This document shows, piece after piece, positions 1 to 54,146 of a stretch of 54,146 bases of DNA. Under the pieces are notes generated by a model, which saw only the letters and a program-made list of their open reading frames with translations, did no database searches and was not told where the DNA came from. Source of the DNA: a virus; the IMG/VR virus record IMGVR_UViG_3300032309_001150, positions 1 through 54,146 of that record; one strand, written 5' to 3'. The position numbers and the translations under genes are program-made. The number at the start of each line of letters is the position of its first letter. The stretch's first letter is position 1.

Positions 1-60
1 CTGCGCCTCTGCTTGCGCTTTTGCTTGTGCCTCTGCTTGAGCTTTTGCTTGTGCATCGGA
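1..60. repeat. 24-bp tandem repeat, also the overlap between the window ends
   Basis: Bases 1-24 and 25-48 are near-identical 24-bp units (differences only at a few positions), and bases 49-60 begin a decayed third unit. On the minus strand each unit encodes AKAQAEAQ. Bases 1-24 are also identical to 54123-54146 at the other end. The end overlap is therefore exactly one repeat unit long, so the true copy number at the junction is uncertain. Confidence 0.8.
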
Positions 61-1347
61 TCTAGCTTTTGCCTCTTCCCGCTCTATGGCTTGTTGGGCT
101 TCCCAAGCGGCTTTGGAATAAGCATCTGCCTCTGCTTGTTTTCGAGCTTGTTCTGCTTTTTGCTCTTCGGCAACCATTTGCTTTGCTTGATTTACAGCCT
201 CATCGTTTATTTTCTGATTTAGTTCGGCTTCGGTTGTTTTGACGGCGGTATCGTATTTTTTGGCATTCTCATCAAACTCTTTCATAAGGCGGTTGTATTC
301 TTCGTTTTGCGCAACGAGATCCGCATCAGCCTTATCAGAGGCCGCTTTCAATTCGTTGACGCCAGTTACCCTTGCCGCTTCATCCCAAGTTTTTTGCGTG
401 CTCTCAAACTGCGCAACTCGTTTTTCGTAAGCCGCTTTGTAACCCTCTAAACTTGTATAGGCTTGCGCAACTTGCGCCTCGGTGTAACCGGGCGGAATTC
501 CTTGATACTTCTCAACCAGTTGCGACATTTGCTCCGCTTTTATATACGCATTGCGATAATTTTTTGCGTCATTTTCTAAAGCCAATGCTGACCTGTCTGC
601 GCTATCTGTTGCCCAACTAATTTTTTTCAAACCAGCGGCAAGGGCGGCTTTTGCGGAATCAGCAGTTTTTTGTATAGCTTGTAATGTTGTTGATTGCGTT
701 GTCAACTTATCAAAAGAAGTGCGCACCAAATTGCTTGCGTATGTAACAGCCGCCGCGCTTACAATTGCCTCACCAACAGGTTTGCCTTGCAAGATTGCAT
801 TGGTTGCGGCGCTGGTTGAGTTAGCAATAATTTTTGTAGATACAAGTTTGGGATCTAAACCATAGCCGCCTTGCGAAACTGGCTTGGTCAGTGTCGCCCC
901 AATGTACCCGCCAACAGCACCGCCAATTGCCGCCTTTGCAATTTGCTCTTTGGTTCCGCCGCTCAGCGCGGTCATGGCGGCGCTTCCAGAAGAACTGATG
1001 AGCACTTGCTTCCAAGTGCTTTGTGCGACGCCGGGCACGGTGTTCAAATAACCCATACCCAAATTCAAAACAGCCTTCTTCCAGTCACCTCCGTTGGCAA
1101 CGGTCACGATTGCTTGTGCCACGTTGTAGGGAACCCCCATAAACGTCAGCGCTAACGTCTCTAGCATTGGCAGGGGATTTTTCAACACCGCCTTTACTGA
1201 TGCGGCAACAGTGTCTGCCACACCCTTAATAATGTTGCCGACTTTTTTTACTGTTGTTACAACAGCTTGTCCAATTCCACTGACAACCTTACCAATAAAA
1301 TTGCCAACGCCACTGACGAATTTTTTTGCTTTGCTCCAAAAACTCAT
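1..1347 (-). CDS. Internal virion (ejection-like) protein, N-terminal 449 codons; continues at the right edge
   Basis: The frame starts at ATG 1347-1345, overlapping the upstream stop as ATGA, and stays open to base 1, so the gene runs off the left edge. The first ~200 residues are small, Gly/Ala/Val-rich and amphipathic (opening MSFWSKAKKFVSGVGNFIGK). Residues ~220-449 become a charged Ala/Glu/Gln/Lys helical region that looks like a long coiled coil, ending in an 8-residue repeat (AKAQAEAQ). If the window is circular, the frame continues exactly at 54122 and ends at 53079, giving about 796 residues. Its place beside nozzle, transglycosylase and other large low-complexity proteins suggests an internal virion protein ejected with DNA. 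That role is inferred from position and composition; I recognise no catalytic domain. Confidence 0.75.
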   Translation of the reverse strand, partial: MSFWSKAKKFVSGVGNFIGKVVSGIGQAVVTTVKKVGNIIKGVADTVAASVKAVLKNPLPMLETLALTFMGVPYNVAQAIVTVANGGDWKKAVLNLGMGYLNTVPGVAQSTWKQVLISSSGSAAMTALSGGTKEQIAKAAIGGAVGGYIGATLTKPVSQGGYGLDPKLVSTKIIANSTSAATNAILQGKPVGEAIVSAAAVTYASNLVRTSFDKLTTQSTTLQAIQKTADSAKAALAAGLKKISWATDSADRSALALENDAKNYRNAYIKAEQMSQLVEKYQGIPPGYTEAQVAQAYTSLEGYKAAYEKRVAQFESTQKTWDEAARVTGVNELKAASDKADADLVAQNEEYNRLMKEFDENAKKYDTAVKTTEAELNQKINDEAVNQAKQMVAEEQKAEQARKQAEADAYSKAAWEAQQAIEREEAKARSDAQAKAQAEAQAKAQAEAQ

Positions 1348-1772
1348 GGTTGTTCTCCTTCGTCAGAAAGAAGGACGTGCAATTCTTTTTCTTCTTTACC
1401 CTTGTGGTTGTTGATTGATTCTCCAACATTCACAAGAAAGCCAGCCTCCTCTAACAACCGCACAGTCAACGGGTTGTCAGCATACGATTGAAAATGTTTG
1501 AATCCTGCCTTCTGAAGAGCCTTAGCAAATTCGACATACGCTTCTGCGCGAACGCGTGGAGGATCAATACTGAACACTGGGCCAGCGGCAACCGCTTGCT
1601 CTTTGTCGGCAATCTCGTAAAGCAAAAACGTATTGTTTGTTCTAAACGTGCGATAGTTTTCAGTGTCACGAATCATCTGGCTGATGGTGAGGTAGACGTG
1701 ATGCCAAGATCCAGAAAACATCTTGGTTGCGTTTGCACGCATGACAATGTCTTGGGTTGTTGCGCGTTTCAT
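1344..1772 (-). CDS. Conserved virion-associated protein, possibly acetyltransferase-fold (T7 gp13-like position)
   Basis: A 142-residue protein. It overlaps the upstream gene by 4 nt and the downstream gene as ATGA, so it is translationally coupled to both. The C-terminal part (residues ~100-125) contains DNPLTVRLLEEAGF, which resembles the last helix-strand element of GNAT acetyltransferases. T7 gp13, an internal virion protein with a GNAT-like fold, sits at the equivalent place between the nozzle and the ejection proteins. The comparison rests on position and this short segment only. No acetyl-CoA loop is obvious, so it may be a structural relic or an assembly factor. It is not a lone reading-frame artefact: it lies in an unbroken chain of overlapping genes. 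Confidence 0.7.
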   Translation of the reverse strand: MKRATTQDIVMRANATKMFSGSWHHVYLTISQMIRDTENYRTFRTNNTFLLYEIADKEQAVAAGPVFSIDPPRVRAEAYVEFAKALQKAGFKHFQSYADNPLTVRLLEEAGFLVNVGESINNHKGKEEKELHVLLSDEGEQP

Positions 1773-2029
1773 TCCGACCTCGGATTAACAGCGCCAACCA
1801 AGGCGGTCGCCCAAACTTCCCAGTCATCGTAGGATGATGTGCTGGGGATGGCTTCGTTGGTAAATACGTCGATGGCTATCAAGCCATTACCCCAAGCCCT
1901 CCAGTCAGTTGTGCTGTCTGGAATTGCAAGCTGATTGGCGGCGTACAGTTCACACATGAGAGACGCCCACGATTCGAACGTGTGGTTTCTGGGGTCGTAG
2001 ACCAAGCCAATTGGATTACTCGTAGCCAC
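1769..2029 (-). CDS. Small conserved phage protein of unknown function
   Basis: An 86-residue acidic, Trp-rich protein with no membrane segment or signal peptide. Two similar halves can be seen: a W-A/D-W-x-W-A-x-G/A-L pattern appears around residues 40-50 (TDWRAWGNGL) and again around 68-78 (DDWEVWATAL), suggesting an internal duplication. It overlaps the nozzle-like gene upstream by 14 nt and the next gene downstream by 4 nt. Lying between a tail nozzle and internal virion proteins, it is probably a minor virion or assembly protein. I cannot name the family. Confidence 0.7.
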   Translation of the reverse strand: MATSNPIGLVYDPRNHTFESWASLMCELYAANQLAIPDSTTDWRAWGNGLIAIDVFTNEAIPSTSSYDDWEVWATALVGAVNPRSE

Positions 2030-4010
2030 GAACGTCTCCTATTGCTCCGCTTAGGAGCACTTTACCAAGTTGATAGTTACCGCCAGCAATGTTCGAAACA
2101 AACCGCAAACGCAATTCGCGGCGTTGTTCTTTCATGTCGATCTTGCCTGTTGTTGGCGAGAACTCGAATGCGTCAGAGATTTTGTCTTGGCCTTGCGCGT
2201 ATGGTCGGCCAATCACATACAGTTCCATAACGCCAGTTTGGATAAAGTCGGGCTCTACGCGCTCAAGACGCAACCATCTGTTTACGCCAACCATTGCAGG
2301 CTCTGATGGCCCGCCAGAAACCCATCCCAAATCAGATGTTTCAAAAAAACTTGATATGGCGTTGACGCTGGTGTCTTGTATGGAGTCAACACCAACCTCG
2401 TGTTGCCACAATGACGTAAACGTCATCACCTTGTTGATTGTGATTTGCAGGCCAGATCCTGCTGGTATTGTTGCGCTAAGTATGTCGCCAACCGTGTAGC
2501 CAGTTCCCCGATTGTTGATTGTGACACTGGTGACCGTTCCGCCAGCAACCACGATGGTGGCAGTTGCTCCAGATCCTGTTCCGCCAGTCAATGCTGTGTA
2601 AGTGTATGTTCCGTTGGTATACGAGGAGCCGCCAGCGGTTAACGTAATTAAATTGACGCCGCCAGAAGCATTTGTATCGTATCCCGCCAAAACGGGATAG
2701 GGAAATACTTGCGAAAAGTATCCCGCGCATCTTTGAGCGCCTAACGCTTGACCAGCGTCGTACCAACATTTTTCGCGCACGTTGTAAATGACCGCGTCGG
2801 TGCATTCTGTGGCTTGGCCTCGTGGGTAATACCACCAGATTTCACCGTACCTTGGCACTTTCATAGCAAAGACCTTTTGTCTCTGCGCATAGTTCAGATT
2901 GTCAAAAAAGTAGTTTTGGTTGAAGCTGTTTTGTATCTCTTGAACCGTACCAGCGTATGCCAAGAATCGGTCAATGCCACACCAGTAGTAGATGCCGTCA
3001 TACTCAATCACGCTTTGCGAGGACATGATTGAAGTTTGCGAGGAGATGATGTCATATCGCCAATAGAACGTGCTGGATGTTGCGCCGACGGTCACTGTTG
3101 TTGGTGTGTAGCTGACTCGGATCAATGAGTCCAGCGACCAAAATAATCCTGACGGCGCGTTAGATCCCCCGCGAACTGGCAGTCCTTTGACTATCTTTGT
3201 GCCTGTGATGTTGGTTGCGTTGGCCGTAACACCAACCCAGTCATTCAAATTACCGCCAGCAGAGTTGCGAATTAGGCCAAAGTTCCCATACACAAACAGG
3301 TAGGGATACAACATGACAGCGCCACCAGACACGCTGACGTTGTTATTGACAGTAAGCGTAATGCTTCCAGATCCAGTAGCGGCGGCAGACATCACAAAGG
3401 TGGTTGCGTTGGTAACAGATGCAACGGTTGCGCCAGATGGAATATTAGTCCCAGACAAAGTCTGTCCAATACCCATAAGCGCTGTTGAAGTCACCGTAAC
3501 AGTTGTCGTTGCGTTTATTGTGGCCGCCATCGTAAAAACGCCAACAGCGGACATCGTAGTACCCGACGTTGCGCCAAACAACACAGGCGTGTTTACACTG
3601 TTATCAATTGCGGTTAGGTTTTGACCGGGGTGCGCAATCAAGGTTTCCAACCCGTTACCGCCAGCGTCAAATACCGTGTCAAACTGCCATAAGTTGTTGT
3701 CGTTTGCGGTGAAGTTGGACAGGGTGAAATCAATAATACCTGCGCCAACGCCAAGCTGATTGATGGTCAGGCTTTGAACGCCGTCACTGTATCCGTTGTA
3801 AATAACATTGAAGGCGTTCCTTGGGCTAACAAAAAGGCCACGAGAGGGGCCCGCAAGCGAACTGGTGATCTGGTTATAGCCACCTATTTTTCTTGGCCGA
3901 CCACGTTGAAACCTAACCCATTGACCATCGGTGTAAAAGTTCATGTCAAACTTCGTCCCATCCCGCTGGATGCCGGGTTTGGTTTGGATCAAAAAGACCT
4001 TTTCGGTCAT
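2016..4010 (-). CDS. Tail nozzle / DNA-stabilisation-like protein (T7 gp12 / P22 gp10 type)
   Basis: A 664-residue protein. Its N-terminus (residues ~8-45, containing KPGIQRDGTKFD and then GQWVRFQRGRPRKIGGY) is the signature I know from podovirus packaged-DNA stabilisation or tail tubular B-type proteins. These form the tail tube tip below the adaptor. The middle is beta- and Thr/Gly-rich, with apparent inserted Ig-like or repeat segments (residues ~150-225 and ~445-520). The flanking C-terminal region again looks like the nozzle family (for example a WLRLERVEPDF segment). It follows a fibre-like gene by a 1-nt overlap, and the head-tail adaptor lies just upstream. The call is by remembered family signature, not by search. 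Confidence 0.72.
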   Translation of the reverse strand: MTEKVFLIQTKPGIQRDGTKFDMNFYTDGQWVRFQRGRPRKIGGYNQITSSLAGPSRGLFVSPRNAFNVIYNGYSDGVQSLTINQLGVGAGIIDFTLSNFTANDNNLWQFDTVFDAGGNGLETLIAHPGQNLTAIDNSVNTPVLFGATSGTTMSAVGVFTMAATINATTTVTVTSTALMGIGQTLSGTNIPSGATVASVTNATTFVMSAAATGSGSITLTVNNNVSVSGGAVMLYPYLFVYGNFGLIRNSAGGNLNDWVGVTANATNITGTKIVKGLPVRGGSNAPSGLFWSLDSLIRVSYTPTTVTVGATSSTFYWRYDIISSQTSIMSSQSVIEYDGIYYWCGIDRFLAYAGTVQEIQNSFNQNYFFDNLNYAQRQKVFAMKVPRYGEIWWYYPRGQATECTDAVIYNVREKCWYDAGQALGAQRCAGYFSQVFPYPVLAGYDTNASGGVNLITLTAGGSSYTNGTYTYTALTGGTGSGATATIVVAGGTVTSVTINNRGTGYTVGDILSATIPAGSGLQITINKVMTFTSLWQHEVGVDSIQDTSVNAISSFFETSDLGWVSGGPSEPAMVGVNRWLRLERVEPDFIQTGVMELYVIGRPYAQGQDKISDAFEFSPTTGKIDMKEQRRELRLRFVSNIAGGNYQLGKVLLSGAIGDVRGYE

Positions 4011-5257
4011 TAGAAAGTTCCCCCGCTGACACCAGTAGTAAAGTTTCCTGAACCAGTAATAGCAAGGCCAGTGGCGGTTGTGTTGGAAATCAAGCTTCCA
4101 AGAATGGAGATACCAAGCTGGCCGCCGCCGGGGCGGTAAATGCCAGTGTTTGCTTCGGACGCAAAATACAGCGATGGGTTTGAGGCAGAGCCGTTGACCA
4201 TTGCAACTACAGAGCCGCCAACAGTTGTTGTGTTTGCATTAAAAAAGTTTGTGCCATCGCAAACTACGGTTGCTTGCGTGTTGCTGGGCACAGATACCGT
4301 TAGGCCAGTTGTCGTGCCAACAGTCAGGGTGTAAGCGCCCGTAGTCTGGTTGCTAATAACGTACAAGTTCACAACAGGCGGAAAATAAACCGTCACGTTG
4401 CCAGTCAATGCTCCCGTGTAAGACTGAATGGTGTTTGATGCCTCAGATGCGGTCAACGTGTATGTTCCGCTTACAACAGGCTTTGTCAGCGCGGTAAAGG
4501 TGAATTGAGTGCTGACGCCGTAACCAACGGTCACATAGGATGTGCCTGTGCAGATAATGAACGCCGAGTCTCCGGGGGCAAACAACTTTGCCGATGACGT
4601 TCCATCCAACAATTCACTGCTGGTAGTGCCCAACGACAGCGTGCCAGTGCCGTTGTTCTTCAGCAAAGCAAACCAGTTTGCGCCTAGCGTTGATGCCAAC
4701 GGCAAGGTAACCGTTCCAGCGCCACCAGATGTTGGCCACACCTGAACTTGCGCCCGATCTGCCGTAGTGAACGTATATCCATTTACCAGAGATATTGTCG
4801 GATGGCTTTGGTTGAGGGTCAAACCACTTGCAAGCAGGCCGTACCCAGCAAGGGTCGCCGCATCAGCGGATGATGTGCCAGCGCCAAATGTAAATACGCC
4901 CCAAACACCGTTGGTGGTGCTGTTGTTGGTTAGATAGATGTATTGGGCGGTTCCTGCGGCAACGGTGACAATTGTTGTGCCGCCTGTGGTCTGCACCGCC
5001 AGTGCAGTTGCGCCAGTGTTTCTGATGAGCGCGTCAGTTCCAACAGAAGCCTGCGAAGCTGGCGGCATTTTCAAAGCATAGGACGTCGAGGTCGTGGTGA
5101 CGTCCATGATGCGGGCGGCCACATTGTTTTCGTCCGAACCGTTTGCAGGCCAAACTAATTGCAAGCTTCCGGTGCTTGAAGTAAGCGCATAGGAAACGTA
5201 GCTGACGTCCGTTGGAACAACGACGTCGCCAGTGAATGGGGAGATGTATGAGGTCAT
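4010..5257 (-). CDS. Fibre-like virion protein with repetitive beta-rich sequence
   Basis: A 415-residue protein almost devoid of charged residues and dominated by Thr, Ser, Gly, Val and Asn, typical of trimeric fibre shafts or surface decoration domains. Near the C-terminus (around residue 367) the segment SLYFASEANTGIYRPG resembles the junction that precedes the end domain in many phage tail-fibre proteins. No catalytic motif is visible. The gene begins 4 nt inside the adaptor gene and ends where the nozzle gene begins, so it is expressed with the tail. Which virion site it occupies is not shown. Confidence 0.65.
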   Translation of the reverse strand: MTSYISPFTGDVVVPTDVSYVSYALTSSTGSLQLVWPANGSDENNVAARIMDVTTTSTSYALKMPPASQASVGTDALIRNTGATALAVQTTGGTTIVTVAAGTAQYIYLTNNSTTNGVWGVFTFGAGTSSADAATLAGYGLLASGLTLNQSHPTISLVNGYTFTTADRAQVQVWPTSGGAGTVTLPLASTLGANWFALLKNNGTGTLSLGTTSSELLDGTSSAKLFAPGDSAFIICTGTSYVTVGYGVSTQFTFTALTKPVVSGTYTLTASEASNTIQSYTGALTGNVTVYFPPVVNLYVISNQTTGAYTLTVGTTTGLTVSVPSNTQATVVCDGTNFFNANTTTVGGSVVAMVNGSASNPSLYFASEANTGIYRPGGGQLGISILGSLISNTTATGLAITGSGNFTTGVSGGTF

Positions 5258-5889
5258 GAGTCAAGTGCTACAGCTTGGCGGTCACCAACCCGCTGTTTAT
5301 CTTCTTCCTTCAAGGTGGTGACGATTTGCGTGTACTGTGCTTGCCACATTTGCATCCGCTCATCGTTCTTGAGGAAAGGCATAGCCTGCAACAAAGTCCC
5401 GTACAACATGGCCTGCGGCGCATATTGCGTGAACCAGTTTGTTTGGTTTGTTGAGTCCAAGGGTTGAACCCGCTCGTAATACACAACCTCCATGCTGTAG
5501 GCCGAATCAGGTGTTGGGGCGATCAACCAGTGGGTGTAATCGTAATCAGCGTAGTATTTTGGCGCGTCAGTCGCGGTTGTGCTGGGCCAATACTCACGCA
5601 GGTATTCGTACTTGCGCAAGAAAATTGGGGTACGCTCACCGTTGACAATCATGGTCATAGATACCGTTTTGTGCCATCTGGCTGGCTTTGGCAAAATAGA
5701 TTGGGTGGGAGTCAAGGTTACGGAGCCAACATTGATGTTGCCCAAAAACTTCAGTTCTGCGGCCAGCACCTGCTCGGCCAACATGATGAAGGTCGGGATG
5801 TAGGCAATTGTGGCGGCGTCAGTGCGCTCCAAGTAGGCTTCGACGCTGGAAACCAAATTGTCATAGGTCTGAGCCACTGCTGTTGTCAT
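5254..5889 (-). CDS. Head-tail adaptor-like protein
   Basis: A 211-residue, mainly helical, aromatic-rich protein. The N-terminus (residues ~8-45: a Tyr-Leu-Glu-Arg segment followed by a helix with LAEQVLAAELK) and a C-terminal helical bundle match the look of podovirus adaptor or tail tubular A-like proteins, which sit on the portal ring. The start ATG follows a good AAGGGG ribosome-binding site. A strong terminator hairpin lies just upstream (5909-5931), so this gene may need read-through or its own promoter. It is followed by fibre and nozzle genes in a 4-nt overlapping chain. The family call comes from pattern recognition. Confidence 0.6.
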   Translation of the reverse strand: MTTAVAQTYDNLVSSVEAYLERTDAATIAYIPTFIMLAEQVLAAELKFLGNINVGSVTLTPTQSILPKPARWHKTVSMTMIVNGERTPIFLRKYEYLREYWPSTTATDAPKYYADYDYTHWLIAPTPDSAYSMEVVYYERVQPLDSTNQTNWFTQYAPQAMLYGTLLQAMPFLKNDERMQMWQAQYTQIVTTLKEEDKQRVGDRQAVALDS

Positions 5890-5908
5890 AACCCCTTGCC
5901 TTTCATGG

Positions 5909-5931
5909 AAAAAGCCCCCTGTTACGGGGGC
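5909..5931 (-). terminator. Rho-independent terminator after the lysis cassette
   Basis: On the minus strand a GCCCCC-GTAACA-GGGGGC stem-loop (5914-5931) is followed by five T residues. It lies 22 nt past the endolysin stop codon and 20 nt before the next gene start. It should end or reduce transcripts from the lysis genes before the adaptor/nozzle block. Confidence 0.85.
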
Positions 5932-5952
5932 ATTTTAGTTGTCAATTGGACT

Positions 5953-6381
5953 TTAGGCAAACGCTCTTGTGCCCTGCTTGTCAATAATTAGGGCCATATT
6001 GCGTGGCTCTGCGTCTTTGGTGTTGGGGATCGAGATGTGCGTCCAGCGGTCAAACTCGCGGATGACCTGATCGTAGGGTAATTCCGCGTTAATGATGGCG
6101 GTTACAACCTCGTTTGGGGTCATTCCTTTGACGCGGAAATCGCAGGCAGTCCCATGCCGATGCTGTGATCGGTCGCTTGAACCCACTGCACGGTTTACCT
6201 CCGCACTGCGAAACGCGCTATTTACGATGATCTCGCGGCCACCCAAGACCTCGCGAACTTGCTCCAAGAACTCAGCTAACCGAGTCAGATTTGCCAATTC
6301 GGCGTCGTTGGGCTCGTTGTCAAACTCACGGTGATCTGTGTGGGTAAGTTCCTCGAGGGTGAAGTGTTCGGACAAATTCAT
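5953..6381 (-). CDS. Endolysin, M15-family D,D/L,D-peptidase
   Basis: A 142-residue zinc peptidase of the M15_3 type, which cuts peptide cross-links in peptidoglycan. The motif S72-x-H74-x-x-G77-x-A79-x-D81 supplies two zinc ligands and H115 in WTHIS supplies the third. The N-terminal NLSEHFTLEEL and NSAFRS (residues 54-59) are also usual in this family. Length is typical for a single-domain phage endolysin. There is no signal peptide, so it needs a holin for export. It overlaps the inner-membrane spanin gene upstream by 4 nt and ends the lysis cassette at a terminator. Confidence 0.92.
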   Translation of the reverse strand: MNLSEHFTLEELTHTDHREFDNEPNDAELANLTRLAEFLEQVREVLGGREIIVNSAFRSAEVNRAVGSSDRSQHRHGTACDFRVKGMTPNEVVTAIINAELPYDQVIREFDRWTHISIPNTKDAEPRNMALIIDKQGTRAFA

Positions 6382-6839
6382 TTGATGCCTTTCTGCGATT
6401 CAATCGCTTGGTTGTACAGGAATATGCAAGCATTCAGCTTGGAAATGGCGCGGTCGCCCTCCTCTGCTATTGCGAAAAGAGCTTTTCCAGCCTCTGGACT
6501 AAGTTCGGCTGATGCTTCTCCTCCACCACCTCCGCTGGGAGTGGTGGGATCTGCGGGGGCTGATATTGGGCAGGACGCTTTGAGGCGCAACCGCAAAGCG
6601 CCAGAGTCAATAGCAAGATCACGCTCCTTGGCGGCCAGTTTAGCTTTTTCATTTGTCTTCCTCAATGCGTTTGTGGTTGCAGTCAAGGCGTTGTCAAGCG
6701 CCTGTTCTTTGGCTCTAGCTTGGGTATTGAGACGGTCAATCTCAAGTTGCTGGGCTTCAGCTTCAACGTGCTTGCCGTAGTAATACCCGCCGCCAAAGGT
6801 CAGCAACAGGGTAATCAAGGCTGAAAATAGGCCCTTCAT
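6378..6839 (-). CDS. Rz-like inner-membrane spanin (i-spanin)
   Basis: A 153-residue protein with one N-terminal membrane segment (residues ~4-22), then a long Ala/Glu/Gln/Lys/Arg coiled coil (~25-80), a Pro/Gly-rich linker (~95-110, including GGGGG) and a C-terminal helical part. This is the order seen in lambda Rz-type spanins. The segment AIDSGALRLRL is also usual in the family. A 61-residue lipoprotein (6467-6652) is nested wholly inside it in another frame, the classic Rz/Rz1 arrangement. It overlaps the holin-like gene upstream and the endolysin gene downstream by 4 nt each. Confidence 0.88.
   Translation of the reverse strand: MKGLFSALITLLLTFGGGYYYGKHVEAEAQQLEIDRLNTQARAKEQALDNALTATTNALRKTNEKAKLAAKERDLAIDSGALRLRLKASCPISAPADPTTPSGGGGGEASAELSPEAGKALFAIAEEGDRAISKLNACIFLYNQAIESQKGIK
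6467..6652 (-). CDS. Rz1-like outer-membrane lipoprotein spanin, nested in the Rz gene
   Basis: A 61-residue ORF lying wholly within the i-spanin gene in a different minus-strand frame. It has a basic N-terminus (MKKLNW), a hydrophobic stretch and a lipobox LALCGC with the lipidated Cys near residue 22. A short Pro-rich mature part follows (KRPAQYQPPQIPPLP). This is the standard architecture of Rz1-type o-spanins, which pair with Rz across the periplasm to fuse the inner and outer membranes. The nested position matches lambda. No strong ribosome-binding site is visible before the ATG. Confidence 0.85.
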   Translation of the reverse strand: MKKLNWPPRSVILLLTLALCGCASKRPAQYQPPQIPPLPAEVVEEKHQPNLVQRLEKLFSQ

Positions 6840-7156
6840 GGCTTTGGCGGCTCGTCAATGTCGTTGGCTTCGGCCTTGGCTACCGCGTTGGCTACGGCTT
6901 TAATGCCTGACCGACCAGCCACACCACCCAGAACGCCCGTGATAAACACCATGATGGTGGAGATCTGTTGCGTGTAAACCTTGTCAATTGGAGCCATGCC
7001 TGCCATTGGCTGGGTGACGTAGGTCACCGAGTACAGGAATGCGGCAACCGACCCGAACAAGATCAAAACCAAAATGATGATAACAAAAGCCCAAACGCGG
7101 ACTTCAATTTCTTCTGCGGTCAGGCGGTTGTTTGTTTTGTAGGCAACGGTAGGCAT
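6836..7156 (-). CDS. Holin-like membrane protein with two transmembrane segments
   Basis: A 106-residue protein with two clear hydrophobic helices (residues ~22-46 and ~68-90) and a charged C-terminal tail ending in acidic and Pro residues. Size, two-helix topology and position directly before Rz/Rz1/endolysin make it the best holin candidate. The ATG at 7156 is preferred over an in-frame GTG at 7159 because it lies 8 nt from AGGAGA and overlaps the stop of the lipoprotein gene. Holins are too diverse for a sure call from sequence alone. Confidence 0.7.
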   Translation of the reverse strand: MPTVAYKTNNRLTAEEIEVRVWAFVIIILVLILFGSVAAFLYSVTYVTQPMAGMAPIDKVYTQQISTIMVFITGVLGGVAGRSGIKAVANAVAKAEANDIDEPPKP

Positions 7157-7335
7157 CACTTTTTCTCCTGTTCAGATTTTGTTAGTTGCTCTGGGCATGT
7201 GCCCGTGGCGGTGCAAATTGGAGGCTTGCACTCGGTGTTATTCCAGTTTGTTGGGTCTTGGCAAGGGTAGCGAAAACGGTCTTCGCACCCTGTCAAACAC
7301 AGGATTGTCAGCAAAAGAATCAGGCTCTTTGTCAC
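7156..7335 (-). CDS. Cys-rich lipoprotein, possible second o-spanin
   Basis: A 59-residue protein starting at GTG 7335, chosen because GGA lies 7 nt upstream and because the signal sequence then begins properly (MTKSLILLLTILCLTGC). The lipobox LCLTGC predicts a lipid-anchored Cys17. The mature part has four more Cys (25, 36, 41, 47), so disulphides in the periplasm are likely. The first 98 nt lie inside the 3' end of the upstream membrane-protein gene in another frame, as in spanin pairs. I recall very similar small Cys-rich lipoproteins in other environmental phages, usually without a function. Confidence 0.75.
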   Translation of the reverse strand: MTKSLILLLTILCLTGCEDRFRYPCQDPTNWNNTECKPPICTATGTCPEQLTKSEQEKK

Positions 7336-7483
7336 GTTGCTTCCTTTCAATCTGTCTTCTCAATCGTTCAAGCTTTTCGGTCTGCACCTTGACCTCATTT
7401 TTTGCATCCAGAATGTCCAAGTACAGCATGCCGCCCAAGGGTAGCAACAGGGCAATCAACACACAGCAAGCGATCCAGCCCAA
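7238..7483 (-). CDS. Small membrane protein with coiled coil, possible second i-spanin
   Basis: An 81-residue protein. I place the start at TTG 7483 because GGGGA lies 7 nt upstream and the previous gene stops 11 nt before it. A longer frame from 7606 would overlap that gene by over 100 nt. Residues ~2-24 form a membrane helix, followed by a Lys/Glu/Arg-rich helix (~28-60) and a Pro/Arg-rich tail. The downstream lipoprotein begins inside its 3' end in another frame. This single-helix, coiled-coil, overlapping-lipoprotein layout resembles Rz/Rz1, although a clearer Rz/Rz1 pair exists 400 nt away. Confidence 0.65.
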   Translation of the reverse strand: MGWIACCVLIALLLPLGGMLYLDILDAKNEVKVQTEKLERLRRQIERKQRDKEPDSFADNPVFDRVRRPFSLPLPRPNKLE

Positions 7484-7494
7484 GATTTCTTCCC

Positions 7495-8172
7495 CTATTT
7501 CTTGATGAACAGAAACCACATCCAGATGTACAGGAGGAATATTGCCGTTACTGCTAGGTACGCTTCTTTGAGCAGGAACTGTCTTCTTGCCTCCCTGCGT
7601 CGCCATGCCTTGTACCTTTCTTTTGCCTCTTGGTCTTTTCTGGCTCCCTCTTGTTCCTTCATGATGGTGTCCCGCATCTTGAACACCTTGCTGTACAGCG
7701 CACCCATTTCAGGTGGGCTTTGGTACACCATCGTTTCCCTGATCGTCACTTCCAACGCCGCCATCTGATCCAACGCCATGACCCGCTTTAGCGCGGCTTC
7801 CATGTAATTTTGATTGGGGTCGTAGACGGTCTTTGACTTTTCTTCCTCTTCCCGTATGTGGTTTGCCAACTGTTCCTGAAGCCTGAAAAACTCGGTGAGG
7901 TGCTTGACCACGCCGACCATAATTTCAGTTTCATTGACAGCTACATACTTTTCCTTCTTTTTCGCCACAGGCTGGACTGCGTCTGATTTGGCGGGCTTGG
8001 CTCCGAAGAGCCGCCCCCAAAAAGACTGTACCTGCTGGGCATCTCCGACAATCTCATCAATCGTGGACTTGACCTCCATGAAGCTGGACTTGGCCTGCTT
8101 GTAGAGGTCGCATCCTTCCTTGATGGCGGCAACGCAGGCGTTGGCGGCAAAGAGAATGGTGATCGGGTCAAT
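7495..8172 (-). CDS. C-tail-anchored coiled-coil protein with a probable ATT start
   Basis: The conventional start is ATG 8079 (194 residues), but the frame is open for 31 further codons to ATT 8172, directly after the TAA stop of the upstream gene. The extension (DPITILFAANACVAAIKEG after the first codon) looks like real coding sequence and resembles N-termini I recall starting with Met-Asp-Pro in related phage proteins. A GGGG run sits ~8 nt upstream of ATT. The protein has a helical, Glu/Lys/Arg-rich body and one membrane helix near the C-terminus (~last 25 residues, ending FLFIKK). It lies in the lysis cassette; its function is unknown. Confidence 0.72.
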   Translation of the reverse strand: MDPITILFAANACVAAIKEGCDLYKQAKSSFMEVKSTIDEIVGDAQQVQSFWGRLFGAKPAKSDAVQPVAKKKEKYVAVNETEIMVGVVKHLTEFFRLQEQLANHIREEEEKSKTVYDPNQNYMEAALKRVMALDQMAALEVTIRETMVYQSPPEMGALYSKVFKMRDTIMKEQEGARKDQEAKERYKAWRRREARRQFLLKEAYLAVTAIFLLYIWMWFLFIKK

Positions 8173-8367
8173 TTATAGCCCCAATAACTTCTTGGCGAAC
8201 TCGCCAGCAACGCCGGGGCCAAACAGCACGCACAGAATCACCGCGTACAGCAGATACTCAATCTTGGTCATGCGCTTGTCGCCGTCACGCAAAGATCGGT
8301 CGATACTGTTGTATCGCTCGGCGCAAACGGCTTCGTGCACGGCCAAATTGGTTTCAACGTCGCTCAT
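8173..8367 (-). CDS. Small single-pass membrane protein of the lysis region
   Basis: A 64-residue protein with a charged helical N-terminus (~1-37) and one membrane segment (~39-56, YLLYAVILCVLFGPGVAG), ending KKLLGL. The start overlaps the upstream stop as ATGA. Its TAA stop is followed immediately and in the same frame by the next gene (see the ATT-start entry). It could be a holin, antiholin or accessory membrane protein; position in the cassette is the only support. I recall similar proteins in environmental phages without assigned function. Confidence 0.75.
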   Translation of the reverse strand: MSDVETNLAVHEAVCAERYNSIDRSLRDGDKRMTKIEYLLYAVILCVLFGPGVAGEFAKKLLGL

Positions 8368-8543
8368 GGTTGGGGCTCCTCAGCCGCTGATTGAGCCTGC
8401 TGGGCAAGCGCTTGCGCCTGCTGGACGTCAACGGCTTTTTGGATCATTGCCATCAACTGATAAACCTCTTGGTACGGGCGCGTGCCCAAGTAGCCAACGA
8501 TGTCGTTTGCGTTTTCTAGCGTGAACCAAACTTTTTCAATCAT
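8364..8543 (-). CDS. Small Ala/Gln-rich protein
   Basis: A 59-residue protein beginning MIEKVWFTLENANDIVGYLG. The first half is mixed helix/strand, and the second half is a helix rich in Ala, Gln and Glu (LAQQAQSAAEE). A GAAGGA ribosome-binding site lies just upstream and the stop overlaps the next start as ATGA. It fills an otherwise empty gap between the fibre-associated gene and the lysis cassette. Function unknown; the tight packing supports it being real. Confidence 0.7.
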   Translation of the reverse strand: MIEKVWFTLENANDIVGYLGTRPYQEVYQLMAMIQKAVDVQQAQALAQQAQSAAEEPQP

Positions 8544-8556
8544 GACAATTCCTTCG

Positions 8557-8988
8557 TTATTCCAATGTTGGCCATTGCGGGTTATCGACTATCGGGATCA
8601 AGTCAGCAACGGATTCGGCTTGCATTATTGCTGAAACCAACCGCTCGGCTTCTGCGCGGGCTTGGCTTCTTACAGCGACAATTTTTTCTGGAACCTCTTG
8701 GCCTGTGTCCATCTTTCGCAACAGCGCCCAATCTGTATCGCACAAAAAACCAGCCATTCTTGCTTTGGCTTGCCTGATAAAATATGGGCGCAATGTTTCG
8801 ATTGGTTTGTAAACGCCAACTTTTTCAAAAAAGCGAAAATCAAACGGCTCTGGGTCTGGCACTTCTGTGATGCCAACAGCATTTTTTTCTTCTAGCGATG
8901 TCAGTCGCAACCAGTTGGCAGGATACGATGTATCGCCAATTACAAAAGGTGTGTCAATATTTAATTGTTGCCCGTTCAACATGAACAT
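8557..8988 (-). CDS. Tail-fibre-associated / assembly-like small protein
   Basis: A 143-residue soluble protein. The C-terminal half carries a long helix and the WALLRKMDTGQEVPEKIVA pattern. That resembles the end of many phage fibre-assembly or fibre-associated proteins, where a Thr-Asp-Trp segment precedes a helix with Arg-Ala-Glu. It sits immediately downstream of a receptor-binding-like gene, the usual place for a fibre chaperone, and has a good GGGAG ribosome-binding site. The family call is tentative. Confidence 0.6.
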   Translation of the reverse strand: MFMLNGQQLNIDTPFVIGDTSYPANWLRLTSLEEKNAVGITEVPDPEPFDFRFFEKVGVYKPIETLRPYFIRQAKARMAGFLCDTDWALLRKMDTGQEVPEKIVAVRSQARAEAERLVSAIMQAESVADLIPIVDNPQWPTLE

Positions 8989-8990
8989 TT

Positions 8991-11378
8991 TTATCTCCCA
9001 ATTGCGTATTTAGACGGAACAGAACCCCATGCCATATAAATTAGATTTGTGCCATTTGCGGTGTTTAAATTTTTGATCATACAACCTGTTGAAAGAAAAT
9101 AATACGCCATCCCACTGGAGGCAAAGTTTGTGTTTTTCCAAGTGTCAACATCTGCCGCATACCAATAATCAGTCACATTGTTGTAGGGATTATTAAAATT
9201 ATTATCAGCCGTGGTGGCTTGATAAAAAACATTTGATCTAGACCCAGCAAGAGCTTGTCTGTTAATAAAAATACATGGCGTGAACCCAAATGCAAACATG
9301 GTAGGGTTTGAACTGGTTAATATGTATGAAAAACTAGAGTATCCTTTTACGCTATTGAAACAATACATCTCGTATGCATTCGAAGCTATCAATGCGCTTG
9401 TGGCAAAATTTACAATAGTGCTTGAAGGCGTAGCGTTATTCCATATTGCAGATGTGGTTTGCGACCCCGGGCCATTGAAAGGAAAATATACCGTGTTTCC
9501 TAACCCTACATGGTAACAAAACCAATTACTTCCTGTAGCGCTAACGCTTCTCAGCATTATGAATTCTGGCGCACTATTTAAACCGTGGCCGACGGTAAAA
9601 GTGCCAGAAGCTGGCGATGTAAAAGTTACTATTGACGTGCCAAGCGAAGTATTTGCGCGTACAGAAGAACTTACAGTTCCGTTTGTATTTGTGGCCGATG
9701 AAGCATTTACAACAAATTGGACCGCCGCGTATACAGTTGTGTTGTTGTTGGCTTGAGTATCAGAGCCAAGACTGAAGCCATTTGAATTGAATGCTGTTAA
9801 CCCAGTTGCTTTTGTTGTTATCGCTGTAGTTGCGCTTAGATCTATAGCCTTGGTTACGCCCTGTTGAACGTCGTAAGCAACGCTGTTGAACGATGCGCTG
9901 TTTGGAAAAATCCAAACTATATCTGGTAACAAACCCGTTGATGTAAATGAATTTGAAGTGTTGTCAATGGATTGGGTGGCCGCAGTGCCTGTATAGTTAC
10001 TCATTCGTACATAATCCGTTCCAAGAACCACACTTGGCGTTGGCAGATTGGCCGTACAAATTGATTTGTATCCGCTAGGTATAGTCCATTTAAATGGGCG
10101 CTGTCCAGCGTTGTAAGTTATAGAAGAGCCAGACGACATTAAAAAAGAAACAAATATCCGTTGCCACGATGTAGCTGTAGCCGCTGGAACGGTAGCAACT
10201 GTAGTCCAATTGGTTCCGTCTGTCGTTCTCTCAAACAAGCGCGAAGAATTTGTAAAACGAAACCCGCCAAATGTTTGTACGCCACCCGCAGTAGTGGACA
10301 CATTAAAAAGTGCGGTGTAATTATCATTATAATCACCAAGCATAACATCGGTGTTTGTGCTGGGTGTTACAGGGCTTGGAACCTCCCAATAATAATCTCC
10401 GCCAGTTAAATCGTACAGGCCAACTTGCGTAGCATCAGCCCCAAATGAATTTGTCGATAAAGTTTTTGCTTTTGAAAAATTTCCACGATTGCCATCGCCC
10501 GCAAATCTTCCTGTCAAAGAATTAAACACATCGTAATTACCTCTGGCAATTCCATCCGACCCGATATACGGGGTAGGCGAATCATATAGTGGGCTTTGAT
10601 ATACGTCGTTAGTTAGAGTAAAAGATGCTGTCGTATAGTTGTTTCCATTGCCAGATGTGTCATTCCCTAGCGTGGATGTGCTGGTTGTATCTGTAAACTT
10701 ATAAAGCCCGCCATTAGCGCCATACGAGCCTGTGTACGCTTTTGGCGTCCATACACCAGTTGTTGCACTATATTCTCCAAACATTGTTAGAACTGTTGTA
10801 GAAACTTGATTTATGGTTCTTGTTGTTGTTGTCGGAACAACGCCGTCAAGAAAATGTAAATCGGTGAGAAGGTTTTCATACGTTGTGCCGGTTGAAATTC
10901 TGCCAACATATTGAACTGTCGTTCCGTTGTTAAAAAGGGGCACTGCATTTTGCACCCACGACCCACTGAGAGTGCCGGGGACAAGCCTTCCATTGACAAA
11001 TATTCTTAACCCTGCGGCGGCGGTTGCTTGGGTCGTATCCACAGCCACAACAACGTGAAACCAAACATTATCAATAAAAACAGGCGTTGTAGTAAAAGAA
11101 TTGCCGTTGTTAATGCGAATTACAAGTTCGCCAGTGCTTTGATGCAGAATGTAGTCATTAGTAGCCCCGGCTGTCAAAATATAAGTTGACGAAGACGTTG
11201 ATGTAGTTAAATTTACATCGACATTTTTATACCAAAAAGAAATCGTATATATTTTGTTGTTTGTGGGGGTGACGTTGGTTCTACTCATTGTCCCCTGAGT
11301 ACCAAAAGCCAGTGACCCAGCAATCAAATATTGCGACGTTTGGTTTTTGGTGATGAAAATATCTTTTGATGCAAACAT
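8991..11378 (-). CDS. Tail-fibre / receptor-binding protein with LamG-like jelly roll and DUF7483-like repeats
   Basis: A 795-residue protein. Residues ~35-185 look like a concanavalin/LamG jelly roll (YTISFWYK, then NVWFHVVVAVD, then GLRIFVNGRLVPG). Residues ~280-430 suggest a second beta-sandwich (DYYWEVP, GGFRFTNSSRLFERT). Residues ~470-700 contain two related units, one with PDIVWIFPNSASFNS and one with GHGLNSAPEFIMLRS. I recall this pairing as the DUF7483 family, common in environmental phage fibres. Such domains bind carbohydrates, so the likely role is recognition of a host surface glycan. Its start overlaps the stop of the upstream gene. Host range probably maps here. Confidence 0.75.
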   Translation of the reverse strand: MFASKDIFITKNQTSQYLIAGSLAFGTQGTMSRTNVTPTNNKIYTISFWYKNVDVNLTTSTSSSTYILTAGATNDYILHQSTGELVIRINNGNSFTTTPVFIDNVWFHVVVAVDTTQATAAAGLRIFVNGRLVPGTLSGSWVQNAVPLFNNGTTVQYVGRISTGTTYENLLTDLHFLDGVVPTTTTRTINQVSTTVLTMFGEYSATTGVWTPKAYTGSYGANGGLYKFTDTTSTSTLGNDTSGNGNNYTTASFTLTNDVYQSPLYDSPTPYIGSDGIARGNYDVFNSLTGRFAGDGNRGNFSKAKTLSTNSFGADATQVGLYDLTGGDYYWEVPSPVTPSTNTDVMLGDYNDNYTALFNVSTTAGGVQTFGGFRFTNSSRLFERTTDGTNWTTVATVPAATATSWQRIFVSFLMSSGSSITYNAGQRPFKWTIPSGYKSICTANLPTPSVVLGTDYVRMSNYTGTAATQSIDNTSNSFTSTGLLPDIVWIFPNSASFNSVAYDVQQGVTKAIDLSATTAITTKATGLTAFNSNGFSLGSDTQANNNTTVYAAVQFVVNASSATNTNGTVSSSVRANTSLGTSIVTFTSPASGTFTVGHGLNSAPEFIMLRSVSATGSNWFCYHVGLGNTVYFPFNGPGSQTTSAIWNNATPSSTIVNFATSALIASNAYEMYCFNSVKGYSSFSYILTSSNPTMFAFGFTPCIFINRQALAGSRSNVFYQATTADNNFNNPYNNVTDYWYAADVDTWKNTNFASSGMAYYFLSTGCMIKNLNTANGTNLIYMAWGSVPSKYAIGR

Positions 11379-12916
11379 TACGCGTACGCCTGTGCAATGT
11401 TGCCGTACCAGTTTGTGCCATCAGCAACGAACGACGCAATATCCCAGCGTGACGCGGTCGTGGTGAGTGTCGGAGCGGTTCCAGCGGGCCATTTCACGGA
11501 TGTGAATGTTCCTGTGAAGGAGCCAGCGCCAGTGCTGATGATCAGGATGAATGACTTGCCAGCTACGTTTGTAGGCATCGTAAACGTACAGTTGCCAGTC
11601 ATGGTCACGGTCTGCACAGTGCCGCTGGTCAAATCAAGAGTTTTAGATGTGCCTGAGTTACCAATAGCAACCACACTTTCAACATAGTTGGTGACGGTTG
11701 GATTGGTCAGCGTTTTGGCGGTTAGCGTCTGGGTTGACCCAAGATTCACCAGCGTGTCAGAAGCATTGGGGAACGTGTAACTGTTAGCGCCTGCGACTAC
11801 GAATGTTGATGCAAAGTTGCCGCTGATTGTGAGGGTGCTTGCCGCATTGTTTGCAACACCCGTACCACCGTTGGCAGGCCCCAGCGTGCCAGCCACGGTT
11901 ACCGCGCCAGTCGATGCTGTGTTTGGGGTTAACCCAGTCGTGCCAAATGTAATTGAAGCCACGCCGCTGGCCGCACCAGTTGCCCATTGCGGGGCTGTAC
12001 CCCCACCATTTACAGTCAAAACTTGTCCGGCAGTTCCGATACCGAGCTTTGTAAACGACGTTCCAGAGGAATAATAAATTAGATCGCCAGCGGTGTAGCT
12101 AGTTTGTCCAGTGCCGCCTTGGGTGGTGGGCAAGTTGGTTGGTATGGTTTGTTTGACGTAAATATTTCCCGATGCGTTCACATAGGTCACCACGCCAACT
12201 TGAACGACCAAGCCAGTTGGCGGCACTGTGTTCATCAGTTGACCAGCAGAGTATGGGCTGAGGTATAAGATCTGACCCACGGTGTAGGTACTGGTATTGA
12301 CGCCTTCAATGGTTCCATTGGATACAACATAACCAATCGCGCCGTTTGCAATAGCGCCCTCTGTCAAACCGATTACAGAAGAAGTTGATGTAGCATCCGC
12401 TCTGGCCAAAGCAATGTTGGGGTACGTCTGACCACTTGATGTGCCAGTAACGTAAACAGCAGAACCGTTTGGAATGCTTGATCCAGTGTTGTTGATAACC
12501 CTGAATTGAATATCCAACCCCATGTGAACAAGCCCGGTGCTAACGTCGTTGTAGTACGCCAAAGCCTTTTTGGCTGTGTCATAAAAAACGCGACCCTCTT
12601 GATATGAGGGCGCAGAAATTGCGGCATAGTCGGCGTAGTTGGCAATGCCTTGTGTGTTGGTGGACAGCTTTGTGCCGTCAAACGTCAAGTTTGCACTACC
12701 AGCATACGCGCCAGAGTTGTTGTAAATAACCTGACCGTTTGTGCCTGCAATACTGACAGCAAACTGAGAAACAGTTCCGCCCGAGTTTTTGTAAAACAAC
12801 TTTCCATCAGCGTAATTGATGGCCAACTCGCCAAACGCTAAATCGGCGGCCAATGGCACGTTGGTGGTCGTGCCACTGCTATATAGTTTTATTGGGGTGT
12901 AGCCTGCCTGTGCCAT
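11378..12916 (-). CDS. Tail-fibre-like structural protein
   Basis: A 512-residue protein. The N-terminus (residues ~1-50, with KLYSSGTTTNVPLAADLAFG, then ELAINYADGKLFYKN) is the attachment-type domain found at the start of many phage fibre proteins. It is followed by low-charge Gly/Thr/Ser/Asn repeats, several VNGGGTAPQW/GGTG segments, and a C-terminal beta domain (~410-512). The downstream receptor-binding-like gene overlaps its stop. Together they probably form a two-protein fibre, with this one proximal. No enzymatic motif is visible. Confidence 0.75.
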   Translation of the reverse strand: MAQAGYTPIKLYSSGTTTNVPLAADLAFGELAINYADGKLFYKNSGGTVSQFAVSIAGTNGQVIYNNSGAYAGSANLTFDGTKLSTNTQGIANYADYAAISAPSYQEGRVFYDTAKKALAYYNDVSTGLVHMGLDIQFRVINNTGSSIPNGSAVYVTGTSSGQTYPNIALARADATSTSSVIGLTEGAIANGAIGYVVSNGTIEGVNTSTYTVGQILYLSPYSAGQLMNTVPPTGLVVQVGVVTYVNASGNIYVKQTIPTNLPTTQGGTGQTSYTAGDLIYYSSGTSFTKLGIGTAGQVLTVNGGGTAPQWATGAASGVASITFGTTGLTPNTASTGAVTVAGTLGPANGGTGVANNAASTLTISGNFASTFVVAGANSYTFPNASDTLVNLGSTQTLTAKTLTNPTVTNYVESVVAIGNSGTSKTLDLTSGTVQTVTMTGNCTFTMPTNVAGKSFILIISTGAGSFTGTFTSVKWPAGTAPTLTTTASRWDIASFVADGTNWYGNIAQAYA

Positions 12917-12925
12917 GGTCTTCCT

Positions 12926-13201
12926 TTACGTTGGGCCGTATTTGCCTTCGTACAGCGGCGATTGGTCGACCACACCGTTCAAGGTGTCGTCTGGCCGCGG
13001 GAATCGAAGGTTGATGCGTTCGGTCTGGCGGGCGGCGAGGCGGTAAGGATCAATGTTGTCCTTGCACCCTTGATCGCACACCCTCAGGCCGGGGAAATTG
13101 GTGTCTGGCGAAAGTTGAACCAGCATGCGCTTCATCTTGCATCGGTCGCAAACAGCTATTGCCAGCGACGTTTGACCTTCTGTGCTGAGTAATCTTGGCA
13201 T
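12926..13201 (-). CDS. Small Cys-containing (zinc-binding-like) protein
   Basis: A 91-residue protein with a C18-x2-C21 pair and a C42-x3-C46 pair, a spacing that could hold one zinc ion in a small ribbon. The C-terminal half is basic and ends with a Tyr/Gly/Pro-rich tail. It lies between the adaptor-like and fibre genes with only a few bases on each side. A phage head-tail or tail role is inferred from position only. I recognise the pattern from other environmental phages but no function. Confidence 0.68.
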   Translation of the reverse strand: MPRLLSTEGQTSLAIAVCDRCKMKRMLVQLSPDTNFPGLRVCDQGCKDNIDPYRLAARQTERINLRFPRPDDTLNGVVDQSPLYEGKYGPT

Positions 13202-13203
13202 GA

Positions 13204-14277
13204 TTACCTCGTATAAACAGAAATATTGGGAGCCCAGTAGATTGGCGATTTGTCGCGTTCTTCTTGCTCTGCTTCAAGCAAGAACTTGGCGGCTTGCGCG
13301 TCAAGATAGTTCATGCGGTCAGGCGCGACCCCGGGGAGTTCCATCGACATCCGATGCGCCAAATTCATGAGAACCGCCTCGTACCAACGCTGTGGGATCT
13401 CCACTTCGCCATAAAGCTGGCCAACGTCCATGATCTGGCGCGAATACCAGATTACGATTTGCACGAATGAGGTGTCTGGGGTTGGCCACACATAGATTGT
13501 GGGCAACGGAATTGTTCTATCGAACCAAAATTGATACGGCTGGTTGGCCGTGAAATTCTTGTTTGGTAAGTTGGTGTAGTCGTCGCGGTTCAGGCGCGAC
13601 ATTTCGATCTCTCGGCCATTTGTGCCGAAATACAGTTCCCGCAGACCAAGGGTGGTAGTGCTAGTGGCACGCATACGGTAATACCGTACGTTTGCGCCGG
13701 GGTCAACATCCTGCCACACCCATTGCCCATCAGTAACAGCAACAGAAGTGCCTGTGTACAAGGTCTTCCATGTCGATCCGTCGACAGATGACTCAAACAC
13801 ATAATTCCACGTCTGGCTACCGCCGCCAGCTATGTAGGGCATGAAGCCTATCGAACCAATGTAATTGGTTTGGCCTGCGCCGTAGTCAATTGAAATGTTG
13901 CCCGCTGGTGTTGTCTGCGCACAGTAGGTGGTAGTGTCCTCATCAAAGGCAAAGTCGACTGTTCCGCCAGCGGATGAGGCGTATGTCCCAGTTGGGCGCG
14001 TCATCGTTCTGTACAGCACGTTCAGGGCGTCCACAGAGCCTTGCGGCAGGCTGTAGATGTATTGGTCAGCAATCGTGCCCAGAACAACCTTGTTGATGGC
14101 CCAATACTGAATGCCGCGATTGGACAGGTGGCTCAAGAAAAAATACAGAGACTCGCGGGCGGATCTAACCTGTTCCGAGGTAAGTTCCTCGGCAAGTTTT
14201 CCGCACCGACGCGCCCCGTGGTCAATCAGGGTTTGGACGTCTATGACGGTAGCACCAACTGTTCCTGAGTAGGCCAT
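13204..14277 (-). CDS. Adaptor/connector-like protein with an inserted F5/8-type-C (discoidin-like) domain
   Basis: A 357-residue protein. The N-terminal helical part (~10-90, with ESLYFFLSHLSNRGIQYW) and the C-terminal helical part (~285-357, with RWYEAVLMNLAHRMSMELPG) look like the halves of a podovirus connector or virion-stability protein. Between them (~95-225) lies a beta-rich insert with WKTLYTG, then RYYRMRATSTTTLGLREL, the hallmark of discoidin/F5/8C carbohydrate-binding domains. An exposed sugar-binding insert on a connector would help initial host contact. A second adaptor-like gene exists at 5254-5889, so the exact role is open. Confidence 0.6.
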   Translation of the reverse strand: MAYSGTVGATVIDVQTLIDHGARRCGKLAEELTSEQVRSARESLYFFLSHLSNRGIQYWAINKVVLGTIADQYIYSLPQGSVDALNVLYRTMTRPTGTYASSAGGTVDFAFDEDTTTYCAQTTPAGNISIDYGAGQTNYIGSIGFMPYIAGGGSQTWNYVFESSVDGSTWKTLYTGTSVAVTDGQWVWQDVDPGANVRYYRMRATSTTTLGLRELYFGTNGREIEMSRLNRDDYTNLPNKNFTANQPYQFWFDRTIPLPTIYVWPTPDTSFVQIVIWYSRQIMDVGQLYGEVEIPQRWYEAVLMNLAHRMSMELPGVAPDRMNYLDAQAAKFLLEAEQEERDKSPIYWAPNISVYTR

Positions 14278-14280
14278 TTT

Positions 14281-14484
14281 TTACCAGTCAGCGCAGGACG
14301 TATTCTTTTTTGTCGTAACCATTACGGTTGTTTTGCCGCCATCTTTCATCGGCTTTGCAGGCACTGTGTTCATTGGAACAACTGTCATTGGCATTGGTTT
14401 TGCCATCGGCTTTACCATTGGTTTTGGCATTGGCTTTGCAGGAGCTTTTGCATACATAGTTTTGGGCGCAAGTCGTGAACTCAT
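14281..14484 (-). CDS. Small Met/Pro/Lys repeat protein
   Basis: A 67-residue protein made mostly of KPMPKPMVKPMAKPMP-type repeats, followed by a KPMKDGG motif and a Cys-containing end. The start ATG 14484 is chosen because GGAGAA lies just upstream; an in-frame codon ten residues earlier has no such site. It is strongly basic and probably unstructured. It belongs to a run of small Lys-rich proteins (14281-15199) between connector and structural genes and may bind DNA or fill a virion cavity. Confidence 0.68.
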   Translation of the reverse strand: MSSRLAPKTMYAKAPAKPMPKPMVKPMAKPMPMTVVPMNTVPAKPMKDGGKTTVMVTTKKNTSCADW

Positions 14485-14498
14485 GGTTTTTTCTCCTG

Positions 14499-14750
14499 TT
14501 ACCAGCCGGGGCAATCCCAGCGTTTTAATGATGCCTTTGCTCTTGGCGCATCCCCTTTGGAATGCTCAACCACACCGCTCATTCTGGCGCAGAAGGAATC
14601 CTTCCGTGCTCCGCCCTTTGGTTGCGGAGCTTTCAAATTGCTTCCAGTCTCGCGGTTGTATTTTGCCCGACCCTTGGCTGTTAATCCAGCACCTTTTTCG
14701 ACGGACAACTTTTCACCACGACCAACAGCAAGTGATGGATTTTTTGCCAT
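14499..14750 (-). CDS. Small basic conserved protein (DUF6321-like)
   Basis: An 83-residue basic protein with the characteristic run KLSVEKGAGLTAKGRAKYN followed by a KAPQPKGG segment and a Cys-Ala-Arg-Met motif. I recall this as the DUF6321 family, found in many phages and prophages and without known function. It has no membrane segment. It sits 2 nt from its upstream neighbour within the capsid/tail operon. High Lys/Arg content would fit a nucleic-acid- or virion-associated role, which is inference. Confidence 0.75.
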   Translation of the reverse strand: MAKNPSLAVGRGEKLSVEKGAGLTAKGRAKYNRETGSNLKAPQPKGGARKDSFCARMSGVVEHSKGDAPRAKASLKRWDCPGW

Positions 14751-14752
14751 GA

Positions 14753-15199
14753 TTACCAGCAGGATTTTTTGGCGGAACCGCCAGATTTCATTTTGGCTGT
14801 TTTGGCTGACTGCTTGAAGGCTTCAGCAGTTGGAGCGCCTTTTGAGCCCGGCTTACGCATGCGCTCACCAGAGCCTTCAGCGATTCGTTCACGTTTTGCA
14901 TTGATATTTTCATACAAGCCGCCGCCCTTCATTTTTTTGGTTGAAAATAATTTTTCCACAATTTTTATCCTCTCGGGTTTTGAGGTTGCTTGGCTGACAA
15001 TTTTTAAACGCTCTGGCTGGCTTTTACCTTCATCATAAAACCCAGCCTTTTTTAAAGATTGGACAACTCCGCCATCTTTCATTTTTTTATCAGCCTTGAC
15101 AAACTCTTTGCCAACCTTTTGAGGTACACCACCAAAGCCGCCCTTGGTGTGAGCGGCGGCTTCCATCAAACGATGTTGAGCAGGTGATTTGCTTGGCAT
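14753..15199 (-). CDS. Small Lys/Gly-rich conserved phage protein
   Basis: A 148-residue protein. The start is placed at ATG 15199, just after the upstream stop, because the sequence from there (MPSKSPAQHRLMEAAAHTKG) is a familiar N-terminus of small phage proteins. A longer frame to 15265 lies inside the preceding gene. Three KMK-x-GG motifs recur (around residues 39, 94 and 139) and the last two residues are Cys-Trp. It is highly basic. Role unknown; it is grouped with the other Gly-Gly-motif proteins. Confidence 0.75.
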   Translation of the reverse strand: MPSKSPAQHRLMEAAAHTKGGFGGVPQKVGKEFVKADKKMKDGGVVQSLKKAGFYDEGKSQPERLKIVSQATSKPERIKIVEKLFSTKKMKGGGLYENINAKRERIAEGSGERMRKPGSKGAPTAEAFKQSAKTAKMKSGGSAKKSCW

Positions 15200-15200
15200 G

Positions 15201-17867
15201 TTAAGCCTGCGCTTCTTTCCATGACAGACGAGCCTGAATGTTTGCCGCACCAGTTGTGGTTGCAACTACATACAGGACATCAGGGCCGTCAGGATACAAA
15301 CCAGCTTGCGTTGTTGGAACGGTATTGTTGACGCCGCCACCCAAGATTGAGTTGCCCAAATCGCGCACCTGAGTCAAGTCCAAGGTACTGATGCCAACTG
15401 GAACGTAAGTAGCCGCCAATGATTCGCCACCTGTAATCGTTGCGGACGTGCCTGTTGACCCGTTCACCGCAATTTGCGCCAAAGACGAGGTAAAGCCGCC
15501 TGCAAGTTGTTGTGGCGAAATAAACGAGGCTTGTGCGCCAGTTCCAGAAAACGCCGCCGCAAGACGACCGTTCAAAACCAAGTTAATCAAAACCGCTGAA
15601 GTCGACGCAATGATTGACACCGAGTCAAGTTGCAACTGCATGCGGTTGATGGTTTCTTTTAAGCCCAATGTATCGGTGGTTCCAGTATCTACTGATGGCG
15701 CAATACGGATTGCCATCAAGGCATAGGAACCAGCCACGGTAACCGCCAAAGGCGTGGTCATGCCGTAGTTGAAAATCAGCGATTTGTCGTCGTTGAATTG
15801 GCCGTCCATGATGACAGAAGAGCCCCAGTGCGAAATTGAAGGCACTGAGTCAGCCGTGGCGTATTCAACCGTTACAAACGCGGTTTGCGGGTTGGTTACT
15901 GAAAAGGCTGTAGCCGCCGCGCCACCAGTTACGCCACGAGTACAACCAGTCAGCGAGGTTGCTGTTTTTCCGGTGTACGTCACATACTCAACAATTCCAG
16001 CCGCGCCTGCCCCTGTGATTTTTGCCAACCCACTTAAGTTGAACAAGCTTGTGTCAGACACAGGAAGTGTGGTATCCCCTGCGCCAATCGACGCGGTCAA
16101 AAATGTTGTTGGGGTCAGACCAGAAGATTCGTAGTGCGACGGCAAGTTACCAGAACGCATGAAAGCTTCATATTGCAAATTATTATTTTGAACTTGATGG
16201 CAATACGTCACCGCTCCATCTTTTCCGCGCATACCCCAGCGAATTGAACCTGCGCCGTACCAAGAATAGTCGATGTACCACATCTGCATGCGCGTGAGGT
16301 CAAGCGTGTAGCCTGAAGGGCCTGTTCCATCCATTGGGTCAAACCAAGTAGATCGCGGATACACGGTGTCCGTGGTAATAGACATGATGTAGCCACCGTT
16401 TGGCGAGGAAGTTGCGTTGTAACTTGCGCCACGATATTCAGGCGAAATAGTTAGGGAGGTATCGCTGTCAATTGCAATCACACGATATGACTGACCTCGA
16501 ATGACGCAGAACTGGCCCGGTACAAACGACTGGGTAAAGTTGGTTCCAACTCCAGTGACGGTTCCGTTACCTTGCGTCACTTGCACATACCCTTGCGTTT
16601 GAACGGTGGAGTTCCGAACAACGGCGCTTAAAGTTTGCCCGTCAAATCTAAAAAATATGCCGTTTTGTTGGTCAAAAATACCAACAGAGTTTGAGGCTCC
16701 GTACCAGATGATTGGGTTGATACGAATATTGTTACCCCGTGCTGGTGATGAAGGAGGGGTGTCTATTACGGTAGTTTGGTAGGTAAACGTGGTTCTTGAA
16801 AATCCGCCCGTTAAAATTGTGAACGTGCCGTTGTATTGTGTTGGGGTGCATCCAGACACCGTAACAACTGCGCCAGCGGCAAGATTGTGAGGGGCTGATG
16901 TGGTGACCGTAACCGTGCGACCTGCGGCGGTCAACGTTGGTTGGAAAAGCGTTGGGCACAGTGATGATCCAGTAGAGAACTGGATGCCTTTGCCTGATTG
17001 GTAGCGGAAATAACGACGTGTCTGACGAATCAATTGCTGATTGGTAATCGTGCCGCCAGCAGAAAAGGCCACGCCACCATCAAACGGGCGGGATTCAACC
17101 CACCCAGCAGGTCGCATGAAAACATTTGATTGGCCAGCGCTGTTTGTTGGGCTTGTCACCGCAACGGCGGTGGTAAAAGTAAACGTGCTGGCAGTTGGGG
17201 TTGTAGCAACAATCCAAGCGCCGTTGACGTTTAAATCACCTGCAAAACCAGTCATGTAAACGTAGTCACCCAAGTTCAAGCCGTGTGGGTAGGTGGTCGT
17301 GCAAAGCGGGGTTGTGGTCGCGCTTGCGGTGATGCAGTTTGCGCCTACTCGAAAAGCGCAGTTGCTGTAAAAGTAGCCGGGGTACACATACGTTTTGCCG
17401 GGGTTAAATACGTTGGTTGTTGCCGTTGCATTAGCGTCAATTAGGAACGAAACAGATACGCCTGCGCTAACGGAAGAAACCAACCACCAACCATTGACGT
17501 TGGGGTTTGTTGCGCCAAAGATAAAAATTGGAGTTGTGTTTGCAACGTAAGCGGCAGTGCTTGCCATGAACACAGTGACAGTACGACTTCCGCTTGTTGT
17601 TTGAATGCCGTTAGATGAAGAGGCATTGTTGACAGTCGTTGAAATCTGGGGAATGTAATACGCGCCCTGACGATTGTTTTGCAAATTGATAGATTCCCAC
17701 TTGGTTGGCTGTTGACCATATTCAAAGTCGGTGTCGATCAAAGCTTGGGGTGTAGAAACGCGCAACTTGTCCACTGGATCGTATGCAGGGGAGCGCGAAG
17801 ACTGTTGCGTGCGCAACTGCTGATCTGTTTTTGTGTCGGGGCCTGTGTATGCAACGAGTTGTGACAT
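15201..17867 (-). CDS. Large beta-rich structural protein
   Basis: An 888-residue protein. The N-terminus (with AYDPVDKLRVSTPQALIDTD, then FEYGQQPTKWESI, residues ~28-65) is followed by repeated beta-rich blocks with TVTVTTSAPHNLAAGAVVTV-type segments (~135-370). These look like tandem Ig-like or fold-repeat domains. Two middle blocks begin with a pattern in which a state of 'thing, then condition' beta hairpins repeats, as in phage baseplate or neck decoration proteins. Located between the capsid operon and the connector genes, it is a major virion component of unknown exact place. A hairpin at 17891-17908 precedes it. Confidence 0.65.
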   Translation of the reverse strand: MSQLVAYTGPDTKTDQQLRTQQSSRSPAYDPVDKLRVSTPQALIDTDFEYGQQPTKWESINLQNNRQGAYYIPQISTTVNNASSSNGIQTTSGSRTVTVFMASTAAYVANTTPIFIFGATNPNVNGWWLVSSVSAGVSVSFLIDANATATTNVFNPGKTYVYPGYFYSNCAFRVGANCITASATTTPLCTTTYPHGLNLGDYVYMTGFAGDLNVNGAWIVATTPTASTFTFTTAVAVTSPTNSAGQSNVFMRPAGWVESRPFDGGVAFSAGGTITNQQLIRQTRRYFRYQSGKGIQFSTGSSLCPTLFQPTLTAAGRTVTVTTSAPHNLAAGAVVTVSGCTPTQYNGTFTILTGGFSRTTFTYQTTVIDTPPSSPARGNNIRINPIIWYGASNSVGIFDQQNGIFFRFDGQTLSAVVRNSTVQTQGYVQVTQGNGTVTGVGTNFTQSFVPGQFCVIRGQSYRVIAIDSDTSLTISPEYRGASYNATSSPNGGYIMSITTDTVYPRSTWFDPMDGTGPSGYTLDLTRMQMWYIDYSWYGAGSIRWGMRGKDGAVTYCHQVQNNNLQYEAFMRSGNLPSHYESSGLTPTTFLTASIGAGDTTLPVSDTSLFNLSGLAKITGAGAAGIVEYVTYTGKTATSLTGCTRGVTGGAAATAFSVTNPQTAFVTVEYATADSVPSISHWGSSVIMDGQFNDDKSLIFNYGMTTPLAVTVAGSYALMAIRIAPSVDTGTTDTLGLKETINRMQLQLDSVSIIASTSAVLINLVLNGRLAAAFSGTGAQASFISPQQLAGGFTSSLAQIAVNGSTGTSATITGGESLAATYVPVGISTLDLTQVRDLGNSILGGGVNNTVPTTQAGLYPDGPDVLYVVATTTGAANIQARLSWKEAQA

Positions 17868-17890
17868 TTTTCACCTATTTTGAAGTCAAA

Positions 17891-17908
17891 CGGGGGCCGT
17901 AGCCCCCG
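17891..17908 (-). terminator. GC-rich hairpin, probable weak terminator
   Basis: A perfect stem CGGGGGC-TACG-GCCCCCG is followed on the minus strand by TTTGACTTC, a poor T tract. It lies in the 47-nt gap between the Lys/Gly-rich gene (17915) and the 888-residue structural gene (start 17867). It probably attenuates rather than ends transcription. Confidence 0.55.
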
Positions 17909-17914
17909 CCAAGT

Positions 17915-19156
17915 TTAAACAAACTTTGGAGCCTTTTGGGGGCTATTCATCGTTTTCGGATACGTCAAGTTGCTTTCCAATTTTGCGTTTTTCATCTGTG
18001 ATGCATTTTCTGCATCCAGAGCATTTCGCAAAGCTTTGTTTTCAACTTTACCGCCCTTTTTGTACGTCCCGCTAAAATTCAGTTGAGTTTTAGGTTTTGG
18101 TACAGGCTGGTTTCCTTGTGGCATCGCGACGGGTTTGCCTGTGTTAACAGTTCCCCCCGTCGCGTAGTGCTTTTTTGAAGCACCGCCATTCTTGTAACCG
18201 CCAGCGTTGGACAAAGCAACACCGCCAGTAGCGGCGTTGAGCATGGCTACACCACCAGTTGCGTAACGGTTGTAGCTATCGTCCCTTCTAGCCGTGCTGA
18301 TTTTTTTTGATGGCGTTTCGGTGGTTTTGGTAAGGCTCCTGTCTTTCTCGGCTGGAACATCACCGCCATTTTTATAGCCGCCAGCATTACTCATTGCAAC
18401 GCCGCCCGTAGCCATTTTGCCGCCGTGTTTCAATGCCAGCTTAGTGCCCTTGCCGCCCTTGTGTTGCTGGGTGTCGTGTTGCTTGAAAGCTTTTTTGACC
18501 ATAGCCTTGTCTTGCGCCATGTCAACCTTGCCGCCGTCTTTTTTGTATTTTTGAAGATGACTAACCGCTGACGAAATTACATTTTTAACTGGCCCGGCTG
18601 ATTTTACGAGTGGCGTTGGTGTTCTCGGTGTTGGTGGTAGAGCTTTTGCAACTGACGAAATTACATTTCCAACTCGCCCGGCTGATGTTGGTGCTGGTGC
18701 TGGTGTTGGAGCTTTTGCAACTGACGAAATTACTTTTTTTGCGCCGCCCAATGCTTTTTTAAGGAAGCCGCCAAGTCCTTTTTTGACAACCTTGGTTTCG
18801 CCGCCTTCTTTCATGCCAGCCACACGCTGATTTACAACTACTTCTTTGGAGATTTTTGAAGCAGGCATTTTTCCCATTTTGGGGGAAGTTGTGACTTTTG
18901 AGGTCATCGACTTTTGTGCCTTCATGCGATCTCTCGCGGAGGGCTTGCCGGGTGACTTGACAGGTGCATTGACCGCAGGACGACCAACAAACGCAGGGGT
19001 TGATGCCAACATGCTCATCGCGCCGCCTTCAGCCATTTTTGTGTGGCCGTCGGCAGATCCGCCTTTTTTCATGTTGACGTGACCACCCTTTTTGAGCTTC
19101 AGAACAACTGAAGGCTCGGTAGTCTCCATTTTTACCATCGGTTTAAATTCAGCCAT
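17915..19156 (-). CDS. Lys/Gly-rich repeat protein of the capsid region
   Basis: A 413-residue, very basic and low-complexity protein. The segment GGVAMSNAGGYKNGG appears twice almost exactly (around residues 245-263 and 315-330), with shorter variants between. KKGG and MKKGG motifs cluster at the N-terminus (~22-50), and a duplicated block with SSVAKAPTPAP/NVISSVAKALPPTP lies at ~145-190. No fold or enzyme motif can be seen. It follows a capsid-associated gene and probably acts inside the head, for example in DNA condensation, but that is inference. Confidence 0.7.
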   Translation of the reverse strand: MAEFKPMVKMETTEPSVVLKLKKGGHVNMKKGGSADGHTKMAEGGAMSMLASTPAFVGRPAVNAPVKSPGKPSARDRMKAQKSMTSKVTTSPKMGKMPASKISKEVVVNQRVAGMKEGGETKVVKKGLGGFLKKALGGAKKVISSVAKAPTPAPAPTSAGRVGNVISSVAKALPPTPRTPTPLVKSAGPVKNVISSAVSHLQKYKKDGGKVDMAQDKAMVKKAFKQHDTQQHKGGKGTKLALKHGGKMATGGVAMSNAGGYKNGGDVPAEKDRSLTKTTETPSKKISTARRDDSYNRYATGGVAMLNAATGGVALSNAGGYKNGGASKKHYATGGTVNTGKPVAMPQGNQPVPKPKTQLNFSGTYKKGGKVENKALRNALDAENASQMKNAKLESNLTYPKTMNSPQKAPKFV

Positions 19157-19167
19157 GTTTTTTCTCC

Positions 19168-20205
19168 TTAGGCTTGATCTGAGCCAAGCAAACCTGCACG
19201 AGTAGCGTTGGGGCCAACTTGTATAGCGGTCATACCCAAAGCAATTACCAGACGCTGAGTGCCGTCAGGGGTGGTGGTTGGCGCATAAGTGCCACGCACG
19301 TCAGGGGTAGTTGGAGCAGAAACACTTGAAGGAACCAAGTTCAATGCATTGGCAGTGTAAGAGCCAGTGGTTGTAACTCGCGTGTTTGCCAAGTAGTTGG
19401 CTTGCGTGGTGGCGATAGAGCCAGTTGTGGAAGAAGCATTTACCCAATAGTATGTGGTGTTCAAAGACACACCAACCAAAGAACCAAGGGAGCCCGTGAA
19501 GGAAACCAAAGTGCCGCTAGGAGGCGAGTAGGCAACGGTAAAGACGCCGGGAGCGGCAATCGTTAAAGCCGACACAGCTTGAGTGCTGTAGAAGGTTGTG
19601 CCACCGCCTAAGCCTTGCAATGCAGTACCTGTATCACGAGCCAACGTGTTGTGGGTGTGGGCGCTAATAAAGTAGGTCAAGTCGGTGAATTTTGCTGGCA
19701 GACCAAATATCTTTGTGGTTCCCACGCTGACGCCTGCGGCACTAGCGGCGGAGAATGTGCAAGATGCAACTTGGAAGAATGCCTTGCGTCCAGAGGTGGT
19801 TGTGGAGGCGACGTAAGCGATGATTTCGCTCATCGGTTGGCCGTAGTAGTCAAAACCAGTGATGGTCATGGAACCAGTTGTAACGCCAGCGGCTCCGACG
19901 GTGGTCAAAGCACGGGGGTAATCCAACTGAAGCACGATAGTGCCGTCAGAGCGGGTTACACGGGTTGCGGCGGTGGAGGTGGCAGACAGTTGTGTGCCAC
20001 TGTATGTGGTTGCGCCTGTTGAGGTTGTGGAGGCCAGAATGGCGGTTGTGCTTACGGCTACAGGAACGATGTCATACAAGTAGACACGTCCCATGGGGCC
20101 AAAGCCAAGATCCATTGGGGAGGGATTGCCGAGATTGCTGAAGGTGTTGTCTTCAACATAAGACTGGGCGGAACCCAGAAAGAGGTCGTCTGAAAATTGA
20201 GGCAT
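19168..20205 (-). CDS. Capsid-associated beta-rich protein (decoration-like)
   Basis: A 345-residue protein, weakly charged and Thr/Ser/Gly/Val-rich. The N-terminus opens with FSDDLFLGSAQSYVEDNTFS and then a DLGFGPMGRVYLYDIVPV stretch. It lies directly behind the major capsid gene but after its terminator. Its place and beta-rich composition fit a head decoration or vertex protein. There is no clear family recognition. The start codon follows the terminator by about 30 nt, so it is probably expressed at a lower level than the capsid. Confidence 0.62.
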   Translation of the reverse strand: MPQFSDDLFLGSAQSYVEDNTFSNLGNPSPMDLGFGPMGRVYLYDIVPVAVSTTAILASTTSTGATTYSGTQLSATSTAATRVTRSDGTIVLQLDYPRALTTVGAAGVTTGSMTITGFDYYGQPMSEIIAYVASTTTSGRKAFFQVASCTFSAASAAGVSVGTTKIFGLPAKFTDLTYFISAHTHNTLARDTGTALQGLGGGTTFYSTQAVSALTIAAPGVFTVAYSPPSGTLVSFTGSLGSLVGVSLNTTYYWVNASSTTGSIATTQANYLANTRVTTTGSYTANALNLVPSSVSAPTTPDVRGTYAPTTTPDGTQRLVIALGMTAIQVGPNATRAGLLGSDQA

Positions 20206-20238
20206 TTTGTCTGCTCCATGAAAAGTATGACAAGATTT

Positions 20239-20268
20239 AAAAAAGGGGCGGGGGTTTAATCCCGCCCC
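20239..20268 (-). terminator. Strong rho-independent terminator after the major capsid gene
   Basis: On the minus strand the stem GGGGCGGG-ATTAAACC-CCCGCCCC (20245-20268) is followed by six T residues. It lies 12 nt downstream of the capsid stop codon. Such a terminator would raise the ratio of capsid message to that of the downstream genes. Confidence 0.88.
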
Positions 20269-20279
20269 GCTTTGCGTTT

Positions 20280-21194
20280 TTACACGCCGGGTGTGCCGTA
20301 CATAGCACGCCAGTCGGTGAAGCCAACGTCGTAACGCTCTGTCGCCTTGTAGCGCATTGAGTCGGTTTCGAAGTCGCCTTCCATAGTTTTTTCCAGCTTA
20401 CGACGCATCAAAAGCTTCATGCCTTCGGGAGCATCGGTCTGAACCCACCATGCGCTTGGGTTTGTCAAACGTGACAGCACTGCCGCGCCTTCGTCCAAAA
20501 GGCCGATTGCTTTGACAGGGTTAATGTCGTTGTTTGCTGTACCAGTGCGCAAAACGGATTTCAACAACACTTCGGATTGAAAAATGTTACCGGGGGCCAC
20601 CACCAATTGGCGGGGAACCAAGCGAATTTTCTTGCCGTTGTTGTCAACTGCTTGGCGAACTTGAATCAACATCTGTTCGAGGGATGTTTGGCTCAAGTTT
20701 GCGGCTGTAGCCAACAAGTTGCTGGTAGTGCCGTTCACGATGGGGTGAGCATTGGAGTTCAATTGAACGCCGTCGCCGCCTTGATACGCTGAGTTGAAAG
20801 CGCGGTTAAGCACGTTCGCAGACAGCGTTTCTTTGGTTTCAATCAGGGATTGAGCCAAGTGGCGGGCATACACGTTACCGATACGGATGTGGTCGCCGTC
20901 TTCCACCAACACTTTGGTCAACGCAAAGGCCAAGCCATACACGTTGTACACATAGCGTTTCAGGAACAGCACGCCGCCTTGTTGGTAGCTGACAGGTGAA
21001 CCGTCAGGCAACTGAGGAGCGGCCCCAAAACCGTAAAGAACGGGTTCTTCGTGGTAGTTACGGGGAATACCTTCTTGCTCACGAAAAACTCGTGACCATT
21101 CATCGGTACGTTGGTCATAGACTCCATCGAAGCATTCGTTGAGAATTGGTTCAACAATACTTCTAAAGTCCGTACTGCGCATTGGAGCGGCCAT
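20280..21194 (-). CDS. Major capsid protein
   Basis: A 304-residue protein, the usual size for an HK97-fold capsid without a protease domain. The N-terminal helix (STDFRSIVEPILNECFDGVY), the central segment NRAFNSAYQGGDGVQL, and the P-domain-like stretch IRLVPRQLVVAPGNIFQSEV match the look of Mu gpT-like and related major capsid proteins. It lies immediately downstream of scaffold and small capsid genes and upstream of a strong terminator, as expected for the most abundant virion protein. The call rests on context plus recognised segments. Confidence 0.85.
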   Translation of the reverse strand: MAAPMRSTDFRSIVEPILNECFDGVYDQRTDEWSRVFREQEGIPRNYHEEPVLYGFGAAPQLPDGSPVSYQQGGVLFLKRYVYNVYGLAFALTKVLVEDGDHIRIGNVYARHLAQSLIETKETLSANVLNRAFNSAYQGGDGVQLNSNAHPIVNGTTSNLLATAANLSQTSLEQMLIQVRQAVDNNGKKIRLVPRQLVVAPGNIFQSEVLLKSVLRTGTANNDINPVKAIGLLDEGAAVLSRLTNPSAWWVQTDAPEGMKLLMRRKLEKTMEGDFETDSMRYKATERYDVGFTDWRAMYGTPGV

Positions 21195-21210
21195 AGTTCA
21201 CTCCTCCTTA

Positions 21211-21810
21211 TTAAGCGATAGCGTTGAATGTGCCGAAGAATTGTGAACGTGGGTTCACAACACGAACGATCACAAAAGGATCTCCCCATGCATTGTCTGC
21301 ATAGGGGGCAAGGTCTACAACGCGCATGTCACCGGGGTTGCCATTGCCGACGGCAGTGGAAACACCCAGACCAGTAGTTGACAGACCAGTGACGTTTGAA
21401 CCACTTGTCACCGTAAAACCAGCATTGGCGCTGAAGTTAAATTCATTGCCAATCGAGGTTTGGGCGATGGTTGCGTCGGTTTGAATTTCGTAAACGATGT
21501 TGTTGTCGTTGTAGAAATAAGCGATGCAAGAGCCCGTTTGGTAAGTTTGACCAGAGGGCCAGTAGTTGGAAACGCGACGACGTCCAGTGGTGTCGGTAAA
21601 TTCACAACCAGCGAAAGCACCCGCATAAACAGCACCAGCGGCGGCATTGATAATTGTGCCAGCACTGGGGTTATAGCGGACGGGTGCGCCTTTCAAGATG
21701 TCCGAGGTGTTGTACCCCGAAGCAATACCGTTGGCCAACGCCTGTGCACGATCCAAACCAGAAGGATGAAACGCAGGACGCAAGCCGAACGGAGCAGATG
21801 TTGCAGACAT
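21211..21810 (-). CDS. Capsid-operon structural protein (head decoration-like)
   Basis: A 199-residue beta-rich protein. The N-terminus contains PFGLRPAFHPSGLDRAQA and the middle holds GGCEF/YAGAFAGCEFTDTTGRRR and a GNPGDMRVVDLAPY segment. I recall this family directly before the major capsid gene in many environmental phages, where it is usually unnamed or called a head decoration or virion protein. It is separated from the capsid gene by 16 nt. No membrane, signal or catalytic features. Confidence 0.7.
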   Translation of the reverse strand: MSATSAPFGLRPAFHPSGLDRAQALANGIASGYNTSDILKGAPVRYNPSAGTIINAAAGAVYAGAFAGCEFTDTTGRRRVSNYWPSGQTYQTGSCIAYFYNDNNIVYEIQTDATIAQTSIGNEFNFSANAGFTVTSGSNVTGLSTTGLGVSTAVGNGNPGDMRVVDLAPYADNAWGDPFVIVRVVNPRSQFFGTFNAIA

Positions 21811-21839
21811 AGTCTAACTCCTTGTTTGATGAAACAACC

Positions 21840-22379
21840 TTAACCAGCAAATACTGGTGTGGGGATCGGGGTGTCAATATTGTCCAAACCGTCGCCTTCA
21901 ACCTGTCCAAGCCTACGGCCTGAACTGTCTCGCCCTTGTTGCGCCTCTGCTTGCAAGCGAATCTTGTTCGCTTCTTCGAGTGGAGCCTCGTGGTGAAAGT
22001 GCGCCATGATCTCTTGGTAAAGTTCCATCGGAATCTTGAACAAAAGCATTTCGTTGCACGCGATAAAACCAGCATGCTCTCCAGCCTTTACGCGCCAATT
22101 TTCGAACCCGGGAATCTCCTCCACCTTGATGGGGACGTAACCGAGTCGCATGCGCTTGTCGATGCTGTCGTAGCCGTTGGTCGTTGATAACCAGCAAACG
22201 TGAAATCCCTTTAATTCAGGGACATTGGGCAATGCGCTTTGTGTCCATTCATCCTTCCACATTTTTTTACGCTCTTCGGATGAAAAGAACTTCTCCTCTG
22301 GGGCCTCACGATCTGAATCATGACTTGCGCGATTTTCGCGTCCACCAGCAGTAAGATTTTTTTTAAGACGTTTATCCAT
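21840..22379 (-). CDS. Conserved head-region protein of unknown function
   Basis: A 179-residue protein. The start ATG 22379 is chosen because AAGGAG lies 9 nt upstream; an in-frame TTG eight codons earlier lacks that. The N-terminus is basic (MDKRLKKNLTAGGRENRAS), the middle has the Trp-rich segment ELKGFHVCWLSTTNGYDSID, and a helical acidic part follows. I recall related proteins between scaffold and capsid genes in environmental phages. A capsid assembly role is likely from context; no domain is recognised. Confidence 0.68.
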   Translation of the reverse strand: MDKRLKKNLTAGGRENRASHDSDREAPEEKFFSSEERKKMWKDEWTQSALPNVPELKGFHVCWLSTTNGYDSIDKRMRLGYVPIKVEEIPGFENWRVKAGEHAGFIACNEMLLFKIPMELYQEIMAHFHHEAPLEEANKIRLQAEAQQGRDSSGRRLGQVEGDGLDNIDTPIPTPVFAG

Positions 22380-22399
22380 TTTTGTAACTCCTTGTTGAC

Positions 22400-23365
22400 T
22401 CAATAATTTTTGCCTTCGAGGGCGTAACGCTTGATCATTCGCGCCCTTTTTTCTGGGTCATCCCACAAACCCGCATCCTTCATTGCTTTCACCTTTTCGG
22501 GTGACAGCGTGATGGTATTTTTTCCACCACTTGAGGAAGCGCTTTCGCGGCCTGAGCCAGTGACAACATTCTTTGGTCTAGAAGTTCGTACTGGATTTTC
22601 GTCCATGTCGTCAGTATAGCGGTGTGGAACCACTCTTGACAAGCGTCTGTCAAGTTCTTGCCAATATTCCGCCGTTTTGGGGTCGTACCCTTCATCGGCC
22701 AAGATTTGATCCTCGTTCAAAGCGCGACGGGAATCAGCATCTCTGCCACTAGGGTCGTACCACGGGTTCTTGTTCATCCAGTTGGATGCATGCCGCTGAA
22801 GCACGGGGTCTGGAGCCTGAATGGTCTGCTGGCGCTGGGGAGCGACAGAGCGTTGCTTTAGGTTGGTCAGAGCCTCATGGTTCTTGCTGGACTCGATCAA
22901 CATCTCTTGGGCGCTGACCATCAGTTCGCCATTGCCAGTTTCGGCGGCTTCTTTGATCTTTTCTTTGGCAAAGATCACTCTGGCGACCTCGTCTTCGATC
23001 CGCTTGTCAAGGCGGGCCAATTCGGAGCCAAGGGTTTTGCGCTCTACAACCGACAGGCGCTCAAGCAATTGCTGGTTTTGACGCTCAAGCTGTTGAAGCT
23101 TAATGTCTTTCTCAACAGAAACTTGCTTGTGGTAGTCCTTGCGCATACGGCGCTTGGCTCGTTTGGCTTCACGGGCGGCCTCGGCAACGGGGTCAATAGA
23201 ACCAGTTGCTTGGATCTCAGCACGCTGTGCGGCCTGATCATCCTCGTCAGAGCCGATCTGTTCGACCTCTGGGGATGGAATACTTTGGGGCAGGTCAACA
23301 ACGGCTCCGCCGTCGGCGGCTTCTTGAATGACCATGACCTCTTGTTGGGTGTTTTCTGTGCTCAT
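22400..23365 (-). CDS. Scaffolding-like protein
   Basis: A 321-residue, highly charged, mostly helical protein. Residues ~70-190 form a long Lys/Arg/Glu/Gln coiled coil (with QQLERQNQQLLERL), flanked by an acidic N-terminus and a C-terminal basic tail (DDPEKRARMIKRYALEGK). Capsid scaffolds have this shape and a basic C-terminal helix that binds the coat. It lies between portal-proximal genes and the major capsid gene, the normal place. The sequence itself is too variable for a domain call. Confidence 0.75.
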   Translation of the reverse strand: MSTENTQQEVMVIQEAADGGAVVDLPQSIPSPEVEQIGSDEDDQAAQRAEIQATGSIDPVAEAAREAKRAKRRMRKDYHKQVSVEKDIKLQQLERQNQQLLERLSVVERKTLGSELARLDKRIEDEVARVIFAKEKIKEAAETGNGELMVSAQEMLIESSKNHEALTNLKQRSVAPQRQQTIQAPDPVLQRHASNWMNKNPWYDPSGRDADSRRALNEDQILADEGYDPKTAEYWQELDRRLSRVVPHRYTDDMDENPVRTSRPKNVVTGSGRESASSSGGKNTITLSPEKVKAMKDAGLWDDPEKRARMIKRYALEGKNY

Positions 23366-23796
23366 ATGAAGGCTTTCATCGCAAGTGGATCACCTGTAAT
23401 GGTTGCAATGACTTCGTGGTCATTCAGCACCATAAACAAAACCGGGTCTTCGTCCTTGGGTGCGCCGGGGATTGGAACCTCCCAGCGATCACCACCCCAT
23501 TTGGGTACGCGGATGTAATCACCCTCGGCACACCAAACGCCCTCAACCCACGGCTCCATCGAATCGCGTTTGCGAAACGCTAGAGGGCCAAGCGCTATGA
23601 CTTTGCCAACCATGTTCTGCCACTTTTCGGTTTCTCTGGTTTCTTCAACCAAAACAATCCCGCTTGCGGTTACTGTCTTCTTTGTGCGGCGCAATTGCAC
23701 CAAAACTCTTGCACCAAGTGGACGCGCTCCGGGGTCTACAACAGGAAATGCTTCCCGTAAATCAGCGGCATTACCCGCTACCGTGCTATCACTCAT
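23362..23796 (-). CDS. GroES-like co-chaperonin
   Basis: A 144-residue protein with the Cpn10 pattern: PLGARVLVQL near the N-terminus, TASGIVLVEE (start of the mobile loop region), GKVIALG, EGDYIRVPKWGGDRWEVP, and finally LFMVLNDHEVIATITG, the closing strand. Phage co-chaperonins (for example T4 gp31) replace host GroES so the chaperonin can fold the capsid protein. It lies just upstream of the scaffold and capsid genes, supporting that use. The N-terminal ~25 residues precede the normal GroES start and are acidic. Confidence 0.88.
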   Translation of the reverse strand: MSDSTVAGNAADLREAFPVVDPGARPLGARVLVQLRRTKKTVTASGIVLVEETRETEKWQNMVGKVIALGPLAFRKRDSMEPWVEGVWCAEGDYIRVPKWGGDRWEVPIPGAPKDEDPVLFMVLNDHEVIATITGDPLAMKAFI

Positions 23797-23971
23797 CGTC
23801 TTTTTCTTTCATAAGGTTATCAAGGATGTCCAAAGACTCCTGCAAGCCTGCGTACTGCCCCACCATTCGTTGGTACGATTCAAAGTTGATGGCATTGCCT
23901 TCAGTCAATGAATTTTGTATTTCGAACTGACGCGCTTTGACAGCGCTTATGAGGTCGTTGATGTAGCGCAT
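23789..23971 (-). CDS. Small helical protein
   Basis: A 60-residue protein, nearly all helix (MRYINDLISAVKARQFEIQN and onward, ending LMKEKDDE). It overlaps the co-chaperonin start by 8 nt and the upstream stop by 1 nt, so it belongs to the same coupled run. I recall similar short proteins near the portal gene in other phages but know of no function. A structural or assembly role is possible. Confidence 0.7.
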   Translation of the reverse strand: MRYINDLISAVKARQFEIQNSLTEGNAINFESYQRMVGQYAGLQESLDILDNLMKEKDDE

Positions 23972-24141
23972 TACTTGCTTTTGCCCTTGGACTGCTTCAT
24001 GGTGGACAGGCCACCGTTTTTCTTACCGCTGTCTGAATTCGCTGTAGATGCCTGCCCTTTTGTCACATCCTCGCCTGTTGCCAGACGATAGTGTTGACGT
24101 GTTGGGCCTGCGGGCGTGCCGGGGATTTTGTTAGTAGCCAT
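23971..24141 (-). CDS. Small basic Gly-Gly-motif protein after the portal gene
   Basis: A 56-residue basic, probably unfolded protein. It starts at ATG 24141, overlapping the portal stop as TGATG, and ends at TAA 23973 next to the following ATG. It contains NKIPGTPAGPTRQHYRL and a KKNGGLSTMKQSKGKSK end, so it carries the same basic Gly-Gly motif as several structural proteins. Tight coupling on both sides and a clean start make it a convincing gene. Confidence 0.75.
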   Translation of the reverse strand: MATNKIPGTPAGPTRQHYRLATGEDVTKGQASTANSDSGKKNGGLSTMKQSKGKSK

Positions 24142-26621
24142 CAATCACTCCTGAGTTCGCGCTGTGCGCGTAGGTTAAGTTCCATTGCAGTTTTTTCCTG
24201 CTCGTTACGCAACTTCAATTCGTCTGCGGTGATGTCCGCAGTCTTCATGCGTTCTGTTGTAAGGTTGTCTTCGGCGTTCATTGCAACCTTGGTTTCCAAT
24301 TCTTTCTGCTTGTGCGCCATCTCCGCTTGATCGCGTGCGGCGCGGCGCTGTGTCTCTGCCATAGACGCCTGCAATACCGCTTGCGATTCGGCGTCCTGTT
24401 GCGGCTGTGGCTGGAACTGCTTCATCATCTCGCCAAGCTTTTGTAGGGCCGGAACAACCTGCGCAAACACCTGCTCGGTGTCGAGCTTGACGTGGTCCGA
24501 AGCCAGCGCAATGGCCTTGTCCAGCACTTGGGCATTTTTGTTTTCTTCGTACTTGCCAAGCTGGATCTTTGTGCCTGCGGTGACGTAGGTTTCCATTTGA
24601 TTCGTGTACCACAACGTCATGTGCTGTTTGATGTGTTCCAAAACCATAGGAATGTAGTTTTGGGCGATCAAAGGGTTTGATCCAAGGGTTGGGTCTAGCG
24701 CAAAGTTCAAGTGGGCTTGTATGTGCGCTAAATGGTCTTGGCGAGGGTAGGCAAAGGCAGGCTTGCCAAGTGTCATGGCCGCGTTTTCGTTGGCCGCATC
24801 CATTTCGGTGGCTTTGCTGGTGGCAGGCATCAATTCCGAGATGTTTGGCACTTTCATTTGCTTCAGGATGCGGTTTAGCACCGCGTTTTGATCAAATGCC
24901 TGTGGATAGGTCGACATCAACTGCAAAACTGCTTGGCTTTGGGCCATGCGCTGTGTTTCGCTAAAAATATGTGGGTCTGAAACAGGGACGATGTCGCCGT
25001 TTTTCTCAAAATCTTCTTTGCTGATCTGCAAATCCTCGACAATCTCGCCCTTGTCTTGGTCATCCAAATACCAGCGATTGATACGGCCCAAAACTTGTAA
25101 TACACGGCGCTGTGAGTCGTGCAAACGGGCGTGGATTGAACTGAAAACCTTGGCTCCCTGCTCAATCAGCGCCTGAGTTGTGCCAACTGGGGTGTTGGAG
25201 TTGACGTCGGCAATCTTTTCCTCGGACGTGCTGACCACGCCCTTGGCGGCCTTGTCCAACCAGCCTAGCAACTCAAACAAAACGGGACTTGGCGGGTTGA
25301 ATGGCATTGGCATGGCGATCTTGCGGATGTCGTCGATGCCGGGAGCCGCCTCAATTTCTGTGACTTGGGTGATTTCAGGGGTTTGCGTCTGCCCGCTGTT
25401 ACGTCCGCCCTTGAGCTTTAGCATTGTCAAGGAGTTGTTTACATGAGCGGTGTCCAGCAACGCACGCAAAGCACCTGTCAAGGCCGCGCTGAGGCCGCCA
25501 ATCAGGTGCGGCAGGCCGATGGCGTATGCGCCGCGCCACGGAATGAACTTGAACTCGACCAGCCAGTCCAGTTTGTTCATTTTCTTGTCGCCCGACTCCC
25601 AGTTACGGTACAAGCCAACGGTCTTGTTGGACGACTCGTCGATCATCAGGATGTACGGCGCGGTCTTGCCTTTGGCAAACTTGTCGTCTTCAACTTCCAG
25701 CCATGTGTAGATGTGGAACACGCGGCGCAGGCCGTCCTCGTTGTCCTGATACTGGCGACCTTCAATCTTGTTGCTGGCCTTCTCGGCTCCAGACTCTTCG
25801 GGCTCGGCGTTGGCACGCACCAAGTCGATGTCGCGGTACAGGCCAGACTCCACCCGTCGCTCAAATTCCCACTCGGTTATATCCTGTATCTCTGCTACAC
25901 GTTGCGATGTGTAAAAGTTGGCCGCCGCAAATGGCAACAGGATGTTGTCGATGGGAATGAACTCGGCGCAGGGACGGCCAAGGTTCTCGTCAAACCAGAT
26001 CTTCATGTACTGTGAGCCACCCAAAGGCAATTGAGTCAACAGTTGCTCTTGCTCGTCGCGGAATTCGGCGATCTGCTCTGTCAACTGCCAATTCATGTAG
26101 TCGCGCTTGCGCTCGGCTCGGTCGGTTTTCTCGTCAGTAACTTCGCCAAGCACCTTGATGCGCACGGGGCCGTCGGGCGGAAAAAGTTCCTTCATTGCGC
26201 TGGCGGCAAAGTCCACGCAGGCTTCAGCCATCACGGGGTGAACAACGCGGCTTGCGCCTTGGAACTGAGCGCCGCCGGGGGCGTCATCGCCCAAGCCAGT
26301 GCGGCGAATGCCGTCCTCGTACTGCTTGTCGCGCTTCTTGCGGGCTTCCTTGTCCTTTTCAACCAGATCCAAGTAACGGGTGGTGAACGAACTTAGGTCA
26401 ATCAGGTTGATGGATTCGGCCAAGTTTTCGTAGAAGTCGGTTTCATCCCGAGGGCCACGGAAATCATCAGGCATGGTGACAATAGCGCCGCCATCGGGGG
26501 TTTCTTCAATGTCCGACTCCTCGATGTCAGGCATTTCAACAGTTTCGCCCTGCTCTTCTGAGCCGCTTTGGGGGCCAATAAACCTGTTGTAATCTTGCTC
26601 AATGGGCATTTCGGTAGCCAT
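24141..26621 (-). CDS. Portal protein
   Basis: An 826-residue protein, in the size range of podovirus-type portals. After an acidic N-terminus (~1-60), it has the helix DLSSFTTRYLDLVEKDKEAR (~73-95) and then QFQGASRVVHPVMAEACVDFAASAMKELFP in two parts (~118-148), a portal hallmark. A QLPLGGSQYMKIWFDE stretch (~198-215) follows, and a long C-terminal Gln/Glu/Arg-rich helical barrel region (~690-826). The portal forms the dodecameric DNA gate of the head. Large terminase lies upstream, separated by two accessory genes. The family signature is recognised from memory. Confidence 0.88.
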   Translation of the reverse strand: MATEMPIEQDYNRFIGPQSGSEEQGETVEMPDIEESDIEETPDGGAIVTMPDDFRGPRDETDFYENLAESINLIDLSSFTTRYLDLVEKDKEARKKRDKQYEDGIRRTGLGDDAPGGAQFQGASRVVHPVMAEACVDFAASAMKELFPPDGPVRIKVLGEVTDEKTDRAERKRDYMNWQLTEQIAEFRDEQEQLLTQLPLGGSQYMKIWFDENLGRPCAEFIPIDNILLPFAAANFYTSQRVAEIQDITEWEFERRVESGLYRDIDLVRANAEPEESGAEKASNKIEGRQYQDNEDGLRRVFHIYTWLEVEDDKFAKGKTAPYILMIDESSNKTVGLYRNWESGDKKMNKLDWLVEFKFIPWRGAYAIGLPHLIGGLSAALTGALRALLDTAHVNNSLTMLKLKGGRNSGQTQTPEITQVTEIEAAPGIDDIRKIAMPMPFNPPSPVLFELLGWLDKAAKGVVSTSEEKIADVNSNTPVGTTQALIEQGAKVFSSIHARLHDSQRRVLQVLGRINRWYLDDQDKGEIVEDLQISKEDFEKNGDIVPVSDPHIFSETQRMAQSQAVLQLMSTYPQAFDQNAVLNRILKQMKVPNISELMPATSKATEMDAANENAAMTLGKPAFAYPRQDHLAHIQAHLNFALDPTLGSNPLIAQNYIPMVLEHIKQHMTLWYTNQMETYVTAGTKIQLGKYEENKNAQVLDKAIALASDHVKLDTEQVFAQVVPALQKLGEMMKQFQPQPQQDAESQAVLQASMAETQRRAARDQAEMAHKQKELETKVAMNAEDNLTTERMKTADITADELKLRNEQEKTAMELNLRAQRELRSD

Positions 26622-26670
26622 GTTGTTTAATCCTGTGTTACATTTCGTCTATAGATGAAAGGTTTGTTCA

Positions 26671-26991
26671 ATGAATAAAAAGATTCCACTACACGATTAC
26701 TTCGAGGCATATCGGCCATTCAGTCGAGACGGAATTGATTGGTACGTCCTCAGCAATTTGAAGTTTGATCCCTATGTTATTTCCATTCATTCCGATGAAG
26801 TGTCTGCTCGTGATCATGCGCGTCGCCTCAACGCACTTTGGAGGGAAAGGTTCTATGGTAATCATCCAGCATACTTGCACGCTCCTTCTCAGCCTCGCGG
26901 TAAGTTGGGTAGCGCTTTCCTTCTGCGGAAGTTAAAAAATTTACTGGCTGGTACTCTACTTTTTCTCCGTTCCCGATTCCAATCACGTTAG
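26671..26991 (+). CDS. Lone plus-strand small gene in the late region (moron-like)
   Basis: A 106-residue ORF starting at ATG 26671 with GAAAGG about 9 nt upstream, oriented against every neighbouring late gene. It begins in the 206-nt gap between the portal gene and the accessory gene upstream of it, then overlaps the 3' end of that gene antisense by 164 nt. Residues 1-75 look like a folded soluble protein (DYFEAYRPFSRDGIDWYVLS, then SARDHARRLNALW). The tail is basic and hydrophobic, possibly only a run-on. It looks like an accessory gene with its own promoter, but none is convincing. It might instead be chance; the gap it fills has no good minus-strand gene. Confidence 0.5.
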   Translation: MNKKIPLHDYFEAYRPFSRDGIDWYVLSNLKFDPYVISIHSDEVSARDHARRLNALWRERFYGNHPAYLHAPSQPRGKLGSAFLLRKLKNLLAGTLLFLRSRFQSR

Positions 26992-28570
26992 TTGGATAAT
27001 CGGCTCCGCGTGACCAAGGTTGCAGACCGCCCATTGGGGCGGCTTTGACGGAGCCGGGGATGCCTGACACGCTTTCAGGAAACATGAACTTTTCTAAGCC
27101 CTGTATTTTTCTACGCAACGCCTGTTGCTCTGCCGACATTGGTTTAGCGCCTGCGCCTTCATATTCTGACTTTGTCATGAACAGCCTGTCTTTTTCGTAG
27201 TCAGATTTTCCGTATTGGATTTTTGCATCTTTGCCAAGCACTTTTTTGGCCGCGCTTTGCGCATCAAGAAACTCTTGCGGGATTTTGCCCTTGGTAACAG
27301 CGTCGTAAGGAAATACCACAATACCACCTAGTTTTGGATTGTGGCTGATAGCCATGTCACTACCAAGCATCCTTGCAAGGTCAGCAATCTGCTCTTTAGT
27401 CAACCCATCTTTGGTTTTGATCAACATCGCCGATGCGTCCTTGATGTTGTTTGTCATCATGGGCAGGAAACGGTGGCCAGCCATCGCTTCTTGATTCAAA
27501 TCAACGCCCATTTGAGCCACCTGTTGGCGCAATTTTTTGTTGGCTTTTGGGCCTTCGTTAATATTGCCAGCCCTTGGCACATCAATAGCTTGCAAAGGGT
27601 TTAGTTCAAGCTCCCCCTTTGTATTGACATAAGTGCCTTGACCTTCTCTTGCCTTGGTTTTGCCAGTACCCAGCTTGGGGTTTGCCAGCAAAACGTCGTT
27701 CAAACCTTGCCTAAAGCCGTAGGACGTGCCTTGGCCAAGGTCAGGGGCCGTGGCCTCAACTGTAAATGTTGCTGGCGTGAATGGGCGGCGCACGTCGCTC
27801 ACAAGGGTGTTGGCTCCACTTTCCGCGACGCGGGGCAGGTTTTTGGCTCCCTTGACAACCTCTGGAACAGCTTTGGCGGCTTTGACCATTGCAAGCGGCC
27901 CGACTGGGTTGAGAGCAAATTCTGGAACCATGCCTAACAATGGAAATTGGTCCTTGCTTCCTTTTGAAGTGATTCCATACTTTTCGTACAAGTCCCTGAA
28001 TTGTTCGCCTCCCATGAATGGCTTTTCACTGGCATAGGGCTCGACGGTTGGGGGAACTAACTTGCCGCCCATGAGCGACTCGCGCTTGTAGCCACGCTTG
28101 TTTTGTTTTGCGGCTTGCTCTCGCAGGTAGTCGATTCCTTGCAAGCCAAAGTTTGCGATGTCAGATGCGCCACCAGCCATAGTGGCTATAGCGCTGTTTA
28201 TTGCGTAATCCTTGGCTCCACGAGGCGTGCCAAGAAGCCTAACTTCTTTGCCAGTTTGCTCGGACAATTTCTTTGCCATACGACGACGGAACTCAGCCTC
28301 GTCGTCTTCCACGTCGTAGCTTGGCGCACCCATTGGCTCAACGTAGCCACCATCTTCATAGCCGCGTTCTTCTTGCGCCTCTTGCTCGACCTGCATGTTT
28401 TGCTGGGGCTCAAGCTTGAACTCGTTGAGTTCGTCGCGTAACGCCAGCGCGGCAGGCGGGTAATCGTGCTCTGGAGCGTCTTCGTCAAACGCTTCAGGCT
28501 GGCCACCGTTGGCCAAGTGGTTTGCCAGCTTGGTGTGGCCCCACCCTTTAAGCAGTTCTAGATGTTGCAA
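26828..28570 (-). CDS. Accessory protein next to the polyvalent protein (unknown domain)
   Basis: A 580-residue protein starting at TTG 28570 with AAGGCGG just upstream, inside the last 23 nt of the polyvalent-protein gene. The N-terminus has an acidic, disordered stretch (~20-95) followed by a basic helical region. Residues ~300-490 look like one globular domain (with TYVNTKGELELNPLQAIDVP and DLARMLGSDMAISHNPKLGG). This globular part has the look of domains fused in phage polyvalent proteins. It is probably an ejected accessory factor expressed with its larger neighbour. I cannot assign a reaction. Confidence 0.65.
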   Translation of the reverse strand: MQHLELLKGWGHTKLANHLANGGQPEAFDEDAPEHDYPPAALALRDELNEFKLEPQQNMQVEQEAQEERGYEDGGYVEPMGAPSYDVEDDEAEFRRRMAKKLSEQTGKEVRLLGTPRGAKDYAINSAIATMAGGASDIANFGLQGIDYLREQAAKQNKRGYKRESLMGGKLVPPTVEPYASEKPFMGGEQFRDLYEKYGITSKGSKDQFPLLGMVPEFALNPVGPLAMVKAAKAVPEVVKGAKNLPRVAESGANTLVSDVRRPFTPATFTVEATAPDLGQGTSYGFRQGLNDVLLANPKLGTGKTKAREGQGTYVNTKGELELNPLQAIDVPRAGNINEGPKANKKLRQQVAQMGVDLNQEAMAGHRFLPMMTNNIKDASAMLIKTKDGLTKEQIADLARMLGSDMAISHNPKLGGIVVFPYDAVTKGKIPQEFLDAQSAAKKVLGKDAKIQYGKSDYEKDRLFMTKSEYEGAGAKPMSAEQQALRRKIQGLEKFMFPESVSGIPGSVKAAPMGGLQPWSRGADYPTNVIGIGNGEKVEYQPVNFLTSAEGKRYPTYREAEKERASMLDDYHRTFPSKVR

Positions 28571-31500
28571 TGAGTCCGCCTTTCTTTTCTGTCATTTCCG
28601 GCGTGTCCAAACGCCATGTCCCGATGTTGCCGATGTCTGATTTCACGGCGTTGGGGTTGTAGATGCCGAGGTTCTTGGTGTCAAGTTCCTTGGTGTAGTA
28701 GGCGTCATGGCCCAAATTTTTGATGGCCCTTTGCACCGTTGGATGCTCCATCTGCGTCCAGTTGGCAGAAAGTTCAGGGTCGGTCATTGCTTGCAATTGA
28801 CGGTCGATGTGGTCTTTGGGCAAGCCTGAATTTTTGTGCAGATACTGGCGCAAAGCTTCAACATGCTCAGGTTTATCGTAATCGAATGGGTTTTTCACCT
28901 GAACGCGCACTGGTATGACGTTGGCGTTGTCAACATGTTTGTCGGGGTCTGCAAACTTGGTGTCTGGGGTGCTGTACCTGCCATACGCTACATCGCTGAA
29001 TGGGTCCTTGAATTCCAACGCGCCGTGCGCAAAACCCGATGCAAAGGTGGGATCAGGCGTCACAAAGATTGAATCAGCCGTTGTCGGCGAAAACCGCGTG
29101 AAGTTGCGGCGCGTACCGTGGTACATGCGATCCTTCACCGCGCTCGGTTCCAAGAATGCGGCTTTGTTTGCGTCGGCCTGTTCGCGTGGCAGGATCTTGC
29201 GTGCGCCGTAAACTGGTTTGACCTGCTTGAGCCTGTCCGCGTAAGGGAATGCTGGCTCGACCTTGACGTTGGCGGGCGGGCGGGCAAGCTTGGCCGCCTT
29301 CTCTGCCGCCATCTCAGCACGCACCTCATCAGCCAGCGACATGACGGTCTTGGCCGCCTTGCCTGCGCGAAGTGATCCGCCCTTGTCCATGTGCGCAAGG
29401 CCGCCTTTGGCCTTACTCAGCTTCTTGCCCGGCACGTCAGAGCCTTTGGGCGCGACAAACAGCTTTTCGTAAACATCGTGCGGCTCACTGCGACCGATGC
29501 GCACCCTGCCGACCACCTCACCAACACCAAACAGGTCGCCACGGCTTCTTGGGCGTAGCGTTGGGTTAGCACCCGTGCCCGTGTTAAATAACTCCGTAGG
29601 GCTGGCGTATTCGGTAGCCAAGCCGTACTGGTGGCCAACGTCACCCTTCTCGATGGTGGCAATGAAGTTCAGGTCGTTCAGCAGTGGGTCCCCGCCCTCT
29701 GGCTTGAACAATCCCTTGCGTACTAAATTGCTTTTGGTGTACGAGCCTGTCTTGGGGTCAAGCACCTCAAGTCCTGACTGGCTTTTGGCTGACATCATGG
29801 GTCGATTGGTGGATGGGTCGATGACAACGCCCAAGTCTTCCACGATGCGCATGTCCAGCACCTCGCCAGTGCGCGGGTCGATGAACGCACCTGACAAAAA
29901 GTCCTCGCGTCTCTTGCCAGTTTTTTGCAAGATGCGCTCGACCAGCTTCTGTTGGTTGGGAAACTTGTCGGGTTGCAGAAACCAGCGGTTGGGCACTGGG
30001 ATGATGGGAGAGCGGCCCTCCTCGCCCATCTTGGCCACCATGCCACTGACTTGGCCATACTGCTTTTCCGCCGCCATCTCGGCCTTGACCTGCTCGGCAA
30101 TTTTGTTCAGCGCTCCAGCGCCCCTAGCGACACCGCCCTTGGCCATGCCATCCGGTTCATTGGGCGGTAGGTCGGCGGGCACGTTGTTGTCGTACAGCGC
30201 ACGGCGCATGACATCCACGTCCTTTTTTGGGATGTACTCTGGGATTTGGTAGCCTTTGCTCTTGAGCCACTCGGCTTCATAATCAGTGAGCACGTTCCTA
30301 CGGCGCTGAAGGCCAGCGTATGGCAAATCGTCAACATCAGACCATTTGCCAGTGTTCACAAGGTCATGCACCATAGGCTGGTACTTACCAATCACTGGCT
30401 CATCTTGCTTGCCCTTGATTTGAGCAATGCGAACTGGCGGATTTTTCATCGCCGCTACATCTTCACCCTCTGGCAAGTCAGCGGCGTAATTGCCCAACTC
30501 AAAGCCGCGCATGGGCTTAACTTCTACGGTGGCATGCGATTCACCCTTTGTATCACGCAACGAAAGAATGCGTTTATTTCCGCGCCACACGTCATCGCAA
30601 TAGGAACCAACGCAGTGCCCCATTACGTTACCCTCGTGCTCCAAGGCGGCTTGCATGTCGAGGTAGATAGGATTATGAATTGTGCTTTGGCCACTGGGAT
30701 CTGTGTACACCTCTCGGACTGGATCGTACGACCAGCCCTCTGGTAGCGGGGTGTCTTTGTTGGCGCTGATCTCCACCCACCTGTATCCTGTTGGATACTC
30801 TTTGTAGGTCTTGGTGGCCCTGTTGTTTTCCATGGCCCGCCTTGCGGCCTCTTCTTCGCGCACCCTTTTGTCGTTCACGCTCTTGACGGTGTCCGCAACG
30901 GTGACCTTGTTCAACTGATCGGGGCGAATCTCGTCGTTGTCCAGTCTTTGATAAACGTCTTCGACGAGGTCTTCAAAGCCCAACGGTTGTGAATTGCGTG
31001 GCCCGTAGGTAATTACCTGCTCTCCAGCAGGCAGATCCTTCATCCACGGGTTTTTCTCAATCATGTCCTTGTGAGGCGTGTACGAATGTATGGCATCGTC
31101 TGATAGCGTTTCCCACGCTTTGGCCTCGGGGCTTTCGCCCACACCCTCTACGGGCACGCCTACCCTCTTGCGCTTGGCCGTCACATATGGCGTTGCACGT
31201 TCAACATCACCTGTAAACCCTTTGAGGTGCGTGACACCTTTCTCGGCAAGCTTGCGCACCGGGTCGTTTCTCGTGCCCATCTGCTTTTTGATGTAGTTTT
31301 TCAGGTTGCTGTTGACCCACTGCCGTCTGGCCAAGCCTTTTTCCAACTCTTTGCTCAATAGTTCGACGCGGTCTGCGGCGGCTTTGTCGCCATCAGCGGC
31401 CCTTACGCGGTCACCGGCAATTGACTCTTCCAACATCTTTTGCGTGTTTGGCGAGAAGGCTTGCGTTTGTAAATCCCGCAACTCCGCATTCAAGTCTCCG

Positions 31501-32690
31501 CCCGCCCACTGGCCAGCGTCCTCGCGCATGATGGATGGCCTGCCAACTGGGGTCATCTTGCTGGCCCCGCGGGCTGATGGCATAGACCGCTCAACATCAT
31601 CGGCCATACCCTTGATGGCCTTGATACCACGCATGACGCCGCCTTTCGCCATGTGAGCCAATCCACCTTTGCGGTATCCGGCCTTTTGCATTCTGGTCAA
31701 CAGGTCTTCACTGAGCAATTGCGTCGGATCGTTTTTGGTGTAATCCATCTGCGTGATGTCGCGGCCCTTCTCCAACTCCTTGGCCGCCTTGAAGTCTTCG
31801 AACACAGAAGCGATGGGCGTGGGCAGGTAGTTCACATCCAGATCTTCGCCCGTGAGAATGATGGGGTAGTCGCTGTGTAAGTCGGGCCTGTCAATGACGT
31901 TGTCATCCAAACGGAACAGCCTGTTTCCCAAGTCCAGCGTGCGTGCCTGAGCCATGTTAGGGTCGAGGTTCTTCTGAAGCATCTGCTCCATCGGAACGGT
32001 TCGGCCCTTCTCGCCACCCACGCCACGCCCAGCAAAGATGTCGGCCATCAAAGCGCGTTGGTCGTACGTCTTGACCGCCTTGCGGAAGTTGCGCGAACCC
32101 AAGTCGATGCCGTTGGGAAAGATCAAGCGGCCATTGTTGTCGACCGTAGTGCTGGCCTTGTCACTCAGCTTCTGGATCTGCTCGGGTGACATCTTCTTGC
32201 GTTGGTTTGCAAAGATGTCTGCAAACTCGCTGAACATCGTGGAGTTGGACTTGTGTTGTTCAAGGCCGCCGACCGATGGCGTCCAGATCACCTTAGCGCC
32301 CTTGGGGACCTGCGCCTTGTTGCGGTTCAGGATGCGCGTTCCCATCTTCTTGTCGGTCACGCCAGCCACCGCCCGGGCCTTTGCGTACTCTGGATCAATC
32401 AGTTGGATGCCCGAGAAGCCGGGGCCGCCGAACTTACCCTTCGACAGATCGACCTGCATGCGGTCGTAAAAGATGGGCTTGATGTACGAACCCTCGTGCT
32501 GGCCGTACGCCTCCGACGCCTTGATGGGCGGCTTGCTGGCCTCTTTGGCTTTGCGCTGGGCCTCTAGCTGGAACTTGTCTAGCTTGGCGGCTCTCTCTGC
32601 GGCCATCTCAGCCCTGACCTCGTCAGCCAACGTCTTGAAAACCGCAGGAGCGCCTTCTGCGATTTCGTCGAGTGCTTTGTATTTAGACAT
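28548..32690 (-). CDS. Giant polyvalent protein: PcfJ-like and ADP-ribosyltransferase (ART-PolyVal-like) modules
   Basis: About 1380 residues, starting at ATG 32690 just after the large terminase stop. Three related blocks, each with ADEVRAEMAAE-type helices, begin near residues 22, 863 and ~1110. The last two follow an MAKGG or MDKGG motif. Residues ~680-730 carry a PcfJ-like core (EGNVMGHCVGSYC, then KRILSLRD). The C-terminal ~190 residues match ART-PolyVal domains: MYHGT, SIFVTPDPTFASGF, then LGHDAYYTKELDTKNLGIYN followed by PNAVKSDIGNIGTW. Such proteins are known in phages and plasmids as multi-domain effectors delivered with DNA to protect it or change the host. ADP-ribosylation activity is inferred; active-site residues were not verified. 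Confidence 0.8.
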   Translation of the reverse strand: MSKYKALDEIAEGAPAVFKTLADEVRAEMAAERAAKLDKFQLEAQRKAKEASKPPIKASEAYGQHEGSYIKPIFYDRMQVDLSKGKFGGPGFSGIQLIDPEYAKARAVAGVTDKKMGTRILNRNKAQVPKGAKVIWTPSVGGLEQHKSNSTMFSEFADIFANQRKKMSPEQIQKLSDKASTTVDNNGRLIFPNGIDLGSRNFRKAVKTYDQRALMADIFAGRGVGGEKGRTVPMEQMLQKNLDPNMAQARTLDLGNRLFRLDDNVIDRPDLHSDYPIILTGEDLDVNYLPTPIASVFEDFKAAKELEKGRDITQMDYTKNDPTQLLSEDLLTRMQKAGYRKGGLAHMAKGGVMRGIKAIKGMADDVERSMPSARGASKMTPVGRPSIMREDAGQWAGGDLNAELRDLQTQAFSPNTQKMLEESIAGDRVRAADGDKAAADRVELLSKELEKGLARRQWVNSNLKNYIKKQMGTRNDPVRKLAEKGVTHLKGFTGDVERATPYVTAKRKRVGVPVEGVGESPEAKAWETLSDDAIHSYTPHKDMIEKNPWMKDLPAGEQVITYGPRNSQPLGFEDLVEDVYQRLDNDEIRPDQLNKVTVADTVKSVNDKRVREEEAARRAMENNRATKTYKEYPTGYRWVEISANKDTPLPEGWSYDPVREVYTDPSGQSTIHNPIYLDMQAALEHEGNVMGHCVGSYCDDVWRGNKRILSLRDTKGESHATVEVKPMRGFELGNYAADLPEGEDVAAMKNPPVRIAQIKGKQDEPVIGKYQPMVHDLVNTGKWSDVDDLPYAGLQRRRNVLTDYEAEWLKSKGYQIPEYIPKKDVDVMRRALYDNNVPADLPPNEPDGMAKGGVARGAGALNKIAEQVKAEMAAEKQYGQVSGMVAKMGEEGRSPIIPVPNRWFLQPDKFPNQQKLVERILQKTGKRREDFLSGAFIDPRTGEVLDMRIVEDLGVVIDPSTNRPMMSAKSQSGLEVLDPKTGSYTKSNLVRKGLFKPEGGDPLLNDLNFIATIEKGDVGHQYGLATEYASPTELFNTGTGANPTLRPRSRGDLFGVGEVVGRVRIGRSEPHDVYEKLFVAPKGSDVPGKKLSKAKGGLAHMDKGGSLRAGKAAKTVMSLADEVRAEMAAEKAAKLARPPANVKVEPAFPYADRLKQVKPVYGARKILPREQADANKAAFLEPSAVKDRMYHGTRRNFTRFSPTTADSIFVTPDPTFASGFAHGALEFKDPFSDVAYGRYSTPDTKFADPDKHVDNANVIPVRVQVKNPFDYDKPEHVEALRQYLHKNSGLPKDHIDRQLQAMTDPELSANWTQMEHPTVQRAIKNLGHDAYYTKELDTKNLGIYNPNAVKSDIGNIGTWRLDTPEMTEKKGGLIATSRTA

Positions 32691-32692
32691 GG

Positions 32693-34111
32693 TCACACCG
32701 CATATGGGTTCACCCTCGCAGGTTGGGGGTCGTACAGATCGTCGTCATCATACCTTGGCGCTGGGTCGATGTCGAGCCAGCCTTGATCCTTCAGCATGCG
32801 GATAGCCTGCGTGGCGGTGTCGACGTAGTCGTCGTGGAGCGAGTCAGGGAAGGAACAGATCTGGCTCAGGAACCCTTCGGCCCAGTTCTTCACCATGCCG
32901 GGGCGCGACTCGCTCTCGGGTAGCCACACACGGCCAGCGGCAAAGACAGCGGCGGCGATCTGGAGCCTCTGCATCTTATCGGCCCGCCCGGGGTTGTAGG
33001 CACGCACAGGCAGGTTAGCGCGGCCCAGTTCTTGGATCAAGGATATGCCAGCCGCCTTGTCCTCGATCAGCAAGATGTCGGGCTTCTTGGCCTTCTTGCC
33101 CTCGCCGTAGCTGTTCTGGAACTCCTCGATCACCCGGGGCTTGAGGTCGGGGAAGCTGAGGTGGTCGGCCCATGCGTCGATCAGCAGGACAGACATGGGG
33201 CCGTCCAGCGGCTTGAATACGCCCCACACCGTGCAGGCGGTCGGGTCGTTGTGGGTCTTCTCGCTGAAGGCGCAGTCCAGCGACATGACGATGTACTCAA
33301 AGTCGGGGAACGGGTTGTCCAGTCCGTCCTTGGTCTTGGCTGGCCATAGTTCGAACATGGATCGGCTGATGACCTTGCCGTCCTCCAGATCCACCAGTTC
33401 GCCCATGACCTCTTGGTCGTACAGCTTGGTTCCCTTGTATTGCTCCAACTGCTTGGCGAAGCTTGGGGCCAAGTTCTTCATGTTGGCGTAGGTGCTGGCG
33501 CGGTCGATCACCACGTCCTCACCCTCGCGGCCCACTAGATCAATGATCAGGTCCTTGGGCTTGGGCGTGGTGGTGGCGATCACCCTCGGCTGTTTGCCAA
33601 GGCGCAGGCCAAACATCATCATGTCCCACGCCTCCTGCGGGTACTGGAAGGCGGCCAACTCGTCTGCCCAGCACCAGTGGAACTGCGGGCCACGCAGGCG
33701 CTCGTAGCTGTCCGCGCTGATGCCGCGGATGCTGGAGCCGTTGACCATCTCAATCACATGATCCTGCTTGTTATAACTAAGTACTAACTCTTTGGGGATG
33801 TTGGCCAGCAGGCCGGATGCACCCTCGAAGCAGGTGAACTTCACGTCACTGCTGGTGGGGGCTAGAACGAGCCCACGGGACTTAGGGTGCGTCCAGCACC
33901 ACCACCATAGGGTTTGGCTCCCGGCGTGGCTTTTGCCCGCTCCACGGCCTGCCAGCAGTAACCAGACGGTCCAATCCATCTTGAGGTCGGGCGGGATCTG
34001 GTAGGCGTGGGCGCTGTTGACCCACTCTAAGTGCTTGATGATGGCCAGCCGCTCCAGTTCTGGCTGGGCCTCGAACTCCCGCGCCGTCTCGGTGTCAAGC
34101 AGATCCAGCAC
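32693..34111 (-). CDS. terL: Terminase large subunit
   Basis: A 472-residue packaging ATPase-nuclease. Walker A is AGRGAGKS (residues 54-61), and Walker B with the catalytic Glu is WCWADE (146-151). The nuclease domain shows D279 in MSLDCAF, the acidic pair E350-D351 in ILLIEDKAAG, and the HDDYVDT motif near residue 434. The frame starts at GTG 34111, overlapping the small-terminase gene by 17 nt; an ATG is not available nearby. It packages DNA through the portal encoded downstream. Terminase type (headful or cos) cannot be read from this sequence. Confidence 0.95.
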   Translation of the reverse strand: MLDLLDTETAREFEAQPELERLAIIKHLEWVNSAHAYQIPPDLKMDWTVWLLLAGRGAGKSHAGSQTLWWWCWTHPKSRGLVLAPTSSDVKFTCFEGASGLLANIPKELVLSYNKQDHVIEMVNGSSIRGISADSYERLRGPQFHWCWADELAAFQYPQEAWDMMMFGLRLGKQPRVIATTTPKPKDLIIDLVGREGEDVVIDRASTYANMKNLAPSFAKQLEQYKGTKLYDQEVMGELVDLEDGKVISRSMFELWPAKTKDGLDNPFPDFEYIVMSLDCAFSEKTHNDPTACTVWGVFKPLDGPMSVLLIDAWADHLSFPDLKPRVIEEFQNSYGEGKKAKKPDILLIEDKAAGISLIQELGRANLPVRAYNPGRADKMQRLQIAAAVFAAGRVWLPESESRPGMVKNWAEGFLSQICSFPDSLHDDYVDTATQAIRMLKDQGWLDIDPAPRYDDDDLYDPQPARVNPYAV

Positions 34112-34682
34112 GGGTTTTCAATTCAGCGTTGCGGATCAATTCAAACAGGCGGCTCGGTCCTACGTCCTCGGTGGTGATGGGAGCCCCACCCTTCACGCCC
34201 TCGATGGCCACGCGGTCACCGTACTTGGTGGGGTGGAACTTGGCCAACAGCTTCAGGCGCGTCTCGATCTGTAGCTTGCGGTGGCCCAGCATGTCCTCGA
34301 CGGTGGTGGACGCGCCCTTGTCGGTAACGGTCTGAATCTTCCCAAACTGGGGCGTGTCAGCAATCAGCAAGCATTCTTCGGCCAGCGCGTCGTAGCCAAT
34401 ATCGCGTGCGCGTGCGATGGATGCGGAAAGACCGACCCCCTTAGTACCCAAAGCATCGTCTCTGGCCATCCAGTCGTAGACAGTACGCCAAGCGGGGAAT
34501 CCTTCGTTGTCTCTGCATATCTTGCGTAGTGGGATGCCATCGGATAGTTGTTCGCAGATCTTGCGGGCGATCTCGGGGTTGTACTTTGACGGGCGTCCTG
34601 TGGGTTTCGGAGCCGTGGGCTTCTTTGCGGCCACTTTGCGTGGCTTCGCGGCTTTGGAAGGTTTAGCGGTCGTTTCAGGCAT
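34095..34682 (-). CDS. terS: Terminase small subunit
   Basis: A 195-residue protein with a Lys/Pro/Ala-rich N-terminal tail (~1-30), then a helix-turn-helix-like domain starting GRPSKYNPEIARKICEQLSD and going through VYDWMARDD (~30-75), as in Sf6-type small terminases. The remainder is helical and would form the oligomer core, ending in a basic tail that contacts the large subunit. It overlaps the large-terminase gene by 17 nt. It is the first late gene; AGGGA lies just before its start. Confidence 0.85.
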   Translation of the reverse strand: MPETTAKPSKAAKPRKVAAKKPTAPKPTGRPSKYNPEIARKICEQLSDGIPLRKICRDNEGFPAWRTVYDWMARDDALGTKGVGLSASIARARDIGYDALAEECLLIADTPQFGKIQTVTDKGASTTVEDMLGHRKLQIETRLKLLAKFHPTKYGDRVAIEGVKGGAPITTEDVGPSRLFELIRNAELKTRAGSA

Positions 34683-34740
34683 GATCCCTATTCCGTTTGG
34701 GTTGCAATGGCGCTGAGTGTATTCGCTTTTTTTGCACTAA

Positions 34741-34758
34741 TCCCTGCTCTAACAGGGA
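34741..34758. other. Hairpin in the early/late junction
   Basis: The inverted repeat TCCCTG-CTCTAA-CAGGGA lies in the 88-nt gap between the last early gene (stop at 34771) and the small terminase gene. It has no T tract on the minus strand, and only TTTT after two bases on the plus strand. It may be a weak terminator of the early operon or a regulatory hairpin for the late transcript. No convincing promoter is visible in the rest of this gap. Confidence 0.45.
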
Positions 34759-34770
34759 AGTTTTCGACAA

Positions 34771-35001
34771 CTAAGTCTCAACAGCCTTGATTTTATTCGA
34801 CTTTTCCTTCTTGTGCAAGAACATTTGGCGCTCACGGATGGCGTCGATCTCCGCCCACAGCTTGATGCCATACGGGTGGGTAGCCTCGTAGCCACCGACC
34901 TTCAGGGTTTCGTAACAGTCGTTCAACGCCCGTTGAAGTTCCGTTGGACCGTAGTTGACCAAACGCATGCGGGCCTGCTCGATGAAGTGCTGGTGGTTCA
35001 T
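34771..35001 (-). CDS. Small soluble early protein
   Basis: A 76-residue helical protein (begins MNHQHFIEQARMRL, with WAEIDAIRERQMFLHKKEKS near the end). It overlaps the preceding gene as ATGA and ends the leftward early operon, just before the hairpin at 34741-34758. No recognisable domain; the basic C-terminus may bind nucleic acid. Confidence 0.7.
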   Translation of the reverse strand: MNHQHFIEQARMRLVNYGPTELQRALNDCYETLKVGGYEATHPYGIKLWAEIDAIRERQMFLHKKEKSNKIKAVET

Positions 35002-35162
35002 GCGGCCTCCTGCTTGGTGCGCTTAACGTCCTGCTCTAGGCGCTCGATAAACTCAACCAAGGCGTTGAGGTCGGCAAGCTTGGTGGCAAAGGCTTCACCC
35101 ACAAAAGTGAGGGCAAAGTCGATGCCGCCATCAAAGCCCTCCCTGTAGTCTTTGTTCGACAT
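34998..35162 (-). CDS. Tiny early protein
   Basis: A 54-residue protein (MSNKDYREGFDGGIDFALTF and onward, with a helical C-terminus). A GGAGG site lies within the 3' end of the preceding gene, 9 nt before its ATG, and its stop overlaps the next start as ATGA. The sequence pattern YREGFDGGIDFAL is that of many short phage early proteins. Function unknown. Confidence 0.72.
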   Translation of the reverse strand: MSNKDYREGFDGGIDFALTFVGEAFATKLADLNALVEFIERLEQDVKRTKQEAA

Positions 35163-35165
35163 GGC

Positions 35166-35390
35166 TTACGCCTCCTGCAAATTGCGCTCGTAGGCGCGGA
35201 CGGCCTCTTTGAGCTTGATTGTGGTGATGACCGAGGCAAAGTTGCCCGCCTTGGTGTAACCGATGCCCGCAGGCGCGGTGGCCTTCTGGATGGTGTACGA
35301 GTGACCAGTGTCAAACGTGTAGTAGGTCCCACCGTCCACCTCGTGCGTGCCGTAGCGCACGGTGTAGGTGTTTTTGTCTATAACTTTCAT
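35166..35390 (-). CDS. Small early protein with the shared AACAGCGAAGGA leader
   Basis: A 74-residue protein, beta-rich in the first half (VIDKNTYTVRYGTHEVDGGT) and helical in the second (ITTIKLKEAVRAYERNLQEA). It has the AACAGCGAAGGA leader (35397-35408) immediately upstream, like four other early genes, and a GGGGC/GCCCC hairpin (35413-35426) just before that. No family is recognised. Confidence 0.72.
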   Translation of the reverse strand: MKVIDKNTYTVRYGTHEVDGGTYYTFDTGHSYTIQKATAPAGIGYTKAGNFASVITTIKLKEAVRAYERNLQEA

Positions 35391-35396
35391 GCTATC

Positions 35397-35408
35397 TCCT
35401 TCGCTGTT
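35397..35408 (-). promoter_or_regulatory. Shared leader/ribosome-binding element
   Basis: The 12-mer AACAGCGAAGGA ends a few bases before ATG 35390. The same 12-mer precedes genes starting at 35825, 36834, 37618 and 45137. The GAAGGA part is a normal ribosome-binding site; the conserved AACAGC is more than translation alone requires. Confidence 0.75.
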
Positions 35409-35412
35409 GGTT

Positions 35413-35426
35413 GGGGCCGAGGCCCC
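35413..35426 (-). other. Short perfect hairpin in the leader
   Basis: GGGGC-CTCG-GCCCC forms a tetraloop hairpin between the 129-residue gene (ends 35436) and the leader of the 74-residue gene. No T tract follows, so RNA processing, attenuation or a translation-related role is as likely as termination. Confidence 0.5.
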
Positions 35427-35435
35427 GGTGGTTGA

Positions 35436-35825
35436 TTAAGCTTCGAGTCTATCGGCAAAGGCACGCTCGGCCTCTTCACCGCGGTTAATGTAGGCGTCTG
35501 AGCCATACACGGGCGCATCTTCGTACCAATGAGCGGCGTCAAGAATGTAACCGTTTTCGAGGGCGTAGTTTACGCGGGCGGCCAATCTCATGGCGCGACC
35601 AAAAGCCACATCGCGCTTATCTTCGAAATGAATCCAGTTGTCGTCCTCAGAAACGACTTGGCGCTCTACGCTGTTGAAAAACACGTTGTGACGAAAGCGC
35701 AGACCGTAATCGTTGGACACCGTCACAAAATAACGGTCTGCTGTAAAGATCTCGCCATCTTCGGTGCGGCCCGCGTTGTAAACGTCGGCTACCACTTCGG
35801 CTGTGAATGTGAACGGGTTTGTCAT
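35436..35825 (-). CDS. Early protein of unknown function under the palindromic promoter
   Basis: A 129-residue acidic protein, with a beta-rich N-terminal half (FTFTAEVVADVYNAGRTEDG, TADRYFVTVSNDYGLRFRHN) and a helical second half. It is expressed from promoter 35855-35897 and carries the AACAGCGAAGGA leader (35832-35843). It shares this control with the DUF932-type gene next to it, so the two are probably co-regulated. No domain is recognised; a DNA-mimic or anti-defence role would fit the acidity but is only a guess. Confidence 0.7.
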   Translation of the reverse strand: MTNPFTFTAEVVADVYNAGRTEDGEIFTADRYFVTVSNDYGLRFRHNVFFNSVERQVVSEDDNWIHFEDKRDVAFGRAMRLAARVNYALENGYILDAAHWYEDAPVYGSDAYINRGEEAERAFADRLEA

Positions 35826-35854
35826 TTTGAATCCTTCGCTGTTGGTTGTTAAAT

Positions 35855-35897
35855 TGTCCTAAGACCCTACTATAACGGATCTAAAACCGTATCGGTT
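35855..35897 (-). promoter_or_regulatory. Promoter with palindromic operator (copy B)
   Basis: Read on the minus strand: TGTCAACC-GATACGGTT (AACCGA-T-ACGGTT at 35897-35885, one arm mismatch), 10 nt, TATAGT (35874-35869), then GGTCTTAGGACA (35866-35855). AACCGA lies 17 nt before TATAGT, where a -35 box belongs, yet does not resemble TTGACA. A second TGTCAACC copy lies just upstream. It drives the 129-residue gene. Confidence 0.75.
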
Positions 35898-35943
35898 GAC
35901 ACGGGTTGACAAAAAAACAAAAATATTTTCGGCAACAAGTAGC

Positions 35944-35963
35944 GGGGGGGTCAAAACCCCCCC
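35944..35963 (-). terminator. G7/C7 hairpin after the DUF932-type gene
   Basis: The perfect inverted repeat GGGGGGG-TTTTGA-CCCCCCC on the minus strand lies 16 nt after the stop of the 284-residue gene. It is followed by GCTACTTGTTG, a poor T tract. It probably separates that gene from the next promoter unit (35855-35897). Confidence 0.6.
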
Positions 35964-35979
35964 ACCTTTTGCGCTTGAC

Positions 35980-36834
35980 TTACGCGGCGACAAGTTCCTC
36001 CACGTCAATCACGTTTTGCTTCAGGTTGGCAAAGCCGTCAGCCAACTGCCACAGGGCGCGGTTCAGCTTGACGTTTTCGCTCACGCCACCCACAGCGCGG
36101 GTAGTCAGGCGGCGGCCAGTCTTGGCGCGGCCATGTACGCCACCCTTAACCAAAGACTCTTGGACGCGGTTGAAGGTCGTCCACAGGTCGTTTTTGCGGT
36201 CGTCCCAGCGGTTGGGGACCAGCACACGTTCAGCGGTCACAGGCGCTTGGTCTTGCTCCCAGCGCAGGGACAGGGCCGTGTTAGCAAACAGGCGCTGTTC
36301 GTCTTCGTTCAGGCCGATGGACTTGAAAGTCTCCACGCGCTCTTGGGCAATTTGCAGGTCGTCCAGAATGCGGGTTGCGCCCTCAATCACGTTGTCCACC
36401 ACGTCGCCGCTGTGGCGCACGCGGATGTCGTTGGTCACGTCACCAGCGATCAGGCCGTTGTTGCAAACGAAGCGGAAAAAGCCTGACAGCAATTGGTAGC
36501 TGGAGGAACCGTCGTGGCTGTTCAACAGAATGATCTCGCCCACTTCGCCGTCGCCTTCGATGGCGTCAGCGTGGCGCAAACGAACCAAATGCTTGGTGTG
36601 TTCGCGCTTGCCAGCGTCACGCACGCGGGTCTGGCGCACTTCGTAGGGCTGGAAGCCCTCGCGGCGCAAACCGTCAATGACGTTGATGGTGGGGATGAAT
36701 GTGTAACGGTCGCCGCGTGACTCGTGGGCCTCGCTTGCCACCACGCTGGGGGCGTAGTAGGCGATCTGCTCGTTGGTCAAAGGCACGTTGGAACGGTGGC
36801 CAGAGAACGGGTTGGATTTGCTAAAACGGTACAT
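35980..36834 (-). CDS. DUF932/DUF945-type early protein
   Basis: A 284-residue protein with FIPTINVIDGLRREGFQPYE (~48-66), then HLVRLRHADAI, a LNSHDGSSSYQLLSGFFRFV segment (~103-122) and CNNGLIAGD (~123-131). I know this series from the DUF932 family, carried by plasmids, prophages and phages. Its biochemical role is not settled. Unlike most early genes here it has its own palindromic promoter and leader, and a following hairpin, so it is a separately regulated single-gene unit. Confidence 0.82.
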   Translation of the reverse strand: MYRFSKSNPFSGHRSNVPLTNEQIAYYAPSVVASEAHESRGDRYTFIPTINVIDGLRREGFQPYEVRQTRVRDAGKREHTKHLVRLRHADAIEGDGEVGEIILLNSHDGSSSYQLLSGFFRFVCNNGLIAGDVTNDIRVRHSGDVVDNVIEGATRILDDLQIAQERVETFKSIGLNEDEQRLFANTALSLRWEQDQAPVTAERVLVPNRWDDRKNDLWTTFNRVQESLVKGGVHGRAKTGRRLTTRAVGGVSENVKLNRALWQLADGFANLKQNVIDVEELVAA

Positions 36835-36870
36835 TTTGATTTCCTTCGCTGTTAAAAAAATTTTGGTTTG

Positions 36871-36913
36871 TGTCCGAAGACCCTAATACAACGTGACACA
36901 AACCGATTCGGTT
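36871..36913 (-). promoter_or_regulatory. Promoter with perfect palindromic operator (copy C)
   Basis: On the minus strand: TGTCAACCGAATCGGTT (perfect AACCGA-A-TCGGTT at 36913-36901), 10 nt, a -10-like TGTATT (36890-36885), AGGG, then GGTCTTCGGACA (36882-36871). The leader AACAGCGAAGGA follows at 36853-36842, before ATG 36834. Order and spacing match copy B. Confidence 0.78.
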
Positions 36914-36922
36914 GACATCATT

Positions 36923-37312
36923 TCAAACTTTTTTTGACCCTCGTTTGAAATCTTGCATGTACTGGACGAATTCGGCCAGTGTGCCCTTTTCCTCGCGCAC
37001 CCAGTATTCGGCCTCGTGCACGATGTAGTCGCACCCGTGGTCAAAGCCCGCGTGGTAGCTGGTGTCGGTTAACTCGGCCAAGGCCGACTTGGTTGGCTCG
37101 TCAGCTTCGCAGTGCTGGTGCACGCCGATGAACTTCTCAAACAGGCCGTCCAAGCTTTCGAAGGTGGTGGGCATCTTCAGTTGTTGCTTGGTCTGGCAGT
37201 GTTTGCACACCATACTGTTGCCCTCCAGCACCAAATGCTCGGTGTACTTTTGATCGGCCATCAAGGCTTGAATGTCTTGGTTGACGCGGCGGTTGAATTC
37301 GCTTTTCTCCAT
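36923..37312 (-). CDS. Small early protein with zinc-knuckle-like Cys/His residues
   Basis: A 129-residue protein with C36-x2-C39 (VCKHCQ) and a later H65-x-H67-C68 cluster (GVHQHCEAD), suggesting one zinc site joining two segments. A GFDHGCDYIV segment follows near residues 93-102, and the C-terminus is basic. It is placed 4 nt after the preceding early gene. Function unknown; zinc binding is inferred from residue spacing only. Confidence 0.7.
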   Translation of the reverse strand: MEKSEFNRRVNQDIQALMADQKYTEHLVLEGNSMVCKHCQTKQQLKMPTTFESLDGLFEKFIGVHQHCEADEPTKSALAELTDTSYHAGFDHGCDYIVHEAEYWVREEKGTLAEFVQYMQDFKRGSKKV

Positions 37313-37315
37313 GAT

Positions 37316-37618
37316 TTACTCCAGTGGGCTAGAAGATGCCACGATGGTCGTGGACAGGATGGTCTTGTACGCATTAAGCGCTTCTTTGGTCAGGCTGGTG
37401 TCCGCGTACAGCTTGTCGTAATCAAAAGCGCGGTCGGTGCGCGATGTGATTTTGACGGCGTACTTTGTGCCGACGTAGACTTTTTTGCCATCTGGCAACG
37501 TTGCCAAATCTTTGATTTGGTCTTTGATTTGCTTCGACTGTTCGGTCAAAGCTTTAATGCGGGCGTCGATGTCGCCCAGTGTGTCGACCAAGGTAATGAT
37601 AGACAGATCGTTGTTCAT
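37316..37618 (-). CDS. Small early protein with helical N-terminus
   Basis: A 100-residue protein starting at ATG 37618, fixed by the AACAGCGAAGGA leader (37637-37626) 7 nt upstream. The first half is a long helix (VDTLGDIDARIKALTEQSKQ), the second half a beta-rich unit (GKKVYVGTKYAVKITSRTDR). Such helix-then-strand proteins of ~100 residues are common in phage early operons, often of unknown role. A promoter (37665-37695) lies directly upstream. Confidence 0.72.
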   Translation of the reverse strand: MNNDLSIITLVDTLGDIDARIKALTEQSKQIKDQIKDLATLPDGKKVYVGTKYAVKITSRTDRAFDYDKLYADTSLTKEALNAYKTILSTTIVASSSPLE

Positions 37619-37664
37619 TTCGCTTTCCTTCGCTGTTGTTGATGAGTTTGTAGTGTAACCTACG

Positions 37665-37695
37665 ATTACACAACGCCACAATAGCGGCGTTGGTT
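37665..37695 (-). promoter_or_regulatory. GTCAACC-type promoter with a different inverted repeat
   Basis: On the minus strand: GTCAACCAA (37698-37690), then an inverted repeat AACGCC-N8-GGCGTT (37691-37672), then a -10-like TGTAAT (37670-37665), 19 nt from AACCAA. The shared AACAGCGAAGGA leader follows. It keeps the GTCAACC box but has its own operator-like repeat instead of AACCGA-N-TCGGTT. Confidence 0.6.
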
Positions 37696-37705
37696 GACAA
37701 GTATA

Positions 37706-38011
37706 TCAAGAAATTTTGTTGTTTTCTTCCAACTTTAACAAATGCAGGGTTTCGGCCAGCAGATCGGCCTCGTTGTAGCCCCAATGTTTGGGGAATCCCT
37801 TGGTTCCAAGGCCGTGCAGGCCCGTCTTGCCCCTGTGATGCTCTGGGCATAGTGGGATGACGTCCATGTGGCTTGCACGCCTTCCTGCCCCCGTTCCCGC
37901 CCTTGGGTGGTGCAATTCAGCGGGCGTGCCCGGGTAGCCCATCCTGCGGCACACCGCGCACCCCAGTTCGGCCACCGCCATCATGTGCTTCTTCTCCGCA
38001 ATTGTGGTCAT
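37706..38011 (-). CDS. Ref-like HNH nuclease (RecA-dependent nuclease family)
   Basis: A 101-residue protein with two Cys pairs and an HNH core: C18-x2-C21, AELHHPR (H34-H35), DVIPLCPEHH (C55, H58, H59) and LHGLG (H66). P1 Ref and related phage proteins share this arrangement; Ref cuts DNA at RecA-bound displacement loops. Length equals the catalytic domain only, without the long basic N-terminal tail of P1 Ref. GGAGG precedes the ATG, which lies inside the upstream zinc-ribbon gene. It joins RusA and the exonuclease as part of a recombination set. Confidence 0.82.
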   Translation of the reverse strand: MTTIAEKKHMMAVAELGCAVCRRMGYPGTPAELHHPRAGTGAGRRASHMDVIPLCPEHHRGKTGLHGLGTKGFPKHWGYNEADLLAETLHLLKLEENNKIS

Positions 38012-38150
38012 GGCCTTTGGCCTCCGTTTTTTTCAACCAGACTTGGCCGCACCCGGTGCATCGGTATGCGGTTCGCTCGTCGATGATGGTGCGCTTGTCG
38101 TGGTGGCCGCCCACCGATCTGCCGTAGAACGTGCGCACCACCTCGATCAT
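37917..38150 (-). CDS. Small zinc-ribbon-like protein overlapping the Ref-like gene
   Basis: A 77-residue protein with C31-x2-C34 (RCTGCGQVW) and H47/H49/C51, a plausible single zinc site. It starts at ATG 38150 overlapping the upstream stop as ATGA, which supports it. Its last ~31 codons lie inside the Ref-like gene in another frame and are Gly/Arg-rich, so the functional part is probably residues 1-55. Function unknown. Confidence 0.62.
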   Translation of the reverse strand: MIEVVRTFYGRSVGGHHDKRTIIDERTAYRCTGCGQVWLKKTEAKGHDHNCGEEAHDGGGRTGVRGVPQDGLPGHAR

Positions 38151-38305
38151 TGCTTTTTAAGCAAATTGCTTCGAATGCTGTCAGCAAGCACCTGACGGAG
38201 CCATACCGAGCCACCAAGGCGCTTGAACTCGTCTTTGTAGGCCTTGGTGACCCGCACGGTGATCACAACAGCAGAACTGGTTAGTTCACTTTTGGGTCGC
38301 GGCAT
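38147..38305 (-). CDS. Tiny ribbon-helix-helix-like protein
   Basis: A 52-residue basic protein: a short strand-like N-terminus (SAVVITVRVTKAYKDEFKRL) followed by GGSVWLRQVLADSI and a Lys-rich end. One strand and two helices of this length suggest a ribbon-helix-helix DNA-binding dimer like Arc. It starts inside the upstream gene (AAGGAA just before) and its stop overlaps the next start as ATGA. It is a candidate regulator of the early region. Confidence 0.68.
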   Translation of the reverse strand: MPRPKSELTSSAVVITVRVTKAYKDEFKRLGGSVWLRQVLADSIRSNLLKKQ

Positions 38306-38501
38306 CTTGTTCCTTACGCTTATCCACCATCTCGTACAGCTTCTTTTCTAGCGCGTCAATCATCACATGGGCTGGGCCGATCTTGGCAATGGCCTCTTCC
38401 ATCTGGCGCTCCATCTCTTTGGCCAAAACATACAGGTGGCTCATGCGGTAGCCAATCAAACCCGTTACAACGCCCGCACAAAAATATAAAAAATCACTCA
38501 T
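38286..38501 (-). CDS. Small membrane-anchored helical protein
   Basis: A 71-residue protein with one N-terminal membrane segment (residues ~3-20, FLYFCAGVVTGLIGYRM) and a charged coiled-coil-like remainder (AKEMERQMEEAIAKIG). AGAGGAAAA lies just upstream of the ATG. It overlaps the next gene by 20 nt. An early inner-membrane protein may affect the host envelope or superinfection; nothing in the sequence settles this. Confidence 0.72.
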   Translation of the reverse strand: MSDFLYFCAGVVTGLIGYRMSHLYVLAKEMERQMEEAIAKIGPAHVMIDALEKKLYEMVDKRKEQDAATQK

Positions 38502-38511
38502 GGTTTTTCCT

Positions 38512-38634
38512 CTATTTGTAAACCGCTATTATTTCTCCGCCAAATTGTTTTTGAATGTCTTTGGCGTGGTTTTCTGTCCAAAAAAATTTGGGTTCGTGTT
38601 GGTCCTTTATCCAAACAAATCCAAACGGCTTCAT
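38512..38634 (-). CDS. 40-residue early protein
   Basis: MKPFGFVWIKDQHEPKFFWT then a helical end; stop TAG at 38514. The start overlaps the upstream stop as ATGA and AAGGAAAAACC precedes it. Small but in a perfectly packed chain. It has many aromatic residues and no recognisable domain. Confidence 0.65.
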   Translation of the reverse strand: MKPFGFVWIKDQHEPKFFWTENHAKDIQKQFGGEIIAVYK

Positions 38635-38777
38635 GGTTTTTCCTTGTGCTCTGCCTCAAGTTCACGCAAGTCCATTGCGACGTCCGCCACGCCATGCCAA
38701 TCGCATCGGGCAATCATCACATGCAGGTACTCAATCAAAATTTCGCGCTGTGTTTCGTAGTCGGTGTAATCAGTCAT
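38631..38777 (-). CDS. 48-residue early protein
   Basis: An acidic small protein beginning MTDYTDYETQREILIEYLHV, ending in a Glu/Lys-rich helix. Its start overlaps the upstream stop as ATGA, and its stop overlaps the next start in the same way. A longer frame in another phase (38498-38713) is less likely because it breaks this chain. Function unknown. Confidence 0.68.
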   Translation of the reverse strand: MTDYTDYETQREILIEYLHVMIARCDWHGVADVAMDLRELEAEHKEKP

Positions 38778-38992
38778 GTATTCTTCTCCTTCAGTTTGGC
38801 TTCAATGGCATCTGCAAACCTCACCCAAAACGGCTTGCTGTCAACAATCTGTTTGACTTGGTCATAAACAAAAGATTGCTCATCCGCGGTCAGCCCTACC
38901 CATGTGCGCTGTGGTGACCAGCCAAGTGAGGTTGCAATTCTGGTTGCCGCTGACTTGTCAATAACAGGCTCTTGGCTTTCCAACTCTGTCAT
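38774..38992 (-). CDS. Small conserved phage early protein
   Basis: A 72-residue protein containing ATSLGWSPQRTWVGLTADEQ followed by helices and a Lys-rich end. The GW...WVGLT-E pattern is one I know from many small phage proteins of unknown function. It overlaps both neighbours by 4 nt. Confidence 0.75.
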   Translation of the reverse strand: MTELESQEPVIDKSAATRIATSLGWSPQRTWVGLTADEQSFVYDQVKQIVDSKPFWVRFADAIEAKLKEKNT

Positions 38993-39294
38993 GCTTCCCT
39001 CGCTTCCAACATTGCGTCTGCCATTGCATATGCGCGACTGGCGACTATTTCTCTTTCAATTTGGTTCCAGTAAAAGTACTCTTGATCTGTATTCAAATCG
39101 TGTTTGACCATGCGCATTGCAACCTCAATTGAAGCCGCCGCAAAGTAATCACGCAAGGTCATGCCTGTCATGTCCGTTCGATGTGGATTTGGAAAAGCTT
39201 TTTCAGCTTTTATTGCCGCTGTCACGGCTTCCTTCCTCTGCTTGGCTTGTCGCTCAATCTCGTTGAACGCTTCGTCTTCTGGGTCAAGAATCAT
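38989..39294 (-). CDS. Small conserved phage early protein (MTLRDYFAAA type)
   Basis: A 101-residue helical protein. Residues ~45-60 read GMTLRDYFAAASIEVAM, a recurrent motif of phage and prophage early proteins. The N-terminus is Glu/Lys-rich and the end contains YAMADAMLEAREA. It overlaps both neighbours by 4 nt. The motif family has no settled function. Confidence 0.75.
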   Translation of the reverse strand: MILDPEDEAFNEIERQAKQRKEAVTAAIKAEKAFPNPHRTDMTGMTLRDYFAAASIEVAMRMVKHDLNTDQEYFYWNQIEREIVASRAYAMADAMLEAREA

Positions 39295-39491
39295 GCTTGT
39301 TCTCCTCTGGCTCTGATTTCTTCTGCCACTTTGTCGGTTATTTCAAGATTCCAACTAAATGCAACTTGAGCACAGGCTTCACGTTCTTTGGCGGCTACAA
39401 GGTTGGCAAAGCGTACAAGCCCCTCTTGATTAAAATTTAATCCATTGATGGTGTTTTCTATTGCCATCTCAATGATTTCATCTTGAGTCAT
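39291..39491 (-). CDS. Small helical early protein
   Basis: A 66-residue protein starting at ATG 39491, chosen for the AGGGAGA site 6 nt upstream. It includes EGLVRFANLVAAKEREACAQ, a pattern common in phage early proteins, where an Arg-Glu-Ala-Cys segment ends a helix. It overlaps the upstream membrane-protein gene by 14 nt and the downstream gene by 4 nt. Confidence 0.72.
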   Translation of the reverse strand: MTQDEIIEMAIENTINGLNFNQEGLVRFANLVAAKEREACAQVAFSWNLEITDKVAEEIRARGEQA

Positions 39492-39612
39492 CTCTATCTC
39501 CCTTCTGCATTCTTTCAATCACATACAAAAAGACTGCGACACATACGCCGCCAAGGCCAAAGCCAATGAACAACGTAGCGATCAGTGCAAATACATCCCA
39601 AGCCATGTTCAT
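39478..39612 (-). CDS. 44-residue membrane protein
   Basis: A short protein (MNMAWDVFALIATLFIGFGL) with one membrane segment (~5-30) and a charged C-terminus. ATG 39612 is chosen over an earlier frame that runs through the upstream gene; it overlaps the upstream stop as ATGA. Function unknown. Confidence 0.65.
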   Translation of the reverse strand: MNMAWDVFALIATLFIGFGLGGVCVAVFLYVIERMQKGDRDDSR

Positions 39613-39941
39613 ACAGTCACCCTCACTTCCTGTCGAGCATTGGCTTGCTCGGTGCGCCAGATCTCGACGCGCAACTCGGCGGCCTTCATGTCCCAACGTA
39701 ATTTTTCTTCAATCATCACCGCCTCTTTGAGGCCGTCGATAAACAACCTGTATTCCTCATGCGCGTATGCTTCGCGCTCTTGCGCGGCAATTACCTTCTC
39801 GCCGCTTTCTTTCATCAATCGAGCCTTCAGCGACTTGCTGTAATACTCAAGCGCGGTCCTGTCCGCTTTTGCTTGCGCGTAGTGCTTGCCGTATCTCAGT
39901 ATGTAATCAACGGCTTCGTGTGGATCTCGTTCTTCGCTCAT
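39609..39941 (-). CDS. Coiled-coil early protein
   Basis: A 110-residue, almost entirely helical, charged protein. It contains YILRYGKHYAQAKADRTALE (~13-32) and a long Glu/Lys/Arg helix to the end. AGGAG lies 8 nt before the ATG, and the gene overlaps RusA upstream by 4 nt. I recall this type next to rusA in other phages, as an unnamed early protein. Confidence 0.75.
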   Translation of the reverse strand: MSEERDPHEAVDYILRYGKHYAQAKADRTALEYYSKSLKARLMKESGEKVIAAQEREAYAHEEYRLFIDGLKEAVMIEEKLRWDMKAAELRVEIWRTEQANARQEVRVTV

Positions 39942-40324
39942 GCTTTCGCTCCTATAAATTGTTGAACACTGTCAGCTTCCCAAATGCGGACCTTTAACAT
40001 CCCTCCTTTTTCTTGCGCCCAAAAAATTCTCAGATCGACAATCTGGCTGTCGTCCTTGTAAACACCCGCATGCGTCAACGCATCCAGCGTGGCCTTCAAT
40101 AAATTGTCCAGATCACGCACGCGGTTATCTGGCCGCCATGCTTCGATCTCCACCACAAGTTTGCCTGTGTGCGTTGCGGCCTTGCGCTGAATCATCATCT
40201 GCGCCAGCACGGCCTCACGGTATGCGCGGCCCTCTTGGCTGATCAACACGCGGCCTGCCACGCTTCGCCAGTAGCGGTTAACGCTTGGTGGCCAAGGCAA
40301 CACGATTTCATCTTTGCTTTGCAC
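39938..40324 (-). CDS. rusA: RusA-type Holliday junction resolvase
   Basis: A 128-residue protein, matching the ~120 residues of E. coli RusA. Start GTG 40324 is preferred to ATG 40390 because GGAGG lies 6 nt upstream and because the sequence then begins just before the conserved LPWPPSVNRYWR. The acidic active-site pattern is visible in RVRDLDNLLKATLDAL and KDDSQIVDL. It cuts four-way junctions during recombination or before packaging. The first bases overlap the upstream gene by 17 nt. Confidence 0.9.
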   Translation of the reverse strand: MQSKDEIVLPWPPSVNRYWRSVAGRVLISQEGRAYREAVLAQMMIQRKAATHTGKLVVEIEAWRPDNRVRDLDNLLKATLDALTHAGVYKDDSQIVDLRIFWAQEKGGMLKVRIWEADSVQQFIGAKA

Positions 40325-40490
40325 GCTCCGCCTCCATTCTTTTAACCAGATCAGCACTTGCTCCAATTCCTCGACGCTTATCAATGTCACGCTTTACTCC
40401 TTCCCACCATAATTGCGCGTTGTCTAACCCGACCTCGCCAATCTTCTGTTCCCTCCTCTTCATCCACTCCCTCGCTTCGCACTGGCGCAT
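40308..40490 (-). CDS. Small early protein nested at the end of another gene (DUF7696-like?)
   Basis: A 60-residue protein starting around ATG 40490 (GGAG lies 12 nt upstream), though the frame is open to 40592. It contains MRQCEAREWMKRREQKIGEV and DIDKRRGIGASADLVKRM, a Cys-Glu-Ala-Arg start followed by an Arg-Gly segment. I recall this combination in small phage proteins labelled DUF7696. It overlaps the 75-residue gene by 104 nt in another frame. The start is uncertain. Confidence 0.6.
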   Translation of the reverse strand: MRQCEAREWMKRREQKIGEVGLDNAQLWWEGVKRDIDKRRGIGASADLVKRMEAERAKQR

Positions 40491-40614
40491 GTGTTCCACA
40501 GTCTCCGGTGATATAGAGACATTCGATGGTGCAAGCCTCGGAGTAGGAATGGCCTTCACGGATTTTGTCGAGGATTTTGGTGGCTTCTTCATAGGTCAAC
40601 TCAATAAGGGCCAT
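40387..40614 (-). CDS. Small early protein overlapping its neighbour extensively
   Basis: A 75-residue protein from ATG 40614, chosen over ATG 40620 because GAGG sits 9 nt upstream. The first 30 residues look folded (ALIELTYEEATKILDKIREG). The rest, Asp/Glu/Gly-rich then basic, is shared in DNA with the nested gene 40308-40490 and may be a run-on. It begins inside the stop of the zinc-binding-like gene upstream. Confidence 0.6.
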   Translation of the reverse strand: MALIELTYEEATKILDKIREGHSYSEACTIECLYITGDCGTHAPVRSEGVDEEEGTEDWRGRVRQRAIMVGRSKA

Positions 40615-40843
40615 GATCATCGACCTCGGTGAACGGTTTGACAGGCGGGTGGTTGAACACCACCTTGCCGGGTATTTTGGTCAGGCCGTAGTCGGGCTCC
40701 TTTCCCCACGCATGCTCGGAACACTTGCGCCAGCCCATGTTGACCGACCACCGCTTGCCGCACCCAGCCACTTGGCACATCAGGGACTTGCCCTCGTTGG
40801 CATCCATGTCGAACTTGTCCAATTTTGGTTTTTCGAATGTCAT
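40601..40843 (-). CDS. Small zinc-finger-like early protein
   Basis: An 80-residue protein with C23-x4-C28 (MCQVAGCGKRW) and C41-x2-H44 (KCSEHAW), a likely single zinc site. It overlaps the replication-protein gene upstream by 4 nt and the next gene downstream by 14-20 nt. Close linkage to a replication protein suggests a DNA-related role, which is inference. Confidence 0.72.
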   Translation of the reverse strand: MTFEKPKLDKFDMDANEGKSLMCQVAGCGKRWSVNMGWRKCSEHAWGKEPDYGLTKIPGKVVFNHPPVKPFTEVDDHGPY

Positions 40844-41583
40844 TTGTTGTACTTCCCATCAATGATTTTTTGAAAATTGGTCGCGTTGACCACCCACTCC
40901 AGATCTGGAACCCACACCCGGCCCTTAGTTTCGAAGCCTTTTGCCAAGGTTGTGTCATCGGCAATGTAGGCAAAAAAGCTTTCCCACCACTTCAGACCGT
41001 CAGAAACGGTTCTATATCCATTTTTTGAAAAAGGTGAGGGTTTGGATGCCTGCACCCATCTTTGCCGCATATTGGCCTGTCTGGAGCCCTCCCAGACCCG
41101 TGGTTGTGGCAGGTGCGGGAGCTTGGCCAACCAAAGCTTCAAAATTTCTTGGTGCGGGCAGGTTGGAAACGCAGTTTCCGACAAAGAAGCTTTAGCTTCT
41201 TTAATTTGGTTATTGGTTATTGGTTCATGGTTATTGGTTGGTTGAACGTCCGTTGAACGGGCGTTGCTCCTGCGTTCAGCAGATGCTTTGCCAGCGCGGG
41301 ACGCTTGGTCAACTTTCGCCTTGTAATGCTGGATTTCGTTCAACACGCGATCGCACACCCAACCCTCGCCGTAGCGATTGAAAAACTCGGCCAGCACGTC
41401 GCTGACTACGGCGGCGTGGTCGCGCAAACGGATCAGCCTCGCAATTTCTGCGGCTTCAAGCGGCAATGGTTTTTCGTGGAGATAGCACCAATCGAGCATC
41501 CGGCGGTAGGCTAAATCTTCAATTGGATCGAGGTGCGCTGTGTGGGACTGGTAGTCGCCAATATTGAACTGGTAGTAGTGCAT
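40840..41583 (-). CDS. DUF1376-type replication protein
   Basis: A 247-residue protein. The N-terminal ~85 residues (YYQFNIGDYQSHTAHLDPIE, then DLAYRRMLDWCYLHEKPLP) are a DUF1376 domain, usual in phage replication initiation proteins. The middle is a Ser/Asn/Arg-rich linker with a repetitive NNHEPITNNQIKEAKASLSE stretch. The C-terminal region (~165-247) contains SDGLKWWESFFAYIADD and WVPDLEWVVN, as in primosome-type replication proteins. In the absence of a helicase or polymerase it probably recruits host replication proteins to a phage origin. The 114-nt region before it holds a promoter. Confidence 0.82.
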   Translation of the reverse strand: MHYYQFNIGDYQSHTAHLDPIEDLAYRRMLDWCYLHEKPLPLEAAEIARLIRLRDHAAVVSDVLAEFFNRYGEGWVCDRVLNEIQHYKAKVDQASRAGKASAERRSNARSTDVQPTNNHEPITNNQIKEAKASLSETAFPTCPHQEILKLWLAKLPHLPQPRVWEGSRQANMRQRWVQASKPSPFSKNGYRTVSDGLKWWESFFAYIADDTTLAKGFETKGRVWVPDLEWVVNATNFQKIIDGKYNK

Positions 41584-41681
41584 CGGAACCTTACTTCATT
41601 GGTCATCTTCACATGAGAAACCTCGGCAGGACGGTGAAGAATCGTCTTTTCGGGAGCTACCCTAGCCGTGTTTCGAACTAT

Positions 41682-41710
41682 ATCATAACGTAATACGCTA
41701 CGACTTGGTT
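41682..41710 (-). promoter_or_regulatory. GTCAACC-type promoter for the replication gene
   Basis: On the minus strand GTCAACCAA lies inside the 3' end of the upstream gene (AACCAA at 41710-41705), and TATGAT (41687-41682) follows after exactly 17 nt, with TATAGT overlapping just downstream. No full palindrome is present. The gap 41584-41697 contains nothing else I can identify. Confidence 0.6.
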
Positions 41711-42027
41711 GACTTGGGCCTGCCGCCCTTTTGGCCAACTTGGCGGTTGATTGACACCTGATGCAGGCGCTTCATCAGGTCGCGGTCGATCACATCGCTG
41801 TGCCATGAGTTGTCCTCGCTGTTGAGCTTGAAGAACATCATCAGGGCCTTGGTGACCACCTTCCAATCCATGCCGATTGCGTCTGCAATATCAGCTTGGT
41901 CATTGAACAACGGCTTCTCGTTCAGGTAGTACAGATCAACCATCCTGCGAAGCGCCAGATCCTCAAGATCACTTATGCCGTCGGTCTTGTCGTAGTGTTT
42001 TTCGATGTCAAATTTGTACCACCTCAC
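41698..42027 (-). CDS. Second, shorter DUF1376-type protein
   Basis: A 109-residue protein that is essentially only a DUF1376 domain: RWYKFDIEKHYDKTDGISDL, then DLALRRMVDLYYLNEKPLF, then a helical part ending in a basic tail (GQKGGRPKSTKS). It resembles the first ~90 residues of the 247-residue protein downstream (same LALRRM-x-D-x-x-Y pattern). It overlaps the regulator gene by 4 nt, so regulator and this protein are co-translated. It may be a competing or regulatory partner of the larger initiator. Confidence 0.8.
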   Translation of the reverse strand: MRWYKFDIEKHYDKTDGISDLEDLALRRMVDLYYLNEKPLFNDQADIADAIGMDWKVVTKALMMFFKLNSEDNSWHSDVIDRDLMKRLHQVSINRQVGQKGGRPKSTKS

Positions 42028-42233
42028 TTGACGCCTCCAAAAAGATCTGGCCGCAAATCGCGTCTTTTGATTTCACGCAATGTCAAACGCTCAATTTTAC
42101 AAGCCAACTCTGCCGAACACTGCACACGACCACTGATGACCAAAGAGAGCCAAGTGCGAGTGATACCTAGATTGCTTGCCATCATGGCTTTTGACCCTCT
42201 CGGTTTGTTTTTGAAATACTGTTCCCATGTCAT
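42024..42233 (-). CDS. Cro/YdaS-like DNA-binding regulator
   Basis: A 69-residue protein starting at ATG 42233 (AGGAG upstream). A helix-turn-helix lies at ~14-36 (KAMMASNLGITRTWLSLVIS) followed by a CKIERLTLREIKRRDLRPD end. That ending is the signature of Cro/YdaS-like phage regulators, in which the last part reads ...RRDLRPDLF. It is the first leftward gene from the divergent control region and its own promoter carries the palindromic element. It is the natural candidate to bind AACCGA-N-TCGGTT or TTTAACG-N3-CGTTAAA. Confidence 0.85.
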   Translation of the reverse strand: MTWEQYFKNKPRGSKAMMASNLGITRTWLSLVISGRVQCSAELACKIERLTLREIKRRDLRPDLFGGVK

Positions 42234-42258
42234 TATTTTTCTCCTATACTCCAAAATT

Positions 42259-42302
42259 ATTGTAACTCATGTCAACCGATTCGTTTAACGTCCCGTTAAA
42301 CA
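42259..42302. promoter_or_regulatory. Divergent early control region (operator copy D)
   Basis: AACCGATTCGTTT (42274-42286, one arm mismatch) overlaps the perfect inverted repeat TTTAACG-TCC-CGTTAAA (42284-42300). Leftward, a TACAAT (42264-42259) lies 9 nt beyond the first element. Rightward, TGTCAACCGA is followed after 17 nt by TAAACA (42297-42302). A direct repeat AAGCGAATCAT occurs at 42312-42322 and 42331-42341, the second covering the first rightward start codon. Confidence 0.7.
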
Positions 42303-42339
42303 TGGCACAATAAGCGAATCATTTTTTTGGAAGCGAATC

Positions 42340-42498
42340 ATGCACAACGACAAAGACCGCGAAGACGCAGAGCGCCTGCAACGGGCGTTGCTTGAGACAG
42401 AAAACGATTCCCCTACATGGTTATCCGACATTGCGGCGGTTGTTTTAATTTTGCTGTTTGTCGCTATTGGCTTTGTGCTGGCGGAGTTCATCAAATGA
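42340..42498 (+). CDS. Small membrane protein, first rightward early gene
   Basis: A 52-residue protein with a charged N-terminus (MHNDKDREDAERLQRALLET), then a membrane helix (~30-48, AAVVLILLFVAIGFVLAEF). Its stop overlaps the next start as ATGA. The direct repeat AAGCGAATCAT spans its start codon. No function can be inferred beyond membrane location. Confidence 0.7.
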   Translation: MHNDKDREDAERLQRALLETENDSPTWLSDIAAVVLILLFVAIGFVLAEFIK

Positions 42499-42686
42499 CC
42501 GACGACAAAGATTTAATCGAGCTTTGTGCCGACCGAATGCGCATGCTTGAGGAGGCCCTGCAACGGGCTGAGACAGGCGTCGCTACCCCCGAGGATTGGG
42601 TGTTTATTCGCATGGAATGCGGTATGCCCATGACTCATTTTTCAACTACAAAACTAGGAAAAAATCATGAGCTTGACAGCGTCTGA
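42495..42686 (+). CDS. Small acidic helical early protein
   Basis: A 63-residue soluble protein (TDDKDLIELCADRMRMLEEA, then TPEDWVFIRMECGM). It shares a LQRA segment and even the DNA CTGCAACGGGC with the preceding gene, a possible local duplication. It overlaps the ssDNA-binding-like gene by 20 nt; that gene's ribosome-binding site AGGAAAA lies inside its end. Function unknown. Confidence 0.7.
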   Translation: MTDDKDLIELCADRMRMLEEALQRAETGVATPEDWVFIRMECGMPMTHFSTTKLGKNHELDSV

Positions 42687-43320
42687 CAGCGGCGGTGGTG
42701 GAAGTTTCACCCCAGTTCCACCCGGTATGCACCTTGGGCGGTGCTACCGAATCATTGACCTTGGCACACAAGACACCGAATACAAGGGTGTCAAGGGCCA
42801 GCAACGTAAGGTGATGTTGCAATTTGAAGTGCACGGCGAAGACGACAGTGGTGCGCCATTGGCGACCTCCAAGGGTGAGCCAATGTCCATCAGCAAGAAC
42901 TACACCCTCAGTCTCAGCGAAAAGGCCACTCTACGGGGTGATTTGCAAGCTTGGCGAGGCCGCGCATTTACCCCGGATGAGTTGCGTGGGTTTGATCTTG
43001 AGAAGGTGCTTGGCGCTTGGGCCATGCTGGCAGTTGCCAAAAACATTGGACAGGACGGGAAAGAGTACACCAACATCATGAACATCAACCCTGTGCCCAA
43101 GGTGCTGAAGGACACACTGCCGATTGGGTACAACAAGTTGCACATGTTCTCCACCGCAAACCCTGACATGGAGTTGTTCGAGACTTTCAGCAACAGCCTC
43201 AAGGCCAAGATTGAAAAGTCCCCCGAGTGGCAAGACCGTGGAGCCTCAACTAAAGCCAAAGCCAAAGAACAAAAGGCTGTTTCGGGGTTTGACGACATGG
43301 ACGACGACATTCCGTTCTGA
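42667..43320 (+). CDS. Single-stranded-DNA-binding-like protein
   Basis: A 217-residue protein. Residues ~20-150 are beta-rich (PPGMHLGRCYRIIDLGTQDT, KVMLQFEVHGEDDSG, AMLAVAKNIGQDGKEYTNIM). The C-terminus ends in an acidic tail FDDMDDDIPF, the hallmark tip of SSB proteins that binds partner proteins. A recombination exonuclease follows two genes later, a frequent pairing with ssDNA-binding or annealing proteins. It is longer than classic SSB and the OB-fold is inferred rather than shown. Confidence 0.75.
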   Translation: MSLTASDSGGGGSFTPVPPGMHLGRCYRIIDLGTQDTEYKGVKGQQRKVMLQFEVHGEDDSGAPLATSKGEPMSISKNYTLSLSEKATLRGDLQAWRGRAFTPDELRGFDLEKVLGAWAMLAVAKNIGQDGKEYTNIMNINPVPKVLKDTLPIGYNKLHMFSTANPDMELFETFSNSLKAKIEKSPEWQDRGASTKAKAKEQKAVSGFDDMDDDIPF

Positions 43321-43322
43321 TT

Positions 43323-43679
43323 ATGAAACACCCTTACGACATCTTCACTTTGGATTTGTTTGGACGGTTTTTTGGCACAACCAAGAAAAAAATGGTGCGC
43401 CGAAAAGATCCAGACACCAGTCACAAAGCCGCCGAAAAGGTGGACTCTGCATCTCTGGAGCGCATGGTTTATGAGGTCATTGCGCAATTTCCAAATGGGT
43501 GCATATCTGATGACGTTGTGATGGCGTTGCCGGGCTACGGGGTGCAGACCCTTACGCCTCGGTTTTCGCCCTTACTCAAGAAGGGTTTCATTGTCGACAC
43601 TGGCGAACGCCGTACTGGCAAAGCAGGAAGACAACAGCGCGTAATGAAAGTAATTAAATCAGTAAAGGAACAGGCATGA
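43323..43679 (+). CDS. Winged-helix-type early DNA-binding protein
   Basis: A 118-residue protein. From residue 24 (MVRRKDPDTSHKAAEKVD) it matches a phage family with a winged-helix core: LERMVYEVIAQFPNGCISDD, then TLTPRFSPLLKKGFI and ERRTGKAGRQQRV. Either ATG 43323 or ATG 43392 could be the start; the family usually begins at the latter. It probably binds DNA and may regulate or help replication. It overlaps the next gene as ATGA. Confidence 0.75.
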   Translation: MKHPYDIFTLDLFGRFFGTTKKKMVRRKDPDTSHKAAEKVDSASLERMVYEVIAQFPNGCISDDVVMALPGYGVQTLTPRFSPLLKKGFIVDTGERRTGKAGRQQRVMKVIKSVKEQA

Positions 43680-44032
43680 CAAACATTGAACAAAAAACAT
43701 TGGACAAGGCAGTTACTCTTTTGAACGCTTTGAAGATTCAATTTCACATCGTTGACCGTGACGGAAAGAAGCACGGAAACATGCAGGTTGCGCCCCCAAA
43801 AAAAACTCGAAAACCATCAATGTATAAGCATGGCGAACGAACCGAATACATTACCAAGCATTTGAAGGGTATGGAGGTTGGTGATGTTAAAGTTGTCCCC
43901 TTTGGCGACTACCCTCCAGAGATGTTGACGTCTAACGTGTCAAGTTGGTGTTGCAACAGGCTTGGCGCTGGCGGAGCGGAAGTTACGGCCAATAAAGAGG
44001 CAAAACGCATTGAAGTTTTGCGCACCAAGTAA
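43676..44032 (+). CDS. Small basic early protein
   Basis: A 118-residue protein with a helical N-terminus, a Lys/Pro-rich linker (QVAPPKKTRKPSMYKHGERT) and a C-terminal globular part (GDVKVVPFGDYPPEMLTSNV, then SWCCNRLG). AAAGGAA precedes its ATG, which overlaps the upstream stop. The C-terminal part, with a basic residue-rich turn and Asn-Arg-Leu-Gly, looks like a small DNA-binding module, but I recognise no family. Confidence 0.68.
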   Translation: MTNIEQKTLDKAVTLLNALKIQFHIVDRDGKKHGNMQVAPPKKTRKPSMYKHGERTEYITKHLKGMEVGDVKVVPFGDYPPEMLTSNVSSWCCNRLGAGGAEVTANKEAKRIEVLRTK

Positions 44033-44039
44033 GGACCCC

Positions 44040-44816
44040 ATGACTATTGAAGCTAAAGAGCCACGCGCCAGCGAATCAAACCATTGGTACACCCGCGAGG
44101 GTGTGCCTATGTACACCGTGGAGTCCCTGAAGGGCGGCCAACGCAATACCACCTTGCGGGATGCCCGTAAGCTAAACCTTGTCCCCAGCGTCACCACGGT
44201 GCTAAATGTGGCCGCCAAGCCTGCATTGACGCAGTGGCTGTTGAATCAGGTGCTGTTGGCCGCGTTGACGCTTCCTCGGCGCGACTTGGAGCCAGAGGAT
44301 CAATACATTGCGCGGATTTTGGACGACAGCAAAGAGCAGGGTCGATCTGCCGCCGACGCTGGTACAGACATTCATGCGTCAATCCAAGGGTTTTATGAGG
44401 GCAAGACCCTGCTTGACGAGACGCACCGCGAACACGTTACTGGCTGTGATGTGCGTTTGCATGAGGCGTTTGGGCTTCAGTCTTGGGTGGCCGAAAAGGC
44501 TTTCTCCCACGAGCTTGGCTTTGGTGGCAAGTGTGACCTGCACTGTGTTGAAGGCGATGGCATCGTGGCCGACATCAAGACCAAGGAGTTTGACGACCCT
44601 AAAAAGGTAGAGGGCTACGACGAGCATTTGATGCAGTTGTCAGCCTACCGCGTTGGCCTTGGCATTCCAAATGCGCGGTGCGCAAACGTGTTTGTCAGCC
44701 GTAGTGTCAAGGGGCTGGTGGTGGTCAAAGAATGGAGCCAAGAGGATCTGGCGCGGGGCTGGGACATGTTCCAGCACCTGCTGGCCTTCTGGCAGTTAAA
44801 AAACAAACATAAGTAA
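44040..44816 (+). CDS. PD-(D/E)XK exonuclease (Cas4/RecB-like)
   Basis: A 258-residue nuclease; start ATG 44040 chosen because it follows AAGGACCCC and the frame's earlier ATG (43962) lies in the preceding gene. The active site is complete: H112 in GTDIHASI, D166 in GGKCDLH, D178-x-K180 in IVADIKTKEF, and the QLSAY motif (199-203). This is the layout of RecB/Cas4-type exonucleases used for phage recombination or replication end processing. With the ssDNA-binding-like protein it could form a recombination pair. Confidence 0.88.
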   Translation: MTIEAKEPRASESNHWYTREGVPMYTVESLKGGQRNTTLRDARKLNLVPSVTTVLNVAAKPALTQWLLNQVLLAALTLPRRDLEPEDQYIARILDDSKEQGRSAADAGTDIHASIQGFYEGKTLLDETHREHVTGCDVRLHEAFGLQSWVAEKAFSHELGFGGKCDLHCVEGDGIVADIKTKEFDDPKKVEGYDEHLMQLSAYRVGLGIPNARCANVFVSRSVKGLVVVKEWSQEDLARGWDMFQHLLAFWQLKNKHK

Positions 44817-44821
44817 TTAAA

Positions 44822-45061
44822 ATGTTAACAGAAAGCAAAATCCGAGAAATATTTTTTCATAGTGGCCACCCCCGACCGGGGGCTGTATTGGCGATGGACA
44901 TTGACTACGTTCAGTTTGCTGAAAATGTAGAGAAGGTGGTTGAGTACGAAAAGGCGGAGGCCGCCTATCGCGATGTCATCTCCGAAGCAAAGAGACTCAA
45001 TGAAAATATTGGGCGCGAGTTGGAGGAGTGGGCCAAAGAAAGATTGAAAAAATATTCTTAA
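44822..45061 (+). CDS. Small helical early protein
   Basis: A 79-residue protein. It opens with LTESKIREIFFHSGHPRPG, continues with DIDYVQFAENVEKVVEYEKA and ends as a charged helix. The first part resembles short phage proteins that begin with a helix and then a His-Pro turn. It ends just before the palindromic promoter at 45069. The ribosome-binding site is weak. Confidence 0.68.
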   Translation: MLTESKIREIFFHSGHPRPGAVLAMDIDYVQFAENVEKVVEYEKAEAAYRDVISEAKRLNENIGRELEEWAKERLKKYS

Positions 45062-45068
45062 CCCTGTC

Positions 45069-45111
45069 AACCGATTCGGTTCCTAGCGCGTTATAGTATG
45101 GTCTTAGGACA
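45069..45111 (+). promoter_or_regulatory. Promoter with perfect palindromic operator (copy A)
   Basis: TGTCAACCGATTCGGTT with perfect AACCGA-T-TCGGTT (45069-45081), 10 nt, TATAGT (45092-45097), then GGTCTTAGGACA (45100-45111), then the leader AACAGCGAAGGA (45119-45130). It is the same order and spacing as copies B and C, but on the plus strand about 8-9 kb away. Confidence 0.8.
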
Positions 45112-45136
45112 TTTTATCAACAGCGAAGGAATTGAA

Positions 45137-45403
45137 ATGAGAGCAATTATCAAATCGGCACTGAAGATTCACGAGTTGGCTTACGACTTGGAAAACATTG
45201 CATTGGATGACAAGAAGAAAGTCGAGGACTACACCGACTCAGAAATCTTGCACGAAGCAAAGCACGTTCTTGGTTTGTTCCTAGACGAAACCAACCCTCA
45301 CTGGAACAACGAAGACTTGCGTGGTGAGAATGGGCCAGAGCGACAACTGTGGGCGCGTGGCGAAGTCCGCAAACTGAATGCTTTTATTAAAAAGTACAAC
45401 TAA
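45137..45403 (+). CDS. Small early protein under the palindromic promoter
   Basis: An 88-residue acidic helical protein starting at ATG 45137, fixed by the AACAGCGAAGGA leader 6 nt upstream; an earlier ATG at 45098 would lie within the promoter itself. It contains ALKIHELAYDLENIALDDKK and SEILHEAKHVLGLFLDETNP. It is the only plus-strand member of the leader family. Being a single-gene unit with its own promoter and terminator suggests separate timing or dose. Function unknown. Confidence 0.75.
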   Translation: MRAIIKSALKIHELAYDLENIALDDKKKVEDYTDSEILHEAKHVLGLFLDETNPHWNNEDLRGENGPERQLWARGEVRKLNAFIKKYN

Positions 45404-45427
45404 AAAAAAGCCCCACCGAAGTGGGGC
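45402..45427 (-). terminator. Terminator at the end of the leftward late region (convergent with early genes)
   Basis: GCCCCAC-TTCG-GTGGGGC (45427-45410) on the minus strand is followed by eight T residues. It lies 18 nt past the stop of the transglycosylase protein and ends the leftward late transcript. The A tract lies next to the plus-strand stop codon, so its effect on the plus strand is less clear (no T tract after the stem there). Confidence 0.9.
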
Positions 45428-45445
45428 GAAGGAGCAGGCAACTGC

Positions 45446-47326
45446 TTACCCATGATACCGCCCGTAGGCATCCTTCGTGATTCCGCTTACGGGCGGCTTG
45501 TTATTTGATGACACCCTGTTCAGACCCCCCGCCGTTGCTTGTGGCGCAGGCGTTGGTTTAGGTGCTTGGGCACGCTTCTTGGCGTAGTCTGATTGCAAGT
45601 AGGCATCCACCACCGCCACGGCCAACCCGCCAGTGATGCCAATCCCCTTCAGGGCGGCTGTAATTGGGGTGGCAGGGGGCAACATAGCCAAGACACCCGC
45701 GAGAGCCTCCACGCCCGATAGAACGGCTCCTGATCGGTCGCCACTATTCCAGCGCTCTGATGCCTCGTTGACAGCCAGCGGTACGGCGGCTCCAGACAGT
45801 GTACCAAGGGTCTTGCCCGCTACCTTGCCCGCAAACACGCCCACCTTACCAAACCCCGTTGGGGCTTTTGCTCTGGCGCGTTCCAGCGCCTCTTGGGCGG
45901 CTTGGGTTGCGCCCTCAGCGTTGGTGATGCTTTCCGACGCTCTAGCGGCGTTTCTAAGCCTGTTCTTTTCGGACGCCTCCAGCAAACGCTGTTGTGCGGC
46001 CAGTTCATCCTGTGCGGCTTGAGCCTTTTGCTGGGCGTACAGGGCGTTGCGCTGGGCGCGTTGTTCGTCGGCAAGGCGTTGGACTTCGCGCTCCTTGGCA
46101 AGGTCTGATGGCAGGGCGAGTTGACCGGGGGCGGGTTCTGTCAGCCTGTAGTTGGACAGGCCCATGCCCGCCAGCTTTTGCTTGGCCGCTGTGTTCTGGT
46201 TAATGATCGCTTGGCCACCCTTCGGGTTGTTGGCCCGCATGTTCTCGGCCTCCATGCGTTGGGCCAAAGGTACGTCATCGCCACCCATAGAAGCCGTCCA
46301 CTTTTGCGCACCGCTCATCTCTGGCGGTTTGAACTTGGCAACCTCCGCATTGGTCTGCTCAATCAAGCGCCGCATCTGCTGGAACTTGGCCTCGCGGGCT
46401 TTTACCTGATCCAGAATCTCTCGCTGGGTTTGCTCAAGGGCGCTGGACGTCTTGGTGGCGGCTCCTCTGGCAATGCCCTCTTGGGTTTTGGCGGCCTTGA
46501 ATGCCTCTTGCGCGTCTTGGAACTTGTTGGTCTGTCTGTCCAGCGTGTCTTTGCCGTACTTGCCAAGCAAAGCGCCAGCGGTCGCACCAGAAGCCACTGC
46601 ACCAGCCAATTCAGGGTTTTCGTTGATCTTGCCAGCGGCGTCTGCAACCGCGCCCATAGCCCTGTCGCCAAGGCTTGGTTCAGCAGGTGGTTGGCCACCT
46701 TGCTCTGTTTCGGTTGCGTCGGGTTGACTCATCACGTCACCGGGATCAATTTCGCCAAACGGCGATGGTGCTTCTTGCGGCGCTTGTTGCGGCGCTTGTT
46801 GCGGCACATCCGATCTGTTGATGAGAGTTTCGCCTTCAAAAACAGGAATCTCGCCAAACTGATTGGGCTGGTCGCTGACTGGTTGCAAGTATCCCGGCGC
46901 ATCGGTGTTTCGAATAGCGTCAATTTTTTCTAAGTAGTTGCGCGTTTCGGGGCGTAGCATCGAAAAGTCTTCGCCCTTTTCCACAAATTGTCTGGCTCGT
47001 TCTGTCCTACCGTTGTAAGCGGCCAAAGCGGCGCGAGTATTTCCGTTAAACTTGTCCAAGTTGTCGCGCAATATCTTGATGCCAGCCTCAATGTTTTTTT
47101 CGGTGTCGTGCAATTCTCTGGTTTCGTACCCGTAAGCCTTGCCCGTTGTTGGCATGACCTGCATGGGGCCAATTGCGCCAGCGCTTGAAAGGCCCTTGGG
47201 TTTGAAGCCGTTCTCAGTCCACGCCACTGCAAGCGCCAACTCGGGGTCGATGTTGGCTTCGCGGGCTTTTTCCGCGACCATTTGGGCAACCTTTATTTGC
47301 TGTTCGCTCAGTTTGCCAAAGTCCAT
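45446..47326 (-). CDS. Internal virion protein with N-terminal lytic transglycosylase
   Basis: A 626-residue protein. Residues ~10-140 form a soluble lytic transglycosylase domain: catalytic E38 in AVAWTENGFKP, SSAGAIGPMQVMPTTGKAYG (~47-67) and AALAAYNGRTERA. The rest is Ala/Gln/Glu/Lys-rich helix (~260-480, coiled coil), then a hydrophobic Gly/Ala-rich region (~485-580). This matches ejected proteins such as T7 gp16, which cut peptidoglycan and extend the tail through the envelope. It is the last gene of the late transcript. Confidence 0.85.
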   Translation of the reverse strand: MDFGKLSEQQIKVAQMVAEKAREANIDPELALAVAWTENGFKPKGLSSAGAIGPMQVMPTTGKAYGYETRELHDTEKNIEAGIKILRDNLDKFNGNTRAALAAYNGRTERARQFVEKGEDFSMLRPETRNYLEKIDAIRNTDAPGYLQPVSDQPNQFGEIPVFEGETLINRSDVPQQAPQQAPQEAPSPFGEIDPGDVMSQPDATETEQGGQPPAEPSLGDRAMGAVADAAGKINENPELAGAVASGATAGALLGKYGKDTLDRQTNKFQDAQEAFKAAKTQEGIARGAATKTSSALEQTQREILDQVKAREAKFQQMRRLIEQTNAEVAKFKPPEMSGAQKWTASMGGDDVPLAQRMEAENMRANNPKGGQAIINQNTAAKQKLAGMGLSNYRLTEPAPGQLALPSDLAKEREVQRLADEQRAQRNALYAQQKAQAAQDELAAQQRLLEASEKNRLRNAARASESITNAEGATQAAQEALERARAKAPTGFGKVGVFAGKVAGKTLGTLSGAAVPLAVNEASERWNSGDRSGAVLSGVEALAGVLAMLPPATPITAALKGIGITGGLAVAVVDAYLQSDYAKKRAQAPKPTPAPQATAGGLNRVSSNNKPPVSGITKDAYGRYHG

Positions 47327-49086
47327 TACGAGCCTGCTTTCTGTTTGCTTTCCATAATGCGCCGCTCAAGTGGACCGGGTGTATAGGGTGCAGGGGCGAC
47401 CTTTGGCGTGCGTGAGCCGGGGCTGGGTGGAGTTTTGGGTGGCGCAGACTCACCCTTGGTGGGAAAATAAGTATCAAACAGCGCATTCATGTGCTTGTCG
47501 TAAGCCTCAAACAATTTTGTGTACTCAGGATCGGTTTGGACAAAATCTTGGAACGTGCCTGTTGGATTGTTTTTCTCGAACTTGTAGAACTCTTCCGCAA
47601 TTCGCATGTCGTACCTAGCCCGCGCCTCAACCACTTTTGCTTTCATTGCAATTGATTTTGGAGTGTCAGACGCGGAGCCAACTAAATTTGTAACGAGGCG
47701 GCGCTCGGCATCAGACACTTGGCCTTGTCCCTTGTAATACTGCTGTGAAGCCATGAGTTGCAAGATGGACTGAGATTGCGCATACATCTCAACGGCTCGA
47801 ATCTCTTGGTTGGTAATGTTTGGCTTTGCAAGGCGGAGCGCAGATTCGAGTCCGGGGAAAGAGATTTGACTGCCGCCAACATTCATGCCCTCGGTGACAG
47901 CTACAGCAAATGCGTTCAGCACACCGGGGTTTTTCAAAAGGCCAAAACCTCCTTGGGTGTTTTTGTTTGTAGCAAGCTTGTACATAGAATCTGCGGCCTG
48001 AACGGTTGTTTGCCCGATTCTTTGTTTATCGTAAACAGATTTGCGAACTTCCTTGTTTTCTTCCATGCGGTTTTCAAGCGCCATCTCTTTGCTTTTGCTT
48101 TCTAATGCCGCCGTTGAAGGGTCGCGAAAGTTTTTAAATGTAGGCTTGCCGTCTTGGCCAACCTGCCCTCGCGTTACGCCGCCAATACCGTTTGATGCCG
48201 CCCAATTTGCGGTTGCTTCATCTTTTTGCTCTTCGGTTGCATTCTTGCGCGTCATATCGTCCATGAGCTTGTCGTACTCTTGCGACTGATTCTTGGTCAT
48301 GTCAACCTTGCCTAGCACGCGAACAGGGCGGGAAATAGGCATTTCAAAACGAGTCACCCACTTGCCAGACATGGTGTCGTAAATACCCTCTGCGGTCACC
48401 ATCTGCGCTTTGCGCTGGACCTCTGAAAGCTTGGTCAAGTGTTCGCCAAGGGATGGGCTGATTGCAGACATCAGGGCTATGTCTTTGTCCGTAACTGGCC
48501 GCATGCGATCTGCTGGTGGTAAGTCTTCTACGGGCGGTGACACGGGCGTAGCAGAGCTTGCCATTGCGGCTGATGGAACCTTTGCGGGCGCGGCTCTAGC
48601 GGGTGCGGCAGGCATGGCAGGCGCGGAAGCTGGTTGTTGAATGCCACCTAAGCCACGGCCAGAGGCAATGTTTAGCATGGCCTGCTGGTTCAAACTTTCT
48701 TGGTTCAGCGCTTGGCGCTTTTGCGCTAGTTCAAGCTGATCCTTTTCGATGTCGTATTGACGCTGGTTCTCAGACTGTTGCGCTTTACCAAATGCGCCCG
48801 CGATACGGCCAAGACCTTGGATGCCGCTACCAGTTGACGAGGGGGTTGAGGCCGCCTGCGCAACGTCCAGCCACATTTGATTGACTGGGGGTTTTTTCCG
48901 TCGCTCCAACGATTCGCTTAATTTGGCAATTTGCGCGTCGAGCAATTTGCGATTATCACGCGACTGTTGGAACAGCGCCGAAATATTATCAATGGGCTGT
49001 TGCTGTTGAACCTCTTCGTCTTGCGGTGGCGTTTCTTGTGTTTGAGCGACTTGGTTTAAACCGCCAACTTCAGTTGTTTCATCCAT
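47326..49086 (-). CDS. Internal virion protein of unknown fold
   Basis: A 586-residue protein. An acidic N-terminus is followed by Gln/Arg-rich helices (~60-150), a Pro/Ala linker (~150-205), and a helical, globular part (~205-545). The segment FAVAVTEGMNVGGSQISFPG, then LESALRLAKPNITNQEIRAV (~385-435) resembles a region of other environmental-phage internal proteins. It ends in a Pro/Lys-rich tail. It lies directly before the transglycosylase gene, with which it overlaps by 1 nt. An ejection role is inferred from position. Confidence 0.7.
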   Translation of the reverse strand: MDETTEVGGLNQVAQTQETPPQDEEVQQQQPIDNISALFQQSRDNRKLLDAQIAKLSESLERRKKPPVNQMWLDVAQAASTPSSTGSGIQGLGRIAGAFGKAQQSENQRQYDIEKDQLELAQKRQALNQESLNQQAMLNIASGRGLGGIQQPASAPAMPAAPARAAPAKVPSAAMASSATPVSPPVEDLPPADRMRPVTDKDIALMSAISPSLGEHLTKLSEVQRKAQMVTAEGIYDTMSGKWVTRFEMPISRPVRVLGKVDMTKNQSQEYDKLMDDMTRKNATEEQKDEATANWAASNGIGGVTRGQVGQDGKPTFKNFRDPSTAALESKSKEMALENRMEENKEVRKSVYDKQRIGQTTVQAADSMYKLATNKNTQGGFGLLKNPGVLNAFAVAVTEGMNVGGSQISFPGLESALRLAKPNITNQEIRAVEMYAQSQSILQLMASQQYYKGQGQVSDAERRLVTNLVGSASDTPKSIAMKAKVVEARARYDMRIAEEFYKFEKNNPTGTFQDFVQTDPEYTKLFEAYDKHMNALFDTYFPTKGESAPPKTPPSPGSRTPKVAPAPYTPGPLERRIMESKQKAGS

Positions 49087-49089
49087 TTT

Positions 49090-50070
49090 TTACCCCAGTT
49101 GGTTGCCTTCAGCATCAAAAAAATTGCCGTCTTCGTCGTAGTAGACAGCACCCTCTGGAATCTGTGACGCGGAGTCTTGAAATACTGATCCGCCTACGGC
49201 TCTTTGAACTGGTTGCTTGTTCAACATTGAAGTCAAACTTGTCATGTCGCCAGTTTCCAAGGCTTTATAAATCGCATACATGGTTGCAATCTCTTCCAAG
49301 CCACTCAAACCATATTGGCCAGCTTGGCCGGGCTTTGTAGTAATTTCCGTAGTTCCAGTAGGCGCTTGCATGCCTGCCGTCAACGACGCAAATTGTTTGG
49401 CCTGCTCCATTGGATAGTTGAGCCTGTCTTGCTCATTTTTTTGTTGGACAGCGCCAAGGTCTTGCATGGTTTTCAGGCCCGAAGTGCCAATTTGATTTTG
49501 GACTTGACCTGTTTGAGTAAGCGATTGGCCAGCTTGAACGCCGCGAGTTAAGTCGTTTTGGGCGGCTGTCATGGCGTCTTTGTAGCCACTGCTCAACGCG
49601 CCATATTGTTGGCCAGTCAACGCGGCCTGCATGTCAGCCAATGTTTGACCGCCCTGTTGCGCGGCCCGTTGAGATCCAAAGTTTCCAGAACCAACCGTCG
49701 CGGCTTCAAACGCACCCATGTTTTGCATGTAGTTTTTGTTTGCAAGTCGAGCCATTTCCTCCACCACATTTTTGGTGTAAGGATTCATGTAGTTTTCAAC
49801 AATCTGGTTTGCGCCCGTGTAGCCTGCTTGCGTCAGTAGATCTTGCGCAGTGCCTGTGCTACCAGAGCCAGCAAATCCCGCCTTTGGGGCCATGTTTATG
49901 GCCTGTTGCTGGAGAGGCGACAGACCAGCTACGCCACCCTGTTGGACGGCGTTTTTGCCAAGGTTGATGGCGTCCTGTTGGAAATCCGTCAGGTACTGAG
50001 GAAGAGTATTCTGTTTCTGTGACGTTTCGGTCAGGCTTGGTAACGGATCACCTTGCAAAAAATCAGCCAT
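49090..50070 (-). CDS. Internal virion protein, Gln/Ala/Gly-rich
   Basis: A 326-residue protein. The N-terminus contains SPLQQQAINMAPKAG, and the middle has NPYTKNVVEEMARLANKNY (~118-136), ATVGSGNFGSQRAAQQGG and QTLADMQAALTGQQYGAL. This pattern recurs in large environmental-phage internal proteins. The C-terminus is acidic, ending YYDEDGNFFDAEGNQLG, with a nested AVGGSVFQD motif just before. It overlaps the gene upstream by 8 nt. Probably ejected or head-internal. Confidence 0.72.
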   Translation of the reverse strand: MADFLQGDPLPSLTETSQKQNTLPQYLTDFQQDAINLGKNAVQQGGVAGLSPLQQQAINMAPKAGFAGSGSTGTAQDLLTQAGYTGANQIVENYMNPYTKNVVEEMARLANKNYMQNMGAFEAATVGSGNFGSQRAAQQGGQTLADMQAALTGQQYGALSSGYKDAMTAAQNDLTRGVQAGQSLTQTGQVQNQIGTSGLKTMQDLGAVQQKNEQDRLNYPMEQAKQFASLTAGMQAPTGTTEITTKPGQAGQYGLSGLEEIATMYAIYKALETGDMTSLTSMLNKQPVQRAVGGSVFQDSASQIPEGAVYYDEDGNFFDAEGNQLG

Positions 50071-53065
50071 TTTGCGCTTCCTTCAAGTAAGCCAACGGCG
50101 ATTTAGCCTTTGGTGGAATTTTGCCAACGTGCGCAGATCGTTTGTGTTCGCGGATCTGTTCCCTAAATTTGTCCAAAACTTTAGCGCCAGCTTTGTTAGA
50201 ACCGTTACCCAAAGCGGCCACAACATCCGAGTCAAAGACGTATTCACCGTCGGCCAGCATGGCGGGGATGTCGTCGCTTTGACCGTCACCAGCACCGCGC
50301 ACATACGCACCTTGACGGTAATCATGACGGCCTTGAACCAATGGTACGCCAGACACGGGGTGAGGCATGCCGCCAGTGTTCATGGCTTGACCGCCTTCGT
50401 CCATCATATTCTCGCCGCGAACGCCAAGAATTTCCAGAGGATCTTGCGGTTTTCCGTAGGTGTAATAAGGTGATGCAGGATTGGGCATCTTTGGATTGGG
50501 TTGACTTAAACCGCCGACAGCAAAAGGCTCGGCAGTTTGCATATCCTCAGCGTAAGGCATAGAGGAATTCATGTCGCCCGCATCTGATTCAGCGCCGAGA
50601 TCCGCGCTTGTTTCGGGGGCCATCTGCCTGCTGTTGCCGCCCAAGCCGCCCATAGTTGGTTGCGCCATTTCTTGCTCAGGGTCTTCGTATTCCATTTCGT
50701 AGCCGGGAACGCCAAGATTTGTGTACAGGTCACTTTCTTCTTGCGGCGTGTACTGTTGCAAATTAGGTTGTGATGGCGTGACGACACGCGCTGGCCCCAT
50801 ACCAAAGTTAGTTGTTCTTGGCGCAATGCTTGGCATGGTCACGGTTGGGGCTTTGTAGCTTGATCTGTCCTTACTAGCGGTGCTCATCAAAGAGGCAATC
50901 ATGGCCGCCGTCAAACCAGTTTTTTGCACTTGAGGGTCTGACAAAAAGGCTTTCAATTGGTCGCCAGCTTTTTGTAATGGCGATCTTGTTGACGTTGCTG
51001 TTGGCGTTGCTGTTGGTGTTGTTGTTGGTGTTGTTGTGCCAGTTGTGTTCGCATACGCAGGTGTATCCGTCTGCGAGGAAGTTCCTCCCGTGTAACCAGA
51101 TGAAGTATTGTTGACGGTTTCATCAAACACATCTGCGGCGCGATAAAGAACGCCGTTTTTGTAAATGTTTCCACTCTGATCCTCGGTGTACTCATCTTCT
51201 GCCGCACGGTAGAGGACGCCGTTTAGGTAAAGGTTTCCACTTGAGTCTTCGGTGTATACATCCTCTTCCGGCTTTTCTGCCGCACGATAAAGCACGCCGT
51301 TTTTGTATACGTTTCCACTTGCGTCCTCGGTGTAAATGTCTTCTTCTGGGGTGCTATCCACAGCAAATGATGGGTCAGAGACATCCATCTGTGGGCTTGT
51401 GTATTTCGTGTAGTCTGGATTTGCAAAGACGTCACCGCCCTCTTCGAATCTTGGTAATCCACCTTTTTTCATGGTCGTAAGACCTCCGTGCTTGTAATCC
51501 ATATCTTCGTCTGGATTTGTGTTGTACCTTGGATCAACATAAGAATCTCGGCTGTCGAAGTCGTAAGTTGGGTAATCAATAACTGGATCAGGGCCATAGT
51601 CGTAAATTGGATTTGATTGTTCTGCGGCTGACACCAATTCAAATGTTCCATTGGGGTTGACCAACCACACGTTACCCGCTTGATCCGTGGTTTGATACGG
51701 CTGTATAGTTTCTTCGGGCTTAGGTGGCTCAACATAGTCGTAAACGGGGTTTGAAGGCTTCTCTGCGGCCTTGATTAAATTAAATGATCCGTCAGGGTTT
51801 ACTTGCCACACGTTGCCCGCATCGTCTGTGGCTTCGTACGAAGAGACGGTTTTTTCTGGCGTGGGTTCTGGTGTTGGCTCTGCGTAGTCGTAGACAGGAT
51901 TTTCGGTGGTGTCAACAGCGTCAGGAATCGGATTTCCAAAGGCATCTACAAGGGTGAGACTACCATCAGCGCCTTGGCTCCAATAATTTCCAGCTTCATC
52001 TTGAAGAATTTCAGGGGGCGCATTTTTGCTTGCTTCGGCCAGCGGAGACTCTTTGACTGGCTCTGGCGCTACAGGCGCTACGGGTGCAGGCGCAGGGATA
52101 GAGATGGGAATGATTGGCGTTGGGCTGGGTGAGGCTTCATTTCTTGCGGTCGAGCTTGCTTGAGCCAACGGTGATTCAATGACTGGCGCTTCGTTTATTG
52201 GCGCAACAGGAGTTGGTTCAGCAACGCTTGGCGCTGGAGTTGGTTCGGGTTGGCTGACTTGCGCCAAAGGTGATGGTGCTGGTGGCTCACCGTAATCGTA
52301 AACAGGATTGGGGGGCTCACCGTAATCGTAGACAGGGTTTTCTTCAACGGGAGGTTCGCCGTAGTCATAAACAGGATTGGGCGGTTCAACGTAGTCGTAG
52401 ACGGGGTTTTTTTCCGCAGGCACTTCGCCAATGTCGTAAACGGGGTTTGTCACCGGGGGAGGTGCAACTGGCGGCGCAACTGGCTCTTCTGGCTTTTCTG
52501 CCGCCCGATAAAGCACGCCGTTTTTGAAGACATTGCCAAGCGAGTCTTCGGTGTATTCGTCTTCTTTTGGTGGCGCTATGACCGACGTAGGCGGTTTGGG
52601 GGCTACGGGTGTTGTTGGTGTTGTTGGCTTTGCTGGAGTTGCAGGCGTAGTCGGTTTTTTGTCCGGAATCACCGAGTTGATAACCGAGGTGATGGCTTTG
52701 CCAGCAAGCGCGGCGGCGGCGGCATCTGTGGCCGCATTTGTTATTGCGTCGCCTTTTGAAGATCCGCTTGATGCGCTCGATGACGTTGGGGTGGTCTGCG
52801 TAGCAGTGCCAGATCCTGAAGACGTAATTGGTTTTGCCGACTCCGCTGGAACCACCACCGAGGTTACGGGCGGTGTAGTTGTGTCGGTTGTTGTTGGTAC
52901 TGATAGGGTTGTGGGGATAGTAGGGTCAGGGCTTGCAGGCTCTGTGGGAGCGGTCGATCCTCCAGAAGCTGGAACAGTTGGCTTCGAAATAACGCTGGTC
53001 AGTTTGCGCTTGGGCTTTAAAAACAGCGTGTTTCGTTTTTTCTGGAGGTTTGTAATATTGACCAT
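50063..53065 (-). CDS. Large repeat-rich internal or virion protein
   Basis: A 1000-residue protein. The first ~180 residues are a Pro/Thr/Ser-rich linker. Residues ~180-700 contain several repeat families: NPVYDYGEPP-type units (about nine), YTEDxSGNxYKNGVLYRAAE units (four) and D-x-AGNxW-x-x-NPDGSFxL units (three). It has an MKKGGLPRFEEGGD motif near residue 530. The C-terminal ~120 residues (YVRGAGDGQSDDIPAMLADG, YVFDSDVVAALGNGSNKAGA) are a conserved end I know from many phage virion proteins. Its low-complexity body suggests a flexible, perhaps ejected, protein. Confidence 0.72.
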   Translation of the reverse strand: MVNITNLQKKRNTLFLKPKRKLTSVISKPTVPASGGSTAPTEPASPDPTIPTTLSVPTTTDTTTPPVTSVVVPAESAKPITSSGSGTATQTTPTSSSASSGSSKGDAITNAATDAAAAALAGKAITSVINSVIPDKKPTTPATPAKPTTPTTPVAPKPPTSVIAPPKEDEYTEDSLGNVFKNGVLYRAAEKPEEPVAPPVAPPPVTNPVYDIGEVPAEKNPVYDYVEPPNPVYDYGEPPVEENPVYDYGEPPNPVYDYGEPPAPSPLAQVSQPEPTPAPSVAEPTPVAPINEAPVIESPLAQASSTARNEASPSPTPIIPISIPAPAPVAPVAPEPVKESPLAEASKNAPPEILQDEAGNYWSQGADGSLTLVDAFGNPIPDAVDTTENPVYDYAEPTPEPTPEKTVSSYEATDDAGNVWQVNPDGSFNLIKAAEKPSNPVYDYVEPPKPEETIQPYQTTDQAGNVWLVNPNGTFELVSAAEQSNPIYDYGPDPVIDYPTYDFDSRDSYVDPRYNTNPDEDMDYKHGGLTTMKKGGLPRFEEGGDVFANPDYTKYTSPQMDVSDPSFAVDSTPEEDIYTEDASGNVYKNGVLYRAAEKPEEDVYTEDSSGNLYLNGVLYRAAEDEYTEDQSGNIYKNGVLYRAADVFDETVNNTSSGYTGGTSSQTDTPAYANTTGTTTPTTTPTATPTATSTRSPLQKAGDQLKAFLSDPQVQKTGLTAAMIASLMSTASKDRSSYKAPTVTMPSIAPRTTNFGMGPARVVTPSQPNLQQYTPQEESDLYTNLGVPGYEMEYEDPEQEMAQPTMGGLGGNSRQMAPETSADLGAESDAGDMNSSMPYAEDMQTAEPFAVGGLSQPNPKMPNPASPYYTYGKPQDPLEILGVRGENMMDEGGQAMNTGGMPHPVSGVPLVQGRHDYRQGAYVRGAGDGQSDDIPAMLADGEYVFDSDVVAALGNGSNKAGAKVLDKFREQIREHKRSAHVGKIPPKAKSPLAYLKEAQNG

Positions 53066-53078
53066 TTTTTTCTTTCGA

Positions 53079-54146
53079 TCAAGTCGGGGCTGGTTGCTCT
53101 AATTTTGGTACTGGCTTCAAAGCCCCAACTGGTGCTTTTGGTGCTGGCTTTAGATTGCCGACAGGCGCTATTGGTGTTTTTGTTGGCGCAACAGTTATCG
53201 GTTGCGTGGTTGTTGGCGGCGTCAGTGTGGTTGGCGCTGGCACCACCACTGAAGTTAATGTTGTTGGCGCAACAGGTTCTGTAACTGTTGCTGATATTGT
53301 AGGAATTGTCGTGGTTTCTTTTGTCGGATTGACTGGCTTGAGCGTGCCCACTGGCGCGACTGGCGGCGTATCTTTGATTGCAGTCAATCCTCCAACTGGC
53401 GCTTCTGATTTTGGCGTTACAGGGATTGGCGTTTCTTTTGGTTTTAATGTGCCCACTGGTGCTGTTGGTTTTGGATTCAAATTGCCAACAGGCGCTTTTG
53501 GCGGCACTGGTTTTTTGGGCGCTGGCCTTGGTGGCGGAGGCGGCGGTTTAGGCGTCAACTCCTGTTTGATGGCGGCGTTGGTTGCCGTGGTCAAAGTATC
53601 GGCAATTACTTTGCCAATAACCGTTTGCTTCAATGGTGGCTCAGGCGCTGGTGCAGGCGCAGGGGTTGGCTCTGGCGCAGGTGCTGGCGCGGCATACACT
53701 GGGGTCTTAGTTTCAGACGAAGTTTTTCCTGTGTAAGACGATGAATCTGATGCAGGCGTAGGTGTAGGTGCGGGCGGCGGTGTGGGTGTTGGCGCAGGTT
53801 TGGGCTCAGGTTTGGGTTCAAAGATTGGAGGAGGGGCTGGCTCAAAGATCGGCGCGGGGGTGGGGGTGGGCGCGACATACGCTGGAGTTGGCGTGGAAGA
53901 GGACGTAGATCCCGTGTAAGACGATGAGGGTGAGGCGGGCGCTGGCGCAGGTGTCGGTGCTGGTGTCGGTGCTGGAGCAGGAGCAGGGGTAGGAGCAGGA
54001 GGTGGCTTTGGCGCTGGCGGCGGCGCTTTTGGTAAAGCGGCATCAAATGCGGCCTTGTCTTTGGCGGCTTGATCTTGGGCCGCTTTCTGTGCGTCCGCTC
54101 GAGCCTTTTCTTGAGCTACCCTCTGCGCCTCTGCTTGCGCTTTTGC
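53079..54146 (-). CDS. C-terminal part of the internal virion protein begun at position 1347
   Basis: The minus frame is open from 54146 to the stop at 53079 and lacks its own start; it joins, in frame, the gene leaving the left edge. The residues near the junction are Ala/Gln/Lys/Asp-rich. They are followed by a long Pro/Ala/Thr region with two SSSYTGxTSSxTxTPxY-type units (around 53910 and 53735), then a helix (KVIADTLTTATNAAIKQELT) and many PVGxLKP repeats. A start at GTG 53699 can be read but has no supporting ribosome-binding site. As a whole the gene encodes about 796 residues. Confidence 0.75.
   Translation of the reverse strand, partial: AKAQAEAQRVAQEKARADAQKAAQDQAAKDKAAFDAALPKAPPPAPKPPPAPTPAPAPAPTPAPTPAPAPASPSSSYTGSTSSSTPTPAYVAPTPTPAPIFEPAPPPIFEPKPEPKPAPTPTPPPAPTPTPASDSSSYTGKTSSETKTPVYAAPAPAPEPTPAPAPAPEPPLKQTVIGKVIADTLTTATNAAIKQELTPKPPPPPPRPAPKKPVPPKAPVGNLNPKPTAPVGTLKPKETPIPVTPKSEAPVGGLTAIKDTPPVAPVGTLKPVNPTKETTTIPTISATVTEPVAPTTLTSVVVPAPTTLTPPTTTQPITVAPTKTPIAPVGNLKPAPKAPVGALKPVPKLEQPAPT
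54123..54146. repeat. Terminal 24-bp copy identical to bases 1-24
   Basis: These 24 bases repeat the first 24 bases of the window exactly. They mark the overlap of a circular or circularly permuted molecule, or one extra unit of the 24-bp tandem repeat. The two bases before it (CT) are not part of the match at the other end. Confidence 0.85.

What the first reader, a model, noticed from the sequence alone, without database searches (positions are those of the whole stretch)
35855..45111. A promoter family with a palindrome in place of the -35 box
AACCGA-N-TCGGTT occurs perfectly at 36901-36913 and 45069-45081, and with one arm mismatch at 35885-35897 and 42274-42286. A -10-like hexamer follows after 10 nt in three and 9 nt in one. 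Two further promoters (37.69 kb and 41.71 kb) keep only GTCAACCAA, 17-19 nt from a -10. The element lies where -35 should be but is not TTGACA, suggesting an activator-dependent promoter or an altered-specificity factor. Members are on both strands, so position is not explained by duplication of one locus.
Basis: partly seen in the sequence, partly recalled or inferred. Interest (0 to 1): 0.7.

Follow-up and report, generated by a model that had tools for sequence, protein, structure and literature searches.

The report
Phage promoters with an ECF-like signature
A freshwater phage and its relatives start many of their early genes from a conserved two-part DNA signal, TGTCAACC then 16 bases then CGTT, which is not the standard bacterial promoter and resembles promoters read by alternative (ECF-type) sigma factors; the palindrome first noticed is an extra feature of only some of these promoters.

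Summary
The four palindromes exist where stated and exceed chance: four hits at up to one mismatch against 0.10 expected, all intergenic. They mark a real promoter family, but the palindrome is not its defining feature. In every class of this promoter, in the window and in related viral contigs, the constant part is (T)GTCAACC, exactly 16 nt, then CGTT. Of 24 non-coding TGTCAACC-type boxes in contigs fetched without using CGTT, all 24 have CGTT at position 25. TGTCAACC inside genes never does. The right arm TCGGTT occurs only in class A (S1, S2, S4); S3's right arm is missing in its orthologues. A sister clade has TTGAC(A/G) and GTGTTAAACT at two of the orthologous loci, so the -35 box was replaced at both. 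AAC-N17-CGTT matches ECF sigma promoters (GGAAC-N16-CGTT; GTAACC-N16-CGAA; TGTCACA-N16-CGTC), and sigma-70 -10 conservation fails in S2, S3 and S5. No sigma factor, MotA or AsiA was detected in the window, no gene tracks the motif, and sampled beta-proteobacterial genomes show no such regulon. The reading factor is therefore unknown.

The parts
35874..35901 (-). S1 promoter core (class A): TGTCAACCGATACGGTT-N7-CGTT, followed by ATAGT; drives gene 35436-35825. A second, tandem TGTCAACC lies 10 nt further upstream (35904-35911).
36890..36917 (-). S2 promoter core (class A): TGTCAACCGAATCGGTT-N7-CGTT; drives the DUF932 gene 35980-36834
   Evidence: conserved upstream of DUF932 orthologues in L006, L009, L010, L039
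42270..42297 (+). S3 promoter core: TGTCAACCGATTCGTTT-N7-CGTT (its palindrome is not conserved in orthologues); faces the rightward operon (first ORF 42340), divergent from the YdaS gene
45065..45092 (+). S4 promoter core (class A): TGTCAACCGATTCGGTT-N7-CGTT; drives gene 45137-45403
37672..37699 (-). S5 promoter core without right arm: TGTCAACC-N16-CGTTG; drives gene 37316-37618
41687..41714 (-). S6 promoter core without right arm: AGTCAACC-N16-CGTTAT; lies upstream of the DUF1376 replication gene 40840-41583
35856..35865 (-). GTC-TTAG-GAC dyad in the S1 leader (position 37 of the promoter; near the expected RNA 5' end)
36872..36881 (-). GTC-TTCG-GAC dyad in the S2 leader
45101..45110 (+). GTC-TTAG-GAC dyad in the S4 leader
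42024..42233 (-). 69-aa YdaS/Cro-like HTH protein (PF15943, E 3e-11), divergent from S3
42284..42302 (.). GTTTAAC-GTCCC-GTTAAAC dyad overlapping S3: likely operator of the YdaS-like protein (inference)
   Evidence: similar TTAAAC/GTTAGA dyads in sister phages that also carry YdaS
38147..38305 (-).

Best explanation
S1-S6 are one phage promoter family whose core is a bipartite element, GTCAACC (-35 position), 16 nt, CGTT (-10 position). It is most likely read by RNA polymerase carrying a non-sigma-70, ECF-type specificity factor. The factor is probably supplied by the host, or is a phage protein too divergent to recognise. The RNA would start about 8-9 nt after CGTT, placing the conserved GTC-N4-GAC dyad at the 5' end of class A messages. 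The TCGGTT right arm, which completes the 13-bp palindrome, is an additional operator half-site on class A promoters only, so a dimeric regulator can bind over the -35 element and tune them. Shown: the sequence core, its fixed spacing, its position before genes, its conservation across phage clades, and the absence of detectable sigma domains in the window. Inferred: the ECF-type reader, the start site and the function of the right arm.
For: In contigs fetched without using CGTT, 24 of 24 non-coding TGTCAACC-type boxes before an SD and start codon have CGTT at position 25; coding copies have none. In 15 non-redundant class A sites selected only on the arms and the leader, C25 15/15, G26 14/15, T27 15/15, T28 15/15, while the sigma-70 key positions are weaker (A-11 13/15, T-7 10/15). 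Across S3/S5/S6 orthologues only GTCAAC and CGTT are invariant, and S5 has G at -11. Other phage clades keep the core with no right arm and different sequence after CGTT. The geometry matches published ECF promoters: GGAAC-N16-CGTT with an almost invariant AAC and tolerated CATT (L030 and L042 also have a CATT site), GTAACC-N16-CGAA, TGTCACA-N16-CGTC. At DUF932 and the S5 gene a sister clade has TTGAC(A/G) and TGTTAAACT instead, so both boxes changed together.
Against: No sigma region 2 or 4 domain in the window. Strict TGTCAACC-N16-CGTTAT is rare and scattered in 399 genomes of one beta-proteobacterial order, with no regulon visible, and the class A pattern occurs in none of the GTDB genome contigs. 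The host is unknown. Most class A sites also carry a fair TATAnT, so host sigma-70 plus an activator could read them. No transcript starts are known.
Confidence: 0.45

Rival explanations
1. MotA-like activation: a phage DNA-binding protein occupies TGTCAACC(GA) in place of the -35 contact, and host sigma-70 uses the TATAnT that overlaps CGTT as its -10.
For: The box is centred near -30 exactly where a sister clade has TTGACA. T4 middle promoters have this layout, with a MotA box centred at -30. Most class A sites have a TATAnT-like hexamer.
Against: T4 middle promoters need an excellent -10, but S3 and S5 have none at the fixed place. C25 and G26 are near-invariant without a sigma-70 reason. 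No MotA or AsiA homologue was found. The three proteins shared only by the first motif-positive phages (38147-38305, 40308-40592, 40601-40843) are not shared by the near-full-length motif-positive contig G427.
Confidence: 0.3
2. The palindrome is a repressor operator laid over a weak host sigma-70 promoter: the regulator switches these genes off, and transcription rests on the -10 plus the A/T-rich upstream tract.
For: The dyad overlaps -35 and the spacer; A/T-rich tract upstream at -16..-8; sister phages carry dyads overlapping their promoters next to a Cro-like gene.
Against: The most conserved half (TGTCAACC) persists where no dyad exists. No site retains a TTGACA -35, which repression alone would not require. 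CGTT conservation is unexplained.
Confidence: 0.15
3. Chance or duplication: the repeats are copies of one duplicated segment without function.
For: S1 and S4 share leader sequence beyond the core.
Against: The core is conserved in diverged orthologues while the bases between the boxes drift; six loci on both strands; far more hits than in shuffles.
Confidence: 0.03

Closest known systems
EcfG promoters of alpha-proteobacteria (GGAAC-N16-CGTT; PMC7083833)
   Same: AAC in the upstream box, CGTT (or CATT) downstream, spacer of 16-17
   Different: Upstream box is TGTCAACC rather than GGAAC, with AAC-N17 here; these are phage genes; reader not identified
Caulobacter sigma-F promoters (GTAACC-N16-CGAA; PMC3511200)
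   Same: Identical AACC-N16-CG geometry
   Different: CGTT instead of CGAA; TGTC before AACC
ECF41 promoters (TGTCACA-N16-CGTC; PMC3426412)
   Same: TGTC start, CGT-type -10, similar spacing
   Different: TGTCAACC versus TGTCACA; ECF41 normally controls a single host transcript
T4 middle promoters (MotA box plus sigma-70 -10; PMC2988021)
   Same: A phage-specific box centred near -30 replaces the -35 element
   Different: No MotA/AsiA found; the -10 is not reliably sigma-70-like; the box is unrelated
phiEco32 and 7-11 phage sigma promoters (PMC4331800)
   Same: Low-copy, well-conserved phage-specific promoters in one genome
   Different: Those phages encode a recognisable sigma factor; none detected here

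Membership tests
ECF-sigma-dependent promoters | AAC motif in the -35 element | tested here: met
   GTCAAC invariant in all S3/S5/S6 orthologues; some class A sites read GTAAAC (L030, L034, L042) and still keep AAC
ECF-sigma-dependent promoters | CGT-type -10 at 16-17 nt | tested here: met
   CGTT at fixed spacing in 24 of 24 unbiased sites
ECF-sigma-dependent promoters | Dependence on an ECF sigma factor | not testable with these tools
   Needs genetics or in vitro transcription; no sigma r2/r4 in the window, host unknown
Phage-encoded sigma promoter systems (phiEco32 type) | The phage encodes the sigma factor | tested here: not met
   PF04542, PF08281 and PF04545 give no match in the window; a highly divergent sigma cannot be excluded
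T4 middle (MotA-type) promoters | Phage box centred at -30 in place of -35 | tested here: met
   Position compared with sister-clade TTGACA
T4 middle (MotA-type) promoters | Strong sigma-70 -10 element | tested here: not met
   S3 and S5 lack it at the fixed place
T4 middle (MotA-type) promoters | MotA and AsiA proteins | tested here: not met
   PF09114 and PF09010 no match; families are narrow, so analogues are not excluded
Operator of the 69-aa YdaS/Cro-like protein | Site present at promoters of phages carrying the same recognition helix | tested here: not met
   L009 and L012 have near-identical helices but different promoter boxes
Single-subunit phage RNA polymerase promoters | Phage RNA polymerase gene | tested here: inconclusive
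   Eight selected ORFs, most of the large ones, gave no polymerase in Pfam; PF00940 search of the window empty but its control also silent

The most novel reading that the evidence does not exclude
A group of freshwater phages runs several core early genes from promoters that only an ECF-type, non-sigma-70 polymerase can read, either by borrowing a host stress sigma factor or with an unrecognised phage factor, while a sister clade uses ordinary TTGACA promoters at two of the same loci: a promoter-specificity switch at orthologous genes.
Probability: 0.35. Interest if true: 0.75.

Novelty: new variant of a known kind. Interest (0 to 1): 0.52.

Why it matters
Phages that rely on host polymerase usually use sigma-70 promoters, an encoded sigma factor, or an activator. 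A genome-wide set of ECF-like phage promoters with no detectable phage sigma factor would suggest that a host stress sigma factor, or an unknown small phage protein, controls infection. The sister clade gives a natural comparison in which the promoter type differs at the same loci, so the switch can be tested by simple promoter swaps. The consensus TGTCAACC-N16-CGTT also allows operons to be annotated in a large uncultured phage group.

Tried and rejected
(2) 52-aa MPRPKSE protein, possibly ribbon-helix-helix: present in all motif-positive phages of the first clade and absent from the sister clade. But its family has 347 relatives in viral contigs; of 79 fetched loci only L086 (the same phage as L030) carries the promoters, L087 being part of the same group. 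The near-full-length motif-positive contig G427 gave no match, and the fold search found nothing. (3) The other two clade-specific proteins, 40308-40592 and 40601-40843, are not in G427 either. (4) Stand-alone sigma region-4 protein in L005, L006, L008, L039 and L042: not in the window or L009. (5) Host regulon: not visible in 399 genomes of one beta-proteobacterial order. (6) Phage record search by DNA: no match. (7) RNA folding of leaders: three-pair hairpins are weak and not better than shuffles, so the GTC-N4-GAC dyad may act as DNA.

Full report
What was checked. Four hits with up to one mismatch compare with a mean of 0.10 and a maximum of 2 in 300 dinucleotide shuffles. All four lie between genes and face a gene. 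The window is a virus record of 54,146 bases with terminase, portal, capsid and internal-virion-protein-like genes. Its ends share a 24-nt repeat and an open frame runs across the joined ends, so it is probably a near-complete circular genome. The closest named phages by terminase and portal are the uncultured MW202545 (55-60% identity) and Caulobacter phages RW, RLK, KcrB and GB2A (46-48%).

The shared unit is larger than, and different from, the palindrome. Related contigs were found through DUF932 and through the arms alone. About half of the exact 17-base matches in viral contigs are coding-sequence chance hits without CGTT; the rest are promoters of relatives. Orthologues of S3, S5 and S6 in L005-L010 and L039 keep GTCAACC and CGTT but not TCGGTT. 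Their only invariant columns are GTCAAC and CGTT.

The unbiased test. I listed every TGTCAACC-type box followed by an SD and a start codon, without asking for CGTT. In contigs fetched without using CGTT, all 24 non-coding boxes have CGTT at position 25; one further non-coding copy is the tandem box 10 nt upstream of S1. Copies inside genes never have CGTT there. A pattern search then found more clades (L184, L186, L187, L189 and its kin, L191) in which the same core stands without any right arm and with different sequence after CGTT. The sites from that last search are biased towards CGTT and were not counted in the 24.

Comparison with a sister clade. In L011-L013 and L017 (70% identical DUF932) the DUF932 promoter, and in the same group the S5-gene promoter, has TTGAC(A/G) at -35 and GTGTTAAACT at -10, with a GTTTAA-N7-TTAAAC dyad. 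MW202545 has a comparable family, TCTAAC-N5-GTTAGA, over its -10. The spacing lines up with class A. So at these two loci TTGACA has been exchanged for TGTCAACCGA and TGTTA for CGTTA.

Why not plain sigma-70. Class A sites often carry TATAnT after CGT, but position -11 is G in S2 and in all S5 orthologues, T at -7 is present in 10 of 15, and S3 and S5 have no acceptable hexamer at the fixed place. CGTT is almost unchanging. The literature gives ECF promoters of the same build: GGAAC-N16-CGTT with an almost invariant AAC and CATT or TGTT variants, GTAACC-N16-CGAA, TGTCACA-N16-CGTC. One site in L030, L034 and L042 has CATT. Resemblance to these promoters is shown; dependence on such a factor is not.

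Who reads it. Sigma region 2 and 4 models find nothing in the window. A 183-186-aa protein with a clear sigma region 4 (E about 1e-20) exists in some relatives but not in the window or L009. MotA and AsiA are absent by model search. Three small genes tracked the motif at first, but the near-full-length motif-positive contig G427 shares none of them by tblastn. The strict core is rare in 399 genomes of one beta-proteobacterial order, 35 hits against 7 for the reversed control, scattered and partly inside genes. That order was chosen through a single MAG hit, so the host question is open, and a host ECF factor with only one or two targets would escape this test.

Palindrome and YdaS. The right arm TCGGTT is conserved throughout class A across diverged relatives, which suggests a dimeric regulator at these promoters. 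S3's palindrome is probably accidental. YdaS-family proteins are described as Cro analogues (PMC8630535). Here the gene sits divergently from S3 in the phages where the locus is covered, next to a TTAAAC-type dyad whose sequence changes with the phage, which is the more likely operator.

Leader. GTC-N4-GAC sits at position 37 (38 once) in 13 of 15 class A sites, against 0.02 expected, with loops TTCG, TTAG, TCAG, TCAA or TCCG. As RNA it would be a 5'-terminal hairpin, but it is short and does not fold better than shuffles.

Verdict. The feature is a phage promoter family with an ECF-like core; the palindrome is an accessory. The reading factor is unknown, and the ECF-type reading is favoured at 0.45 over a MotA-like activator at 0.30.

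Noticed in passing
L039:5547-6098, L005:2377-2928, L006:10921-11472, L008:919-1470, L042:5048-5413: Stand-alone sigma-70 region-4 protein (PF04545 E about 1e-20; recognition helix KERIRQIE/QERIRQIE) encoded just upstream of a class A promoter in several relatives, downstream of DUF932 in most; absent from the window.
   Followed up: partly
L079:10955-11000 and other promoters of MW202545: A different promoter family in a distant relative: TCTAAC-N5-GTTAGA dyad overlapping an extended -10 (GTGTTAGAAT), at the YdaS divergent region and at least four other genes.
   Followed up: partly
L184, L191 (and S5 in the window, about 37650-37665): TTGTAG-GTTACA-CTACAA inverted repeat after CGTT in the S5-type leaders; folds as a 6-pair hairpin.
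   Followed up: partly
L115: Repeated TGTTCCTAGTAACA (5 copies with up to 2 mismatches) upstream of genes in an unrelated freshwater viral contig: possibly another palindromic promoter or operator family.
   Followed up: no
window 28548-32696: 1382-aa protein with PcfJ-like and ADP-ribosyltransferase-PolyVal matches: a polyvalent protein.
   Followed up: no
window 36851-36881: In S2 the leader UCUUCG can pair with the ribosome-binding CGAAGG; not consistent across other class A loops.
   Followed up: partly
window 1-24 and 54123-54146: 24-nt direct terminal repeat inside a repetitive gene with the reading frame continuing across the joined ends, so the record is probably circular.
   Followed up: partly

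What the first reader, a model, noticed from the sequence alone, without database searches (positions are those of the whole stretch)
41180..41260. Possible origin-like repeats inside the replication gene
Around 41206-41245 the DNA carries repeated TTGGTTATTGGTTATTGGTTCATGGTTATTGGTTGG, i.e. five TGGTTATTGGTT-like units in a row within the linker of the 247-residue replication protein. Lambda-type phages place origin iterons inside their O gene. This stretch has AT-rich, iteron-like structure unlike its surroundings.
Basis: partly seen in the sequence, partly recalled or inferred. Interest (0 to 1): 0.6.

Follow-up and report, generated by a model that had tools for sequence, protein, structure and literature searches.

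The report
Phage replication origin inside initiator gene
A short stretch inside a phage replication gene carries three layered DNA patterns (11-base repeats, 7-base repeats and a palindrome) that evolution preserves as DNA rather than as protein, so it is most likely the phage's own start point for DNA copying, hidden inside the gene for the protein that starts it.

Summary
It is one part of a larger element. Beside it lie 11-bp direct repeats (41241-41267), and on the other side a perfect palindrome (41183-41202). In 64 dereplicated homologues, a test that keeps the protein fixed and reshuffles synonymous codons shows the 7-bp period in excess in 54 and the 11-bp period in 28; unrelated lags reach at most 4. 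The palindrome covaries (83% Watson-Crick against 26-38% when slid). The 11-bp block lies upstream of the array in 62/64 and tracks the N-terminal domain, not the C-terminal one. Over 100 viral contigs share the exact 20-mer, nearly all in DUF1376 genes. The same test on lambda O recovers the spacings of its known iterons. I conclude that this is a lambda-type origin of replication embedded in the initiator gene, of a variant I found undescribed: 11-bp iterons, a 7-bp strand-asymmetric unwinding array, a palindrome. Origin function, binding and unwinding are inferred, not shown.

The parts
40840..41583 (-). Replication initiator gene, 247 aa: DUF1376 winged-helix N-terminal domain, disordered linker, O-like/primosomal C-terminal domain
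   Evidence: Pfam DUF1376 E 4.8e-20; PHROGs primosomal / replication initiation O-like; AF2 model, pLDDT <50 only at residues 105-137; winged-helix PDB matches Z 5-6.5
41206..41239 (-). 7-bp array (coding strand AACCA + 2 variable bases; + strand TTGGTTA), proposed unwinding element
   Evidence: TRF; synonymous-codon test: lag 7 p 0.004-0.006 in the window, p<=0.01 in 54/64 homologues
41241..41267 (-). 11-bp direct repeats GTTGAACGTCC GTTGAACGGGC GTTGC on the + strand (coding strand GTTCAACG), proposed initiator-binding iterons
   Evidence: TRF 2.4 copies; exact pattern match at 41241-41258; lag 11 p 0.006 in the window, p<=0.01 in 28/64 homologues; upstream of the array in 62/64
41183..41202 (.). 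Perfect palindrome AAAGAAGCT-TT-AGCTTCTTT on the C-terminal-coding side of the array
   Evidence: p 0.025 against synonymous randomisation; compensatory changes in relatives, 83% Watson-Crick against 26-38% when slid
41698..42027 (-). Second, short DUF1376-only ORF (109 aa) directly upstream, possible regulator or competitor for the same sites
   Evidence: Pfam E 8.9e-13; a similar tandem short ORF in 13 of 80 related loci

Best explanation
The element at 41183-41267 is the phage's origin of replication, embedded in the linker codons of its own initiator gene. Proposed steps: (1) the winged-helix DUF1376 domain binds the 11-bp repeats, one helical turn apart; (2) the resulting complex melts the adjacent low-stability 7-bp array, whose coding strand is almost free of G; (3) the initiator, or a partner, holds one strand of the array repeat by repeat; (4) the C-terminal domain recruits helicase or a helicase loader to the bubble; (5) the palindrome marks the far edge, as in lambda ori. 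Shown here: the parts, their order, DNA-level selection on each, the link of the 11-bp block with the N-terminal domain, the predicted fold. Inferred: origin function, binding, melting, loading.
For: (a) Synonymous randomisation: linker self-similarity exceeds the null at p<=0.01 at lag 7 in 54/64, lag 14 in 50/64, lag 11 in 28/64, other lags from 4 to 15 at most 4/64; lag 7 is not elevated in the N- or C-terminal parts. 7 and 11 are not multiples of 3, so a protein repeat does not explain them. (b) The unit core changes along whole arrays (AACCA, ACACA, ACCCA, AAACA, AACCG) while the period stays 7, and about every third unit is altered at the base that would give a TAA stop. (c) Palindrome covariation at places fixed by protein alignment. 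(d) The 11-bp block tracks the N-terminal domain (partial Mantel 0.40, p 0.003), not the C-terminal (-0.09); the array tracks neither. (e) The linker DNA is 93% identical over 56 bp to Moraxella phages whose protein match is about 38-41% identical. (f) The exact 20-mer is in at least 119 viral stretches, about 109 in DUF1376-type genes; a control heptamer gives 1. (g) Positive control: lambda O gives lags 20 and 23, spacings of its annotated iterons. (h) In relatives the next gene is often a DnaB-type helicase, a DnaC- or IstB-like ATPase, a primase/helicase or 'replication protein P'. (i) Winged-helix plasmid Rep proteins are known to bind iterons and one strand of repeated unwinding-element DNA (PMC4081077).
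Against: No binding, melting or copy-number data. The window shows no recognisable helicase or loader next to the gene. The 7-bp array is not universal in DUF1376 genes: E. coli ydaU, a Nitrosomonas contig, and the Rhizobium, Komagataeibacter, Plectonema, Microcystis and Azospirillum phages tested lack it, and several of these also lack 11-bp repeats. The palindrome was significant only in close relatives. The N-terminal-domain correlation can partly reflect physical nearness. GC skew is inconclusive.
Confidence: 0.8

Rival explanations
1. The DNA repeats are an autoregulatory operator or an immunity/incompatibility site: the initiator or a repressor binds them to control transcription or copy number, and the origin is elsewhere.
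For: 11-bp repeats resembling the linker block also occur in the DUF1376 coding part of about a third of homologues; an AACG...CGTT palindrome lies at 42283-42301 between the divergent genes.
Against: The block sits more than 300 nt inside the gene and is followed by a low-stability array and, in close relatives, a palindrome, which an operator does not need; no operator role for a 7-bp array is known to me.
Confidence: 0.1
2. The pattern is selected as protein: a flexible or binding linker (PITNNQ, NHKPITNNQ) with biased codons.
For: All 119 copies of the 20-mer read PITNNQ in the open frame, though this is forced by stop codons in the other two frames.
Against: Protein-preserving randomisation destroys the signal; the linker is predicted disordered; in other lineages the peptide is quite different (THNTEHKTQDT, TENREPRTENQ) while period 7 stays; paired residues of the palindrome change together as DNA complementarity demands.
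Confidence: 0.03
3. A neutral microsatellite that expands by slippage in an unconstrained linker.
For: Pure heptamer arrays do occur in intergenic DNA of other phages (about 10 of the 119, and the TAACACA loci).
Against: About 90% of the 20-mer hits lie in one gene family; fixed order next to 11-bp repeats; nearly the same DNA in phages of unrelated hosts; covarying palindrome.
Confidence: 0.05

Closest known systems
Phage lambda origin (ori-lambda) in gene O
   Same: Origin in the linker codons of the initiator gene, between the DNA-binding N-terminal and the partner-binding C-terminal domain; order iterons, A-rich tract, inverted repeat on the coding strand (sequence). The C-terminus of YdaU, a DUF1376 protein, is homologous to that of several phage O proteins.
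   Different: Lambda has four 18-bp iterons spaced 20-24 bp and an A-rich tract; here 11-bp direct repeats and a regular 7-bp array; the N-terminal domain is DUF1376.
Iteron plasmid origins with repeated unwinding elements (RK2 oriV with TrfA, F with RepE; PMC4081077, PMC10797057)
   Same: Winged-helix initiator, iterons beside a repeated unwinding element; model of simultaneous iteron and strand-specific single-strand binding.
   Different: Plasmid iterons are about 17-22 bp and lie outside the gene (own knowledge); the RK2 unwinding repeats are 13-mers; no sequence relation seen.
P1 oriL in repL (PMC9948254)
   Same: Lytic origin postulated within the initiator gene; synonymous changes in an AT-rich stretch reduce replication.
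   Different: Unrelated initiator (own knowledge); no 7- or 11-bp array mentioned in the abstract.
E. coli Rac prophage ydaU (DUF1376) and oriJ (PMC3945230)
   Same: DUF1376 gene beside an ATPase gene (ydaV) in a prophage reported to have an active origin, oriJ; the ydaU linker carries GTTCAAAC-like repeats.
   Different: No 7-bp array; strongest lags 23 and 10. Whether oriJ lies in ydaU I could not verify.

Membership tests
Lambda-type origin embedded in the initiator gene | Direct repeats (iterons) inside the linker codons of the initiator gene | tested here: met
   11-bp repeats, lag 11 p 0.006 in the window, conserved in relatives
Lambda-type origin embedded in the initiator gene | Adjacent low-stability unwinding region | tested here: met
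   7-bp array in the least stable 0.3% of 35-bp windows of the 54 kb; unwinding itself not tested
Lambda-type origin embedded in the initiator gene | Initiator protein binds the repeats | not testable with these tools
   Only indirect: winged-helix fold, co-variation with the N-terminal domain
Lambda-type origin embedded in the initiator gene | Supports autonomous replication | not testable with these tools
   Needs a plasmid assay or marker-frequency data
Lambda ori proper (O-protein iterons) | 18-bp iterons spaced 20-24 bp | tested here: not met
   Window lags are 7, 11, 14 and 22, the last two being multiples of the first two; lambda O tested alongside gives 20 and 23
DUF1376 / YdaU-type protein (PF07120) | Significant match to the DUF1376 profile | tested here: met
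   E 4.8e-20, 72.2 bits against a cut-off of 30.1

The most novel reading that the evidence does not exclude
DUF1376 phages use a distinct origin grammar: group-specific 11-bp iterons plus a period-7, nearly G-free array that works as a generic single-strand ladder, exchangeable between initiators of different specificity and shared by phages of proteobacteria and Chlorobiaceae.
Probability: 0.5. Interest if true: 0.75.

Novelty: new variant of a known kind. Interest (0 to 1): 0.64.

Why it matters
DUF1376 is a common phage domain still labelled as of unknown function, and the origins of these phages are, as far as I could find, unmapped. The element predicts an exact origin position in many phages from sequence alone, gives a concrete role to the DUF1376 domain, and offers a clean case where DNA and protein needs are written in the same codons: a 7-bp period must be reconciled with the reading frame and with avoidance of TAA stops. 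It makes the iteron specificity of a whole initiator family directly testable.

Tried and rejected
GC skew of the window: sign change near the element coincides with the switch in gene direction, not decisive. Two-tier G-quadruplex on the TTGGTTA strand: rejected as the general function, since ACACA and AAACA arrays have no GG runs on that strand. DnaA boxes: only one weak match within 1 kb of the element. The reversed pattern is useless as a control because TTGGTTATTGGTTATTGGTT reads the same backwards; a second control, TGTGTTA x3, turned out to be a heptamer type found in other phages outside DUF1376 genes, mostly between genes. The uniform PITNNQ frame of the 119 hits is forced by stop codons in the other frames of the pattern, so I did not use it as evidence. 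Codon-choice figures are partly circular, since arrays were picked by motif; the randomisation test is the one relied on. Foldseek against PDB gave no significant match; VIA-align winged-helix matches are modest. Sequence search of solved structures gave nothing useful. Literature: no paper found linking DUF1376 to an origin; most subscription journals were not covered.

Full report
What is there. The quoted stretch is exact. The repeat unit is 7 bp, TTGGTTA on the plus strand, 4.9 copies at 41206-41239. The gene runs on the minus strand, 40840-41583, and its product has a DUF1376 domain (E 4.8e-20) and a C-terminal part related to phage replication initiators. The array encodes about residues 115-126. 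An AlphaFold2 model built from 46 relatives has a winged-helix-like domain at about 11-95, a C-terminal domain from about 144, and is disordered only at 105-137, which is the stretch encoded by the element. Matches to solved structures are modest and dominated by winged-helix DNA-binding proteins.

Two further parts lie beside the array. On its N-terminal-coding side are 11-bp direct repeats, 41241-41267. On its C-terminal-coding side is a perfect palindrome, 41183-41202.

Is it DNA or protein that is preserved? For 64 homologues below 85% identity I kept each protein fixed and reshuffled synonymous codons. Self-similarity of the linker at lag 7 exceeds this null at p<=0.01 in 54, at lag 14 in 50, at lag 11 in 28; every other lag from 4 to 15 reaches at most 4. 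Extending to lag 22 adds only lags 21 and 22, multiples of 7 and 11. The N- and C-terminal parts of the same genes show no lag-7 signal; the N-terminal part shows some lag-11 signal (16/64), which maps to a second group of 11-bp repeats like those of the linker in about a third of the genes, not evident in the window. As a positive control, lambda O gives lags 20 and 23, matching spacings of its annotated iterons.

The unit core differs between lineages (AACCA, ACACA, ACCCA, AAACA, AACCG) while the period stays 7. A pure array meets a TAA stop in every frame; the genes avoid this by changing a base in about every third unit, as in AACCAAGAACCAATAACC. The other strand would be free of stops, but the A/C-rich strand is the coding one in the arrays examined, which suggests a constrained polarity, although the peptide of the other strand would be hydrophobic.

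The palindrome was tested at positions set by the protein alignment, not by searching for palindromes. In 22 distinct sequences 83% of the nine pairs are Watson-Crick, against 26-38% when the partner is slid, with nine further pair types against two or three. Residues change in pairs (Ala/Ala, Ser/Asp, Gly/Pro, Pro/Gly).

Distribution. A control heptamer of the same composition gives one. BLAST of the element against annotated phages gives 24 records, from hosts Moraxella, Acinetobacter, Vibrio, Thalassomonas, a Methylophilaceae bacterium and unknown hosts; those checked lie in the DUF1376 gene. Moraxella phages are 93% identical over 56 bp while the protein match is about 38-41%. Period 7 is also significant in Pseudomonas MR13 and Chlorobiaceae phage CV-1-33. 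It is absent from E. coli ydaU, a Nitrosomonas contig, and the Rhizobium, Komagataeibacter, Plectonema, Microcystis and Azospirillum phages tested; Rhizobium N28_2 and Plectonema have 11-bp repeats only, and Pseudomonas UFJF_PfDIW6 has 11-bp repeats followed by an AAGAG array. So the 11-bp repeats may be the more general part, and the second element can take other forms.

How it probably works. The 11-bp block tracks the N-terminal domain after correction for the C-terminal one (0.40, p 0.003) and not the reverse (-0.09); the array tracks neither. Stenotrophomonas phage SOVA965 shares the window protein's C-terminal domain but has another N-terminal domain; its gene lacks the 7-bp array and has different 11-bp repeats. 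This fits a DUF1376 domain that reads the 11-bp repeats and a generic unwinding array beside them. The array is among the least stable stretches of the window. Winged-helix plasmid Rep proteins bind iterons and one strand of a repeated unwinding element at once (PMC4081077), and synonymous changes in an AT-rich stretch of P1 repL reduce replication (PMC9948254). In relatives the next gene is often a helicase, a loader or a primase. None of binding, melting or replication was tested here.

Place among known systems. It works like ori-lambda and has the same order of parts, but its repeats differ in length and spacing, so it is not a lambda ori by sequence. I found no description of an origin in a DUF1376 gene in the papers that could be searched. 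I rate it a new variant of a known kind.

Noticed in passing
window 41698-42027: A second, short DUF1376-only ORF (109 aa) just upstream of the initiator; similar tandem pairs in 13 of 80 related loci. It could compete for or regulate the same DNA sites.
   Followed up: partly
window 42283-42301: Inverted repeat GTTTAACG-TCC-CGTTAAAC between the divergent genes near a YdaS-like gene; its AACG...CGTT arms resemble the 11-bp repeats of the proposed origin. Possibly an operator.
   Followed up: no
window 34914-34949: Another CGTTCAACGCCCGTT-like pair far from the proposed origin, an exact match to one iteron pattern; may be chance (3 of 100 shuffles reach the same total).
   Followed up: no
L097, array near 5115 of the reverse complement: An array unit reads TAACCA where related loci have GAACCA, which gives an in-frame stop after the DNA-binding half of the gene; real nonsense allele or assembly error unknown.
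   Followed up: no
L242 1210-2010 (Pseudomonas phage UFJF_PfDIW6): DUF1376 gene with GTTCAACGACC 11-bp repeats followed by an AAGAG pentamer array in place of the heptamers.
   Followed up: partly
L226-L235: TAACACA heptamer arrays in other phages, outside DUF1376 genes and often just before a start codon.
   Followed up: no
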